This document shows, piece by piece, positions 1 to 64,000 of a DNA stretch of 64,000 nt. A program made the position numbers and the translations under genes. This DNA is from Prorocentrum cordatum (taxonomy: Eukaryota > Sar > Dinophyceae > Prorocentrales > Prorocentraceae), in contig CAUYUJ010015839.1 in the NCBI GenBank assembly GCA_963575745.1, positions 181,001 to 245,000 of the forward strand, written 5' to 3'. The notes beneath the pieces are model-generated. The model did no database searches, had not been told where the DNA came from, and saw nothing but the letters and a program-made list of their open reading frames with translations. Numbering within the stretch: position 1 is the stretch's first letter; each line of letters starts with the position of its first letter.

Positions 1-262
1 GCCCGGGAATGGAGTTCTGGGAACTCGAAGAGCACGAAATGGCCCACAGTTGGCCCCGGGCATTCAAAATGTGGCCCGGGAATGGAGTTCTGGGAACTCG
101 AAGAGCACGAAGTGGCCTACAGTTGGCTCCGGGCATTCAACATGTGGCCCGGGAATGGAGTTCTGGGAAGTCGAACAACACGAAGTGGCCTACAGTTGGC
201 TCCAGGCATTCAGAATGTGGCCCGGGAATGGAGTTCTGGAGGGTCGAAGAGCACGAAGTGTG
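1..262. repeat. 73-bp minisatellite
   Basis: The box GCCCGGGAATGGAGTTCTGG recurs at 1, 74, 147 and 220, giving an exact 73-bp period and about 3.6 copies with few substitutions. The array probably continues past the left edge of the window. The translated frames simply repeat with the unit, so no gene is called. Confidence 0.9.
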
Positions 263-404
263 TGACTGTTTGCGAAAAACGCATTCGGACACGAGTTCGG
301 ACACAGCTCCCCGGGTCCCGCCCCGACCCCCCTGTGGAGTCATCTGCTGCTCTCTTTTTGACACCACTAGAAACCTATCAACAAAAGCTGTTGGGTAAAA
401 AATG

Positions 405-690
405 CAAAACACAACAACACGGCAGACCAACACGGCAGACCAGCACAACAAACCGGCACGGTAGACCACAAGAACATGGCAGACCTCAGCAACACGGAAA
501 ACCAACACGGCGAACCACAGGAGCATAACAGACCACAACAGCACGGCTGACAAGGACGGCCGACCAGCACGGCAGACCAACACGACATACCAGCACGACA
601 GACCAACGCGGCAAACCCCACGGCTGACCAGCTCGGCAGTCCGGTACGGCAGACCAGCACGGCAGACCACAGGAACATAGCAGACCGCAT
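405..690. repeat. Degenerate short tandem array (CACGGCAGACCA)
   Basis: About 18 copies of a 12-17 nt word, ACGGCAGACCA with variable A/G joints, occur head to tail. A shorter array with the same word lies at 4,120-4,270, so this is a dispersed minisatellite family. Confidence 0.8.
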
Positions 691-840
691 CATGTTGATG
701 ATGCTGACGGTGGTAACAATAGGTATGATGATGATGCAGTTGATGATCATGACGATGGTGATGCTGATGATGATGCGGATGAGGATGATGTTCGTGGTCA
801 TGATCATGCGTATGATGGTGATGAAGACGATGAGGACTTC
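688..840. repeat. (ATG)n-rich imperfect microsatellite
   Basis: Imperfect GATGATGATG and related triplets. The open frame across it is methionine and aspartate runs and is not gene-like. Confidence 0.7.
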
Positions 841-904
841 TCGGGGTGCGCTTTGGCGATGTTGGGTCCTGAGGGGCGGCTTTGGACTAGCATTTTTATC
901 CCTC

Positions 905-1015
905 TCTATATATATGTATGTACACATATATATATATATATATGTATACTCGTAAGCGCAATAAACAGACCCACGGCTTTTTATATATATATATATACAT
1001 GTGTGTGTGTGTGCA
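905..1015. repeat. (TA)n and (TG)n microsatellites
   Basis: Two TATATA blocks (about 905-945 and 981-1,000) and a GTGTGTGTGTG run (about 1,001-1,012). Confidence 0.85.
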
Positions 1016-1049
1016 ATGTGGTAGGGGATCATCGGCTTTAACCTCACGC

Positions 1050-1330
1050 AAACGATAATACGATAAGACGACATACATCGACACACCACGATAATACGAT
1101 AAGACAATAAAACAAAGGCAACATAGGGTAAAACGCTAAGACGATAATACGGCGTAGGTATTCACCCGACCGATAAGACGAATACGGACGACATGGGGCC
1201 ACACCAGACGGTAAGACGATAACACGGTAAACTAATATTAGCGCTTTCTCGTATTAACGTCTGATGGCGATGCTAATGAAGACCACGAGCGCGGTGATGA
1301 TGGCGGTGGTAGCGAAGATGTCTCGGGCGA
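1050..1330. repeat. Dispersed CGATAAGACGATAA repeats
   Basis: Loose copies of CGATAA(G/T)ACGA recur at about 1,053-1,230. The same word appears at 3,440-3,480 and 3,860-3,890. No gene is seen here. Confidence 0.6.
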
Positions 1331-1639
1331 GAACGGCATGACCACCTCAGCTCAGTGCGCGTCGGAACCAAGCGTTGCGGGGATGTCACAGGCGAAAACG
1401 GCCAGACCACCAGGGGGAAGGGCATCTCGGAATCCAGAATTGCGAGGACGTTTCAGGCTAACCGCAAGTCAAAGCATATCGGATCCCAGAGTGCCGAACA
1501 TTTATCACGCGAAATTTGCATTTTTTTTTGCAAACTGCACATTGGAACCCCGAGTGGCGAGGATGCCCCAGGCGGGGCTGCCCAGGCCGTGGCACATGGG
1601 GGCCCAGACAGCGAGGATGCCTCACGAGAAACGGGCGTC

Positions 1640-2125
1640 CTCCTCCCCCTTCCTCCTCCTCCTCCTCCTCCTCCTCCTCCTCCTCCTCCTCCTCCTCCTC
1701 CTCCTCCTCCTCCTCCTCCTCCCCCTCCCCCTCCTCCTCCCTTTCCTCCCCCCTCCTCCTCCTCCTCCTCCTCCTCCTCCTCCTCCTCCTCCTCCTCCTC
1801 CTCCTACTCCTACTCCTACTCCTCTTCCTCCTCCTCGTCCTCCTCCTCCCCCTATTCCTCCTCATCCTCAGATTCCTCCCGTCTCCTCGTCCTCCCCCTA
1901 TTCCGCCTCCTCCTCCTCATCTTCCTCCCGTCTCCTCCGCCCTCGCCTGGCGTCTGATTCGTCCCCCCTGCCTCCTCGCCCTCTTTCCCTTCATTCTCCT
2001 CCTTGTCCTCCTCTTTCGCCTCCTCCTCCTCCGCCGCCCCCTCCTCCTCCTCCTCCTCCATCCTCCTCCTCCTCCTCCTCCTCCTCCTCCTCCTCCTCCT
2101 CCTCCTCCTCCTCCTCCCCTCCTCC
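1640..2125. repeat. (TCC)n polypyrimidine tract
   Basis: Nearly pure CCT triplets at 1,643-1,850 and 2,010-2,120 with short interruptions. All six frames are open across it as runs of P, S, L, G, E or R, which explains the long but meaningless ORFs. Strand asymmetry of this kind can form triplex (H-)DNA. Confidence 0.9.
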
Positions 2126-3420
2126 GCCGGCCGAAACGAAGCGGCGGGCGGGCTCCTCCTCCTCCAAACGTTCACCCGCGCACGCTCAGTACTCGCACGA
2201 AGTGTCCGGTGGGGCCTCCGGAAGGCCCCGGCGGCCCGCGAAGGCCAGAACTTTCCGCAGTCTCGATCCTCGAACCCACGCGCCTCGAGGCGAAGGCGGC
2301 GGCGGCGACGGGGGCGGCGGCGGCGTCGACGACAACGACGGACAACTTCCGATCCTACGACGACGACGGCGGCGACGACAACAACGTCCGTGATAGCCCC
2401 GACCAGAGCGGAGGCAGGGCCAAGCGCCATCCGTCCGCGGGCGGCTTCGTCGTCGTCATCGTCGCCCCCGCAGCCGCCGCCGCCGCGGTCGTCCTCGTCG
2501 TCGTCGCCCCGTGGGAACGATGCGGGACCTTGCCCGCGCTCTGTCGGCGGCAGGGCCCGGGCTCGGGGGGGGGCGAGGGGGAGCATTTTTTGTTGCCCGC
2601 GGGCTCCAGTTGCGAAGGGACGCGACGAGCGGAGATAGATTTTCTGGCACTCCGGGCCGCGGACCCGTCGCCAGAACATCCGCGGCGACGCCGTCGACGA
2701 CGACGGCGACGACAACGGCGGCAACGACGACGGCGGCAACGACAGCGACGACCGTGACGACGCCGACGACGACGGCAACGTCAACGACGACGACGCCGAC
2801 CCCGACTGCTGCCGACGTCGTCGCAGATTTTTCTGGCCACGGCCTCGCGGCGAACAGTGCCAGAACAGAAACGCGCCTGGCGCCGGCAGCGGCCAGGGCG
2901 CGTCGCTAGCCACGATGCGGGCGCAAGTGTCGCGATCGACAGAAAAGCCACGCAAGCGCTCAAGCGCCACGCGCCGCGAACGGCCCGCGAGTGGCTCAAA
3001 TTGCCGGGGCTGCCCGCGGAGATTCCTCTATCCGAAGGGGTGATTTTCTGGCGCTCCTGACCGCGGCGCCGTCGCCAGAAAATCTGCTACGACGGCGTCG
3101 GCGACGACGGCGGCAACGACAACGATGGCAACGGCAGCGACGACCGCGACGCCGACAACGCCGGCCCCGACTGTCTCCGACTTCGTCGCAGATTTTCTGG
3201 CCACAGCCCCATGGCGAATAATGCAAGAAAAAATCGGCCCGGGCGCCGGAAGCGATCAGGGCGCGCCGCGAATGGCCGCGTCGATCGCCGCGGCTGGGCG
3301 CCCCTCGTGTTCCTGAGCGTCTTGATGGGCGGAGGCCAAGGCGGGGCGCTCGGGCCCCGAGACGGGGAGAGCCCTGAGGGGGGCCAATCGGAGCCCCGTT
3401 GAATCGCATAGCACAGCATA
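2126..3420. repeat. GC-rich CGA/ACG triplet region with a duplicated block
   Basis: Long CGACGACGG-type triplet runs. A block with GATTTTCTGG, then CGTCGCCAGAA, then triplets, then TCGTCGCAGATTTTTCTGGCCAC at its end occurs at about 2,637-2,890 and again at about 3,040-3,250. The second copy contains a perfect 12-bp stem (GATTTTCTGGCG, about 3,042-3,084). No gene is supported; the frames are arginine and threonine runs. Confidence 0.65.
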
Positions 3421-3519
3421 GCCATGACCCACGCATGATAAGTACACCTTACAATGATAAGACGATGCGACGATAAGTCTTGGGGCCCTTCTTGGGGCTG
3501 TCTTGGGCCGTCGTCGCCG

Positions 3520-3810
3520 TCGCGGTCGTCGTCGCGGTCGCCGCCTTGTCGGAAATCCCTGTCTATGGGGGCGGGTTGCCGCTTTATGGAAATATGTTCA
3601 GCTGGAAACGTCGTCGCCGTCGCGGCCGCCGCCGTCGCGGTCGCGGTCGCGGCCGTCGTCGCGGTCGTCGCCGCGGTCGGCTCGGAATGCCGGTTTACGG
3701 GGGGGCTTCCCGCTTTATGGAGACATCTTTAGCTGGAACCGTCATCGACGTCATCGTCTCCTGTGTCGTCGCAGCCGTCGTCGCCGTCGCCGGCGTCGTC
3801 GTGAGTGACT
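3520..3810. repeat. Two-copy tandem unit with GTC/GCC triplets
   Basis: The motif CCGCTTTATGGA, then AGCTGGAA and a CGTCGCCGTCGCGG run, occurs twice (about 3,580 and 3,709), a unit of roughly 125-130 bp. Confidence 0.65.
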
Positions 3811-3867
3811 ATGGGTGGTGCGGCATGGCTATGACCCATGGGTGGCAACTATAGCTTTGAGTGATAA

Positions 3868-3918
3868 GACGATAAGGCGATAAGACAATGGGGCGATCAG
3901 CGTTATCGCCTTATCGTC
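3868..3918. repeat. Perfect 16-bp inverted repeat
   Basis: GACGATAAGGCGATAA at 3,868-3,883 is the exact reverse complement of 3,903-3,918, with a 19-nt loop. It uses the same CGATAAG word as the nearby dispersed repeats. Confidence 0.75.
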
Positions 3919-4119
3919 TCATTGTCTGGCGAGGCGCCGCGTCGCCTTGCCGCCCCATCGTCTTTCGCATCGCCTGGCGAGGCCCAGTATCGCTTGATCG
4001 ACCGATCGCCCTGCATCGTCTTATCGTCTTGCCGGCTGGTTTTGACATGGCAACCCCCATTTCCCACCACAATGAGCATAGATATACATATATGTGCGTG
4101 TATGTAAGCGGCCTGACAG

Positions 4120-4270
4120 CGGAGCACGGCACAGCGCAGCAACGCGACGGATCGCAACAACACATCATACCAAAAAGGCAGACCACCACAGCGCGGAAGA
4201 CCAGAAACGCGGACCGCAGGAGCACGGCAGACCAACGCAGCTGACCACAGGGGAACGGCAGACCGACGCA
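4120..4270. repeat. Second CGGCAGACC array
   Basis: Several ACGGCAGACCA-type words, related to the array at 405-690. Confidence 0.6.
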
Positions 4271-5499
4271 GCGCTGTTGCAGCAGGTGGCACTGGTAAAA
4301 ACTTGCATGTTGAAAACGCCCCCAGCGAAATCGCCATGCTCGGCCGTATTGATGGCACTTTGGGGGTCATCTTGGGAACCGTCTTGTTTTTGGAAGGGCC
4401 GCGCTGATACCCTCAGGCAAGATTCCAAGACGACGCTCGACTCATGTATTGTTTGACGAGTGTTCGGCCGTCTGAAGGGCGCTCTGGGGTGTGGAGTCTG
4501 CCGCGCTCCTGGTCTTAGTCCGCCGTGCCCCTGATTTGATCCTTCTTTCTTCGGTCGTCTCGACGGCGTTCTCGAAACCCGAGCGGCCGTGATCCACGTC
4601 TTGGTCCCCCGTGCCCCCCTCGGTCTGCCGCGCTCCTCTTGAACGCCCCAATTGCGAAGCTCGCGCACGGAATCCGCCATGGAAAACTCCCGCGCAATCC
4701 GCCACCCCATGCTTCGAGGCGCGCGCGGGTCTTCGATGACTTCTTACATGTGCACTTTGGGCCATAACGCCCAGCTCGCATCTCGTTCCTCGAATGCGTT
4801 GTTTTGTTGAAAACGCAACCCCGGCCCAAGAGGTTTCGCGAGCCTTCGCTCGGCCGACCCGCAGCGGGGTGACGCGCGCGCATGTGTATCTAGGGTGCCC
4901 CGCGCGTGGCTACAACCACTGGCGGTTGGCACGCGCGACTGGCCGTGGCCCTCCCTCTGGCCACGGGGCCGGCGGCGCGTCGCGGCAGCCGCGGTGGTGC
5001 AGAAGACAGAGAGGGCGCAGACAATTAGCGACTGCGGCGCGCATGTAGGACAGACCGCCCTTCTTAGCCGAGGTAAAGGCGGCGGCACCATGCGCGGCAA
5101 TGCGAGTGCGCAAGAATAAGCGTCGACTGAGCACGCGGAAGGCGCAAGAAACAGGGCGAGCGGAGTTGCGGCCGGCCGAGCCAAACTCAAAATCACCAGC
5201 CACATGCTCTGACATCACCTTTTGCGACACGCGCGGGGCGGCGACGAATAACCGGCCAAGATGCGGAGAAGAGAGACAGAGGTGCCGCCACGGTTGAAAA
5301 TCACAAAACTGAATTAATCCCAAACGACTCCTCTTGACACAGACGCTGTAGTGATGAGGCATGAGTGCTGGGGGGAGTTGCGTGACATCCAGCTGCAACG
5401 GTCCACCGCTCCATCCCAGCATGTTAGGCGGTCGCCCCAGCACCCCGCCCACCCACTGGCGAGCGCGGTTGGGGAGGTATTGCAGGAAGCGCCCAGGTT
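4271..5499. other. No gene recognised
   Basis: Moderately GC-rich unique-looking sequence. The longest open frames overlap on both strands and show no recognisable motif. Confidence 0.5.
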
Positions 5500-5890
5500 T
5501 TGCATTGGCTCGCCCCCGTCATACTCGGCGTTGGACGTTCCGGGGCCCGGCGGCGCAGCCGCCGAGCGCTCGGCCCTCCAGCGTGGTGCGTTCAGCTCAG
5601 CGATGGCGCGCAGGAAGAGGAGATGCGGAACGTGTTTCACCATCGACCTAAATGCATGCCGCACGGGGGTTTGCGACCCCGCGGTCATGCTGTGCATTGG
5701 CTCGCTCCCGTCATGAGTGACATCCAACGAAACGGAACTCCACGGTGGTCGTGCCGCCACCGGACGCTAAGCCCTCAGGCGTACTGGACTTCGGCTAGCG
5801 ATGGCGCGCAGAAGAGAAACGAAACATGACAAGTCCCGCCATCGACTGATGATCATACTGCGCGGGGGCTTGCGAACCCGCAATCACTAG
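5500..5890. repeat. Tandem duplication of about 190 bp
   Basis: CATTGGCTCGC(C/T)CCCGTCAT at about 5,503 and 5,695, followed in each copy by GCGATGGCGCGCAG and GCGGGGGTTTGCGA-like words, defines two diverged copies. Confidence 0.6.
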
Positions 5891-6500
5891 AAACGACGCC
5901 AGAATCGCTCGAGCCAGGGCTTTTCGAAGACGCTTCCCGTCATCCGCCAGCGAGTTCTGGAAAGTAGCCCGTATCCTTCAATTAGAAAAGAACCCAGAAC
6001 CACCGTCATCCGCCACCGTGCCGCTAGGCACGAAGTGGAATGCCCTCCTCAGGCCCCCTCGATTACTTCGTTTCGAACAGGGCCAACCACCCAGAGTTCT
6101 GAGAAAATCTGGGCGCCCGAAGGCGACCTTGAAGCTTGCCGCAATACTGTCTCGACGCCTCGGAAGCGTGGTTCGGAGCCCAAGCTCCGGACATGCCCTC
6201 AGACGGCCCCAGGGCGGTGCTGGGGCTCTCTCGGAGCCTCTTGGAACGTCTTGGACACCCTGGGGGCTGGCCCAACGGGCCCAAATCACTGAGCAACACT
6301 ATTCCCCAATCAGCGCTTGCACTGAAGGGGTCCTAGCGGAGCTTGAAGGAGTTGGCGGAAGTGGGCGGCCGATTTCGGTAAGCCGCCGGGTTCCCGGGGT
6401 CCCGGTTGCTGGTTCCAGACCGTTCACGGTGGGCGGCGTGGTTTGCGGGTTCCCGGCTTCCTGGTCGATTTCCTTATCGATCGGTCCCACCTTACACTAC
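5891..6500. other. No gene recognised
   Basis: Contains a few CTTGGAACG and CCCCAAG-type words of the dispersed CCAAGA family near 6,150-6,290. No supported coding sequence. Confidence 0.4.
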
Positions 6501-6507
6501 CTACCTC

Positions 6508-6725
6508 TCTATTGATCTCACGATCGCTCTCACAATCGATCTGACTGTCGATCGCACAATCGATTTAACTATAGATCGCACGAGCGATCCCACGATCAAT
6601 CTCACTCTTGATCTGACTGAATCGCCTTCATTGTCGGTCTTACAATCGGCCTTACTATCGTCCTCACTATCGATCCCACTCTCGACTTCAATATCGATCC
6701 TACAATCGACCTCCATGTCCACATC
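6508..6725. repeat. 12-bp ATCGAT(C)TCAC minisatellite
   Basis: About 18 imperfect copies of a 12-13 nt word, (T)CACAATCGATC. The reverse-strand frame reads as an IVRS-type repeat and is a by-product. Confidence 0.8.
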
Positions 6726-6789
6726 GTCAAGTTTCAAGTCATCCACTGATTCGGGTGTATGGTAGAATGTCCTGTGTGATTTTCATAAG

Positions 6790-7210
6790 CTCGCATTTTC
6801 GACTTTCGCATCGAAGACGGTCCAGGAGACCCACAGAAGGTGATCCTTCCAAGAACGCCCCAAGACGGGGCAGCTGGGCCCCTCCCGAGATGGCCCCCGA
6901 GCTCGCCTCTGCGGGGTCCTCCAGGGGGCCTCTGCAGGGCGCCCGGGCGTCTCCCAACAAAGCCTCGACGAGGCCACGAAGAGTCCTCCGAGAGGCCCTG
7001 GGTGGTCGGAGAGCGCCCCAGGAGAACGGCGAGAATCCAAGAACTGGTTTTTCAATTCAAGAACAAATCTCCCTGAAATCCTCGACGAGGCCACGAAGAG
7101 TCCTCCGAGAGGCCCCGGGACGGTCGGAGAACGCCCCAAGAGAGCCCGGACTAAAATCCCAGGTGGGTCCGAAACGAACTACAAAACACAGCACCAGGAA
7201 GACCCCGGAT
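6790..7210. repeat. CCAAGA-family repeat block 1
   Basis: Degenerate CCAAGA(G/A)GGCCC words plus two copies of TCGACGAGGCCACGAAGAGT (about 6,967 and 7,082, 115 bp apart). The frames give proline/arginine-rich repeats typical of this family rather than a protein. Confidence 0.65.
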
Positions 7211-7790
7211 GGCCCCCAGCCCTCCGCAGACACCAGATCCTGATAACTGTTTGGAGTTTCTTTCTCTCGGGGGCGGCCAAGAGGGGGGCGTCCAAGAGGG
7301 GGGGCGCAAATCATGGCCGGCTGCATGGGCGCGGCCTACGGGGGGGCCAGGGACGTAATGAAATAAGAAGAGGGAACTATCATGGCCTACGCCATTATAT
7401 CCACCCCCTATAGTCATCACCCCCCTCTTGGCAGCCCCCGATTCTCGACAGACTGCGTAACGGCCACCGGTGCCGTTCCACGTGGCATGGGCTGGTGCCG
7501 CGTGGAGAGGCATCGGTGGCCGCTCCCATGCCATAGGGGACGGTGGGGACTCGCCGTGCGCGCCGTCGACAGGGTAGGAGGAGTCGTCCCGAAGCACCGC
7601 GCAGCCCTGGAGATATGGCGAGGCGATAGCTGTCGAGCATGGCTCATCGCTTGCAACTGCAAGCGGTAATGGAATAGCATGGCCAAGCCACGCGTGGTCG
7701 GCAGTGCTGGGCTCCAGCGCTGGCAGTGCGAGTCATTAGTGGTTGTTTGTCCAGATTGCCTCTTGAGAACTGCAGCTTACATGGATAGAT
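7211..7790. other. No gene recognised
   Basis: Unique-looking sequence with short GGGGGCGTCC-type runs (about 7,270-7,305). No supported coding sequence. Confidence 0.4.
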
Positions 7791-7794
7791 CTTG

Positions 7795-9310
7795 CCGTAT
7801 AATCTCACCAGCTCTCTGGGCGTAGGTGGTTTAGGGCGTTTCCTGACCCACCCCTCCCACTTCCCCTTCGGGGAAGGGTTTACCTCTCCCCATTACCCCC
7901 TCTCCTGGACCTGGAGGAGTGCGGTCGCGAGGCGTTGGAGCGTCCAAGATGGCCCAAGATGGCTCCAAGAGGGCCTCAGACAGCCCAAGATGACCTCCAA
8001 CATTGCCCGAGATATCCCAATATGCGTCAAGATGGCGCCCAAGATGCTCCAAGAGGCCCCAATACCGCTTCAAGACGGCTCCGAGCGGCCACGGAGCTGC
8101 CCCAGGAGGCCGCCAAGAAGCCAAAATCTGTCAACCAACTTCGGAAAATCAATGAAGTTTGTCTTCTCGCCGTTTCGCTTCCGATGGCCTCCCGAGGCCT
8201 TCAGGCAGCTCCAATAGGGTCCATGAGGGCCCCAAGAGAGATCCCAGAGAGCCCCAAGACGGCCCCTAGGCCTCAAGAGCGCTCCAAGAGGGGCCCAGGT
8301 AATTTTAGGGGCTCCCGAGGGGGGATACTAATTGAGGACCCCCCTTCTGTGATCGACCTCCTCCAAGATGGCCCCAAGAACGCCCCTAAAGCTCCCAAGA
8401 GCGCCAGACGGCCCCAAGAGGCCTCCAAGAGGCTCCCAAGAGATCCCCAAGTCTCCCCAAAGGCTTCAAGAGGATCCCCGAGGCACACAAGAAGCCCCCC
8501 CAGACGCTCCAAGAGGCCTTTCAAACAACTCCCAAGAGGCATCCTAGGAGGCTCTTAAGTCCCACCAGCCCTCTGGGCGTAGGTGGTTTAGGGCGGCTCC
8601 TCTTCCACCCCTCCCTCTTCCCCTTTGGGGAGGGGTTTACCCCTCCCTGTTACCCCCTCCCCTGGACCTGGAGGGGTGCGGTCTCGAGGCGTTGGAGCAT
8701 CCAAGATGGCCCAAGATGGCTCCAAGAGAGCCTCAGACAGCCCAAGATGACCTCCAGCATTGCCCGAGATATCCCAATATGCGTCAAGATGGCGCCCAAG
8801 ATGCTCCAAGAGGCCCTAATACCGCTTCAAGACGGCTCCGAGCGGCCACGGAGCCTCCCCAGGAGGCCGCCAAGAAGCCAAAATCTGTCAACCACCCTCA
8901 GAAAATCGAAGAGGGCCCATGAGGGCCCCAAGAGAAGCCCCAAAGAGGGAAGCGCCCCAAGACGGCCCCAAGAGCGCTCCAAGAGGGGCCCAGGAGGCAA
9001 TTTTAGGGGGCTCCCGAGGGGGGATGCTAATTGAGGACCCCCCCATTCTTTGATCGATCTCCTCCAAGAGCGCCCCAAAAGGCGCCCAGGAGGCCGCAAG
9101 AGGCCCAAGATGGCTCCAAGATGGCCCCAAGAGGCCCCCAGGAGGCCCCCAAGAGGACCCCAAGCGGCCTTAAGAGGCCCCCCCGAGGCACCCAAGACGC
9201 CCAAGAGCCCCCCAGGACCGCCGAGAGACTCCCAAGACGTCCCAAGAGGCCTCCAAGAGGCGCCCAAGAGATATCCCACGAGGCTCCGAGAGGCATCCCA
9301 AAAGACCTCC
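7795..9310. repeat. Tandem duplication of about 760 bp in CCAAGA-family sequence
   Basis: Unit 1 starts near 7,803 and unit 2 near 8,567; both begin CTCTGGGCGTAGGTGG. They share long stretches, for example CAAGATGACCTCCA, CCCGAGATATCCCAATATGC and AAGCCAAAATCTGTCAACCA. Each ends with AATTTTAGGGG, then GATNCTAATTGAGGACCCCC. Between these, degenerate CCAAGAGGC words dominate. No gene. Confidence 0.85.
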
Positions 9311-9324
9311 AGCCCTTTTGCTTG

Positions 9325-9368
9325 CCCTCCTCCTCCTCCTGCTCCTCCTTTCTCCTCCCACTCCTTCT

Positions 9369-9399
<31 letters not shown>

Positions 9400-9470
9400 A
9401 TCATCATCATCGTCAGCATCATCATCATCATCCTATTCAGCTTCCTTCTCCCCGCTCCCTCATCGATCCA
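9325..9470. repeat. (TCC)n / (ATC)n microsatellite
   Basis: Runs of CTCCTCCTCC pass into ATCATCATCATC. Confidence 0.85.
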
Positions 9471-9574
9471 TCCAGCCTCCTCGTTCTCCTCCTGTCTCCT
9501 TCGCACGGTTCGGCCGTCCTCCTCTTTGCTCCCGCACTTCCCCGGTCACCTCAACTCGCCTGAACATCGTTTCT

Positions 9575-9790
9575 GGATGGGCTGGTGGGGATACTTTTCC
9601 GTCGCAGCCGCAAGCCAAGAGGCATGCGGCGTCAGAGGTCAACCCGGGCTACGGGCGAAGCCTCATTGCGCTGGTGGGGATACATTTTTTGGTCCGCGGC
9701 TCCGAGGCGAGAGACAGGGAGCGAGCACAACGTCCGGGGCGCGGTACGTCATGCTGGTGGGGATACGCGAAGCGTCTAGCATTTGTTCGT
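9575..9790. repeat. Three copies of the GCTGGTGGGGATAC box
   Basis: The 14-nt box occurs at about 9,580, 9,671 and 9,751. The middle copy runs on into TTTTTTGGTCCGCGGCTCCG, which is echoed at 27,743 and 28,127. Confidence 0.7.
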
Positions 9791-10380
9791 CGCCAACGCC
9801 CACACGTTAGAAAGATGCCAATGCTGTTCGGAACACAAGCCCCGCCACCCGTTGCAGCTGGCCAAGTGTCGGCTCCCCTTATCCTCGCAGGAATTCAGTC
9901 ATCGCATCCTGCTACCTTCTTGAACCATATCGCTTGAATAAGTTCGGGTGTGCCACGAACTCTTCGGCGGTCGACGTGAATTGGTCACTGTTCATCACTG
10001 TCCCTTCGACCAGATCGCATGTTAGACTCCTCCTGTGTATATGACTCGATAATATGTTCACGTAGTTTAACCAGTGTAACGCTCCGATCGACGAGAACCT
10101 GCGCGTTGGAGGCCACAAGCATACAGATATTCCCCAACGCGAGCAGCTGGGGAGAAGGAGCTGAGCGGTGGGCCGAGGGTTGCAAGGGATACGAGAAGGA
10201 TGCAGGAGGGCGAAGGCTGGGAGGCGAGGGGGCGGGCATGGGAGCGGAGGGGGGGGTGGGCAGGAGCAGGGAGCGGGACTTCGACGGGGGGGTTCTGGGC
10301 CGGAGAGGTCGAGGCGAAGAGGAAGGGCTGGGGGACATGGAGGCAAAGGTCACGTGGCAACCCAGGGGAGCCTCCCGTGC
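9791..10380. other. No gene recognised
   Basis: AT-richer sequence followed by a G-rich stretch (about 10,150-10,340). No motif supports a gene. Confidence 0.4.
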
Positions 10381-10394
10381 CATCCTGTCGGCTC

Positions 10395-10520
10395 TTTCGA
10401 ATCGACGCCAATCGACGCCGAATCGACGCCAATCGAAGCTAGATCGACGTCTAGATCGACGTTATTCGACGCTAGCGGAATCTGGATCGGCGCTATCTCA
10501 TCGACTCCCAGACGCTTATC
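10395..10520. repeat. 10-12 bp AATCGACGCC minisatellite
   Basis: About ten degenerate copies of (A)ATCGACGCC / GATCGACGTC. Confidence 0.75.
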
Positions 10521-11530
10521 GACGCTACAGACGGCATTACGAGGGTACACAAGGCTCCCATGATTTGCTACCGAACAAAGGGGACGGCGGCGGCGGATCA
10601 GCACATGGTCAGAGCATGAGTTCAGCAAATGCAATGGACCGCTGTGTGCATCGGCTCACCCCGCAACGGGACGGGACAGGGTGAGGTGGGACAGGGGGAA
10701 GGGAAAGAGTGGCGGACTTTGTCATAGCTGTCGCACCTCATGCCTGATTCGTCTCCTCATCCTGATTATCGACCTCCTCTCCTCATACCCTGCCTCCCGT
10801 TGTCCACCTGGTCCTCCTCCTCCTCCTCCTTCTCCTCCTCCTCCTCAGTTTCACTCGCACCTTCCATGTCATATGCATTTCAATCGCCGTCATCATCTGA
10901 ATGTGTATCTTTCTCCATCCCCCCCACACACATATTCCACCTACAGAGCGTGAGCCCTGGCTCCGCTGCAACTGGTCGTGGGTCTCTCACCAATTCATCA
11001 AGACCTCGCGGGCAGGCAACACGTTTCGGCAAAGCCCCAGACAACATGGCAAGAACATCAACACATCGAACATCCTTGTGGCGCAGCGCAGTCGCACGGA
11101 ATTCGAGCCCCAAAAACGTAGGAGAAGGACCCTCAAGAAACCAACGGGAGGACAACCGAAGCGAAGCCGATTCGGTCTCAGGACACGCTGGGTAGCAGGA
11201 CCGGCCGAGGAAAGTGCCACGCCTTCGAGAAACGAGCAACGACATGAACATACACTTTCGGAGCTCCGCGCTGCCTTCTTGGATCGGCGCCGGGGGCGGC
11301 GCCGGAGGCGCCGCCAGGGGGCTCCAGCGCCGATCAGAACTGCGTGCGGACCTCCGAACAACCCATGTTTTTGCTACCGCTTGTTCTCCGGGAAGGTCCG
11401 CCGCCGTGCCTCCGGGCACGGCGTGGGCGTGTCCTCGGGTCCTCTGCCCAATCCCCTGAGCGTCACAGGCCGGGACCCCAAATTCTGAACTCCTCTTGGG
11501 CTTGGCGCGTGCACCCTGGGACTTGCCGCG
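10521..11530. other. No gene recognised
   Basis: Includes a short (TCC)n run at 10,810-10,850. Overlapping open frames on both strands lack recognisable motifs. Confidence 0.4.
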
Positions 11531-11534
11531 TCTT

Positions 11535-11900
11535 CTCGCGTGGCCGCTGCGGGCCCACGAGGGCCCCAAGACGGGCCAAGGGGGCTCCAAGAGGCCCCAA
11601 GGACGGACCAAGACGCCGAAGATGGCTCACAGACGGCCGAAGAGGCCATCAAGACTCCCGAAGAGGCCTTCAAGAGCCTCCAAGACGCCCAAGAAAGCCC
11701 CCAAGACGGCCCTGGACCACCCCAAGAGGGCCCAAAGTCGGCCCAGAGAGGCCCCTAAGACGTCTTCCGACGGCGTCAGGCGGGCCAGGAGCCCACCAAG
11801 ACAGCCAAAGAGGCCCCGGAAGGGCCCCAAAGGCCCCTCAGAGACCCGAGGAAGCTCCCAGGAGGGCCCAAGAGTTTCCCTATAGGCTCCCAAGATGTCC
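11535..11900. repeat. CCAAGA-family repeat block 2
   Basis: Dense CCCCAAGA(C/G)GG and CCAAGAGGCC words. The same family occurs at 6.8, 7.8-9.3, 17.3, 27.4 and 49.7 kb. Confidence 0.65.
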
Positions 11901-12112
11901 CCTCCTCCTCCCTCCTCCTCCTCCTGGTCTTCCCCGCCATCCTCCCCCAAATGTTCCCCGAAGGGTTTCCACAAGGGTTGGGGGAGCAGGTGGTCCGATA
12001 GCTTGGCGGAGCTCTTGCCACAACGCTCGGCCACATGGGCGATTCTAGAAGGCAAGGGGCGGCGGTGATTCGCCGTAGGCGTCTTCGACAAAGGCCTCCT
12101 AGATGGGGTTGA

Positions 12113-12275
12113 GTAGGTGGGGTCGGAGGATCGGGCCGAATCGTCCATGCATCGCCGGTGCATCGGCGACGTTGGCGATGCATCCGCGACGTTTGGTGTG
12201 AATCCACTCGGGCTGCACGTCGAACCGCATCGCCGATGCGTCGGCGATGCGGCGCGATCCTCCGACCCCACCTAC
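12113..12275. mobile_element. Inverted-repeat (MITE-like) element, 163 bp
   Basis: The 31-bp arms 12,113-12,143 and 12,245-12,275 are reverse complements with two mismatches and begin GTAGGTGGGGTCGGAGGATC. The interior holds more CATCGCC/GGCGATG self-complementary words. No protein and no clear target-site duplication. Confidence 0.7.
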
Positions 12276-12430
12276 CAGGACCTCACTTGGGAGGCCTAGA
12301 CCACTTACCCCCTTGACTTTGCAAGTCCCCCCCAGCCCTCGTTTGCCCCCGTAACTCCAGACGGGGTTACGTGCCCCGCTGGTGATGGCGCCGTCCCTGT
12401 CCCCGTCGCTGTCGCCGCGGCCTGCTAAAG
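12276..12430. other. No gene recognised
   Basis: Short unique stretch between the inverted-repeat element and the satellite. Confidence 0.4.
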
Positions 12431-12464
12431 AGTCACACCAGCGAGACAGGCCCCTGACCGTTTA

Positions 12465-12895
12465 AAGAACCCACACAAAATGGATGCGCCGAACAACGTA
12501 CTCGAACACGGCCCCCAAACAATGCCACGAAACCACCCGCGTGATACGACCGTTCGCGCAAAGCGTATACAATTCCCCGTTCGCGCCCAGACTGTGGCAA
12601 TGTCTCGAGCGAGGCGATCGTTTGACACCTCGAACTCCATTCTTGTCAGTGCTCAATGATCACCGCGATGTAGCAAGCACAGAACTTGAGCAAGCCAAGG
12701 TGGTGCCGCCAGGGGGTACGTGAATTCTTTCTCTGTCCGCGCCCAGATTGTGGGGATTTCTCGAGCGAGGCGCTCTTTTTGCACCTCGTATTCCCTCTCC
12801 ATTCAGAGCCCACTGGTCAGTGCGATGTAGCAAGCATAGACTTGAGCACACCAAGGGGGAGCCGCCAAGGGGAAGCATGCGGCGGCAGAGGGAAT
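12465..12895 (-). repeat. 130-155 bp satellite, reverse orientation
   Basis: Two to three diverged monomers. The words CGCGCCCAGA(C/T)TGTGG then TCTCGAGCGAGGCG recur about 155 bp apart (near 12,585 and 12,740), and CGATGTAGCAAGCA recurs near 12,667 and 12,823. These are reverse complements of the satellite at 25.65-27.26 kb (CTGGGCGCGGACGGGCAAG, GGCTCCTCCTTGGGGTGC). Confidence 0.75.
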
Positions 12896-13495
12896 GCAAC
12901 ATACGGCGGCAGAGAAGTAAGCAAAGCGAGCGCTCACACTCGGACTTGCATATCTTCAGTCTGACTCGCGCTTAGACTTCACGCTCAGGTGCTCACAGAG
13001 GACTGTGCCAGACGATGAACATGCACGTATGCGGACCCCTGCGTAGCGTCATGTTTGGCTCTTCGACGGGCCCCTGTCCCAGCCGCCCAGCTCCCCCTGC
13101 CTGCTCCCGACCCCGCCACAGCCTCGCGCCCCCTACATCGCGGTGGCAAGCGCGCGCGGCGGCGCGACGAGACAACTCGGGGACAGCCGCCGACGAGACG
13201 CCCGTGTCTCAGGGGCGAGGCTGGGTGTCATCTCCAGGCGCGCCTCACGCTTCAACTTTCGCCGAAAGGGGCTCCGGAGGTGCCCCCCTCGAGCTGGGGA
13301 GAGGCCGCCAGGCGTCGCGTCCTCGCACCCCCGCTGTGCACGACCATCTTCGCGCCCTCGCGCTCCCCACGATCAGCGCAGCGGGGCCGCGGCGCGCGAC
13401 GCGCAGCTGCCTCTGGGCCCTTTGGGGGTGGAACCCGGTGGTTGGAACCCACAGGCAGGGCATGCGCGGTTTCCCCCGGGACCGTAGGCGACCCG
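12896..13495. other. No gene recognised
   Basis: GC-rich, open in several frames on both strands, without recognisable motifs. An SL-like word near 13,043-13,060 was considered and left uncalled. Confidence 0.4.
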
Positions 13496-13496
13496 A

Positions 13497-13638
13497 GGTG
13501 GAGGAGGAGGAGGAGGAGGAGGAGGAGGAGGAGGAGGAGGAGGAGGAGGAGGAGGAGGAGGAGGAGGAGGAGGAGGAGGAGGAGGGAGGAGGAGGAGGAG
13601 GAGGAGGAGGAGGAGGAGGAGGAGGAGGAGGAGGAGGA
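13497..13638. repeat. (GGA)n polypurine tract
   Basis: Nearly pure GAGGAG triplets for about 140 bp. Frames read poly-E, poly-R or poly-G. Confidence 0.95.
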
Positions 13639-13805
13639 CGGGTCGCCTAAGCCGTTCGGAGAAACCCGCCAGCAGGGCGCAGCTGCTCGGCGATATTGCT
13701 GCCTACCTGGGCCAGCTCTGAGACCGCGGGCCCCGACGGCAGGCGGAGCGCCACCTCTCCTGGCCCCGAGGGCTCCACAGATCGCCCCTGGCGGCTGGCC
13801 CGCTA

Positions 13806-13964
13806 GGTCGGGCATGTCCCCCTGCAGGCGGATTTTGGACGAAGAATTGAAAAATATTCCAGACATAGTCAAACTACATCTCAGCATAGTCAAATAATCG
13901 TCCCCAGTTTTTTTTTTTTTTTTTTTTTTGCATATGCCTCCTGTGGAGGGGGACACGCCCGACT
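13806..13964 (+). mobile_element. TA-flanked TIR element, copy A
   Basis: The left end GGTCGGGCATGTCCCCCTGC pairs with the right end reading GAGGGGGACACGCCCGACT. Both ends abut TA. Length 159 bp, with a T-run of about 22 near the right end. It is non-coding and shares the TTGGACGA box inside the left TIR with copies B and C. Confidence 0.8.
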
Positions 13965-13966
13965 TA

Positions 13967-14690
13967 ATGCTGGCCGCTCCCCCCCTCCCCTGATGCCTCT
14001 GGCAGCCCCTTGAGCGTCTGGAGGACCCCGCTGATCTCCTCGGCGCTGGTCACGCGCTGCGTCACCGACACAGAGGTGAACTTTCCGCCCATGCCTCCGC
14101 CGGAGCCGGCAGGGGAGGGCGCACAGGGTGGGAATTGCAACGCAACGAGATGGCAGAAGGGTTCACATGCACGTCGCTCATGACACATGGCGCACCCACG
14201 AACTTGACGCCCATCTTTTCGAACCCCCACTTGGATAAGCCGTTCGGAGCAACGGGAATCGGCGCGACCCGCTAGATTCGGGCACATCGCACGTCCCTGA
14301 AGGCTATCTTCGGCACGGTGCGCACCCTGTTTTTTATTTGGGAAAGTCTTGAGCCTCAGGCTGCGCCCTGGCCCCCGACAACACTCGGTTTGATACTGTT
14401 CGCTGTCATCTGCTCGCGTATCAGGTGACATTTATCTCCCGAACCCTCGATACCCGCCCCCTTCGTCTTTGATCGTGCCCCCTTTGGGGGGGCACATCTT
14501 CCTTCCCTGCCACGTATAATTGGCGCAGCCCTGAACATGGGAAGAGCAGCAATACTGGAAAAGGGAAAGGGTGAGAAGGAAGGAAGGGAGTGGAGGAAGG
14601 GAGGGAAAAGGGAAGGGGTAAGGGGGCAAGAGGGAGGGAGGGAGTGAGAATGTGGTGGACAAGATGGATTTGCAGAAGGAGATGGCAAGG
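13967..14690. other. No gene recognised; purine-rich stretch
   Basis: A GGAAGGGAGTGG-type polypurine run lies at 14,570-14,650. No supported coding sequence. Confidence 0.4.
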
Positions 14691-14694
14691 AGAT

Positions 14695-14870
14695 CTCCGA
14701 CGAGAGCGTGGTTCCTGCGCACATTCTCAAAAGTCCCGGGCGAGAGCGCGATTCCAGAGCGCCGAAGGAAGGACTCGTCAATCAATCGTGAGGAAGTCTC
14801 TGGCGATAACGCGGTTCTGGGATAAATTGCAAAAAACGTCTCTCGCGGAAATCCGTTTTCTAAACGTTGT
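14695..14870. repeat. GAGAGCGCGATTCC dispersed repeat, block 1
   Basis: Words like CGAGAGCG(C/T)G(A/G)TTCC recur every 40-50 nt. Related blocks on either strand lie at 15,100-15,280, 15,910-16,100, 19,210-19,345, 19,485-19,570 and 20,320-20,380. Confidence 0.6.
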
Positions 14871-15059
14871 GAGGAAGAATATGGCGGGAACCGTTGTTGT
14901 CGTTGTTGAATTCTCATGCCAAACAAAATAAATATTGTTGATCCCCCCCGTCCGGGGCACGTTGAGTTTATTCGATCAAAGTGCTCCTCCCGGGGCTCGC
15001 ACCTGGAATTCTACAAAGGGGAAAGTGGGGTGGCACCAAACTGGGCTTCTGGCCCTCGA

Positions 15060-15310
15060 GTTACAACAACAACGGCTCCTGCCTGATACTTCCTCAACAT
15101 GTATTCAAAATCGCGCTCTCGCACGAAAATCACTCGCACATTATGTAGAGATCGCGCTCTCGCGTGGGACTTCTTGGTCGTTTATGCAGACGCCGAGCCC
15201 TTGACACTCAAGAATCACGTTTTCGCTTTGGCCTTTACGATTCACTTGGGAGTCGCGCTATCGCTTGAGATTTCCTCGCGATTCATGGAGGGCTCACGAT
15301 TCAGCAACAT
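15060..15310. repeat. GAGAGCGCGATTCC dispersed repeat, block 2 (reverse)
   Basis: A stretch CTCCTGCCTGATACTTCCTC followed by ATCGCGCTCTCGC words. Its near copy at about 15,875-15,960 shows that a longer unit was duplicated. Confidence 0.6.
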
Positions 15311-15639
15311 GCCTTCTCGACCTGGCCGCTTGGACCCGCCTTCCCAACCCGCCCGTTAGGGTCTAACCGGCAAGATGGGCCCGTCTGGTTCTGAAGCGTG
15401 TTTTCTGCTCCTAGCCCCCCCTCCTGCTAATGCCGTGGTCCATCCTTCTCCCTCCCTCTTCCATCCGTCCTCTCTTCCCTTGTTTGAGGGGCTGAGCCAA
15501 TTACATGGGGCAAGTATGGACGATGTATCCTAAGGGGGGTACGACCGAAGAGGAAGAGGGCGGGTATCGAGGGTTTGGGATATACGTGCTGATAGGTATG
15601 CGAGCAGGTAAGAACGAACAGTCTTACAATGATTGTTGA

Positions 15640-15750
15640 TGTCGTTGCTGCTGCTGCTGTTGTTGCTGTTGGTGTTGGTGTTGTTGTTTCTGGTGCTGCT
15701 GTTGCTGCTGCTGCTGCTGCTGCGCTTGCTTTTGTTGTTGTACTCCTGGG
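15640..15750. repeat. (TGC/TGT)n microsatellite
   Basis: TGTTGTTGCTGTTGG and CTGCTGCTGCTGCTGC runs. Confidence 0.85.
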
Positions 15751-15859
15751 GGGTAGCAACATACAATTTGGCGACCCGAGACTTCCTCTTGGAAAAAACA
15801 GGGTGCGAACCCCAGGAGGCAAGGGAAAGTCTAGGGCCTGAGTGTGGGGTTGGCCCCTG

Positions 15860-16110
15860 GGTTTGCTGCAACATCAACGGCTTCTGCGTGATACTTCCTG
15901 ACAATTTGTCAAGATCGCGCTCTCGCGCGAACGCCCTTGCAAATTACGCAAGAATCGCTCTCTTGCATGGGACGTCTTTGGAATATATTCAGACGCCGCA
16001 CCCTCCACCCTCAAGAATCCCTCTCTCGCCCTGTGCTCCCTCACGATCTACTTGGCATTCGTGGTATCGCTTGAGGCTTTCTCGCGATTCATGCAAAACT
16101 AACACTTCAA
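15860..16110. repeat. GAGAGCGCGATTCC dispersed repeat, block 3
   Basis: GGCTTCTGCGTGATACTTCC then AGATCGCGCTCTCGCGCG, a diverged copy of block 2. Confidence 0.6.
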
Positions 16111-16915
16111 CGACCCACCCGCTCAACCCCGCTGTCTACACCCGCCCGCTAACTTCCCTCCCGCTAAACTCTTTCATGCTCCATGCTTCTGCCTCCCCTG
16201 TGTCCCCTCCCTCTTCATTTTCATCCCGTGTTTTAGAGGCTGCGTCAACTACACGTGGCCGGTGAAAAGATAGACCCCGAAGGGGTGTATATTCGAAGAC
16301 GAAGACGGTGGGTATGGAGTTTTTTTGGGGTAGACATGTTGAACGACACGCGAGCAAATTAGAACGAACAAACTTAAAACGGTGGTTGAATTCTCATTCG
16401 CGAGAGAAGAATTTATTGTGGACTTAGCAGCGCGCTGTACCATATGTGCTTTTTGTAATTGAAATGCCCCCCTGGGCTCACACTCTGTTCCTTACAAATG
16501 GAACTCTTGGGTATCCGACAATGCCCCTGGCCTCCGGCTTAGAACAACAGCAACAGCAACAACCATTTTAAGACTGTTCGCTCTGACCTGCTCGCGTGCC
16601 ACTCAACACATACATCCCAAGCCCTCGATACCCGGCCTCTCCGTTCTCGGTCGTGCCCCTTCGGGGGTAGATCTTTCTTACCTGTTACATGTATTTCGTG
16701 CAGCCCCCAAGGCAACGGAGGAGAGGACAGATGGACGAAAGGGACAAGGGGGAGGGAGGAAGATGAAGCACGAGAGAGAAAAGCAGGACGGGGGCCAGGA
16801 GCAGAAAACACGTGGCAGAACCAGACGGGCCCATCGGGCGGGTAGACCCTGACGGGCGGGTTGGGAAGGCGGACCCAGGCGGCCAGGTCGAGCAGGCGGG
16901 TTGCTGAAGCATGCG
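16111..16915. other. No gene recognised
   Basis: Includes short AACAACAGCAACAGC runs (about 16,541-16,565). No supported coding sequence. Confidence 0.4.
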
Positions 16916-16919
16916 TCTT

Positions 16920-17105
16920 GCATGGGGCCACGAAGGGCGCGAGCGAGCGGAGGCCACGAGGGGCATATAATGCGGGGCCACGGAAGGCAACGACGGGGGC
17001 ACTAAGGGATCAACGAAGGGCAGCGATGGGGCCACGAAGGGCGACAGCGGGACCACGACTGGCATGCATAGGGGGCATCGGCGGGCGCGAACGAATGGGG
17101 ACCAC
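16920..17105. repeat. GGGGCCACGAAGGGC minisatellite, minor array
   Basis: About nine degenerate copies of a 15-24 nt word, the same family as the large array at 18.17-19.13 kb. Confidence 0.75.
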
Positions 17106-17164
17106 GAAAAGCATATTCCTCTTCCTATATTTTTATAAGCCCGGGCGGGGGGAAAACCGGTCAC

Positions 17165-17440
17165 CCCCCCCCCCAAAAAAAACGGACTCCCGGGATCTGG
17201 GGCTTTGGGACCCTTCGGACGGGCCTCGAAGCGGCCCCCAGGGCCTCGCAGGGCGTTTTGCCAAGCCTTCGCAGCACACCTAGGGCGATCAGGGGGGTCG
17301 TCGGAGACGTCCCAAAGAACCCCAAGACAGCACAAGAGCGCTCCAGGAAGCCGTCATACCCAGAAAAATCGCTCCAACACGTACCAAGAGGCCTCCAAGA
17401 GCACCCCCAAGAAGGCCCCAAGAGGGAACAATCATTTATT
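17165..17440. repeat. CCAAGA-family repeat block 3
   Basis: CCCCAAGACAGCAC, CCAAGAGGCCTCCAAGAGC and CCCCAAGAGGGAA words follow a (C)n(A)n run at 17,164-17,180. Confidence 0.5.
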
Positions 17441-17764
17441 TAATGTAGGTTTTTGGTGAATTTTGGGTTCTCCTTCTTTCGGCTTCCCGACGCTCCCAGA
17501 CAGCGGTCTTCTGGGCGTCCGAAGTCGCCTGGGAGGCTCCAAAATCGCCCCACAACCATCCGAAAGGGTTTCCAGGCAGTCCAAGAGAACCCCAACACGG
17601 CTCAACAGGGGTCCAACCTGGCCCTAAGAGAGCCCCATGGCGGCCCAAGATGGCCCCAAGACACCCTCCGAATCATTCCAAATCGTGACCGGGGCGTTCA
17701 GGGAGACCGCGGTTAGAGGCAGAGACGCCCAAGGCCGAAAAGCCTGAGACGCCCAGGGAGACCG

Positions 17765-17831
17765 CTTTCGGCCTCCTGGGCGTGTTCTGGGAGCCCCAGA
17801 GGCCCCCAGAACACGCCCAGGAGGCCGAAAG
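17765..17831. repeat. Perfect 27-bp hairpin
   Basis: 17,765-17,791 is the exact reverse complement of 17,805-17,831 (arm begins CTTTCGGCCTCCTGGGCGTG), with a 13-nt loop. The predicted stem is very stable and GC-rich. It could be a structured RNA or a fold-back insertion; nothing nearby decides. Confidence 0.85.
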
Positions 17832-18110
17832 CCTGAGAACTTTAGTGAGGCCCCCAGAGGCTCTCCAAGGAGGAGCCTCCGCAAAAAGAGCTGAGGAGGA
17901 TGAGGAGAATGCCCAGGGGATGGCGAGAATGAGGAACAGCAAGCATGGAGGAAGGATAACGAACAACATTGTTATAATGGCGATGCCAGAAAAGGCAGCA
18001 AGGAATTATCGCTAAATTGTCCGCTTGACCTTCCTGCCATTTCCGCCTGCATACCAATCTTCAAGGATCAAGGTGCATGGCGCGAAGCGCCACTGCAGTC
18101 TTGTATGTAT
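17832..18110. other. No gene recognised
   Basis: Unique-looking sequence between the hairpin and a TGTATG/TATATA microsatellite (about 18,107-18,168). Confidence 0.4.
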
Positions 18111-18169
18111 GTATGTATGTGTATCTATATATAGATATGTGTGTATCTATATGTATATATATATATATG

Positions 18170-19130
18170 GGGCCGCAGAAGGCAGAACGGGGCCACTGAG
18201 TGCAGCAACGGAACGCGACGGGCAACTTGGGGGCCACGAAGGGCGACAACGGGGCCACGACGGACGTGCATATGGGGCCACGACGGGCGCGAACTTGCGG
18301 GAACCACTAAGGCATACATATTTGCGGCCAAAACGGGCGACAGCGGGGCCACGAAGGGCAGCGATGGAGCCACGACGGGCAACTTGGGGGCCACGAAGGG
18401 CGACAACGGGGTCACGACGGGCATGCAGATGGGGCCACGACGGGCGCGAACTTGTGGGAACCACACAAGACATACATATACGCGGCCATAACAGGCGACA
18501 GTGGAGCCACGAAGGGCAGCGATGAGGCCACGACTGACAATTTGGGGGCCACGAGGGGCGACAGCGGAGCCACGACGGGCATGCCTGTGGGGCCACGACG
18601 GGCGTGATCGAGAGGTGGCCACGAAGGGCATACATATATGGGGCCAGAACGGGCGATGGGGCAACGAACGGCTGCGAGGGGGCCACGAAGGGCGACAGCG
18701 GGGCCACGAAGAGCATGCCTACGGGGACCACGAGGGGCATACGTTTATGGGGCCACAAAAAGCAACGACGGGGCCACTGAGGGTAGCAACGGGGCCACGA
18801 AGGGCATGCATATCGGACCACGAAGGCGCGAACGAGCGGGGGCCACGCAGGGCATACGTAGATGGGGCCACGGCGGACGACAACGGGGCCACTGAGGGTA
18901 GCAACGGGGCCACGAAGGGCAGCGGGGGGGACACGAAGGGCGACAGCGGAAACACGAAAGACGTGAAGTTTGCCCCACGAAAGGGCGCGAGCGAGCGGGG
19001 GCCACGAATAGCATGTAATGCGGGACCACAACAAGGGGCACCGACGTGGCCACTGAGGGCAACAACGGGGCCACGACGGGCGCGATCGAAAGCGACCGCA
19101 AAACCACGACGGGCAGCGATGAACATAGCG
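18170..19130. repeat. GGGGCCACGA(A/C)GGGC minisatellite, major array
   Basis: About 40 degenerate copies of a 15-24 nt word such as GGGGCCACGAAGGGCGACAG. Longer repeats exist: the block GGCGCGAACTTG(C/T)GGGAACCA recurs about 150-160 bp apart. The open frames across it mirror the repeat. Confidence 0.85.
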
Positions 19131-19204
19131 GGCGAAGGGCAGCGAGAGGCGAATGCAGTCCCTAACGGGCGGGTCGGGCGGGTGGGCGGGCGGGTCGCCG
19201 AAGC

Positions 19205-19900
19205 GAGGCGCTTTTTTAGCGAGAGCGCAATCCCCAAGAAAATCTGGAGGAAGTCCATAACGAGAGCGCGATTCCTGAGTGTCGAGGGGCGGCGTCTGAA
19301 CATATTGTGAGGGAGTTTCGAGCGAGAACAAGATTCCTGAGAAGATCGCAGAGACATCTCCGCGACAACTGGATTTCTCAATCCGTTGTGAGTAATAACC
19401 ACGCGGGGGCATGAGTTGAAACTCGGAGGCCCGCGGCACGTGTCGACGAGCGGCATCTGAATAAAACGCGAGGAAATCTTTAGCGAGAGCGGGATTCCTG
19501 ATTACTGCAAGGAATTTCAAGCGAAAGCCTGATCTGCCAATATAAAGCGGAAGGTAATCTCAAGCGAGAACCGTTGCTGTTGTAGCTCGGGGGCCCGCCG
19601 CCCAATTTGAGGCTCAAAACTCTCCGCGCTAAGAAACAAGGTGGGGGCCGTAGAACCGGGAGGGGCACTTCAATCAGAAAAATGCAATGGTTACCGGAAG
19701 TGGGGTCAACAATACTTATTATTCAAAAGTAAGAGCTGATCAACACTATCAACAACAACACCAACTGTTCCCGCCTGACATTTCCCCGCTGCGCGTTGGA
19801 AAATCTGGCGTTCGCTGGAGACTTCGTGGACACTTATCCAAAAATCGTGCTCTCGTCGCTCTGGAACTGCGCTCACGCTCGAAGATCTGCATACTTTGCT
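19205..19900. repeat. GAGAGCGCGATTCC dispersed repeat, blocks 4 and 5
   Basis: CGAGAGCGCGATTCCTGAGT and GCGAGAGCGGGATTCCTGAT words alternate with AT-richer spacers. No gene. Confidence 0.5.
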
Positions 19901-20399
19901 GTCAACCCAAACTCTGGCCTGAGACGTCCTTGCCATCCCCCCGTGCTAATCCACACTGTCCTCCATCAGCTCCCTCCTCCCTCCTGCGCTCTTTGCCACC
20001 CCCCCTCTCCCCACCCCCTTCCTCCTCGCTCTGTCCTCCCTTGTTTCCGGCATCTAAGTTTCGCCCCGTACGCGGCAGGGAAGGAGGGGATCAAATGACG
20101 GACGTCGATGGCGCGGGCGAAACGTGCGACATAACATTCGAGCAAGCAAATGCCAACAATATTAACTTGATCGTCGTTGCTGCTGCTGCATGTTTATTTC
20201 TATCATAATTTATTGTTGCCCCCCTGAGCAGCCACATGTGCACTTCAATTTGCCTGGGAATCTTGCTCGCGCGTGGGGGCCCCATGCAATCTATTCAGAC
20301 GCTGCGCCCTCGACGCACAGGAACCGCGCTCTCGCCCTCCCTGGCCTTCCCCGCGATGTACCTGGGCATCGAATCGTGTGTCGCTCGAGACGTTTCGCA

Positions 20400-22490
20400 A
20401 CTCGTGCAGGAGTGATGCTTCGGCGACCCGCCTGTTCGACCCGGTCGTCTGGGCCTGCCTGCCAAGTCACGCTCGCTGGGGTCCGCCCGCCCGCCCCGCC
20501 ATTCTGGCGCTGCCGCTTGTTCTCCTGGTCCTGACCCCACCCTTCCCGCTGCAGCGCAGGCCGGACTTCGGCGCGCTGGCCAGAGACCCGCCCGACCCCT
20601 TTGTTTCTTCCAAATGTATCGCGTGGCGCCGCGCAGAAAGGAAACGGAACTTGCCGTGTCCGCGAGCTCCGGGGCCCTGGCGCGAGATGGTCTGACGCCG
20701 GTCAAAGCGAGCGGCGGGCCGCGCCGGAATCTCGCGCAGGCGCGGAGCGGACGAGCAAGAGGCAAAAAGAAAATGCGCCAACAGAACTTGGTCAGACCGT
20801 GGCAGCGCCCTCTCGCCCGCCATGACGACGCGTCCAGCGGCCGCGAGATCTTGAAGGAAGTCCACGCGCATGGACAGCTGGCCGTCTCCCAGGGTCGAAG
20901 GTCGCCCGTCTCCTGTCCTCGTCTTGCACCGCGCAAAACGCGCGGCCAGATGCTGGCGCGCGCAGACCCAGCCTCGGGCCGGGGCCGATTGACGCAGTCG
21001 CCAAGTGTCTCGCCAACAAGGGTTCCAATGGATCTGCCCGCGGGGGCGTTCGCGCAGCCGCAGCCTGTCGGCGTCGCGTGCCGTGGCTGTCTCGCGACGC
21101 CCCGGCCGTTCTCCGCGCCGCCCGGGCTCTCGCGGCCGCGGGCCGCCCCGCCCGCCCGCGCGGCGGAGGCGATCAGCTCCGCGGCCGAAGCCGGGGGCGC
21201 TGGTCGACGGCGGGGGCTGGGATTGCGCGGGGCTCGGCGGCCGAATCTAGCCCCTAAGGTCGTCATGGCGCCGTCGGCCGCGACCTCGGCCGAGGCGTCG
21301 GCGCGGGCGTCGGGGGGCCCTCGGGCCCCCCGGCCCTGCTCCTCCGCGACGTCGTCGACGCCGCGGTCGCCGTCGTCGTCGTCGACGCCCAAGTCAGGGC
21401 GCCGAACTGGGTTGGCACGGGCGGGAGTCGGGTCTTCGGCCGCCCGATCGAGGCCTGGCGACTGCAAAGCGTCGGCCACCGCCGAGGTGGCCCCAGGTCG
21501 CTGGGACCCGCGAGCTCGCCGTCGGCGTGAGCGGCGCGCCCGGCGGCGCGGGCGGGGCCGGGGCCGGGGGCCCCCCGCCGCGGCGGCCTCGCCGCGGTCG
21601 CCCCGCAAGGGCGCGCTCCGACCTCCGACCGCTAGGCGGCAGACAGCGGCTGCGTCCGCCTTTCGGAGGCGACGTCGTTTGCAGCGACGGCCCGCGCGCC
21701 GCACCTGCCGCCCGAGGGGGGGCCCGCAATGTGGGGGCCCATCTTGCCCCTCGCGCGTCGCCCCGGATGGGCTCAATCGAGACTGGCAGCGCATTGCGGG
21801 GCTTCCGCGACGCCCTTCACGCCCCCGCGCCACATGTCCAGAGGCGGGGGGCGACTGGCGCGACAGCGGCGGGCCGCCTCGCGCAGCGTGGGGAGTGGCC
21901 CGGAGGGCGTCGCCCCTGGCCCTGCAGCAGGGGGCGAGCCAGGGCGACGCGAGACGGGGAACGACCCGGATATGGACGCAAGCAACACTAGGCAAAACAA
22001 TCATCGAGGTCAGCGCGCAGCCTGGCGCCTCGTCCACTTCCCGAGAGGACCAGTCGCCCCGGCCCACGTCTCGCCTAACGCTCCCTGGCAGCACCCCGAG
22101 GTCCGCGCGTGGCCCGTGGCCTTCCGTCGCTCTGCGATCGCCCGTCGCTCCGCGCGGCCCGCGGCCCCCCGTCGCTCTGCGATCGCGCCCAGACGTCCGA
22201 GATGCGACGGAAACCCGGGGCGGCGGAAAACCGCGTCGTGGGACGAATGAGAAACAGCGCCCGCTTTGACCCTGGCCCATTGGCTGAGACGGCGCGCGCC
22301 CGGAGAATCGCCCGTCGACCCGGCCCGTGCGCTTCAGACGTCAAACCGGCCCTCAAGACTGCGCTCGCCAAGACGACTACAATCGCCATTTCAGCTCCAA
22401 CGGTATGTTCGCCCAGACGAGAGGGGCCGTCGACTCGACCCAGAACGCGTTGTTCTCAACCATCGATGAGCTCGGCCCCGAGGCTGCGTT
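20400..22490. other. GC-rich region, no supported gene
   Basis: About 2 kb of very GC-rich sequence is open in several frames on both strands at once (over 500 codons on each). That is expected from composition alone. No domain, motif or splice pattern was recognised. A short repeat of GCCCGTCGCTC(T/C)(G)CG words lies at 22,135-22,190. Confidence 0.4.
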
Positions 22491-22499
22491 CGCCGCGGC

Positions 22500-22790
22500 G
22501 GAGAGCGCTGCGATGGGGGGGGCGCGAAAAGGGCTCGTCAACTCGGAGCGGGGCCGTCGCGGAGGTTCGCCGCCCCAGAAAAAAGCCGCCAGATGGGCTC
22601 GTCAAGGGGGTTCGTCAACTCGGAAGGAGGCCGTCAAGGCGTTCGTCGACGCGGAAGGCCGCCAGGGCGGTTCGTCAACTCGGAATGAGGCCGCCAACGG
22701 CGTGCGCCCACACAGAAGGACGCCGTCAAGGCGGTTCGTCAACGCGGAAGGAGGCCGTCAAGAAGGGTTCGCTAAATCGGAGAGCTGACG
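22500..22790. repeat. GGTTCGTCAACTCGGAAGG minisatellite
   Basis: About six copies of a GTTCGTCAAC(T/G)CGGAA word followed by GGAGGCCGTCAAG, spaced about 50 nt. Confidence 0.75.
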
Positions 22791-22959
22791 GCCACATCCT
22801 CTCACGAACAGAGACATTGCGGCCAAATCATTTCACTGAAAAAGAGTTGGTGGCTCAAGCGCCGGGGAAAACGCGCGCGGCCATCGATGGCAACGTCGGG
22901 GCTCGCCCCCAGACCAGCCGCCCGCGCTAGACCCACCGTCCACTGTATCTTCAACGTCA

Positions 22960-24680
22960 GGTCTGCGAGAAGCCGAATCAGACCGGCGGGTGGGAACGAC
23001 GTTGCATCCCGAGAGGTCTGCGCGAACGCGCTCTCCGACGCCTCCGGCATCTGGGCGGCGACTGCCCGATTCACCGCGCCGAGGTCACGCGCCACATCAG
23101 GGCCAAGTCGGCAAACAACCGAAGCAACGCATGAGGATGCAGCATGGCGACGGCGCGTCAAAGCTGAGTGATCGGCGCATTTCGACGCCGGGGCGGTAAT
23201 ATGTGGCCTCGCGGATGGGGCCCCGGGCATGCGTCACCGGGGGGGGGCCCAGCGCTCGCGCGGGAAATTCGAGGTGAGTGCAGCAGCGCCGCCGCCAATT
23301 CTTGTCGCCGATATCCTGCGGCTCGCCCTGCGCTTCTCGCGCGCTCGGGCGATTCTGGCGCATGCGTTCCCAACTGTGCCGGGGGGGGGGGGCGCTGATG
23401 TCGGCGCCCCCAGATGCGAGGGCGCGGACGCTGACGGAGGTCTTGGCCGTGCTGCCGAAGATGCTTGGGTCGTTGATCCGCAATGCGCTGGCGACGGCGC
23501 TGGCGTCGGTGGCCCGCGCTGCGCCGCGCAGAGTTACGGGGTCGCGCAGGCAAGCCTTCGAACCCAATCTAGCATCCAGGCGGCGACGAGCCGACACGTC
23601 GCGCGAGGATGAATCAAGCGTCGCGCCCGAAACACGCCGGCGAACGTGCGAGTCAGAGTTTGAGAGAACAGCATCGTGACAGCGTACCGAAGCTCGGTGA
23701 TCGGTGCCTTCAACACGAGGGCGGCGATAGGCCGAATCAGCGCGGGGCGATTCAATCATCCCCGAGCTGCAACGAGCCTGCGGCCCGCCCGGGCAACGCG
23801 GGCACGACGAGGACACGCCCGCTGGGTTCCCGAAGACGGACTGCTGCACTGGCCTGGGCGCGCTCCGGTCGACAGAATTCTGGGGGGCGGGATTCCGTTT
23901 CATTCAGAAAAATCGGGGGGCAGGCGCATGGCTGTCTGGAGCCAGGCCGCCTTCGTCCGTTGGCGGGTTGCTTGTTTGGGCCTCCTGGTGGGGCCCAAGC
24001 ATGCAGTCCCAGGGGGGTCCCAGGGCGCGCTTGGAAATTCTCGAATGAGTCCAGCCGTGACGCCGCCAATCTCGACGCCAATCTCCTGCGACTCCTTCTC
24101 CTCCTCGTCTGGCAGATTTCGGGGGCACCGAAACGATGCTGGCATCACTGCTCCCAACTGTGCTGGCGGGGATGCTGGCGTCGGTGCACCCAGGTACGGG
24201 CGAGGATGCTGACGGCGGAGGTCTTGGCTGTGCTGCCGAAGATGCTTGGGTCGTTGAGCAGCAATGCGCTGGTGAGGGTGCTGGCGTCGGTGGTCCGCGC
24301 TGTGCTGTCCAGAGTTCTGGGGTCGCGCAGGCAAGCTCTCCACCCGCTTCGGCATCCCAGGGGCGGAAGTCTTATTCATCACGTGAGATAGAGCTCAAAC
24401 ATTACATCAGAGACGAGTCGGCGACAACCCGAATCAACGTGTGGGAAAATTCAGCATCGTGAGAACGCGCCAGTGCTGGGTGATCGGTACCTTCAACACC
24501 AAGACGGCGATGGGCAGCCTCCTTGAGGGGTCCTGAGCAAGCGTACTCAAGGGGTCCCCGGGGTGCGCTCAGACCGAGAATTCGAAGCGAGTCAAGCCGT
24601 GACGCAGCCAATCCTGTCGTCGATCTCCTGCAACCGTCGCAGCAAAGGCGCTGGCAGGCGAGAGGTCGACGAGGTCGGCC
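22960..24680. repeat. Satellite with a unit of about 780 bp
   Basis: Blocks recur about 780 bp apart. One holds GGTCTTGGC(C/T)GTGCTGCCG then AAGATGCTTGGGTCGTTGA (23,430 and 24,210). Another holds GTGATCGGTNCCTTCAACAC (about 23,698 and 24,480; a decayed form near 23,166). A third is GCCAAT(C/T) followed by CTCCTGCG(A/G)CTC (23,290, 24,070, 24,620). Three partly decayed units are visible. One frame keeps a repeated VLAVLPKMLGSL peptide. Confidence 0.7.
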
Positions 24681-25009
24681 AGCGCTGGTCGCCGCACGGG
24701 CAGCGGCTGTGCTGCGCGCGCGCGCCTGTTCACGCGCGCCCGCGGGGGGGCGGGGCGGGCAATCGCGCGCAGACGGCCGCCCCGAAGGACGCGGCCACAC
24801 GCAAGAGCGACCCCGGGCAAAAATGGCAGGCAAGCGAAACCACAAAGAGAGCCCGCGGCTCCCGCGGCGCAGCGGCGCCAGCAGCGCCGGGGGCGCCGGG
24901 GGCGTCTGCGGCGCCCGCAGCGCCCGTGGCGCCGGGGGCGCCCGCGGCGCCCGCAGCGCGGGCAGTGGCGGCCGCACGCTGCCGCCGCCGCCGCGCCGCC
25001 ACAGATCGG

Positions 25010-25210
25010 GGATCTGCTGGCCCGGGTCAATCCAGACCCGGGTCTGTCAGGCCTGGCAGGATCCTGCAAGATCCTCCAGGATCCTGCACCCAAGCCCTGG
25101 TCAATGCGACCCTGGCCTTGCAGGATCTTGCGAGGTCCTGCGGGATCCTGCGCCCGAGCCCGGGTCAATGCGACCCTGGCCCTGCAGGATCCTGCAAGAT
25201 CGGGCGCTCT
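25010..25210. repeat. CAGGATCCTGC palindromic short repeats
   Basis: GCAGGATCCTGCAAGATC-like palindromic words recur about eight times, with GGGTCAATGCGACCCTGGCC twice (about 25,094 and 25,163). Confidence 0.7.
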
Positions 25211-25318
25211 GGCTGGCCCCCGTTTGAATTGACCCCCGTCTCGTGAGCCCCGAACGGGCCCCGTGCTACAGCAGCCAGAGCGAGCACCTGAGCCAGGGGC
25301 GAGCTCGAGCCCAAGCGG

Positions 25319-25340
25319 CTTGAGCCAAAGAGGGCGACGG
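25319..25340 (-). other. Spliced-leader relic (minus strand)
   Basis: The minus strand here reads CCGTCGCC, CTC, then TTTGGCTCAAG. It differs from the dinoflagellate SL at an A-to-C change, a one-base insertion and two neighbouring substitutions. SL-like fragments continue downstream on the same strand: CTTGGGCTCGAG, then CCTGGCTCAGG. This resembles serial SL relics, but no gene body was recognised after it. Confidence 0.5.
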
Positions 25341-25649
25341 CCGAAAACCGAAGCAACGCAATTCTGGCACCAAGAAGGGACATATCGTAGCCCCCGTGAC
25401 AGTGACGCCCTTTGGCGCTGCGGCGGCAAGGGCGACACCTGCGCGCGGACTGCGGTTTGTTCGGCTCGTTCTGCGCGCGGGCACGGCACGTGCCACTCGG
25501 GCCGCATGGAAGGAGGGAGGCCAGGAGGCCCACCTGGAAACCGGCCCCCGCTGCAAGTCGGCCCCGCGCCGACCAGCCAAGCAATCGGGCGAGAGCCGAA
25601 ACCGGCAACCAACCCACCAACTCCCCATCCCGCTGAGAGTCTGAAAGGG

Positions 25650-27265
25650 AAGTCTTGGCCTGTGGCGACTGAGCGTTCCCTGGCGGTTCCTCCTCGGGGT
25701 GCCCGCGTAATATGCCTGCTGCATTGCGATCCTTATCGGCTTCTGGAGCGAAAGAATACCTTGGTTGTCCAAATCAGCCTTTCGCGTGAAACTTCCGCAC
25801 AATTTGGCCGCGAAGGGGCAAGTGTAACATCCCCTTGTGGCAAGTTGCCCCAACGCTGCGCGACGAGTGCATGTGAATGTGCGTGGTCAGAGCATGGTGG
25901 GTCTGAGTATAGGTGAGTCCGAGGGTGGCCGGGTCCGAGTGCGAGCGAGTCAGAGCGCGGTTCGGTCCGAGTATGAGCAAGTCTGGACTTAAGGGAATCT
26001 GGCCATCAAAGCAACTGACTGCGTGCGGCCTGCATACGGGCAGCACGAGCGCGAGAGCCCGAGTGTGCATCTGTGCGCGTGAGCCCGAGTGTGAGTAAGC
26101 CGAATATGTGTGAATCTAGGCGTGAGTAAGAGGGGAGGGAGGCGGGCTAGGAGGTGGACAAAAAGGGGGAGGCGTGGGGACACCGAGCGGGCGAGCCGCT
26201 CGAGAAAACCCCCGCACTCTGGGCGCTGACGGGGCACCCGCCACCCCCCCTGGCAGGGCTCGCCCCTGCGGCTCACACGTGCAACGAATGTTGTATCGCG
26301 GCGGCCACCTGGAAACTGGGCGAGGGCTGCTAAAACCGTGGCTGCTATAAAACGGCCCTCCCGGAAGGAGAAAACGACTCCCCGGAATGTGGCGCGGCGC
26401 GCGAAACAGTCAACAGGCTCCTTCCCGGAAGGACGAAGACGACTTCCCGGAGGTCGATTTTAGCAGCCACGGTTTTAGCAGCCCTTGCCCGGCTTCCCGG
26501 CCACGTACGGCAGGTTTGCGTCGTGTCGACCCCGGCGCTGGTTTCTGACACCGCGAGGATCGCTCAACCTTGAACAAGGTGCCCTTCCAAAAGGGCCGGA
26601 TCGTTCAAGGATGGGCCGACTCTGGGCCAGAGGCGGCGTTCAACCTTGAATGCCCGCGCTGGGGTCGTCGCCGGTCGACACGACGCGAGCCTGCCGTAGT
26701 TCAGACAAGACAGCAAAGATTCTGACCCGCAAGAAGAAGAGCAAACCGCCCAAGACATCCCCACAACCTGGGCGCGGACGGGCAAGTGCTATACCCCCTG
26801 GTTGGGGTGCCCGAGTGCCACGCCTGCTGCGATCATCAGGCTATCAAAAAAGAGTCTGATCAGCAAAAGGAGCATGCCGACTGAAGCATCCCCACGGATC
26901 TGGGTGCGAACGGGCAAGTATCCTGCTGCCTGGCGGCTCCTCCTTGGGGTGCTCAAGTGCCATGCTTCTTGATCACGGTGATCACGCATCTCTTAAAAGA
27001 GAAAGGTCTGTTTCGCAAAACGACGACCAAACCGCCAAAGACCCCCCCACAATCTGACCGCGAAGTGGCACGTGTCCGACCCCCTGGGGGTTCCTTCCTG
27101 GGGCACCCAAATGCCACGCCTGCTATATCGCGGTGGTGATATAGCCCGCAAACCTACCAACCGCGTGAAACATCCCGACAATCAGGGCGCGACCGGCAAG
27201 CGTCCCACCCCCTGGCGGTTCCTCCCTGGGGGGTTCCAGTGCCACGCCTGCTACATCGGGTGAGC
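25650..27265 (+). repeat. 130-155 bp satellite, forward orientation
   Basis: About five diverged monomers. Each has CATCCCCACAATCTGGGCGC-like, CGGGCAAGTG and CCCCTGGCGGTTCCTCC-like words, then GGGGTGCCC(A)AGTGCCACGCC and TGCTACATCG. Period markers fall near 25,803, 26,765, 26,896, 27,051 and 27,180. The array is interrupted at 25,880-26,700 by other sequence, including an inverted repeat. Confidence 0.75.
26324..26484. mobile_element. Inverted-repeat (MITE-like) element, 161 bp
   Basis: Perfect 24-bp arms at 26,324-26,347 and 26,461-26,484 (GGGCTGCTAAAACCGTGGCT...), with weaker complementarity about 15-20 bp further out. The interior repeats CCCGGAAGGA. No protein; it sits inside the satellite region. 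Confidence 0.75.
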
Positions 27266-27419
27266 CTAAACTCGCTCATGAATGCATCAAACGATGGTTG
27301 GTCGAAGTGTGGTTGGGTCCGGACATGAGTGGGTCTGAATGATCCTGAGTATGTGTGTCCGGTGCGAGTGGGTCTGCGTCGAGTGTGTGCGAGTCTGAAA
27401 GTCAGAGAGCCCGAGTGTC

Positions 27420-27615
27420 AATGCTTCAGGGCGTCACGCTCCCAAGAGGCAGGCCTCCAAGAGGCTCCCAGGAAACCCACAAGAGGCCCCAAGAAACTCC
27501 CCGACGCACCCACGACGCTCCGAGACCCCGGGGCCGCCAAGAGGCCCTCAAGACGCTCCAAGAGGCCTCCAATAAGCTTCCAAGAGACATCCGAGGAGAC
27601 TCTGAAAGACACCTC
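27420..27615. repeat. CCAAGA-family repeat block 4
   Basis: CTCCCAAGAGGCAGGCCTCC and CCAAGAGGC words, as at 7.8-9.3 kb. Confidence 0.65.
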
Positions 27616-27629
27616 GCCTGGGCATCGCC

Positions 27630-28480
27630 TATGCATGGTCTGGTGCGGATATTTGTGTTGGTCGCGGGCGCGCGCGTGAAGCAGTCGCCGAGAGGGAAGT
27701 CCGGGGCACGGGCCAACCTAATCAACTACCGAGCCAAGCGCACTGCTGGTGCAGATTTTTTTTTGATTTGCGGCTCCGGGACAGATCCAGGAAGCGGGGC
27801 GGACGCGACTGGGGCACAGAGCGAGATAATTAGCTGCAGAGGCGCATAGGCCGCTGAAGCGAGTGCACATGCCAGGGACAAAATGACCCTCATCGGGGGC
27901 TGACGCTGGCGGCCCGACAGTGGGGAACGCAAGAACAGAACTGGAAGCGGACGGAAAGGAGCGGTCGCACACGTGGCACCAAGCTCCAACCGTACCGGAC
28001 AGCGCGACAGGGCGTGGAGCATGCGGCACTGTGGCGGCACGGGGTGGCCAGGCGTGGCCGCACCGTCCAAGCAACAACAGGTGAGGCAAGGAACAGGGGA
28101 TACACGGCGGGCGCAAGGGCACGTGGCGCTGGTGCAAGCACTTTTTGATTCGCGGCCCGCAAGGAGTCCAGAGGGCGGAGTGACCGAGGCTGGGGCATAG
28201 CGACAGATAATTGGCGCGACATCGCGCAGAGTGCACCTGCAGATAATTAGCGCCGCTGAGCATGTGTCAGCAAAAGAGGGCAACCGCGAAGGCAACAGCT
28301 GAAGCCCAGGTGCCACCACGCGGACCCCAAAAACCGCTGAGCGTGTGCCAGCCGAAGGGGGGCGGGCGGAAACAGGTCGGACCCACAGGTGGAGTACCGA
28401 CTGCCAGGCGGAAGCGTGCCAAAACCACTCAAAGCTGGTGCAGATACGCGAAGCGTCAAAGAATTTGCATGTCAGTGAGC
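27630..28480. repeat. Degenerate GCTGGTGCAG / ATAATTAGC repeats
   Basis: GCTGGTGCAGATTTTTTTTT then GATTTGCGGCTCCGGGAC at 27,743 is echoed by GCTGGTGCAAGCACTTTTTG at 28,127 and by GCTGGTGCAGATACGCGAAG at 28,434. AGATAATTAGC(T/G) words recur at 27,823, 28,203 and 28,241. No gene. Confidence 0.55.
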
Positions 28481-28617
28481 CTACCATTCGTATGAAGTGC
28501 GCTTGGGGAAGGCGGGGGGGGAGGAAGCAAGAGGGCGGGAGGCGGATGCGTCACACGAGTGACGACATCCCCACCTTACGATACAGCGGTGGCACCGCCA
28601 GCAGGAACGCCAAACAA

Positions 28618-28675
28618 CGAACGGATCCCCTTTTTTGTCAGAGCCCTGAACGGATCCCCTGATTTTCAGAGTAGT
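28618..28675. repeat. Short tandem duplication GAACGGATCCCCT
   Basis: The block GAACGGATCCCCT, then TTTT, then TCAGAG occurs twice in a row. Confidence 0.7.
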
Positions 28676-29031
28676 GAGCGTGTCGCTTGTTGAATCCATG
28701 CGTTCCCGAAGAACGGCCAAGCCCCTCTGTGGAGGCGCTTCCTCGTCGTTGCCTCTCGGCTTGCAAACGGCCCCTCCGCTCCCGAGGAACGCTGGGGGGG
28801 GCTCCCTGGCGAGGGAGCGCAGGCAGACCCGAGGAGACCCCGAGCCCCTGCCGAACCCGCGCTGGGCCCTCTCCCGGCCACACGACTGTATAGGGGGGGG
28901 GGTCGCGCTCTGGGGAGAAAAGGCGTGCACCTTGCAGTGGTACGGCTGCCTGGGCTGCGTGGGGGGGAGGGGGGCGCGGCGACGACGGCGGCGGCTGGGG
29001 CTGAAAGGACGGGACACACACACTAGGGTTA

Positions 29032-29182
29032 GGTCGGGCATGTCCCCCTGCAGGCGAATATTGGACGACAAATAAGACAAGTCAAACAATACCAAACAAA
29101 AGAAAAAATGAGGGAAAAATTGTCCCCAGACTATTCGTTGACGATTTTTGAATATTCCTCCTGTAGAGGGACAAGCCCGGCA
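29032..29182 (+). mobile_element. TA-flanked TIR element, copy B
   Basis: 151 bp. The left TIR GGTCGGGCATGTCCCCCTGC is identical to copy A; the right end GTAGAGGGACAAGCCCGGCA is diverged. TA abuts both ends (29,030-29,031 and 29,183-29,184). Non-coding. Confidence 0.8.
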
Positions 29183-29184
29183 TA

Positions 29185-30440
29185 ACACTAGGGGCGACAA
29201 CCAAAGGCCGATCGGACAACCCATACACCCCGCCACGCATCGAAACAACCAAACCACCAACCCGACCAGACAGCAAACCGTGACTGCGTTGTCGCTTGAG
29301 ACTTCCTCGCCTCGAAGGCGCCATGGCAGGTGGGGGGAGGGGGGAAAGCGTGCATCTAGGCGTGTATCCAGTAATTGCGAGGGGCGGGATGGATCAGGCG
29401 AGAAGGCGACTGGCAAAAACGTGCAGACTCGAAATCTTTGTCGTCTGTGACGGCTGGAGCGACAGCTCTCCAAAATCATCTGCGCACCAACCTTTTTTTT
29501 AAACACAAACTGATGAGAAGTTAAAACAATAAGTGCCATGATATGCCTTTGAATACCATGTTCTGCATGAAGTAAATCTGGAACGCTTGTCCATCACTCG
29601 AGCAAATTGGGGGCGGAAGCAACTATGCAAAAGCTGGACAAAATCGGGAAGAGGAACGACCGCAAATGCCCCCCTGCAAAGCCAGGGCGCAAGCCTCCCC
29701 GCCCCCATCGGCGACCGGGGCGGAAGGCTCTGCCACCCCCCAATCTGGGCTCGGAGCGGCGTCGGCGCTGCGCCGGGGGAGTGGCGAGGAAGGGAACAAA
29801 AGGAGTGACGTCCAATGCCCGCCCGCAAAACCGAAAGCGAACGGGGGGGCGGGCGGGGCAGGAAGGAAGGGCGCGCGGGAGGGGAGGGAGGAAAGGATAG
29901 GGAAGGAACGCACTACAACGCACCAGCGCGCGACTGCAGCGCAGCGCGAGCCGGAGGAACGTCCGATGCGCAAAGAACGCAGCACAGTCCAACACGCCGC
30001 AAACGAGGCCTAGCCGTAGAACCAGTGGTAACTACAACGCGATCCGAAGCCCAAACGGCCAGCCACATCCGCACGGCACCAGAAAGGCGGAGGAGCGAAA
30101 GCGAACAAAGGGGGGAATGAGGGTTCGAACATCGAGCAGGAGAGCGCCAAAGCGGGGGAGGAGAGGGAGTGTCGGAAGCGCAAAGACTGCAGGATTCGGA
30201 CCCCAACCCGCGTGCAGGTGGCGCCCATGTCGCAGGTGCACGGGGCATGGTGGCAGGGGCGACACCTGCGCGTGGACCGCGAACTGTTGGGGCCGCGGGA
30301 GCTGCATGCGCGACAAAGGCAGCAAGAGGAGCTGCACACGAACCGCAAGGGCCGCATGATTCGCATGGGGCATGTGGGCCGCAGAAGGCGTGCACCCAGT
30401 AGTGGATGTGCTGTTCTGTTGTTGCTTTAAGGCGCCCCCC
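29185..30440. other. No gene recognised
   Basis: GC-rich from 29,600 with overlapping frames on both strands. No motif supports a gene. Confidence 0.4.
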
Positions 30441-31190
30441 GCCCACTATCTATCATCCCTCTCCCGGTGAACGGCAAGGCTGCAAGGGCCTTGCAAGGCC
30501 ATGCCGACACTTTGCGAGCGGGGCGCGGCCAGCGAATGTGGCCAGGGATGGGCCGAAGGGGCAAGGCTGCAAGGGTAACCTTGGGAAGGCTGCCGATCCC
30601 TACTATGCGGGTTGACTGTAAGGGCCTGGGTTGGGCGGGACAGGCAACGTCCTCGCAACACTTGCACGAGGGCAGGGGGCTATGCGTGTACCCAGCGATG
30701 GTGACTGTCAAGGTTGGCGAGGAGTTGGAGTACCATGTGGGACCTGCTTAGAACAATAACATACTGTAGACGGACCTGACCTTTCTCCGACCTTGCTCCG
30801 CGCTGGACGCAACGGCCACGTTGTTCACAGACGTATCCCCCCTGGAAGAATCTAGGGACGTCACGGCACCCAGTGTGTCCATAGACGCTTTTTACCAAGA
30901 CGTGAGAGCGGTATCTGGTATCAGCCCCAGATGCTGGCTTTCTGGAAGCAGGTGGGCTTGGCCCTCCAAGTGAGGAAGGGGAGGAAGGTAAGAAGCAGGA
31001 AGAGGAGGATCAACAGACATGCCCCCGCCCCTCCCCCGCACGGCGGCGAAAGGAGGCCCGAGCGGAGGCTCGCTCGCTCACCGAAACTGCGCCCTCGGGG
31101 CCGGCCGGTGGGAACGGGAAGCAAAGAGGGGCGGAAGACCGAGAAAAAAACTGAATCCATGGTGCGTCTGTATAGGCATGGGCACATCTT
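30441..31190. other. No gene recognised; short GCAAGGCTGCAAGG repeats
   Basis: GGCAAGGCTGCAAGGG occurs at about 30,473 and 30,568. The rest is unique-looking. Confidence 0.4.
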
Positions 31191-31290
31191 TGACTTCCGC
31201 CGCCTTCCGCCAGCCTTCCGCCGGCTTCAACCGGCGGAGGCGGCCTCGTTTCACTTCCGCCGACCTTCCGCCGCGGAAGAAATGACAACT
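31191..31290. repeat. CCTTCCGCC short repeats
   Basis: CTTCCGCC occurs about six times, with a CCGGCTTCAACCGG stem. Confidence 0.6.
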
Positions 31291-31990
31291 CCGTCGATCT
31301 TCGAAGGCAAGGCCCTTTCTGAGAACCCTTCCCATAGGCGGTAGCTATCTATATTTTCGGCGGCCTTGTTGAAAGACCAATTGCTGTTTTCAGCGGCACC
31401 CGCCGCGCAACAACAAAGACAGCTACGACTACGTTGCGACTGCGACGACGTCGACTACTACCATTTCTGCCCCAGAAACGCTCTCACGAACATCCTAGCT
31501 CAGAAACTTGCTCCTCGGAAACTTTACCCTCATAATCTTCATCCTCAGAAGGCCTGTCGACGCTCAGGCCCCACGAGGGGAGGAGTAGGAGGAGAGGTTT
31601 CAGGGCCAGTTCGATTCACCTCCGAAAAAAAAGGGGGGTACCCAAACAAAAGACCCTTACGGGTTACTGAAGGGGCCCAAGGACACACAAACAAATACAC
31701 ACACAAATAACAGGATTCCCAACATTTCCCTGTATTTTCTGGGTTTTCGTCTCCCCCCCCCACTTCCCATAGTTTCCAATATTTTCTAGAGAACCGACGA
31801 TGAATTGTGCCTGTGTGTGTTCCCTCCTGAAGAATGGCATGAACACGTACTTTTGGCGGAGGTCCGCGCGGACCTCTCGGATCGCCTTGGAGGCGCCGAG
31901 AGGCGCGAGGAGGACCCCAGCGCGGATTCCAGAAATCCACGCAGGCCTCCTAAAAAACATGCGTGTGTCCATGCTGTTGCCCTAACACAA
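31291..31990. other. No gene recognised
   Basis: Unique-looking. A GAGGCGCCGAGAGGCGCGAG stretch lies at about 31,889-31,908. Confidence 0.4.
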
Positions 31991-31996
31991 ACAGAT

Positions 31997-32114
31997 AAAG
32001 AGAGTGGGAAAGAGAGAGAGAGAGAGAACAAAAGAGAGATAGAGAAAGAAAGAGAGGGGGAGAGAGATAGAGAGAGACAGAGAGAAACAACAGTACATGC
32101 ATACTCAACGAGGG

Positions 32115-32152
<38 letters not shown>

Positions 32153-32170
32153 AAGCGTGAAAGAGAAAAG
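31997..32170. repeat. (GA)n-rich tract
   Basis: GAGAGA runs with GAAA interruptions. Frames read as R/E repeats. Confidence 0.9.
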
Positions 32171-32391
32171 CGAGATCATGATGCATACGTGCGCACGAGG
32201 AATTCGTGCCGTATGGGCAAGGGAAGGATCGACATGCATAGAAGTGCGTACGGGGAATCACTGCGGTGTGGGCGGGAGGAGGGGCGCGTGTGCTCAGTAT
32301 TGTTTCTTATGGGTGGTGTCGGTGAGACGGTGCACAAGAGAAGTTGCGGGCAGAAGGCTGGGTCTAGGCTTTCGATTTCGTGCCAGGATTA

Positions 32392-32544
32392 GGTCGGGCA
32401 TGTCCTCCTGCAGGCGGATGTTGGACGAAATATAAGAAATACTCTGCAAGTTCGCAAGCCTAGACAAATAATGTTCAACACATCGTCTCACAAGTATTGT
32501 TTACTATGTTTGAATGTTCCGCCTGTAGAGGGGCACGCCCGACT
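32392..32544 (+). mobile_element. TA-flanked TIR element, copy C
   Basis: 153 bp. The left end GGTCGGGCATGTCCTCCTGC and the right end GAGGGGCACGCCCGACT are complementary. TA abuts both ends. The TTGGACGA box follows the left TIR as in copies A and B. Confidence 0.8.
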
Positions 32545-32743
32545 TAATGCCAAGAGGATGTACGTGTATCGACACGCATGAACGAATAGCTCGGGCTCCT
32601 TGCAAGGCTTCGGGGGGGGCTTCGGATCACAACGCGAATAAAGGAGACAGGCCCGCAGTGAATTACGGGCATGATCGTGAGCTGTGGTCATCGGCGGCGC
32701 ACGCGGGAAAAAGCACGAATGCATCACGGCGCGGCCAACTTCA

Positions 32744-32924
32744 AGTCGGGCCTGTCCCCCTACAGGGGGATGTTCGACGATTTTTCAACCCAAACATAAA
32801 CAACATATATAATCAACAACTAGGTCTGGGGATTATCTTTTGAATATTGTTTGGCCTTCTTGGAACATTTTCATGCTTTTCTTATCCTTCGACGAAAATC
32901 CCCTGTAGGGGGACACGCCCGACA
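32744..32924 (+). mobile_element. TA-flanked TIR element, copy D
   Basis: 181 bp. AGTCGGGCCTGTCCCCCTAC pairs with GTAGGGGGACACGCCCGACA. The right flank is TA; the left reads CA, consistent with a mutated TA. It ends 27 bp before the spliced leader that begins the retrotransposon. Confidence 0.75.
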
Positions 32925-32951
32925 TAAGGCCAACTGTGCGTGCCTGGGGCG

Positions 32952-32973
32952 TCCGTAGCCATTTTGGCTCAAG
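32952..32973 (+). other. Dinoflagellate spliced-leader sequence, exact copy
   Basis: All 22 positions match the SL that dinoflagellates trans-splice onto nuclear mRNAs (the 5' T fits the ambiguous first base; the rest includes TAGCCATTTTGGCTCAAG). It is followed by the retrotransposon 5' leader of 81 nt and an ATG at 33,055. No GT donor follows, so it is not an SL RNA gene; it reads as the cap-end of a mature mRNA copied into DNA. Confidence 0.92.
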
Positions 32974-33054
32974 CCAGCTGGGCAGGAGCAGCGGCCTGGC
33001 CCTCGGCGCCCGGGCTCCGCGCGTACGGAAATCTGCGCGCGCGGCCGGTGCCGC

Positions 33055-34180
33055 ATGCCGGGCGGCCGCGGCGGCGGGCGCGGGCGAGCTGCCGGCAGGG
33101 TGTCGCCCGGCAGCCGGCAGGTGGACCCAGCGGTGCTCCCAGGGCCACGGGAGCCATGCTGGGGCTGTCAGTGCGGGCGCGCGGAAAACTGGGCCTGCCG
33201 CGTGCGCTGCCAGCGCTGCGACCGGGCTGCGCCGCAGCGGATCGCCAACGCTGTGCGGGCGGCGGCGAAGGAGTGGCAGACCGCGCGCGGACGGCGAAGC
33301 CGGACGCGCCGCGTGGCCAGCAGCGCCGTGTCGGCGGCGGGGCGGCTGGGGCGGCTGGGGCGGCCTCGTACGCGGAAGCCGTGAAACGCTTGCTGCCCCG
33401 CCTGGTGGCGCTGCAGCGCTTGGCGGTGTTCCCATGCAGCCGCCCCCGGTAGGGTGATCGCAGCAGGACCCGCCTGCCGCCGACCTGAGTCCTGCGCAGC
33501 GGGGGCTCAGGTACTGGCGCGATCGCCGGACGGCCGCCCAGCGCCATGGGGCAGCGGCGGACTTGGCGGAATGCGACCGCCAGCTCCAGGCCTTGGAGCA
33601 TGCTGCTCAGGCCTCGCGCCCGTGGGCAGTCCGGGTGCAGGCTGCCGCGGACTCGCAGCGGGCGGCGACGGCCAAGCTACAAACGGTCCGCGAGGACCTG
33701 GCGGAAGCCCAGCGTGCGGTCGCGCACTTCGAGGCCGAGGCGGCCAAGGCGGAGTTGGTCTTGCAGCAGGCCGACGCCGCGCTGCTGGCCGTTCAAGCGG
33801 AGGCGGCTTCGGCCCGTGCACCGCCGGCAGCGGCGGACCTGTCCGAGGCCGGCGTCGCGGCGGCTTTCGACGCCCTCTCAGCTGCCACCTCGGTGCTGCA
33901 GCAGCGTGGAGGCGGCGTCGGAGGCGGCGGCGACGCCGCGGCGCTCGTCGAGCAGCTTCGCGCGCTGGCCGCCCCACCGGCGCATGGGGCCGCCGCGGAG
34001 GCTCATGCCGCTGGTGCGGCGGGGGCCCAGGGAGGCGCCGCCGCCTCCGCGCCTGCCGCCGCCGGCATCGCTGGCGCCCCGCAGGTCCTGGCCCCCCGCC
34101 GCCGCCGGGAAGCGCTGCGCTGCCAGAGAGCGCAGCCGCTGGTGTTGCGCAGCGCGGCGACGCGCCCAGATCGCGGCGCG
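33055..34180 (+). pseudogene. LINE ORF1 (zinc-finger and coiled-coil protein), frameshifted
   Basis: The first part (33,055-33,384) begins at the first ATG after the SL. It carries W36-G-C38-x-C40-x4-N45-x6-C52-x2-C55, close to a RanBP2-type zinc finger, followed by RCDRAAPQRI. Two frame changes later (near 33,340 and 33,460) a second frame runs from about 33,479 (DLSPAQRGLRYWRDRR) through an alanine-rich coiled coil with heptad leucines (LAECDRQLQALEHAAQ, AKAELVLQQADAALLAVQAE). ORF1 proteins of LINEs usually bind the element RNA and often use coiled coils to oligomerise. That role is inferred from position and architecture. Downstream of about 34,180 the coding signal fades into alanine/proline-rich frames. 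Confidence 0.6.
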
Positions 34181-35198
34181 AGGTGGCAGGCGCCCGCCAC
34201 GCTGCAGAGGCCAGGCGGCAGGTCACGCTCCAGCAATGCGTGGACCGCCAGCGGCCTGCCTCCACGCCGCCCTCCCCAATCAGGCGGGGGGCGGCACGCG
34301 CTTGAGCGCAATTTGCGACGCTGCTGCTGCTGGGGGCTTTGGTGGCGACCCGTGGGGTTCGCCCACCCGCCCTCAAGGGGCCGCTGGCCGCGCTGCTGCT
34401 GGAGGCGCCGCCGGGGGCCTGGAGGGCTCGCCCGCTTCCCTCGCGGGGGCCGCCTGCGACGCCGCTGCTGGGGTCGCTGGAGGCGGCTCCTGCGTGGGCG
34501 ACTTCGTCCGCGCAGCTGGCGCCTCCGTGCGAACCAGCACGCCGGGGGCGGCCGCGGGCGGCTGGGGCGTGCTGGGCGCTTCCGCCAGGGGCGCCGCCGC
34601 GGGCGGCGCGGGGGGCGCGCTGGGCCCCCCCGCCAAGGGCCCCGCCGCGGGCCGCCCTGAGCCGGCGCCGGGGAGGCTGGCAGCAGAGGGTGCGGCGTCA
34701 CGATCGGCTACGGCATGTTCTGCTTCTACGCGGGCTGCCACCCGGGTCAAGCGGCGTCAGATGTAGCAACTAGCGTCCCCGGCGCGCGCGGGCGGAAGGA
34801 CTGTGGGCCGAATCCCACAGAGGTTGAAGCTGTCGCCGATCCTAGCCCTTCCCCTGCGGCCACCGGCCGCGCCGCTGTTGCTGAGCCTGGGGGCGCCTCC
34901 GGGCGAGGCCCGGAGGGCTCGCCCGCCTCTCTCGCGGGGGCTGCCTGCGGCGCTGCTGCTGGGGTCGCTGGAGGCGGCTCGGCTGGGGGCGCCGCTCTGT
35001 GGGAAGACGACCCGGGGCTCCATCTTCCCACCCCCCCTGGCGCCGCTGGCCACATTGCTGCTGCTGCCGCTGCTGCTGCTGGGGGCGTCGCTCGGGGCGG
35101 CACGCGGAGCAATGCCGCGGCTCGATGGCGGGGCTGGCCGCGGCGCTGCATCCGCGTAAGCGAAGCTCGGCACCCTGGGCCGGGCAGCGCGCGCGTCC

Positions 35199-36500
35199 TC
35201 GTGGCTGACTAACGCCACGAGCTGGCGCGCCAGCTGGCGCGGGCTGCTGGCGGCCGGGGCCGACGCGCATTGCATCCAGGAGGCGCGCGTGCCCGGCGGC
35301 GAGGGCGCAGCTGCCGCCGTGGTCGCAGAAGCTCGGCGCCGCGGACTCCGCCTGCAGCTCGGGGCCGCTGACGAGGGCACCCATCTGCTGGCCTTCGCGC
35401 ATAAGGAGGGCCTGCACGGCCTCCGCGCCGTGGAGATGGTCGGCCTGGCCCCAGATCAAGCCTGCCGGTTGCAGAATGCGGCCCTCCACCTGGGGGGCGA
35501 GCGGGCGCTGCACATCGTGCAGGATTATGGCCGCGCTGATGGCGCTGCCGGAGTGGAGCAAAACGAAGCGTTGCTCTTCGCCGCGGTGGCCTGGCTCCGC
35601 TCGCTTGGAGACGTGCCGGCGCTCCTGGTGGGAGATTTCAACCTCGTGCTCCACGAGACCATCGTGGAGCCCGGCCATGGCTGGCTGGCAGGACATCTTG
35701 GCCGCAGCCGGGCCGACGTGCCCGCCGAGCTCGGGCCGCCCGTCCCGGATCGACCACGTGCTCGCCAACGGGGCTGCGGCTGAACACGCGGCGTCTGCTG
35801 GCCTGCGCTGGGACCTTGGGTTGGCGACGCATGCAGCGCTGGAGGTGGAGCTGGCGGTCGAGCCGCCCGAGCACGCAGCAATGCGGGGGAAGCCAATGCC
35901 CCTCTGCGGGCCTGCCTCGGACGGCTGGCCAAACGCCCGGCGGGAAATTACTAACGAGGTGGTCCGGGAGCACGGGGCGGCCTTCCAGGATTGCATCCGC
36001 GACGGTCACCTAGCAGCTGCTTGGGGGGCGCTGGAGGCCGCCATGTGCCGATGGCTTAGCTGTCGTCAGGGTCACCTTCAGCCGCTGGCGCGCCGATATG
36101 CCAGCGCGAGGTGGCAGGCCAGCCGGCCCCGGGCCAGCGGCGCGGCTGGCGAGGCGAGCGACGCGGCCGCGGGTGCTGCGCTGCTCCGGCTCCGGCGCCT
36201 CCGCCCCATGCAGCACGCCGCGCGGCGCTGGGCCTGGGCTGCCGGCCTGCGCTGGCGGTGGCTGCGGCTCTCTGCAGAGATGAGCCGGTCGGGAGTCCTT
36301 GGGTGGTGGACCCGGAGCGCCTCGCAGTTGCGCCGGGCCTCCTCGACCGCTGCCTTGAGAGGGCGGCGGCGGACCACCAGGCGGCGCAGCAGGCTGCCCG
36401 CGAGCGACGCCGCACCTCTTGGCAGAGTGGGCTCGGCAGGCGATGGAGAATGGAGAAGGGCGCCTGCGCCGCTGGATCCGCGCTGACAGCGCCCTGGCTG
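35199..36500 (+). pseudogene. LINE ORF2: endonuclease (EEP) domain, frameshifted
   Basis: The frame starting WLTNATSWRASW contains the landmarks of LINE apurinic-type endonucleases in the right order: CIQEARVPGG (the QE metal-binding Glu), LLVGDFNLVLHE (the GDFN box) and, after a frame change near 35,690, PSRIDHVLANG and LATHAALEVEL. The usual SDH ending appears as ATHAALE, a likely loss. The linker to the reverse transcriptase is arginine/alanine-rich. The enzyme would nick target DNA to prime reverse transcription; with at least one frameshift this copy should be inactive. Confidence 0.7.
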
Positions 36501-36559
36501 CCGCCCTCGCGCCTGCCCCGTGCGAAGACGACGGGGGCGCAGCTGACGCGAGGCACCGA

Positions 36560-38400
36560 GGTCGGCGGTGGTGTCGATCGCTCCGCGGGAGACGCTGCCG
36601 CTCAGCTCAGGTACTTCAAGCACCGCTGGCGGGCGCTATGGCAGCGGCGAGTCCCAGCGACGCCCGACATCGAGCACTGGCTGGTCGAGCTCGACTCTCT
36701 GCCAGCATGTCCGGAGAGAGCGCCGGCGACGGCCGACCTAGTCCGCTCAATCCTCACGAGGATGGCGAAGCGCAAAGCACCGGGCCTCGAGAGCTGGACC
36801 GTGGCCGAGCTTCGCCTGCTTCCCCCGGAGCTCCTGGGTTGGGTCGCGGAGCTCTTCGAAGCTGCGGGGCGGGCGGGCCGCTGGCCAGACGAGCTCTGCC
36901 AGCCACGGGGGCCTGCTGCTGCCCAGGGCGGGCGACGGTGGGCCCATGGATCGTCGACCGATTTGGTTGCTCCCGTTGCTGTGCCGCGTCTGGGCGGCAG
37001 GCCGGTCGCAGCTGTTTGCGCGTCGGCGATTGGCCTGGGGCGACGGCGACGGCAGCGTCGGGTCCGAGGAGACCGCGCGGGACCTCGCTCTTGACTCGGA
37101 GGCTGCGGAGGCGGCTGGGGAGGCCATTTGCGGAGGAGCTTTGGACTGGAGGAAAGCTACCGACCACGTCGGCCTGCCGATCCTGGAGCAGGCGCTCACT
37201 CGCGCGGGCGTGCCAGCATGGCTGCGCACTGCGCGCCCCGCTGCTTGCCACCTACCGGGCGCCTCGCCGGCTCCGCGTTGAGGGCGCTCTTGGCCGACCG
37301 TGGGTGCCGACCAGTGGGATCCTGCCTGGCTGCGCGCTGGCCGTCTTCGTGCTGAGCGCGCCGCGTCTACGCTGATGGTCACGCTCTGCGGGCCCGCGGG
37401 GACCCCGACGAGACAGCGGAAGCCGTCGCCGAAGCCTTGCGGATCACTCGCGCCTACGAGTCAGACTTCGACTGGCGGCTCCACGAGGTGAAGAGCAATC
37501 AGTTCGCCAACAGCGCTTCGGTGCGACGGTGGTTCCAGAACGAAATGCCATCAATCTCAGTGGGGACCGAGGTCCGCGACCTCGGGGTCGTCGCGGTCGC
37601 GGGGAGGCGTCGCAAGCACCCCGTGTCCTCCGCGCGGGCGCAGCTGGCTCGCGGCCGCTTTGCGCGCCTGCGCCGCCTGCCAGTGCCCTTCCGGCGGCGG
37701 TGCCTGATGGGGGCTGCCGCCGGCACGGCTGCCGGCACCTGCGGGTCGTCCTGCGCTCGCCCCGCCGCCAGGGACCTCGAGCAGCTCCGCTGGGCTGCCA
37801 AGGGATCCACCGGCCATGGGTCACGCGCGGCGGCTGAGATCACGTTCGGCGTCCTCAGCCCCACATGGCGCCTAGGCCCCAAGGCGGCCGCTTCCATTGC
37901 GCCCGTGCTGCAGGCTGCGCAGGCGCTCCGGGCAGGACAGCTCGACCTCGCGTCGTGGCGAAACGCGGCTGCCGCGGTCAACGCCGGCGCTGCGCGCGCC
38001 GTTGGGCCGGTGGCCGCCGCCTTGCGCAGCCTGCGCGAGCTCGGGCTAGGCCACGACGCGGGGCGCTGGGTCGGGGTGCCTGCGGCGCCGCACGGGCGGC
38101 GCCCAGCTGAGCAGTCGAGGCGCGCCACAGAGCGAGTGGTCATCGCGGCGCGGCGTCGGGCCGAGTGCCGCAAGGTGGCAGCGCGTCGGCCGTGCTTCGC
38201 CCACCTGGCCCAAGGGATGGGCCACGCGACGCCTGCTCTCGGCCTCGGCCGCGCCGAGGAGGGGCGCGCCGCCCGCGCGGGGATTGGCCGAGTCCCGGCC
38301 GGGCCAACCCGCGCTCGAGCGGGGGCGCCCCGCGCCGGCTGGCCCCCCCAGCACGCCCGGCGGCCCCGGGGGCGCTCCCGGAGGCGCTCCTGGCAACCCC
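36560..38400 (+). pseudogene. LINE ORF2: reverse transcriptase domain, frameshifted, YADG
   Basis: RT landmarks are spread over three frames: LRYFKHRWRALWQRR and KRKAPGLESWTVAELRLLP (36.6-36.85 kb); MDRRPIWLLPLLCRVW and ALDWRKATDHVGLP, the motif-A region with its Asp (36,946-37,175); TSGILPGCALAVFVLS, motif B (about 37,310-37,360); and RVYADGHALRARG, motif C (from 37,362). Then follows NQFANSASVRRWFQNE and EVRDLGVVAVAGRRR, a typical post-RT thumb-like stretch. In motif C the second catalytic Asp of the usual YADD is Gly (37,377-37,379). The frameshifts and YADG mark a dead copy. Confidence 0.75.
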
Positions 38401-38678
38401 CTTAAGTTGCGCCCCCTGCATGGCGCGCCCCCTGGCGGCCCCCCAGCAGCTCCGGCGGCCGCCGCGCCAGCGGCCCCCCGCTCGGCCCCGGCCGCGCCGA
38501 GGAGGGGCGCGCCGCCCGCGCGGAGATTGGCGGAGCCCCGGCCCAACTCGGCCAACCCGCGCTCGAGCGGGGGCGCCCCGCGCCAACTGGCCGCCCCAGC
38601 ACGCCCGGCGGCCCCGGGGGCGCTCCCAGCGGCCCCAGCGCTGGCGCCTGAGGCTGCTTCGGCTCTGCGCCGCGTCAT

Positions 38679-38978
38679 GTGCGGCAGCATCGTGACCGAG
38701 GCCGCTGCGGCGAAATGGATGGGCAACGCCCGCGCTGGGGACTAGCTCGCGAAGACCACGAACGTCGCCTCTGGCTGTGCCCGGCGTGGGAAGGCCCGCG
38801 GCGCGCCGCGCTTGCCGCGGCGCCACGGTCGGAGACCCTGCCGAGCGACGCCGGTGCCTTGAGGCAGCTGCTGCCCGCCGGAGTCGCGCTGACGGGGTTT
38901 CTAGCGCTGTCGCCGCTCCTCGCTGCCCTCGCGGAGGCCGCCGGGAGCGTGGGCCCGCAGCTCCCGCCCCAGGCATAG
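38679..38978 (+). pseudogene. LINE ORF2 C-terminal region
   Basis: An open frame ending at the TAG near 38,978 reads GLAREDHERRLWLCPAWEGPRR. This resembles the H/C-rich tail (HxxWxCPAW) found at the end of ORF2 in related LINEs. The cysteine pair normally preceding it is not clear, suggesting decay. It follows a GC-rich stretch with a duplicated block of about 160 bp (38,237 and 38,478). Confidence 0.55.
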
Positions 38979-39064
38979 CTGACCCCCGAGGCGCCCCGCC
39001 GCACGGTGCGGAGCGATGGGGCAGGCCTTCACCCCGCTGACCCGCTGCTCGCGCGAGCAGCATG

Positions 39065-39077
39065 CTTCGCTGAGCGG
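39065..39077 (+). repeat. 13-bp terminal-like repeat, left (partner at 55,516-55,528)
   Basis: CTTCGCTGAGCGG is the exact reverse complement of 55,516-55,528. TACTTATA follows inward at 39,089-39,096 and, inverted, at 55,505-55,512. They could be ends of one element of about 16.4 kb or the 3' ends of two oppositely oriented retroelements. Confidence 0.55.
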
Positions 39078-39178
39078 TTCGACTTAGCTACTTATACTTT
39101 GGCTTACATGCAAATGCAATCGACTTATCTTGAATTGAAACACAAACGGTTTAATGCCAGTTTGATAACTGATTCACA

Positions 39179-39223
<45 letters not shown>

Positions 39224-39290
39224 ATATAAGTCACATATAAGTCAAAGCTAAGTGAAAGCTAAGTGAAAGCTAAGCCAAATCGAAAATCCA
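39179..39290. repeat. (AT)n with AAGCTAAGTGA repeats
   Basis: About 40 bp of TATATA, then AAGTCAAAGCTAAGTGAAAGC twice. The left neighbour 39,080-39,108 reads the complement of this word, so the AT-run is the centre of a loose palindrome. Similar AAGTCAAAGCTAAGT words lie at 55,230-55,290. Confidence 0.6.
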
Positions 39291-39402
39291 AATGACATTA
39301 CAAAAATCGGCACCCTTTTTTGCAAGCTATACATCGGCAAAGATCCTGCGAGGGTGCGATCCGAGTGAGGGGCGCACAGGCAGGAACCCCACCTCCACTT
39401 CT

Positions 39403-39422
39403 TCCGCATCGTTTCGCTCAAG
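39403..39422 (+). other. Possible spliced-leader relic
   Basis: TCCGCATCGTTTCGCTCAAG matches the two ends of the SL (TCCG and CTCAAG) with a diverged, slightly shortened middle. It lies about 98 nt upstream of the transposase-like ATG. Weak on its own. Confidence 0.35.
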
Positions 39423-39519
39423 CGGTTGGCTCGCCACTGCTGGTTTTCACGCACACCGTTGGCTCGCCACCGCCACCGATGCCGTACTCGCCGCGATTTC
39501 AGCACGCCGTTGCCCAAAC

Positions 39520-41675
39520 ATGGTTGTCGACGATTCTTCAAAGAAACGCAGGCTCATGCTTTCGCAAGTTGCGCCTACCTTGTCATTGAACAAATTGCAA
39601 CAAATAGCCAGAGAATGTGGAGTGGATGGCTCCGAACAGGACATGCGCAGAGTATTGAATCAAGAGCTGAACGTGCACGCGCCATTCGGCCAACTTTTGC
39701 CCGTTATCGATATTGACCTTGCCGAAAGAGAGCGCTACCCAACGTTATGCTGCAACCCGTTGGCGTTGCTTTATTGTTTGTGTGGCAACACAAATGGAGG
39801 TTCAGGGGGTATTCTGTTTTCAGATATGCTTGAGAGATGTTGCAACGGAACAATTTCAATAGTTTGTACACTGACAAGCTGCAAGCTGCCAACCCGCTCA
39901 ATCCCGACCAGGCGAAAGAGCTTCAAGCTGTCTATTTACGCGCTGCTGCGAAACCCGACGACGATGCCCCGCCCCCTGGAGGAAACTCAAAAACACCACA
40001 GAGAAGCATCACCAACTCACACGCTGCGAACCCACGGCCGCCTTGATTCCAGGGCCGCGGACTGGACCATCAGAGAGCTCCCGAGGTGGGTGAGATGTCG
40101 CGACGAGGGTTGGTGGGCATTGTGTTTCTTCCCTTTTGAACACCAGGAGAAAGTGTCGGCTGGACTCAGTGGCCTCGCGAAACAACTTCTGAAACGCACT
40201 TTCTTCAACCAAAAAACTTGCAACCTTGAGGCGGTGATCTTGCTCCCCAACAGCCGCGGTGGGCGCACAGAATAAAGGGGAAGATTCTCTTGCGCGGTGC
40301 AAGATGAGGAGGCGCACAAAAACTTTTGGTCGGTTAAAGGTGCAAGCGGATTCAAGGCTTGCATCTGCTGCAGGAACGTGGTTCGGACGCCGAGGTATAA
40401 AATAGAAGGATCTGAATATGCCAAGCATCTCCAGGACGCTGTCCCATCAGATTTCGTTTTGCACACGCCAGATTCATTCGAACACATGGTCGATGAACTC
40501 AAGAGAGCGAAGCCGCTGCTGGCCCCGGGCCGATTCGCTGAGAAAGAGAAAGTTTGCGGTGTGAATTTCAACGAGGATTCGATTTTGCATGACCCCCTTC
40601 TCAGGAAATGGCTAAACCCAGTGAAACACACCTACTGGGATTGGATGCACTGTTTGGTGGCATCAGGAGGAGTGTGCCAACTTGAGGTCAACGCTTTCTG
40701 CGTGAAGCTCCTATCGGAGCCGCATTGCATAGACTTGGGCTCGTTGGACGTATTCCAGCAATCGATTTTGTGGCCGAATGGATCGCTGCCGGAAGAATTT
40801 GTCATGATCGCGTTCTGCGCAATGGGGAGTGTCTGAAAGCATGGGCAGGCGAGACTATCTTCGCCGTTCACGCGCTGGTGAAATTCTCCGAGCTGGTGTT
40901 AGTTCCGAGCGGGACGCTGCTGGAGGAGGTGCGTTGTTTGCGCCTGATTTCCAAAATATTGGATATGCTATCGACCCCCGCGTGCGCTATCAGTAACACT
41001 AGAGACATGGAGGCTATCTTGACTGAGCACCATAAACTCATCAAAGATCTGTATGGTGTATCGTATGTGAAGCCGAAGCTGCACTATGGACACCATATTC
41101 CCAGCAATATCGATGACGTCGGCGACGTCCTGTCTTGCTTCTCCACCGAACGCAAACACAAGTATGCGAAGGTCATCGGGCGACACACGTATGGCGAACA
41201 TTGGGAACACCAGGTTATGAAACGACAAGTGTTGGACATCCTTTCGCGCTTCGATGGTGGACTTAGGCCTGAATGGTTAGCAGGCCAGGTGGCTCACGAT
41301 AACCATTCTGCGCTGTTGATACAGCAGGCGCACGGCATCACTGACAGTTTGGGATCGGTCCAATCATCAACTAAGATGGTGACTGAAATTGGGGAACTGC
41401 GCCAGAACATGCATATACTGGTTTCAACAACTCTCGGACACCGGCTGGGGAAATTGTCTAATTTCGTTTGTGGGCGCCCGACGTTATCGAACCGATATTT
41501 GCATTGTGTTATGTGGGTGCCACTATTATCGGGCCCGGGCGGCCTCTGGACCCCGAGTGCCACCGAGAAATTGCGCAGTGCGACGCGCCAGGTGGCGCGG
41601 GCCATCCCCGCCGCCAGATGCCGCGACGGGGTCGAGCCGATTGTGCCGCAACTCCCAGGCTTGAACATCGCATGA
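39520..41675 (+). pseudogene. DDE-transposase-like gene, frameshifted
   Basis: The coding signal starts at ATG 39,520 (VVDDSSKKRRLM). It passes through QLLPVIDIDLAERERYPTLC, NPLNPDQAKELQAVYL (another frame) and ELPRWVRCRDEGWWALCFFP. It then continues with DEEAHKNFWSVKGASGFKAC with a CxxC-like CICC, THTYWDWMHCLVASGG, KAWAGETIFAVHALVKFSEL, VKPKLHYGHHIPSN and LSCFSTERKHKYAKV. The W-D-W-M-H box and the KPKLH...H...ERKHK block sit where CACTA/KDZ-type transposases carry their second Asp and their Glu (inference from motif order). I recall a repeated family of this kind in dinoflagellates. Frame changes fall near 39,840, 40,040, 40,262, 40,300 and 40,803, with an in-frame TAA at 40,273, so this copy is dead unless the breaks are sequence errors. 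Confidence 0.65.
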
Positions 41676-42113
41676 GCGTTTTCGAAGGGTTTGACCCAGG
41701 TGCCGAAGCAAAACCAAACATCACATCAACACCATTTGCCATCCACATCCTCATGATCATCATCGTCAACCCCCTCGGCATGCATACTTGCCGCTGCGAT
41801 TGGGGGTTGGCTCGCCACCCCTCGCCGCCCTTATCGTACTCAGCATGTGTTGTTCGTGTTGGTGATGGCTCGCCACTCCGACCTCCTCTGCCTCGTCTTA
41901 TTCTCCTGCATCCTCCTCCTCGCAAATGCCCCTTCTCTCTGACAGTTGCGCATGGGCATGGAAATCCGCGCCCCACTTTGAGCGGGGAGAAGGTTGGGAT
42001 TGTCGGAGGGAAGATGGATGGGAGTAGAAGGACGGGTTGGGGTTGCGAACGATGGGTGGGGCAGGGGGTGCGGGGGAAGGAGGGGGTTGGGGGGTGGGGG
42101 GCATGACGGCTCC
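41676..42113. other. Intergenic spacer
   Basis: Contains two GGCTCGCCAC words (41,812 and 41,867) also found near other genes of this segment, then a G-rich stretch (41,980-42,105). Confidence 0.4.
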
Positions 42114-42136
42114 TCCGATAGCCGTTTTTGGTCAAG
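42114..42136 (+). other. Spliced-leader relic at the KH-like gene
   Basis: TCCG-A-TAGCC, G, TTTTT, GG-TCAAG aligns to the full SL with two single-base insertions, one substitution and one deletion. One base separates it from the ATG at 42,138. It marks this gene as a likely reinserted copy of a trans-spliced mRNA. Confidence 0.65.
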
Positions 42137-42137
42137 C

Positions 42138-43370
42138 ATGGCTACTTCCCCAGTGACCCTGCCACCCCACGAAGCTGTCGATGTTGGCTTCCATATTCAG
42201 TTTCCGATGTCTGGCGGGACTCTGACCAGCCAGGACAGAATCAGAATAAAGGAGGAAACTGGGTGCACGGCAACAACTAGAGACCGACGCGACGGGCGTG
42301 GCAGACTCGTCACGTTGAAGGGGCCACAGAGCATGCAATCGCGAGCATATAATCTCGCCAAAAAGCTGATTGAGGCGAACGGCCTTGACGGGGGCAGACG
42401 CCCGGGCAACCAGCGCGAATCCCAGGAGCAGCCGCGCGAGCAACAACGTGCAGAGTGGCAAGACACAGAGTTGCCGCATGCGTGGTCTGCCGAGTGGCAA
42501 GATTGGCAAACAGACGACTGGCACGGAGCGCAGTGGCGCGCTCCCCAGCAATCAGCAGGAACAGCTGGGCCGCAGCAGCAGCAGGAACAGCCGACCAGGG
42601 CCGCAGCAGCAGCACCAGGAACAGCTGGGCCGCAGCAGCAGCAGGAACAGCTGGGCCGCAGCAGCATCTGGGCAACACCAGTGCCTTGGCGGCCAGCTGG
42701 GCCGCAGCAGCAGCAGGAACAGCCGACCAGCTTGGCCGCAGCAGCAGCGGCAGAAACAGCTGGGCCGCAGCAGCAGCAGGAACAGCTGGGCCGCAGCAGC
42801 ATCTGGGCAACGCCAGTGCCTTGGCGGCCAGCTGGGCCGCAGCAGCAGCAGGAACAGCCGCAGCAGCAGCAGCAGCAGCATGAGCAATACTTCACAGCAG
42901 CAGCAGCAACAGCAGCGACGGACCCTGCAGCAGCGCATCAGGCGCAGCAGCTCCATCATCAGAACTCCCAGCACATCAGGCATTGGGAGATGATTCACCA
43001 GACGAACTTGGAGTGGGAGCAGCTGATGGCACATTGGAGAGCGTCTCCAACCATGGACGACAGCAACCCTCTCAACACACGACCCTGGGCTTCGACGCGT
43101 GAGAAACCTCCGCTGCCGAGACCCATTGGGTGGGTGCGCGCGCAGGTCGCTGCCATTGAAGCCCAAAGAAGACAGCAACCTACCGCAGCTTCACCTTCAT
43201 CTGGCGGCGCAGCCCAAGCAGATCCTGCAGGAGCTGGCGAGGACATCGCGGACGCGGTGCTGAGAGCGCTGGGAGAGCAAGCAGCCGATCAGCAAGCAGA
43301 ACCGCGCGCAGAGGACTCAAGCGAAACATATCCCCCCGCCCCGCGGGGCGGGGGGATGGGAGCCCCATGA
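42138..43370 (+). CDS. KH-like domain protein with glutamine-rich repeats
   Basis: An intact ORF of 410 residues from the first ATG after an SL relic. Residues about 15-84 read like a KH RNA-binding fold (DRIRIKEETGCTATTRDRR, GRLVTLKGPQSMQSRAYNLA, KKLIEANG), although the GxxG loop is replaced by SGGTLTSQD. Residues about 135-255 are AGPQQQQEQ repeats with a 45-residue (135-bp) unit, GRSSIWATPVPWRPAGPQQQ, present twice. A less biased C-terminal part (HWEMIHQTNLEWEQLMAHW, PLPRPIGWVRAQVAAIEAQR) follows and ends in acidic PRAEDSSETYPP. RNA binding is inferred. The stop is followed at once by GC-rich inverted repeats. Single exon, as expected for a retroposed gene. Confidence 0.65.
   Translation: MATSPVTLPPHEAVDVGFHIQFPMSGGTLTSQDRIRIKEETGCTATTRDRRDGRGRLVTLKGPQSMQSRAYNLAKKLIEANGLDGGRRPGNQRESQEQPREQQRAEWQDTELPHAWSAEWQDWQTDDWHGAQWRAPQQSAGTAGPQQQQEQPTRAAAAAPGTAGPQQQQEQLGRSSIWATPVPWRPAGPQQQQEQPTSLAAAAAAETAGPQQQQEQLGRSSIWATPVPWRPAGPQQQQEQPQQQQQQHEQYFTAAAATAATDPAAAHQAQQLHHQNSQHIRHWEMIHQTNLEWEQLMAHWRASPTMDDSNPLNTRPWASTREKPPLPRPIGWVRAQVAAIEAQRRQQPTAASPSSGGAAQADPAGAGEDIADAVLRALGEQAADQQAEPRAEDSSETYPPAPRGGGMGAP
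42545..42890 (+). repeat. CAGCAG-rich tandem repeat inside the KH-like gene
   Basis: CTGGGCAACNCCAGTGCCTT occurs at 42,668 and 42,803, a 135-bp period, embedded in GCCGCAGCAGCAGCAGGAAC words. Confidence 0.85.
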
Positions 43371-43520
43371 GGGGGCGGCGGGGCCTCGCGAGGCCCCCTA
43401 GGTCGTCCCCTCATGAGGCCCCCAGGCGCCCCCTGATGAGGCCCCCTCTTCAGGCTCCCACCCCCCCGCCCCGCGAGGCGCCCTCGTCCCCTCATGAGGC
43501 CCCCGGGGGCGGCGGAAGTG
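43371..43520. repeat. CCTCATGAGG palindromic repeats
   Basis: CCCCTCATGAGGCCCCC and variants (GGGGCCTCGCGAGGCCCC, CCTGATGAGGCCCCC) occur about six times directly behind the KH-like gene. Confidence 0.75.
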
Positions 43521-44035
43521 CGAGAGGCGGCGAGCCGACCACTTGAGACGGCGAGGGTGGCGACTGCAAGATCGAGGGCGACGACGACGACGACGGTTGC
43601 CCCCTGCAACATCCAGGGATGAGGATGCCTGAATATGCTTCCAAGCCGACGCCGTCGGGTGATCTTCGAGCCACTGGAGGCCCTCTCGAACCCTCAGCCC
43701 GAACAAGGTGGGGAGGGGGGGCTCGTGACATCCCGCGCAGGAGCCGACGGTCCTGCAGCAGGATGCGTACATGACGCCCCGCAGCCAGCCGCCAGATCAC
43801 AGTTCTCCCACGGAGATTGGTTTTCCCACGGAGGTTGATCTGACGCCGACCGAGTGAGCGGCGCTCGCATTTTCACCTTTAGACGGCTCGCCGCAATCGA
43901 ATCGCATGCGCTGAGAGCGCAAATCGCGCTGTGTCGCCGCGTTAAAACAATGGCCCCTTTCTCGAACGGTTTGGAGAATGGTTGGGGTGTCTGTTGACGG
44001 CTCGCCGCAGCAGACGCCGCAACCTTGAGATGAGG
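43521..44035. other. No gene recognised
   Basis: Contains a CGACGACGACGACG run, TTCTCCCACGGAG(A/G)TT-like duplicates (43,803 and 43,823) and two GACGGCTCGCCGCA words. Confidence 0.4.
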
Positions 44036-44049
44036 CACTCAGCTGAGCT

Positions 44050-44240
44050 CGAATGGCATTGCCATAGCAAAGCATAGCATAGCATAGCAGTAATCTGGCA
44101 TGCCATATCGTAGTAGTACTCTGACACGCATGTAATCTGACAAGTCATAGCATAACAGCAATCTGGCATGGCAATCTTGGCACCTCGTAACATATCATAG
44201 CAGTAACAGCGTAGCATGGCAGTCATAGCGTAGCAGTCAT
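44050..44240. repeat. CATAGCA / AATCTGGCATG short repeats
   Basis: About ten CATAGCA(G) words interleaved with AATCTGGCATG. Confidence 0.75.
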
Positions 44241-44456
44241 AGCAATCTGGGTGTTCGTGCCGCCTTCAGCGGAGGAGGAGTTGATGGCAGGGCCCTTTAT
44301 AAAGCCCATTCAGCGTCAGCAGCGAACTTATCTCAAAGCAGTGCGATGGTCCTCCTCCTTCTGCATGTTTTAGAGTGTCCCCCTCCTCCTCCTGCACCCG
44401 CCACCCACCCGCCGCCCGTTTTGTAATGGCAGGGGTCTCTATTGCAAAATGGCCGC

Positions 44457-44665
44457 CCCTCCTCCTCCTCCTCCTCCTCCTCCTCCCCCTCCTCCCCGTC
44501 TTCCTCCTCCTCCTCCTTCTCCTCCTCCTCCTCTTCTTTCTCAACCCACCACCCGCCCGCCGCCCACCGCCCGCCCGCCCGCGACTCGCCACCCACCCAC
44601 CACCCACCCGCCACCCACCCACCGCCCACCCACCACCCACCACCCACCACAAGAAGAGCGCCCTC
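44457..44665. repeat. (TCC)n and (CCCACCAC)n tracts
   Basis: A CTCCTCCTCC run (44,459-44,545) followed by CACCCACCCACCACCC repeats. Confidence 0.9.
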
Positions 44666-44669
44666 GTTC

Positions 44670-45230
44670 TTGTGGCGTTGTTCGTGGGGCCACGCTTGAT
44701 GGTTGCCACCCGCAGCTGCTTCGCGGCTCGCCGAGTGTAGCTTCTTTTGTTTGCTTGGTATGTCGTTTCCAACCAGCCCTCCTGCTGCCCGGGGCGCCCC
44801 TGGCATTGGCGGTGCGCAAGCAATCCGTCGGGCGAAATACAGAGCTCGAAGAGGAGCGGGCGAGGGCGGACGCAAGAGGTCGGGTGAGGAGCGGGCGGGG
44901 GCGGGGGAGGTAGAGGGGCACTGTGCGCAACAGAAACATGAAGAACACTAGTCAACGCACAAAGTGGGGTGGACAGGGACGCGCCATCAGAAGGGCGTGG
45001 CAGACACGACTGTTGCTTGCAAGTGTGCGTCTCGACGGATGCGGAGGGGGTGCCTCCCCATTGGGCAGTGCCGACCCCCCTCTGCGCACTCGCCCAACGC
45101 TGCGACCCCCACCCACCCGACAAACCTCGATATGTTCAGGCACCCACCCACATCCCCATCCCAAAAGAAACGCCACGGTGAGTTAGCGAAGATACTCGCG
45201 CAGCGCGGAATGTATAATAAAACGAAACGA
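44670..45230. other. No gene recognised
   Basis: Spacer between simple repeats and the zinc-finger gene; no coding motif. Confidence 0.4.
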
Positions 45231-45254
45231 CGTTGGTCACGAACCCATTGGCAC

Positions 45255-45303
45255 CGCAGCCGATTTTGGCACGAACCCATTTACAATCCATATTGGCCTT
45301 AAG
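45255..45303 (+). other. Tandem spliced-leader relics
   Basis: CCGCAGCCGATTTTGGCACG (45,255-45,274) differs from the SL by a T-to-C change, a one-base insertion and a change in CTC. Behind it, TCCATATTGGCCTTAAG (45,287-45,303) matches the last 15 SL bases with a few changes. The next ATG is at 45,345. Confidence 0.5.
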
Positions 45304-45344
45304 GGCCGATAGTTGTACCGCGCGCGTGACATTACGCGTCGAGC

Positions 45345-45998
45345 ATGCCGCAGAAGCAAAAGGGCGAGTGCTGTTGGTGGAACCAGGTTGACCAGCGCGA
45401 GCTGGAGATGGAGCCGAAGCACAGGCCAGAGTGGATAATTAATACAGCAGGTGAACGGTTGATTCCAGAGTGGTACTATTGGCAGCCCGATGCATGGGCG
45501 TTCAAGTGCTTGTTGTGCAATGTGGAGGCGCCGAATGAGAGCCACGTGATTTCGAACAAACATCAGAATGGTCTGCGGTGGAAGCCGAAGGAGATGTTCG
45601 CAGACCAGGCAAAACTGATTTCGAGGGTGATTCCAAATACTGAGTATGACTACGAGGACCCGTGGGACCTCAACCCAGCGAAGCAAATTGGCGATCGCGG
45701 TGATGCTCCTGCCGGTGGTGTTGGGAGCAGAGGCCCGTGGGTGCATCGTGATGGAGATGGTGCGTTGGCGCCGGCGCATCCGCAGCCGCCGCCTGGGCTG
45801 GGTCGCGACGATCACCGCGTCGAGTTTGATGAAATCAGAATGGAGATACGGAGTCTAAACACTGCGGTAGAAGGTCTTCAGAATCTTGTGCTGGCACTGT
45901 CTGCTGCGGTTCGTGAGTTGAGCGGTCAGCCTCCAGCGACGCAAGATGGCGCGCCGAAAGGAACCCCAAAAGAGGAGTCCGATGATGGCGCTGAGTAA
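45345..45998 (+). CDS. Small C2H2-like zinc-finger protein
   Basis: An intact single-exon ORF of 217 residues. Residues 51-73 (WAFKCLLCNVEA, then SHVISNKH) give C55-x2-C58-x8-H67-x5-H73, a zinc-finger spacing resembling U1/matrin-type RNA- or DNA-binding fingers. An acidic, tryptophan-rich N-terminal part precedes it (ECCWWNQVDQ, PEWYYWQPD). Residues about 160-195 (FDEIRMEIRSLNTAVEGLQN) look like a coiled coil, and the tail is acidic. The ATG lies 42 nt behind tandem SL relics, supporting the start and a retroposed origin. The name-level function is unknown; I recall similar small finger proteins in dinoflagellates. Confidence 0.7.
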   Translation: MPQKQKGECCWWNQVDQRELEMEPKHRPEWIINTAGERLIPEWYYWQPDAWAFKCLLCNVEAPNESHVISNKHQNGLRWKPKEMFADQAKLISRVIPNTEYDYEDPWDLNPAKQIGDRGDAPAGGVGSRGPWVHRDGDGALAPAHPQPPPGLGRDDHRVEFDEIRMEIRSLNTAVEGLQNLVLALSAAVRELSGQPPATQDGAPKGTPKEESDDGAE

Positions 45999-46310
45999 AC
46001 GTTTGGTGATTAAGGCCATTTTGGGTTCGGCCGAACCCACTTCGCCACTGGCGCAAGCCTCGCGACGAGTTTTCGTGCGCGAGCAACAGATTTCTTTACT
46101 TTAAGAGCCCTGCCACGCTCGCCAGCCACCAACCATCGCCATATGTGTTTTATGTGCTGGATATGCCCGAGTGTTCGAGCTACAGAGATCTGTGGGCGTC
46201 GCCCCATGACCTCCCCGCGGAGCACCGGGGCATTCGCGGGGGCTCGCCCCGAGACAAAACACGACACCGTCATCGACATCATCGCCGCCATCTACTCCTG
46301 TCCTGCTCGT
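45999..46310. other. Spacer with a 16-bp palindrome
   Basis: GGGTTCGGCCGAACCC at 46,023-46,038 is a perfect palindrome, 25 nt behind the stop of the zinc-finger gene. No gene seen. Confidence 0.5.
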
Positions 46311-46317
46311 GTCTTTG

Positions 46318-47054
46318 GGAGGAGGAGGAGGAGGAGAAGGAGGAGGAGGAGGAGGAGGGGGGGGGGGAGGGGGGGGGAGGAGGAAGAGGAAGAGGGAGGA
46401 GGAGGGGAGGAGGAGGAGGGTTAGGGCGAGGAGGAGGAGGAGGAGGATGAGGAGGCCACCCCAACAGTTTCAAATTTGCAAAAATTGCGGCTCTTAAACT
46501 TCCATGCGAATGAGGGAGGAGGAGGAGGAGGAGGAGGAGGAGGAGGAGGAGGAGGAGGAGGAGGAGGGGAATAGAAACCGAAGTATCCCAAAAACGATAG
46601 ACTGGCATATCCTCGGGGAGACCCGGAACGGGGGGCCAGACCAGGGGGGCCAGGGGGGGAGGAGGAGGAGGGCGAGGAAGAAGAGGAGGAGGATGAGGAT
46701 GAGGATGAGGAGGAGGAGGAGGAGGAGGAGGAGGAGGGAGGAGGAGGAGGAGCGGCCGTGCCTCTTGCATGCGATCCCCCCGCGCTCGAGCTCGGAGGCC
46801 CCTGCAGGTCCTGGAGGTATATTCCACGGAGCCGACAGTCAAGGAGGGGGGAGGAGGAGGAGGAGGCAGGGGAGGAGGGGGAAGGGGAGGAGAGGAGGAA
46901 GGGGGGGAGGAGGAAGAGGAGGTGGAGGGGGAGGAAATGGAGGAGGAAACGGAGTAGCAGGAGCAGGAGCAGGAGGAGGAAGAGAGGAGGAGGAAGAGGG
47001 GGAGGAGGAGAAGGAGGAGAAGGGGGAGGATACATTTGATCGGGAGGAAGAGGA

Positions 47055-47087
<33 letters not shown>

Positions 47088-47180
47088 GGAGGAGGAGGAG
47101 ACAGGGAGGAGGAGGGGGAGAAGGAGGAGAAGGAGGAGGAGGAGGAGGAGGGAGGAGGAGAAAAGAGGGAGAGGGAGGAG
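46318..47180. repeat. Long (GGA)n polypurine region
   Basis: Several GGAGGAGGAGG tracts (46,318-46,450; 46,513-46,566; 46,650-46,755; 46,840-47,180) are separated by short unique islands. Frames are poly-E, poly-R or poly-G, or poly-S/P/L on the other strand. No gene called. Confidence 0.9.
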
Positions 47181-47189
47181 GTATGCACG

Positions 47190-47345
47190 CCGCGCAGGCC
47201 CCGCCGTGCATGCCACAGCCGCCCCGTGCATGCCCCGCGCATACCCCGTGCCTGCCCCGTGCATGCCGCAGCCGCCCCGCGCATGCCCCATGCGTACCCC
47301 GTGCGTGCCCCGCGCGCGCCCCGCGCATACCCCGCGCATGCCTAA
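47190..47345. repeat. CCCCGTGCATGCC minisatellite
   Basis: About twelve degenerate 10-12 nt words (CCCCGCGCATG, CCCCGTGCATG). Confidence 0.75.
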
Positions 47346-47380
47346 CGCGCGGCGCAGTGGGAGGAGGAGCCCTCCTGGAA

Positions 47381-47420
47381 CCCTCTGGGCGCATACACCT
47401 GCAGGGCTCGCCCGCGGAGG
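47381..47420 (+). repeat. 40-bp exact repeat (second copy at 49,787-49,826)
   Basis: CCCTCTGGGCGCATACACCT followed by GCAGGGCTCGCCCGCGGAGG is identical at both sites, and each runs directly into a GGA-rich tract. Confidence 0.9.
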
Positions 47421-47424
47421 AGGA

Positions 47425-47545
47425 GGAGGGGAAGGAGGATGAGGAGAAGGAGGAGGAGGAGAAGGAGGCGGAGGAGGAGGAGGAAAAGGAGGAGGAGGAG
47501 GAGGAGGAGGAGGAGGAAAAGGAGGGGGAGGAGGAGGAGGAGTAG
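47425..47545. repeat. (GGA)n tract
   Basis: Purine-rich GGAGGAGAAGG repeats. Confidence 0.9.
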
Positions 47546-47644
47546 GACCAGGGCTCCTCCTCGCCGCGCTTCGGACGTCGAGCACCTCCACTTCATTCAG
47601 GCCTCCTCCTCCTCCTCCTCCTCCTCCTCGTCCTCCTCTCCTCC

Positions 47645-47760
47645 TCTCTAGTCTGCGGCGCGTTGTTTTGCAGATCCCCTCGTCGCGGCGAGCCGTCAAT
47701 GCTTCGCAGCTCGAGAACAAGGCCTCCTATGGGCGGCAATGGAGCTGTGAGACTACAGCC
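47645..47760 (-). repeat. Inverted copy of the 54.2-kb flank module
   Basis: The reverse complement of this stretch shares GTTCTCGAGCTGCGAAGC, TTGACGGCTCGC and GAGGGGATCTG with 54,240-54,302, each next to a (TCC/GGA)n tract. Confidence 0.75.
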
Positions 47761-47789
47761 GCCCCCGGGGGCACTCCTGTTACCTTCCT

Positions 47790-47885
47790 TCTTCCCCTCC
47801 CCCCTCCCCCCTCCTCCTCCTCCTCCCCCCCTCCCTCCTCCTCCCCCCCCCCCCTCCTCCTCCTCATCCTCCTCCTCCGTCTTCC
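47790..47885. repeat. (TCC)n tract
   Basis: CCCCTCCTCC runs with C8-10 homopolymers. Confidence 0.9.
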
Positions 47886-48008
47886 TTGTCGCCGTCGCCC
47901 CCCAGCCACGAGGTGCGCCTAGACGGCCGCTCAGCGATCTCACGCGCTGTTCCCCCCCAACACGTGGCCCCTGCAGTAGCACCCCATCACAGGCGACACC
48001 TGTCGGAG

Positions 48009-48164
48009 GGCACCAACTATACACCAGCGCCGATCCTGGCCCAGGATCACCCTGGGCCCAGGATCGGTGTATATGCCTTCTTGCGCAAGGCAGGAGTGCG
48101 TATACCCCGATCCTGGGCCCAGGGTGATCCTGGCCAGGATCGGTGTTGGCGCATAGTTGGTGCC
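48009..48164. mobile_element. Fold-back (inverted-repeat) element, 156 bp
   Basis: Two arms of about 75 bp are almost complementary. GGCACCAACTAT begins the left arm and ATAGTTGGTGCC ends the right, and both carry CGATCCTGGCC and GATCACCCTGGGCCCAGGAT. A small central loop separates them. No ORF. It sits downstream of the methyltransferase exons; GATCCTGG words are shared with 25.0-25.2 kb. Confidence 0.85.
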
Positions 48165-48169
48165 TTCCT

Positions 48170-48330
48170 AACCTGCGCTTCGAGGCTCGCGACGTCTCCT
48201 TCGAGCTCAACGATGCGACGGGACAAGGCCGCGTTCTCGTTGACAGCACGGGCGAGGACTTGGGCAGCCTTTCGGTCCCAGGATTCGTCCTCCCCCTCCT
48301 CCTCCGCCTCCTCCTCCTCCTCGCCCTCCT
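48170..48330 (-). CDS. Possible coiled-coil exon fragment
   Basis: The frame on the minus strand, in phase with the methyltransferase second exon, reads ESWDRKAAQVLARAVNENA then ALSRRIVELEGDVASLEAQV. It has heptad-spaced leucines, valines and alanines and is preceded by an acidic run. It may be the C-terminal extension of the methyltransferase or an exon of another gene. It ends at the fold-back element. Confidence 0.35.
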
Positions 48331-48399
48331 CCACCTCTGCCTTTTTTCCATGTCCGCATCGCTCCGGGCGGCCGTGTCCATGATGAGCGACACGGCGGA

Positions 48400-49270
48400 G
48401 AACAAGCCATGAGCGGGGTGGAATTTCGACAGAGAACGTCCTTCGGAATCCTCTCAAGAACACGCGGATGCGACTCTGTGGCAAGAGGTACTCATTAGCG
48501 TTGAGCGTCACGACCTGCGTCTGCGATGTTTCCGCACCCTTTTGGTGAATTTCCGTTGCGCCCCCTCCCCCCGTGCATCCCCGTCCAGATTCCTGACCCC
48601 CTTCGGAATGTTTCTGGGGTCGCCCTGATCCCCAGGAATGGTATGAGGGCGCGGCTCTATCGCAGCCGATTTTCCGCGAATGGCCTCCCGGGTGAACTCG
48701 TTGCACGCGAGCCGCAACGCCTCGAGAAATCTATGCATGACTGGTTCCCGCCCTTGCACGTTATGGAGCACCCCGATTGCGTTTTCTAGAATCGCACCGA
48801 TGAGCCCGCCAGCTTTGATCAAATAAATGCACCATTCAATCACTCTGAGAAATACTTTGCCGCGATGATCGTCTAGAGATTTGTCGGCCCCTAGGGCTGA
48901 CCAGGGGGGGCACGGGGGTCCGCTCACCACGAAATCGATGGGTTTGCTCAGCGCGGGCATGGCCACTCTCGTGATGCCCCCCGCAACGCGGCCAAGATGC
49001 AATTCTGCAGCGATGCTGTCGACGCTTTGGCCGAGTTCCTGCAACTGCGCGCGCAGGTAATCGTGATACCCAGGTTCCAGATCATAACAGTTTTTCGTGT
49101 CGGCACCCACGCCCATGCTGAGCATCGATTGACCGCATCCGTGAATGCCCGCGCATGGGCTTGAAACAGTAATGCGCCTACCCAGGGAAGGCAACGATGT
49201 GAAGTAGTCTGCCCAGGAAGGAAGTGGAGGCGTCATCCCCACATCTCTCGCGAATGCGTCCTCTGGGGCC
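48400..49270 (-). CDS. Cytosine-C5 DNA methyltransferase-like gene (two exons seen, partial)
   Basis: Predicted to transfer a methyl group from S-adenosylmethionine to cytosine C5 in DNA. Exon 49,270-48,685 follows a 3' splice site (CACCTTACAG). It holds RRITVSSPCAGIHGCGQSM (motif I-like, SAM binding), DFVVSGPPCPPWSALG (motif IV, catalytic Cys in PC) and GGLIGAILENAIGV (motif VI, ENV-like Glu). A 170-nt intron (48,684-48,515) opens GC after ...CGGGAG and closes ...GACGCAG. Exon 2 then reads VVTLNANEYLLPQSRIRVFL (motif VIII, QxRxR). Motif order and spacing fit the family. Motif X and a clear target-recognition region were not found, and upstream exons are unresolved behind a GGA tract. C5-methyltransferases are known in some dinoflagellate retrotransposons; whether this one is mobile is open. 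Confidence 0.75.
48515..48684 (-). other. GC-AG intron in the methyltransferase gene
   Basis: Donor CGGGAG|GCCATTC and acceptor GACGCAG|GTCGTG. Removing it joins TTC ACC CGG GAG to GTC GTG ACG CTC in frame and brings motif VIII into register. Confidence 0.75.
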
Positions 49271-49379
49271 CTGTAAGGTGCGCGGGGGGGGGAGGGGGTG
49301 GTGGTGGCGGGAGTTCCCTGAATCCCCGCGGGGCTCTGGGCTTCTGGGCCCTGGATTTTCTGACCCCGGGAGAGGGTTT

Positions 49380-49540
49380 TCAAGAGGGGGTGGAGGGAGG
49401 GGGCCAGGGATGGGAGGAGGAGGATGGGAGGAGGAGGAGGAGGAGGAGGAGGAGGAGGAGGAGGAGGGGGAGGGAGGAGGGAGGAGGGAGGAGGGGGGAA
49501 GGAGGAGGAGGGGGAGGAGAAGGGACAAGGAGGAGGAGGA
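49380..49540. repeat. (GGA)n tract
   Basis: GGAGGAGGAGGAGG and GGGAGGAGGGAGGAGG runs, probably intronic or upstream of the methyltransferase exon. Confidence 0.9.
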
Positions 49541-49786
49541 CGACCCAGTATAGACATGCGCATTGTCCCCGCTGTGATCCTCGCAGTCGGCAGCGCCGCG
49601 CGCAACATCTGTTTGCGGCGCGCATGCGCGCGGCGGCGCCAGCGTGGCGGCCATGGCCTTGCAGGGATGGGGCGAGCCCGCTTCCCAGACTGCGATATAA
49701 TCCCGAGCCCAAATGGCGCGCGAGGGCTCCAGGAAGGCCCTCAGAGGCCCCCAAGAGGCCGATCAGGAGCAAGAGGCCCCCAAGAG

Positions 49787-49935
49787 CCCTCTGGGCGCAT
49801 ACACCTGCAGGGCTCGCCCGCGGAGGGGGAGGAGGAGGGGGAGAAGGAGAAGGAGGACGAGGAGAAGGAGGCGGAAGGGGGGGGGGTGGGAGGAGGAGGA
49901 AGAGGAGGAGGATGAGGAGGAGGAGACGGCAGCCC
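49787..49935. repeat. 40-bp exact repeat (second copy) plus GGA tract
   Basis: 49,787-49,826 is identical to 47,381-47,420; GGAGGAGGGGGAGAAGG-type purine repeats follow. CCAAGAGGCC words lie just upstream (49,740-49,790). Confidence 0.85.
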
Positions 49936-49970
49936 TTCCCAGACATTCCAAGACAACATTGGAAAGCCAA

Positions 49971-49990
49971 TTCGAAGTATATACTTCGAA
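49971..49990. repeat. Perfect 20-bp palindrome
   Basis: TTCGAAGTATATACTTCGAA is fully self-complementary. It could be a cruciform-forming or protein-binding site; the context gives no further hint. Confidence 0.7.
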
Positions 49991-50175
49991 CCCCCTTCCC
50001 TTCCTCCATCTTCCCCTACCTCCTCCCCCCATCCCTCCCACCTCCTCCCTCTCCCTTTCCCCCCTCCATCCACCTCCAGTTTCTATTGCCTGAGGGCGTG
50101 CGCCTTTGAGCGCTCCCTCCTCGCAGTTTGCGGTCTTGAGTTTTCTTGCCCCGCCTCCCGATCCCGCGGCAGAGC

Positions 50176-51018
50176 ATGTCGACGCAGCCGCCGTTCTCGC
50201 CTAGTCGCTCCCGCTCTCGCCCCCGCTCCTGTTCGCAGCCCGAAACGTTCTCTGTGAGCGAGGGAGACGGCAAGGGCAAAGGGCAAGGGCCCTCAGGCAA
50301 CGGCAAGGGCAAGGAAGACAAGGGCAAGGGCAAGGAGGATTGGAGGCAGCTCGCGCTGGAGGGCCCCAACCGCCTTGTTTATCGAGTTGGGGCAGAAGGA
50401 AGCTTCGGGACATCTTTGGGCCCATTTCCGCACACGCCTCGCAGCGAATTTACCCAGCAACAGCGACGCAACCTGCGATCTTATGAAAACAAAATCATGA
50501 GGCTCATTTGCGAGGGGGACGTCCAAATGGACGACGTCTTGGCGACGCAGGTTGACAGGGCGCCTTGCCGAGTGATCAAGCAACATATTACGATCAACGA
50601 GTTCCCGACATTGACAACGAAAAACATGTATTTGTTCATCATGAGCGCTCACGACATTTACAATCGAACTGCGGATAACGAGCGGGAGTTCTTCCGCAAG
50701 CCCCGGGCGACCGAACGGATGGCAGCGCGAGGGTTCCTTCCTGATATCGTGCTTCACGTGCCGCGTGCTCAACACCTCTTTGTGGCTGGCAACGCGTACC
50801 CACCACCCCTCATCACGGCGAATTTGCACCCGTGCCTGAAATCGATCGGCGAGTCCCCCATCGATCTCAAATCGTGGCCTACAGCAGATAGCCTCCAAGA
50901 TGATCGGGAAGCACTGTTAGCAGCGACCGCGTCCTCAGGCATGTTGCGCGGCCGTGGGAAGGCCGCTGGCTCCAAAGAGAAGCCCGCTCGCAAGCGGCCT
51001 GCATCGCGCATGTCTTGA
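50176..51018 (+). CDS. SR/GKGK-rich protein of unknown function
   Basis: An intact ORF of 280 residues from ATG 50,176; an in-frame ATG at 50,146 would add ten. The N-terminus has SPSRSRSRPRS, then GDGKGKGQG and KGKEDKGKGKEDW, a basic, probably nucleic-acid-binding stretch. The middle is globular (EFTQQQRRNLRSYENKIMRL, ICEGDVQMDDVLATQVDRAP, TLTTKNMYLFIMSAHDIYNR, FLPDIVLHVPRAQHLF). The C-terminal tail RGRGKAAGSKEKPARKRPAS is basic. I do not recognise the family. A chance ORF is unlikely because the middle has balanced, repeat-free composition. Upstream there is only a doubtful SL-like trace (about 50,120-50,142). Confidence 0.65.
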   Translation: MSTQPPFSPSRSRSRPRSCSQPETFSVSEGDGKGKGQGPSGNGKGKEDKGKGKEDWRQLALEGPNRLVYRVGAEGSFGTSLGPFPHTPRSEFTQQQRRNLRSYENKIMRLICEGDVQMDDVLATQVDRAPCRVIKQHITINEFPTLTTKNMYLFIMSAHDIYNRTADNEREFFRKPRATERMAARGFLPDIVLHVPRAQHLFVAGNAYPPPLITANLHPCLKSIGESPIDLKSWPTADSLQDDREALLAATASSGMLRGRGKAAGSKEKPARKRPASRMS

Positions 51019-51369
51019 TAAAACCGTCAGCCATCCTGACTCATCGACATCTTTTGTTGCATCCTATTCTCTTTACCTCCACCCCTGCCCCGAATTCGAA
51101 ATCTGATATGCTGGATTGGCATGTTCCGAATTAACTGTCTGACAATGCGTTCTCTGTTGGTCTGGATCCGAGAGTACATGTTGTTTATGATATTTCAGAC
51201 ATATCTCGGATGGGCTTCGGGGTTGGATTTTGAAAGGTTTCTTGAACATTTCTGAAAACGCGTCTCGGCTAGAATGGCCTCGGGGTTGGGCTTCGCAGGA
51301 CGTCTTCGACAGTTTCTCGAAACGCCGCTATTGTTGGACTGCGCCACGAAGATTGCGCCACGATGGTTT

Positions 51370-51580
51370 CGCTTTTCTGCAACGCGTAGATGACACCACA
51401 TAGCTACCGCCACGCAGAGAACGTAGATGACACCACATAGGTTGCGCGCAGAGACCGCAGAGAACGTAGATGACACCACATAGCTAACGCCACGCAGAGA
51501 ACGCAGATAACGTAGATGACACAATATAGCAAGCGCCACACAGCTGACACCACATAGGTGGCGCGCCGCGCTCGTAGATG
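51370..51580. repeat. GTAGATGACACCACATAG tandem repeat
   Basis: Five to six copies of GTAGATGACACCACATAG joined by CGCCACGCAGAGAAC, period about 34-60, immediately upstream of an SL relic. Confidence 0.85.
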
Positions 51581-51587
51581 CCACTCT

Positions 51588-51611
51588 TCCGCTGATATAT
51601 TGGGGCTCAAG
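51588..51611 (+). other. Spliced-leader relic
   Basis: TCCGCTGATATATTGGGGCT followed by CAAG aligns end to end with the SL (TCCG, TA-GCC/ATAT, TTGG, CTCAAG), with insertions and a few substitutions. It is 77 nt before the ATG at 51,688. Confidence 0.55.
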
Positions 51612-51687
51612 TGTCTGGGCTCGCCCAACGCAGAGGGCTCGCCCCTGCATTGCCTGTCTTAGACAATCCCAAGCGACTTTCGGGGCC

Positions 51688-52260
51688 ATGGACTTTCCGA
51701 CCATGCTGCAAGGTCAACTCGACTTACTCAACGCTCTGGTCACCCAAGAAAATTCCGCAGAGTTCAGGGAACGCTGCACTACTGTGCTCGCGACCCTCAT
51801 GAACCAGATCGCCCGGACGCAGCAGATCCAACCGCAGCAGGCAGCGAGGTGCACCCACCTGGTCGCAGCGCGCCAGCTCGACGGGCCCTCGAGGGCCCAG
51901 CTCGTCACCGCCATCAGCGACCTCGGCAACCCGACGGCCCCAAGGGCCCAGCGCAACTCCGACATCCTGAACATCCACCGCTACCTGACCCCACGCGTCT
52001 GGGATGCGATTCAGGACGACAACATGACATACGCCTCAAAGCTCAAAGTGATTGGGGACTTCTTGGAACAGCTGGGCCTGGTGAGTCCAAATGAACCCTC
52101 CTACGTCCACCTGACTGCCCTACTATTCATCTGCGGCCGAGTCGACATGGCCTCCGCGACGCACGATGCTGCCTGTCAGGTGCTGGAAGATCTCAAGGCG
52201 ATGATGGGGGGCATTAGGACGAGGGCGCCGAGGACTCCGGGGCCAAAGTTTTCAACCTGA
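51688..52260 (+). CDS. Alpha-helical protein of unknown function, 190 residues
   Basis: An intact ORF from ATG 51,688, behind an SL relic. The N-terminal part is helical and leucine/glutamine-rich (MLQGQLDLLNALVTQENSA, LMNQIARTQQIQPQQAARC). The centre (LVTAISDLGNPTAPRAQRNS, ILNIHRYLTPRVWDAIQDD) and C-terminal part (KLKVIGDFLEQLGLVSPNE, HLTALLFICGRVDMASATH) look like a compact helical fold. No known domain was recognised. A downstream frame at about 52,440-52,580 (LTVDHGELERAEPELYRRV, YTECDGHPAANRVDEHALIQ) is gene-like and could be another exon or gene separated by an unresolved splice or frameshift. Confidence 0.65.
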   Translation: MDFPTMLQGQLDLLNALVTQENSAEFRERCTTVLATLMNQIARTQQIQPQQAARCTHLVAARQLDGPSRAQLVTAISDLGNPTAPRAQRNSDILNIHRYLTPRVWDAIQDDNMTYASKLKVIGDFLEQLGLVSPNEPSYVHLTALLFICGRVDMASATHDAACQVLEDLKAMMGGIRTRAPRTPGPKFST

Positions 52261-52429
52261 AATCCTGCCTCGAACACGCCAGAGGACAATTGAGGAGGGG
52301 GGCGAGCTGATTCGCGCCCCTGGCAGAGAACACAAGGATGAGAGAAGGTGGGAGGAGGACCAAGGGATCACGCCAAACGAATTCCCCCCAGGACGCCGCG
52401 CCGCCATCGGATCTCGAGGCTCACCGTGG

Positions 52430-52590
52430 ACCATGGGGAGTTGGAGCGGGCGGAGCCAGAATTGTATCGCAGGGTTTACACCGAATGCGACGGCCACCCA
52501 GCGGCCAATCGTGTAGACGAGCACGCCCTCATACAATCGCTCGCGCTCTTCGGACGCAGCCCCGTGGCCAAACCAAACATCAAGAGGGGG
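52430..52590 (+). CDS. Gene-like fragment, unresolved exon
   Basis: The frame reads RISRLTVDHGELERAEPELY, RRVYTECDGHPAANRVDE, then HALIQSLALFGRSP, unbiased in composition. No start codon or confident splice sites were assigned. It lies between two genes on the same strand and may belong to either. Confidence 0.4.
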
Positions 52591-53167
52591 GGGATGGGGA
52601 GGGAGAGATATCGGGGGGAGAGGGAAGACGCGATCATGCTGACATGTCGCCCCCTTCCCCGTTTGGCATCCTCATCCTCTCCTTGCCTCCTTATACTCGT
52701 CCCTTTTGTTTTTACTGCCATTCGAACGTCTGCAGGCTTCGTCGCCCCGATCGCGGGCGTGCGGATCAGCTTGCGCGCCCAGCTGCCTGCTCGCCAGTCC
52801 CATTCGGGCATCGTTGCCACGAGGAGGCAGATGGGCGCGGCGCAGCCGCGCAGCCAGGCGAGAGGCGTCGCGCAGGCTAACATCACGATCTTCCCTCAGC
52901 AGGGGCCGAGGCAGCCTCTCGCGATCTCAGATCGCCCAGCGTGGAGCCCCGCGCCCCTCGGCGCGCCACCTGCGCCTGGGCCGCTGCTGGCGCTCCCGCC
53001 TCCGCCAGCGCAGCCACTGGCTGGGCCTGCGCTCTCGCCGGGGATAGTAGGCCCCCTGCGCCTCTAGCAGCAGCAGCGCCATCGGGAAGCGTCGAGGCCC
53101 CCGTCGAGGGCGCGCGGCTCGCTGTTCCGTCGACGGCCAACGCCGCGCTGGCGGCAATCGCCGAGGC

Positions 53168-54170
53168 GATGCGAGCCCATGCTGGGGCCGACGCCGCCGA
53201 GGGCGGCGAGTCGGCGATCCCACCGATCGCTCCCCGCACTTTCTCGGAGGTCGCGGCGGCCTCTGGGAGCTCCCGCGAGAGCGTGGCCGCCCCCAGCAGC
53301 TCGGGCTCCCCATGGGGAACGTGGGACATGAGCGACCGCGACCAGAAGTCGGCCCTGCACAGAGTCATGGAAGACGAGCTAAACACAATGCTCAAGCGCA
53401 AGAAGATCAAGGAGAAGACGACGCCGCACAAGCACGAGGGCCCCGACGCGGGTTCCCCCCTGCAGGACGTCGGCGCGGCCGCGGCCGACGACGCGGACAT
53501 GGCCTCCCAGGACTCAGACGACCAGCCGCTAGTGGGCGCGGCCAGCAAGAAACCATCGGCAGCGACGCCGATGGAGCTCGACAAGGGGCAGAAGCGCTCG
53601 GAGGCATCCGAGCCAGTTGATTCGAAGATCGGCGCCATGAGGATGCCTGCTGCGGCGAAGGCCGTGGCCGACCCCGTCATGAGGAGGCCTGCTGCGGCGA
53701 AGCCTCAAGAGGCCGAGAACCCCCCAGAGGTCGAGTCAGCGAAGGGCGAAGCGGCGAATACCCCCTCGAAGAAGCCGACTTCTGGGGCGCTGGTCCAGAC
53801 GCCGAAACCCAAAGCGGCCACCTCTGCCGCGCGGAGCGGGGGCAAGGCAGCAGCCCTGAAGCGGCCTGCAGCGACGCCATCACCAGCCCCAAAGCGCAGC
53901 CGCTCCAGCGAGGGGCTCGGAACTAGCAGCTCGGACGACGTCGACGTCGCCGACCTGGGCTTGAAGCATCCAGAGCTTCAGTGGCCAGGGGTGCCGACAG
54001 CGCACCGCCCTGTGTTCCAGTTCAACGGTTGGAACGCGTGGACCGACCTCAAGGGGGAGAAGTGGAGGGTCCGGGCCATCGAGTGGGAGAACCCTTCGGA
54101 CTTCGGGTGCGGCTTCGGCCAGAAGGACCCCGCGCTGGCGAAGAAAGCTTGGGGCAGGCTCGTGAGCAAG
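53168..54170 (+). CDS. Basic, KRPAA-rich protein (exon, partial)
   Basis: The frame is open from about 52,941; the first in-frame ATG is 53,168, and the true start may be upstream (ATG 52,831 lies in another frame). The sequence goes from alanine-rich to charged (MEDELNTMLKRKKIKEKT). It then carries AMRMPAAAKAVADPVMRRPA and ALKRPAATPSPAPKRSRSSE, lysine/proline/alanine repeats resembling AT-hook or histone-H1-like tails. The C-terminal part is globular and tryptophan-rich (PVFQFNGWNAWTDLKGEKWR, VRAIEWENPSDFGCGFGQKD). The exon probably ends at AGCAAG|GTATGC (54,170/54,171), a canonical GT donor; without splicing the frame stops at 54,188. A chromatin or DNA role is only inferred. Confidence 0.55.
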
Positions 54171-54216
54171 GTATGCTCGGCGCCCTAGAATGTAAACCCC
54201 GGGATTACACGTGGCT

Positions 54217-54325
54217 GGAGTCTGACAGCTCCATGCCTCTAGGAGGCCGTGTTCTCGAGCTGCGAAGCGTTGACGGCTCGCGCCGCAATGAGGGGATCTG
54301 AAAAACAACGCGCCGCAGACGCAGG
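54217..54325 (+). repeat. Flank module shared with 47.65-47.76 kb
   Basis: CTGACAGCTCCATGCCTC, then GTTCTCGAGCTGCGAAGC, TTGACGGCTCGCG and GAGGGGATCTGAAAAACAAC. It matches the reverse complement of 47,645-47,760 and leads into a GGA tract just as its partner does. Confidence 0.75.
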
Positions 54326-54327
54326 CT

Positions 54328-54465
54328 AGGAGGAGAAGGAGAAAGAGGAGGAGGAGGAGGAGGAGGAGGAGGAGGACGCGGGACCAGGTGGGACCAGGGG
54401 GGGCCAGGGGGGGCCAGGGCTCCTCCTCCTCCTCCTCCTCCTCCTCCTTTCCTCCTCCTCCTCAT
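54328..54465. repeat. (GGA)n and (TCC)n tracts
   Basis: GAGGAGGAGG (54,345-54,375) is followed by GGGACCAGG and GGGGCCAGG words, then CTCCTCCTCC. The two tracts are complementary and could pair. Confidence 0.9.
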
Positions 54466-54649
54466 ATCATTACATGCGTGCAGATACCATCATGTTCATG
54501 GTGCGTAACACCAGTAGCATCATCATCATCATCGAGTCGCCATGCATGCGAGGTGGCTTGCCACTCCGCCATTCCCTTCCACCGCCCCCACTGCATCTAA
54601 ACTCGCGCGGCGGGGAGTTGGCTCGCCACCCCAGCCGAACCTTTCGTGC

Positions 54650-54775
54650 AAGAGGGGGCGGCGGAATTGCGAAAACAAGAAGCGGCGAGCCGACTATATG
54701 CGCGTGAGACAGCAACGGGGCGGCGGAATTGCGAAAACATCAAGCGGCGAGCCGACTATGCGTGAGACAGCAACG
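54650..54775. repeat. Two-copy tandem repeat of about 60 bp
   Basis: GGCGGCGGAATTGCGAAAAC then AAGCGGCGAGCCGACTAT and GCGTGAGACAGCAACGG occurs at 54,656 and 54,720. Confidence 0.85.
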
Positions 54776-54779
54776 GGAA

Positions 54780-55515
54780 CGACGACGACCAAAAGGAAAA
54801 CGACGACGGAACCGACCAACAATTATGTAACACATGGTATATTCATTGAAACACATCGCGCTAGATCAAAACTCCCGCTCGAGACGTCCTCCTGGCTCAA
54901 TGGAAAACCTGAATGGACATCAATCTACGCGTTAGAGAGCCTTCTTCTTGGATTCGTATGTGCTTTCATGGGCGGCGTCCTGATGTTTTTTTTTGACCTT
55001 CCGACGGGGCGTCTTGGGCGTTCGCTTGGGCGCGCAACAATGTGCAATACATAACATGTTTAGCAACAACAAAAACAACAACATTTTGGCTGCGGCCGTC
55101 GCGCGCTTCCAAGTTCCCTTGCAAAAAAAAAAATCGGTGGCGATTTTTTGTTGCCCTACTACTACTAATGTAAAAAAACTGTGCCAATCGTTTCTAGAAG
55201 CTACCACTACAGCGAAAACCTATGTGAAACCTAAGTCAAAGCTAAGTAAAAGCTAACTAATTGCTAAGTCAAAGCTAACTGAAAAGCCAAGTGCGCGCAA
55301 TCGACATGCAATTCAATTACATATCGAACGCAACCTCGCATATAACCAGTTAAGTACAACCCACAAGTAAGCCGACTTGGAATTGCCAACTGTTTATAAG
55401 TGGTCGGCGACTTACAATCAATTGTTAAGTTTATGCCAACATATATGTAGTGAAATATCTCCGCATGACAATATATAAATTGGGTTACAACTAAGTGCTA
55501 AACTTATAAGTACCC
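54780..55515. other. AT-rich spacer, no supported gene
   Basis: Contains TTTTTTTTTG and A-runs, AAGTCAAAGCTAAGT words (55,230-55,290) shared with 39.24 kb, and CTTATAAGT words (55,500). A minus-strand frame with a lysine-rich tail (54,932-55,207) was noted but not supported. Confidence 0.45.
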
Positions 55516-55528
55516 CCGCTCAGCGAAG
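55516..55528 (-). repeat. 13-bp terminal-like repeat, right (partner at 39,065-39,077)
   Basis: CCGCTCAGCGAAG is the exact reverse complement of the left copy. GC-rich sequence begins immediately outside it (55,529-55,805), mirroring the GC-rich retrotransposon outside the left copy. Confidence 0.55.
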
Positions 55529-55815
55529 TGGGGCCTGCGGGTCCAGGGCTCGGCGGGCCCCAAATCTCGCCGGCCCAGTCGACCAGCTGCAGACGGCGCA
55601 GCGGGCCGAGGTCATGGCCGCGGCGACTGCGGCTCGCGTCGTCGGCGGCCCTATCGACCTCGCCTCGGTCAGCCAGCGCGTTGCGCGGGCAGGCGCGCAG
55701 ATCGTGGCTGGCGCCAACGTGCGGGACTGGGGGCACGCCGACGCTGCGGGAGCAGCTGGTGGGCGCCGTGCGCAGCGGGCGGCTCCAGGCCCGCCGGGTG
55801 CCACCATGAGCTTAC

Positions 55816-55857
55816 TATCTGCGCTAATTAGCAACCCATCGCTAATTAGCGCAGATA
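55816..55857. repeat. Perfect 17-bp hairpin with GCTAATTAGC
   Basis: TATCTGCGCTAATTAGC (55,816-55,832) is the reverse complement of 55,841-55,857, with an 8-nt loop. Further AATTAGCG(C/A) words follow to 55,990. Confidence 0.8.
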
Positions 55858-56145
55858 CGTATATGAAAATCTACTAACTAGCGCTGTCCATCCTAATCAG
55901 CGAGTCGCCAGCTCTAGAATTAACGGGCGCAAGCTAATTAGCAAGTGCACGCGCTAATCATAGCTGGTTGAATTAGCGAGTAGTAATTAGCGCGCGTGGT
56001 TCAGTGCGGACGACGTCGCCTTCGACCGCTGGCGCGCTCTTTTTTTCGCCGCTATAACCATGAGCGCGGCGCCGAAGCCCGCGATGTTTATCCGCGTTCA
56101 TAAATATAGTTCCCACCGAGGCACACATGCAATAATCCAAGGCCA

Positions 56146-56148
56146 ACG

Positions 56149-56202
<54 letters not shown>

Positions 56203-56249
56203 GACAGGGACAAAGAGAGAGAGAGAGAGAGAAAACAACAAAAAAAAAC

Positions 56250-56290
<41 letters not shown>

Positions 56291-56342
56291 AAGAGAGAGA
56301 GGGAGGAGAGAGAGATAGAGAGGAGAGAGAGAGAGAGGAAAA

Positions 56343-56387
<45 letters not shown>

Positions 56388-56537
56388 GAGAGAGAGGAGG
56401 GAGAGAAGAGAGAGAGAGAGAAGAGAGAGAGAAGAGAGAAAAAAAAGAGGAGAAGAGAGAGAGAGAGGCAGGAGAAGAGGAGGGATAGAGGAGAGCGAGA
56501 GAGAGAGGTAAGAAGGGGAAGGAGCGAGGGGGAAGAG

Positions 56538-56570
<33 letters not shown>

Positions 56571-56727
56571 GGAGAGAGAGAGAGAGAGAGAGGGGAGAGG
56601 GAAGGAGAGGAGAGGAAGAGGAGAGAGAGAGAGAGAGAGAGAGACAGAGAAACAAACGCAGAGAGATAGAGAGAGATAGAGAGAGAGAGAGAGAGTAGAG
56701 TAGAAAGAAGAAAGGAGAAAGAGAGAA

Positions 56728-56810
<83 letters not shown>

Positions 56811-56815
56811 AAAAA
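56146..56815. repeat. (GA)n microsatellite region
   Basis: About 670 bp of GAGAGA with AAAAAC and GGAGGG interruptions. Every long frame across it is an R/E or S/L repeat. Confidence 0.95.
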
Positions 56816-56941
56816 ACAAAAATGAGGACATATCAATAAACAACAGGACAACCAAGAGAGAGACAGAGAGCTAGGGGGGATAATTCGCATCCGCCGTCAC
56901 AGGCGGCTCTTTTTTTTTTTTGCGTTTGTTTCGCCGCAGCG

Positions 56942-58660
56942 CTATCGCACGCGAACCAAAAGCTCCATGCGGAACCTGCCCATCACATTGGCAGAGAAGG
57001 CATTTGTGGTCATCGGGGCGCCGCGCCCCCGTGGGATCCTGCTGGCGGTCCCTCCAAAATCCTCGTCGCGGTAAGTCCAATTAGCTTTCGGGTCAGATTC
57101 CTGGGTGAGGTGCGCGAAAAGATGGAGTTTGGGCTTGCACCTGAAGAATGCAGGGTGCCGCTGTGCGAGTGCGTCGCACAGGAGCACGAAGCTTTCGCCG
57201 TTCGTCGCCATGGTGTGCCTCCTGAAAATAACAATTGTCCGCAAGGCCTCGTAAGAATTATGGAGGTGGTTCGTCGCTGCGAGAATTGTGTGCTCCAGTT
57301 CGCTGCCACCGCTGAACAGTCTGTTGCATTCCTCCCACGCCCAACCCTCCAGAGCCCTGCGCGCGCCCGCCATGGCCTTTAGTTTCGGGGCGCTCCTGCG
57401 GCTTGCCTTTTTGATCATCAAGAGCGTCAGCTTGCGTAGCCTGTCGCCCGACTTGTTCCTGTCGTAATAGGCTTGGATGGACGACCGCATCTTGTCGAGG
57501 CGTTCGGTCCGATTCCCGCCGCGATAGTATTTGCTGTCACTTAGAAGGAACCGCATCGCTGATCCGAACCAATCCTAGGCAAAGCCCTGGCCCACACAAC
57601 GCAACCGATCCACTCGAAACAAGGGGGGGTCATCCATGCAGGGTGCCGACGACGACGGCGACGGCGCGCATCCGTTGCGCATGCTCCGAATGATAAGTGC
57701 AGATTTGGGCAGCTGCGTCCTCCGCCATGGCGCGCCCTCCCGCGCGTCGCCAACATGCGGGGGGAACAGATGCGCGTAATCAGCCGCCTGCCGTGGCGCC
57801 CCGCCCACCAACCCGCCCCCCTGCCCCGAGGGGCGGAGAAGCGGGCTGGGGGGGCGCGGGCGGAGGAAAGAAGGGACTTCACTGTCAAACCGCGGGGCTG
57901 GGCGCCTTATCGGGCGCGCACGCGCGCCGCCAACAACAGCCGCCCGCCTCGCTCCAAGCAGGGGGCCCGAACGTGCATTTGCAGCTCGCCCAGTCTCCTC
58001 TGACGCCGACCAGAACACCCTGGAAGCCCAACGGTTTGTTGGAGCGACGCTTGCGGTGCGAATCTGTCGCGTGCCAAGCGGCGCCGTCGCGCCGACGCGA
58101 CGGAAAGGCACCGCGTGCCATTGCCGAAAGCGACCGCCGCACGATGTCCATGCAGTCGTTGCGCGCGTTTGAACTCACGCGGGATTCGGGCAAAGCTGCC
58201 GCAGGAACCCGCAAAGTAGAGTTGTCACCACTCAGCCCTGGAAGATTTACCTGAACGGGTTCGACTGAATCGCTCCTGTCGAAATTGTTGGGCACGCCGT
58301 CCGTCCAGATACCCACGGGTAAAAAGGCCGGTGCGCCTATCGCCGCCTGGCATCGCAGCAGATGGTTTTCGCCTCGACGTCCAAACCTTCCGCGCCAAAG
58401 AATTTCGTCTCATCCGAATGCGAACATCTGACTGACAACATTTCGCGCGGCAGCAAAAACACATATCTGAACGCACTTCTCTGTTCAGTTTCGGGTTCCA
58501 CGTTCTCACCTCGGCCGCGTGCGTCGGAGGCCACTTGCGCGCCTTCAAGAAATTCCTCTTCAGATCTCTGGCGACGTTCTTGCCTTTTCCGCGCCGCACC
58601 GCGGCGGCGTTGGAATCGCCGAACTGATCAGGGAGCAATTGGCCAGGCGGTGCCAAGAAA
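56942..58660 (-). pseudogene. Second transposase-like gene (TDGxPxN / YRDEDFGG family), broken
   Basis: Reading down the minus strand, pieces of one protein follow in order. They are VRTWNPKLNREVRSDMCF and FRYVFLLPREMLSVRC (about 58,530-58,400); GIWTDGVPNNFDRSDSVEPV, NLPGLSGDNSTLRVPA, PLGFQGVLVGVRGDWASC and AGCCWRRACAPDK (58,313-57,900); and a degraded stretch to 57,575. The last is an intact 3' part (57,556-56,942): LDKMRSSIQAYYDRNKSGDR, FFRCKPKLHLFAHL, WTYRDEDFGG, a VMGRFRMELLVRVR end. I recall this as a large dinoflagellate family of unknown function. The TDG...P-N, CC-W-C and KPKLH...H...DEDF order parallels the D, zinc-ribbon-like and H/E blocks of CACTA-type transposases (inference). 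Several frameshifts make this copy a pseudogene. Confidence 0.65.
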
Positions 58661-58959
58661 TTATGTCAGAGCTCCCGTGCTGAATGCCTGTTTTCGAGAA
58701 ATGAATCCCTGATGGCGCCGCGCAGGCGCTTCGAAGGGGAACCGTCGCCCTGCCTCGCCCACGGTTGGCGCTTCTTTCCCTTGAGCATGGGCCCACCCCA
58801 AAGCGGCGCGATAAAGAAATAGGCTTGAGCACGGACGGCTACGGATCAGAAGAACCAGCGAGCGACAGCTTGACTGCCCGCCCCTTCTGGTCTCGTCGAA
58901 ACGGCCAGCGCCGCGCGCCCCGCCCCTCTCTGCCTACCCCAATGTCACGCTATGCCATC

Positions 58960-59290
58960 TCCATCGTCTCCCCGTCCTCCTCCACCCCCGCTTCTCCTCC
59001 CCCATCCTCCCCCTTCCGCTTCCTCCTCCTGCTCCACTACATTATCTTCCTCCTCCTCCTCTTCCTACCTCCTCCTCCTCCCCCTCTCCCTCCGTCCTTC
59101 CTCCTCCTCCTCGCCCTCCTCCTTCCCCCCCTCCACCTCCCCTCCTCCTCCCCCTCCTCCTCCTCCTCCTCCTCCTCCTCCTTCTCCCCCCCCCTCTTCC
59201 TCCTCATCGTCTTCCCCCTATTCTTCCTCCTGCTCCTCCCCCCCCCTCCCTCCCCCCCCTCCCCCTCCCCCCACCCCTTCCTCCTCCTAT
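58960..59290. repeat. (TCC)n polypyrimidine tract
   Basis: CTCCTCCTCC and CCCCCTCCC runs; the frames are S/P/L on one strand and E/R/G on the other. Confidence 0.9.
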
Positions 59291-59597
59291 CGTCGCGATG
59301 CTGTTCTCGGGGGTGTCGCCCCCTGCACAGGACACGTTTTTTTTTTATAATAAAAAAATGCAAGTCGGCGGGGGGGTCTTTGTCCAGCGGCGGCGGCGGC
59401 CATGCCGGAACGCCTCTCCGCGGCGCGGCGGGCAGATACGGAACATATGGAGAATATTGGCATGGAAATATGGAAAATACGAAGGAGCACAACTGAAACG
59501 CTGCATCGCTCTAGCATCGAGGTGCCGAGACGTAGACGCTTGAAAGAAGTATTGCAATCTGTGCGCTCAGACATCGCACCCCAGTGAACAACCGACT

Positions 59598-61301
59598 TCA
59601 CGACGCCGCGTCGAAATGGCGCCCCCAACGCTTTTTCCCCTCCTTGAAGCCCGTCCTGCGTTGCTCACCCGCCCTCTTCGCACTCTGCATCCGCTCGGTG
59701 ATCTTCAGCGCGGCGTCGTCGTCATCCGAAGCATCCACGGACGCAGCCTCCGCGAGCAAAATCTCCGTTTCCTCGAGAAGTCCTGCCAGGAATTCCTGCG
59801 CCATGGCAATCTCGGTCTCGCGCTGCTCGCAATGGCCGTCCTTCTTGCGCAGCATCGAGGCTTTCGCCTTCAGCGGCAGGAGGGCGCCCTGGTTCTTGCG
59901 CGGCGTGGCCGAGATAGCCCTGCAAGGAGAGGCCAGCGAAGGGGGGGGCACGAATGGCGATGAGAAGGGTGATGGGAGGCCATGGGTAGGGAGGAGATGG
60001 CCCTGACGGGATGCAGCTCCTTTTGCATTATGTCGATGGCCACTGACTCCACGATCGCGCCACGCGAAGAAGAAGATGCGCCCCCAGGGGCATCGGCGAT
60101 CTTCCTGAGGGCGGAAACCGAGCTCAACCTGTTTTTTCCTCTCGTCGGTGCTGGCCATGGTCTTCGTCATGTTCCTGTAGTAGCGCTGCGACAATGACGG
60201 CTCCGCTTCGTCGATGGCACTGCGTGTTCTGAGGGTCCAGGCCAAGAGCGATGACATATTGTTCTACCATGCGAATGCACGCATCGCTGGCGCGCTGCTG
60301 TTGCGCCTGATCCATGGTGAAGACGTTCGCGCGGATGCCGTTGAACTCCATGATTTTCGCCCTGGGCAAAATTAAGAATCATCGCGCGCCGACGACGGAC
60401 GCCCCAAAATGATTGATTCATGCCGGAATGGGGCGGTTTGCTTGCCCCCTTTCTCTGCCATTTTTGAAGACAAAGTAACCAAATGCATTCCATCGCGATA
60501 TAACCTCTCCACATTCAGTCTAGCGTAGGTGGGGGGGGGCACAAGGGCGAGACTGAAAGATGAAACGGGCAGCGGCGGGAAGCCGGAGGAGAAGGCGCGA
60601 TAACGGGGAGGGCGGGGGGGGAGGGGGGGCGCCACGATTGGACATCGTCGGCAGGAGAGCCTGGTGAACATGCCCTTCTGGTGGGAATGCGTCTCGCTCT
60701 CGTTCTTCTCGTGTGACTCAGTGCAAGAATGGGCCCATTTCACATTCTTGAAGCCACCATGATTCTCCACATCAGCGGTGAAACTTTGTCTGTCGCTGTT
60801 CCCGCCAGGCATTTCCAACCATAAGTCTAAGGCCTTCTGAGCGTCAGCGCGGGGCCCTTCGGAGGCGCCCTTCCTGTGGTTCGTGGCACGGTAGCGGAGC
60901 GAGTGCTCGAAGCTCTTCACCGCTTCGGGATCAGCTGTCGCAACCTCCCGATCGGTATCAGCAGGCGCCTGTTCCTGGTGGTCAGATGGCTTCTTCTCTT
61001 GTTTGGTCAGGGGCAGCTGGAACGTTTTGGCCGTCTCCTTCTCTGACTTCGGAGCCAATGATGGGGGCGGCGCTGGCGGTGAAGATTCTGTCGCCGTGGG
61101 ATGCGCAGGCGCTGCTTCAACTGGAGCCGCGGCGGGCCTCTTGAACGCGGGAGGATGCGCATCCTCGTCGGGATCCTCAGGCATCGCAGCTGCTGGCATC
61201 TCGGCCACCATATCTGCAATTCCGACGCGGATTGATGCTGCGCGGGTGGGGAAGCTCGCGAGAAGAACGATTGCGCAGAGGCAGAGCGAGAATAACGTCA
61301 T
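59598..61301 (-). CDS. KRPAAA-containing secreted-like protein, multi-exon, some frame breaks
   Basis: From ATG 61,301 the N-terminus (MTLFSLCLCAIVLLASFPTR, then AAS) is a good signal peptide. It is followed by DEDAHPPAFKRPAAAPVEAA, acidic/proline-rich sequence, and LDLWLEMPGGNSDRQSFTAD, FKNVKWAHSCTESHEKNES, THSHQKGMFTR. A GC-AG intron (60,660-60,362) restores MFTR-AKIMEFNGIRANVF, matching a family I recall from dinoflagellates (DLWLEIP...GxFTR-xEILRxNG). Exon 2 continues TMDQAQQQRASDACIRMVEQ, SAIDEAEPSLSQRYYRNMTK and SALRKIADAPGGASSSSRGA with one-base frame breaks near 60,212 and in an A-run near 60,133. After a second intron (about 60,002-59,920), exon 3 holds RKKDGHCEQRETEIAMAQEF and a coiled-coil acidic end. 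Function unknown. The frame breaks may be decay or sequence errors. Confidence 0.6.
59920..60002 (-). other. Probable short intron with a direct repeat at its ends
   Basis: The donor side reads CAGGGCCATCTC and the acceptor side CAGGGCTATCTC, an 11-of-12 match. Any cut within CAGGG restores the downstream frame; the donor dinucleotide would be GG or GC depending on placement. Confidence 0.5.
60362..60660 (-). other. GC-AG intron, 299 nt
   Basis: Donor TTCACCAG|GCTCTCC and acceptor TTTTGCCCAG|GGCGAAA join M-F-T-R to A-K-I-M in frame. AGG is repeated at both junctions. Confidence 0.75.
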
Positions 61302-61306
61302 CGCAT

Positions 61307-61327
61307 GATCCAGCAAACAGCTACAGA
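61307..61327 (-). other. Possible spliced-leader relic
   Basis: The minus strand reads TCTGTAGCTGTTTGCTGGAT just before the ATG region at 61,301. It shares TC-GTAGC and TTT with the SL but has a diverged end. Weak on its own; position supports it. Confidence 0.35.
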
Positions 61328-61329
61328 CA

Positions 61330-61955
61330 TGTCGGATCGTTCAGAGCACGATTGCGGATGCCAACGTCGCGACCAAGCGAAACGACGCGCTGACTGACCA
61401 CAACAGGTTGCTTATTGCGCGCACCGTAAGCCGTTGAGGAGGCGGATGGAGAAGGAAGCAGTCAGCCAACTCAACAACCAAGCGCACGAAACTCTGAGTG
61501 ACGAAGACGACCAGACCGAGGCTATCAAGTATCAGCAGAATGAGCCACCACCACCATGCCAGACCATACCATACAGGATATCATGCAATATTACATGGTG
61601 CTGATAAACTCAATGGTGCACGTACACACACCACCACACATGGTAAACTAGTTTACCAAACATGTGTTTTACTTCTTGTTCTGTGAAATAAATTGTTACG
61701 GGTGATATCTTTTGCTTGTATATTTGGTCCTCCCTTGGGATGCACAGGGTATCGCGTTTGCTGACAGAACAGATGACTACCCATTTGGGTGGAAAAAGGT
61801 AGTTTTCCATAGCGGCAACCGCTGTCTAGAAACGAGACTCGTTCGTAGCATGAGCGACGGTACGCGCAACGTGCAATTTAGATTCCGAAGCTGTCCAGAA
61901 TTTCACGCACTGTTGTTCCTGACAACTATGCGTTGTCGACCATGCGAAGCATTTA
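61330..61955. other. Intergenic spacer, no gene recognised
   Basis: AT-richer, with CCACCACCAC and CACACACCACCAC words near 61,545 and 61,623. The open plus-strand frame from 61,712 runs into the CA repeat and is not supported. Confidence 0.45.
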
Positions 61956-61958
61956 CCG

Positions 61959-62137
61959 TCAGTCGGCTGCGATTTGTTCATGAAGAATCTGCGTCGCACT
62001 TGAACCGCATTTGGGTCCCTTCAACTCAAGCTGCGCGATCAGTTGCCCTGCCTCCTTCTGAGGAGGCATACTACAATATGAAATGCAAGACTCTACCCAT
62101 TCAATATGCCTCTACCCCCCCCCCCCCCCCCCCCCAC

Positions 62138-62211
<74 letters not shown>

Positions 62212-63828
62212 GCACACGCCCCACCGCCACCACCGCGCTGCAAGTCTCGCCGCGGGAGGGCGAGGGCACGGTTTCAGGCGCTGAAGGTGGCGAAGATTCA
62301 AGGGGCGCGCCTCCTTGATTCAGTGCGAACGGGCATGGGGGCTCCCACTCCTTCCTCGGTTTCTTATTGGGGCGTGGCGCGTCGTAATTGGCGGCATCGC
62401 TCTTGTCCTTGGGCCGCCTGCGAGATGGCGCGGATCCGCCCCCGCTGCCGCCGCTTTCGTCATCATCGTCTGGGGGCTGCTTTACGTTGCTGGGGGGGCG
62501 GAGGCAACCTCCGACGATGGTGCAATTCTCGTCGGCGTCGGCAGTGGTTTCGTGCTTCGCGGCAGGGCCTGATTTCGCGGCAGCGCGAAGCCCGTCGCTC
62601 GGCTCGATCACTGGTGACGGCGGAAGAATGAGAGGAGCGATTGGCGCAACTGGTGGAAAAGGGTGCTGTCCCACAGCTGGCGCTGCCACCAATGGAGGCG
62701 GTGCTGCCTGCGGGATCGGGGCTGGCGGTGCGAGCGGCGCTGCTGCTGCCATCTGCTGCTGCATCTGCTGAAGCTGCTGCATCTGAAAATGCTGCATCTG
62801 CTGCATCTGCTGCATGATCGTTGCTCCTGGGTCCGAATCTGCCGCCCCCGTCGGCTTCGGAACGGGATCGGGGGCTGGCTCTGCCTGCGGAGGCTCTAGC
62901 CATCCCTGCGGGGCCAGCCGTTCAGCAGAAGACACTTCCCGTCCCTCCGTCGCCTTCGCCGACGAGGTCCACCTGCGGGAAGGGGGCGGGCGCGCTCGCT
63001 CTCTCTGTCTCTTTCTCTGTTTTTCTCTCTGTCGTTATCTCTCTCTCTGTCTCTCTGTCTCTCTATATCACTACTCTTCGTTCTTGGTCGCCCTTCCCCT
63101 CCTTCCTTCATTGCTTCCCTTCTCCGCCTCAGTCCTGCATTTCCGACTCTGCACTCCGTGGCCCAATCAGCACTCTTGTAAAGGAGGGCAAACTGTCTGG
63201 CGGACCCAATGGCCTACCGCGCGCCTGGCCCTTGTTCTGCTTCCTGTGTTTGATCGGCTTCATGGGCCATGCATTGCGCCCGTTCGTTGACACGGCATCT
63301 AGCTCAATGGTGGTGGTCCGGCCAGACTGTCAACAATGCGCTGCAGGTTACATCACCACTGGAATGCTGCCGTGGGAACCCGCGGCGCCCTCCATGTCGG
63401 CGCGCTGTTGTTCTGCTTGGCACTGCGGAGACACGCAGCCAACCCCGCCTCCCATATAAGCGAAACAGCTGCATGTGTTGCAACGCTTTGGCCCGTTCCG
63501 AAGAAACAAACGCATGGGCTGCCCCGCCCAAGCTCGGCCCTTCTGTCTGCAGCCAGCCGTCGCTCTGGGCGATGAGCCAGTGCAACTCGTCGTGCTCCAT
63601 CTCCTCCTCCTCCTCCTCGTCGCCCTCCCCCTCCTGGAAATCAGGGCGCGTGCCCCTTCGGTCGCCGCGCCCTCCTGGTGGTGGAGCGTCGCCTCCAGGC
63701 GCAGCTGCCATCATCATCGCCTGACCCGCGCGCGCGTGCATTCTCAAAATCTGCGCTGCTACTGCTACTGCTACCCCTGCCAACTTCTCTGCTACGGCTA
63801 CTTTCGCTGCCGCTGCTGCCCCTGCCAT
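61959..63828 (-). CDS. Acidic, glutamine/proline-rich protein, three exons
   Basis: Exon 1 (from ATG 63,828, though the start may lie further upstream near the window edge) is alanine-rich, then acidic (FQEGEGDEEEEEEMEHDELH). It continues WLIAQSDGWLQTEGPSLGGA and FVSSERAKALQHMQLFRLYG. A 476-nt GC-AG intron (63,448-62,973) joins G-R-W to TSSAKATEGREVSSAERLAP. Exon 2 holds PGATIMQQMQQMQHFQMQ repeats, a proline/alanine-rich stretch, PPDDDDESGGSGGG and APRPNKKPRKEWEPPCPFAL, possibly a nuclear signal (NKKPRK). A third exon (62,047-61,959) is proposed: QLIAQLELKGPKCGSSATQI, then a stop. It removes the (CA)n-bearing stretch as a GC-AG intron. Function unknown. Exon 3 is the least certain part. Confidence 0.5.
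62048..62310 (-). other. Proposed GC-AG intron containing (CA)n
   Basis: Donor AATCAAGGAG|GCGCGC and acceptor GGAGGCAG|GGCAACTG. Removal gives a short in-frame ending with a stop at 61,959. Less certain because the acceptor lacks a strong pyrimidine tract. Confidence 0.4.
62115..62210. repeat. C-run and (CA)n microsatellite
   Basis: About 20 C followed by about 35 CA units and CGCACGCACACG. Confidence 0.95.
62973..63448 (-). other. GC-AG intron, 476 nt
   Basis: Donor TATATGGGAG|GCGGGG and acceptor TTCCCGCAG|GTGGACC. Splicing creates a G-R-W junction in frame on both sides. The intron contains a TCTCTCTG-rich stretch (63,000-63,070). Confidence 0.65.
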
Positions 63829-64000
63829 GGCCACCCCTGCCCTGCCCCCTCCAGAGACGGCAGCAACGCCGCCATTGCCGAGAGCAGGGCGAGCAGCGCC
63901 ATCTGCGCCGCGGAAGCCGTCGAGAAAGCAACTCGAAAGGTCGCCACTCGTCGGGCGCCTTGCATTCGGCGTGGCTGCGCGGGAAAAAAAATGTCAAACT

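Follow-up and report, generated by a model that had tools for sequence, protein, structure and literature searches.

A dinoflagellate LINE family headed by the spliced leader, with ladders of spliced-leader relics

A split LINE with the spliced leader as its first bases

The window (the whole 64-kb stretch of Prorocentrum cordatum DNA analysed here) holds a decayed LINE that is split by a 16.5-kb insertion with terminal inverted repeats (TIR), and the first bases of this LINE are the dinoflagellate spliced leader (SL; Table 1). All 22 SL bases match on the plus strand, which is the sole match in the window at up to three mismatches, and 100 shuffles of the sequence gave 0 matches. An earlier reading of the letters alone (the sequence-only reading) had described the complete SL at the LINE head, an 81-nt leader and an ATG, followed by 6 kb of GC-rich DNA, and each of these points stands: the ATG at 33055 directly follows the leader and opens a 109-codon frame, and G+C content is 70–82% in 500-base steps over the 6 kb after the head. 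Two of its boundaries are corrected. The small TIR element upstream, bounded by its own 8-bp duplication GGCCAACT at 32733–32740 and 32928–32935, ends at approximately 32927, placing it 24 nt before the SL and not 27 bp. The LINE does not end near 39.06 kb; the insertion interrupts it there, and beyond the insertion it can be followed until the window and a relative (L035) diverge past ~55.8 kb. A search of the window against Rfam at gathering scores returned nothing.

Table 1 Features of the spliced-leader-headed LINE and its neighbours in the window.
Feature	Position	Strand	Remark
Small TIR element upstream, separate from LINE	32741..32927	.	Inverted repeat; boundaries by eye
Putative 5' copy of the LINE's target-site duplication, GTGCGTGCCTGGGGCG	32936..32951	+	Adjoins SL; read by eye; starts GTG
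Dinoflagellate SL, exact 22 nt, first bases of LINE	32952..32973	+	Same position in relatives
LINE leader, 81 nt	32974..33054	+	Common to relatives
ORF1 start, Cys-rich zinc-finger-like stretch (by eye)	33055..33384	+	No Pfam match
AP-type endonuclease part of ORF2, frame-broken	35160..36294	+	Exo_endo_phos on read-through pieces, below cut-off
Reverse transcriptase part of ORF2, frame-broken; motifs DWRKA, YADG	36594..38222	+	Motifs by eye; relatives match RVT_1 / LINE-1 ORF2p
Remainder of LINE 5' block, to split in RNase-H-like part	38223..39064	+	
16,464-bp insertion with 13-bp perfect TIRs, splitting LINE	39065..55528	.	L035 uninterrupted here
LINE continuation past insertion	55529..55803	+	91% to L035 4909–5179

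The coding remains of the window copy are fragmentary. The sequence-only reading had called ORF1 zinc-finger-like; the Cys-rich stretch is visible by eye within the 109-codon frame and has no Pfam match. It had also reported endonuclease and reverse transcriptase remains. Single frames from the window gave nothing relevant against Pfam, and the broken ORF2 read through its interruptions matched Exo_endo_phos at E 4.6e-4, its 20.5 bits falling short of the curated cut-off (24.5), while the reverse transcriptase of this copy is recognised by eye only.

The insertion carries an open reading frame at 48508–49608 (minus strand) of which residues 213–258 match the C-5 cytosine DNA methylase family PF00145 (E 3.9e-6; 27 bits, cut-off 22). 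Comparison with L035 suggests that this insertion made a 2-bp TG duplication.

Copies elsewhere in the genome

The genome (4,128,499,153 bases in 21,875 contigs) was searched with window positions 32940–33400 as a 461-nt query, which gave 43 matches with 40 of 146 candidates scored. Thirty loci, the window's own included, were extracted, with those on the minus strand reoriented. The sequence-only reading had expected other copies to share the SL as their precise 5' boundary, and SL or SL-derived units stand at the head of 28 of the 30 loci (again with 40 of 146 candidates scored), a proportion that the query may have favoured since it contained the SL itself (query nt 13–34). Two of the 28 (L009 and L024) have decayed units only, with 2 to 4 mismatches in 15. 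The two loci without SL units (L014 and L032) are 5'-truncated, a common trait of LINEs, because their matches begin only at query nt 88 and 284. Flanks are duplicated in two pairs (L019/L023 and L026/L027), and dropping L023 and L027 leaves 26 of 28 loci with SL units. Sixteen loci align from query nt 24 or later, where at most 11 terminal nucleotides of the SL are involved, and 14 of these carry SL units, the exceptions being L014 and L032; L007 in this set has further small matches.

Nor do the copies continue upstream of the SL into common sequence. Among 27 flanks of at most 1 kb, taken from all loci but L009, L014 and L032, only the two duplicated pairs match over their length, and the other matches are short or of low complexity. 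A scan of viral contigs with the reverse transcriptase part of the window copy found no relative.

Some relatives are better preserved. Open frames of 1959 (L039), 1962 (L041) and 1929 (L053) codons were found, all three in SL-headed copies. RNase H domains are recognisable in L039 (RNase_H, E 4e-13) and L053 (E 1.2e-15), this being the only match for L039. L053 also reaches RVT_1 at E 3.5e-4, below the cut-off, and its reverse transcriptase region matches structures of LINE-1 ORF2p at E 3.2e-4 (8sxt) to 1.9e-3, as expected of a LINE-type reverse transcriptase. An AP-like endonuclease is indicated by the sub-threshold Exo_endo_phos match of the window read-through; the L039 and L053 frames gave no Exo_endo_phos match at E 0.01. 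ORF1 of L039 (443 aa) has a sub-threshold ATG16 match only, which we read as a coiled coil.

Target-site duplications enclose the spliced leader

Twenty copies were taken at 9.5 kb, and 19 of these (all but L038) were searched for target-site duplications, which should lie just outside the SL if the SL had been inserted with the element. Exact duplications of 16–18 bp were present in seven (L039, L040, L042, L044, L048, L050 and L053). The duplication adjoins the first base of a full SL in L040, L048 and L050; it is separated from the SL by 1 base in L044, 3 in L039 and 12 in L053, and the SL of L042 is 5'-truncated. Three further cases are doubtful: L041, where the repeat lies in a tandem repeat, L052, with one mismatch in repetitive DNA, and L035, with 11 G-rich bases after an A-run. 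No duplication was found in the remaining nine (L034, L036, L037, L043, L045, L046, L047, L049 and L051), and of these L049 alone shows a clear 3' end within the inspected sequence. Duplications of variable length and an A-rich 3' end are both typical of LINEs.

The exact duplications enclose the SL, which thus belongs to the inserted cDNA, and the intermediate was very probably a trans-spliced mRNA; this supports the proposal of the sequence-only reading that such an mRNA was reverse-transcribed to full length. The decayed LINE of the window very probably belongs to a dinoflagellate family, with an AP-type endonuclease, that uses SL-trans-spliced mRNA as its transposition intermediate.

Six of the seven exact duplications start with GTG (L044 with GCG). 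With six loci dropped from the count (L009, L014, L023, L027, L031 and L032), GTG occurs 13–18 nt upstream of the SL in 15 of 24 distinct LINE flanks and is lacking in nine, and five control windows of the same width contain it in 8, 7, 2, 6 and 4 of the 24 flanks. In the window copy, the 16 nt that precede the SL resemble the 5' copy of a target-site duplication and share this GTG start with six of the seven exact duplications of other copies; a search for the 3' partner of GTGCGTGCCTGGGGCG, or for any duplication pair of this copy, found none.

Ladders of spliced-leader relics

Many copies begin with a ladder in which a full SL is followed by up to four perfect 15-nt relics. The relic, CCATTTTGGCTCAAG, is exactly SL nt 8–22 and stands behind the outermost SL. 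Such a step of 15 nt is what splicing of a new SL onto the TAG within an old one should produce. The same joint has been described in dinoflagellate transcripts, where the old SL receives a new one at its AG, after nt 7 (Jaeckisch et al., after Slamovits and Keeling 2008, in passages of PMC3229502). L021 and L030 each have a full SL and four perfect relics, and L016, whose SL begins with A, has three.

Genome-wide, exact counts were 14,218 for the SL, 1,202 for the SL with one relic and 167 for the SL with two; the corresponding reversed control patterns had zero occurrences each. The exact 21-nt SL was found in 16 distinct LINE copies, of which eight have at least one perfect relic and three have at least two, these three having three or four. 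LINE copies are enriched relative to all SL sites (Fisher p = 1.8e-5 for at least one relic and 8e-4 for at least two), a comparison to be taken as a rough yardstick because SL RNA genes and retrocopies of every kind may be counted in the genome-wide figure. When only sites with at least one relic are considered, the excess of deeper ladders in the LINE is not significant (p = 0.087).

We looked for a gradient of decay from outer to inner units and saw none: with single-unit arrays, gapped arrays and two duplicates left out, 14 mismatches were counted in 17 outermost units, 15 in 17 innermost and 1 in 15 middle units.

Closely related copies differ at the same place. L039, L040, L041 and L042 are 98.2–99.1% identical over ~6.2 kb, lie at different sites and have three, one, two and six SL units, respectively, the outermost SL of L042 being truncated. 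The bases between the last unit and their shared body also vary (TAACACATCTCACGAG, CACATCTCACGAG, TGACACATCTCACGAG or none), as expected if different splice acceptors were used. L051 and L053 (99.56% identical over 1,590 bp) have two and five units. L022 and L029 have a mutated innermost unit in common, behind outer units. In some copies the SL is separated from the body by additional bases, or the leader has been replaced. In L050, L051 and L053 unusual leaders directly follow the SL units, as if splicing had taken upstream sequence along.

The ladders imply trans-splicing in successive jumps, which goes beyond what the sequence-only reading had proposed, and repeated trans-splicing and insertion in the same lineages is the best reading of them.

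Other occurrences of the spliced leader

Ten sites with tandem SLs were picked at steps from the first 100 of the 1,202 places. None of the ten has GTG in the 19–24 nt upstream of the SL, compared with the 15 of 24 LINE flanks given above, so the present LINE is not supported as the source of the genome's other SL retrocopies. One of the ten, L062, has the LINE leader motif with (TCC)n upstream and without GTG; therefore not even all relatives show GTG. A TCC-rich repeat lies directly upstream of the SL in four of the ten (L054, L059, L061 and L062), possibly marking another LINE family with a microsatellite target. In L056 (G000:C322:49870-50670, first 75 bases), two perfect 16-bp direct repeats AAAAGAGCTCTACGAG enclose an SL, one relic and just three more bases, perhaps an insertion of an SL array alone. 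L056 and L058 have AAGAGCTCTACGAGG in common upstream of the SL.

Exact SL scans of viral contigs and of contigs from bacterial metagenome-assembled genomes (MAGs) yielded one viral (L001) and two MAG contigs (L002 and L003). L001, filed as viral in IMG/VR, carries two exact 21-nt SLs (2746–2766 and 2893–2913, minus strand) 147 nt apart, beside unlike ORFs, and may be a chimeric or dinoflagellate-linked sequence. The SLs at L002 32–52 and L003 4334–4354 are in contigs filed under Dehalococcoidia MAGs and perhaps reflect dinoflagellate contamination of the bins. The inspected sequence covers 1.3 kb of L001 and 400 nt of L002.

Alternative explanations

The SL units could instead form a promoter-like array, comparable with the monomer arrays of some LINEs, in which unit number changes by slippage or unequal exchange. 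The tandem and mostly perfect arrangement of the units and the lack of a decay gradient would suit such an array, and a TTT(G) promoter motif in retroposed SLs has been suggested for dinoflagellate retrogenes (passages of PMC6050394). However, the outer units are complete SLs of 22 nt, and exactly nt 1–7, the splice step, are missing from the inner ones; body junctions differ among copies that are 98–99% identical; the SL lies inside the target-site duplication; and a start within the array would be expected to lose outer units, not to add them. We consider this explanation unlikely. Less likely still, and in our view improbable, is that SL-headed copies are by-products, with productive elements using another 5' end and promoter while trans-spliced RNAs give rise to dead copies. 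The additional bases that several copies have between SL and body, like the differing leaders of L050, L051 and L053, would fit dead-end products of this kind, and many gene retrocopies are known to carry SLs (PMC12014239, in part). Yet the ladders would require SL-headed parents, no other head was seen in the 30 loci apart from the two 5'-truncated ones, and it is SL-headed copies that keep the three long open frames.

SLACS and CZAR of trypanosomatids are site-specific LINEs beside SL sequence, which is their target, and their type has a restriction-like endonuclease. A LINE that inserted into or beside SL RNA genes in this manner would have host SL at its edge, and an SL does stand at the element edge in relatives of the window copy. 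This reading is almost certainly wrong, since the SL is inside the duplications, seven of them exact, the flanks are unrelated, the relics form stacks and the endonuclease match points to the AP type; no restriction-like endonuclease domain was among the Pfam matches of the window read-through, L039 and L053. The target-site duplications, the flanks and the counts were the grounds for rejecting SL-gene targeting, a single chance event of this kind, and coincidence.

Proposed cycle

The reading we prefer remains a LINE family copied from SL-trans-spliced mRNA. The SL-bearing RNA is reverse-transcribed to its first or nearly first base, and insertion leaves target-site duplications and an A-rich end. 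From the genomic SLs we infer that the copied RNA was SL-trans-spliced in the cell. An inserted copy would be transcribed from its upstream flank, perhaps inside a polycistronic transcript, because nothing upstream of the SL is shared among copies and the gain of a relic needs a transcript that extends upstream. The dinoflagellate genome is thought to resolve polycistronic transcripts by SL trans-splicing. The spliceosome would then attach a new SL to an AG located at the element head or close to it: use of the TAG at nt 5–7 of the genomic SL would add one more 15-nt relic, and use of the AAG at SL nt 20–22, or of an AG further in, would give a single fresh SL. The element's reverse transcriptase would copy this mRNA from its A-rich 3' end to its first bases by target-primed reverse transcription, and because it reaches those first bases the new copy would again be SL-headed.

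In such a cycle the genomic SL would serve as a splice acceptor that travels with the element, restores its 5' end in every round and is ready wherever the element lands, and the ladder would be a minimum record of completed rounds in each lineage. Since copying of a LINE starts at its 3' end, delivering a promoter and an intact 5' end to the new site is a standing problem. Host trans-splicing appears to solve it: RNA transcribed from upstream and spliced at the inserted SL acceptor would be capped and have a fixed 5' end. The element may exploit the SL or depend on it. We tentatively propose, short of calling it probable, that the family lacks a 5' promoter of its own and that every cycle depends on host read-through and SL trans-splicing, with the SL as a heritable acceptor and the stack of relics as a counter of generations.

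Comparison with known systems

SLACS and CZAR resemble the present family as LINEs beside an SL, and differ in that here the SL belongs to the insert and lies inside its duplication, among unrelated flanks. L1Tc/ingi elements of trypanosomatids are likewise LINEs in a host with polycistronic transcription and SL trans-splicing. L1Tc, however, has its own 5' promoter and ribozyme (Pr77), and Pr77 reporter transcripts lack the SL (passages of PMC4748587). In Hydra, approximately 30% of transposable-element Iso-Seq reads have a trans-spliced leader; these leaders are on transcripts, whereas SL-headed genomic copies or ladders are not described in the relevant passages (PMC12220107). The LINEs of Symbiodinium (PMC5890265, in part) are also from a dinoflagellate and have an ORF1 upstream of the reverse transcriptase ORF. 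Their ORF1 has a DNMT, which was not found in ORF1 of L039, and the terms spliced leader, splice leader and DinoSL appear nowhere in the text of that paper. The open-licence literature, as far as its accessible passages go, yielded no description of an SL-headed LINE family or of SL ladders on a transposon, which is not proof of novelty.

The closest likeness is with dinoflagellate DinoSL retrogenes (mRNA recycling; passages of PMC3229502 and PMC6050394), in which, as in the LINE family, a genomic SL heads reverse-transcribed copies and relics are cut after nt 7. SL relics on these retrogenes are well known, and the enzyme responsible is called unknown, with a lean to Ty1/copia (PMC6050394, in part), a view similar to that in passages of PMC3942190; for viral inserts, involvement of LINEs has been proposed (PMC10235124, in part). 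DinoSL retrogenes are host genes, whereas the LINE supplies an endonuclease and a reverse transcriptase of its own, as a rule has an SL at its head among the loci seen, and has ladders more commonly than SL sites genome-wide. A LINE that copies SL-headed mRNA thus bears on the question of the dinoflagellate retrogene enzyme. With the host SL serving as its 5' terminus in one cycle after another, this LINE family is a combination of two known kinds.
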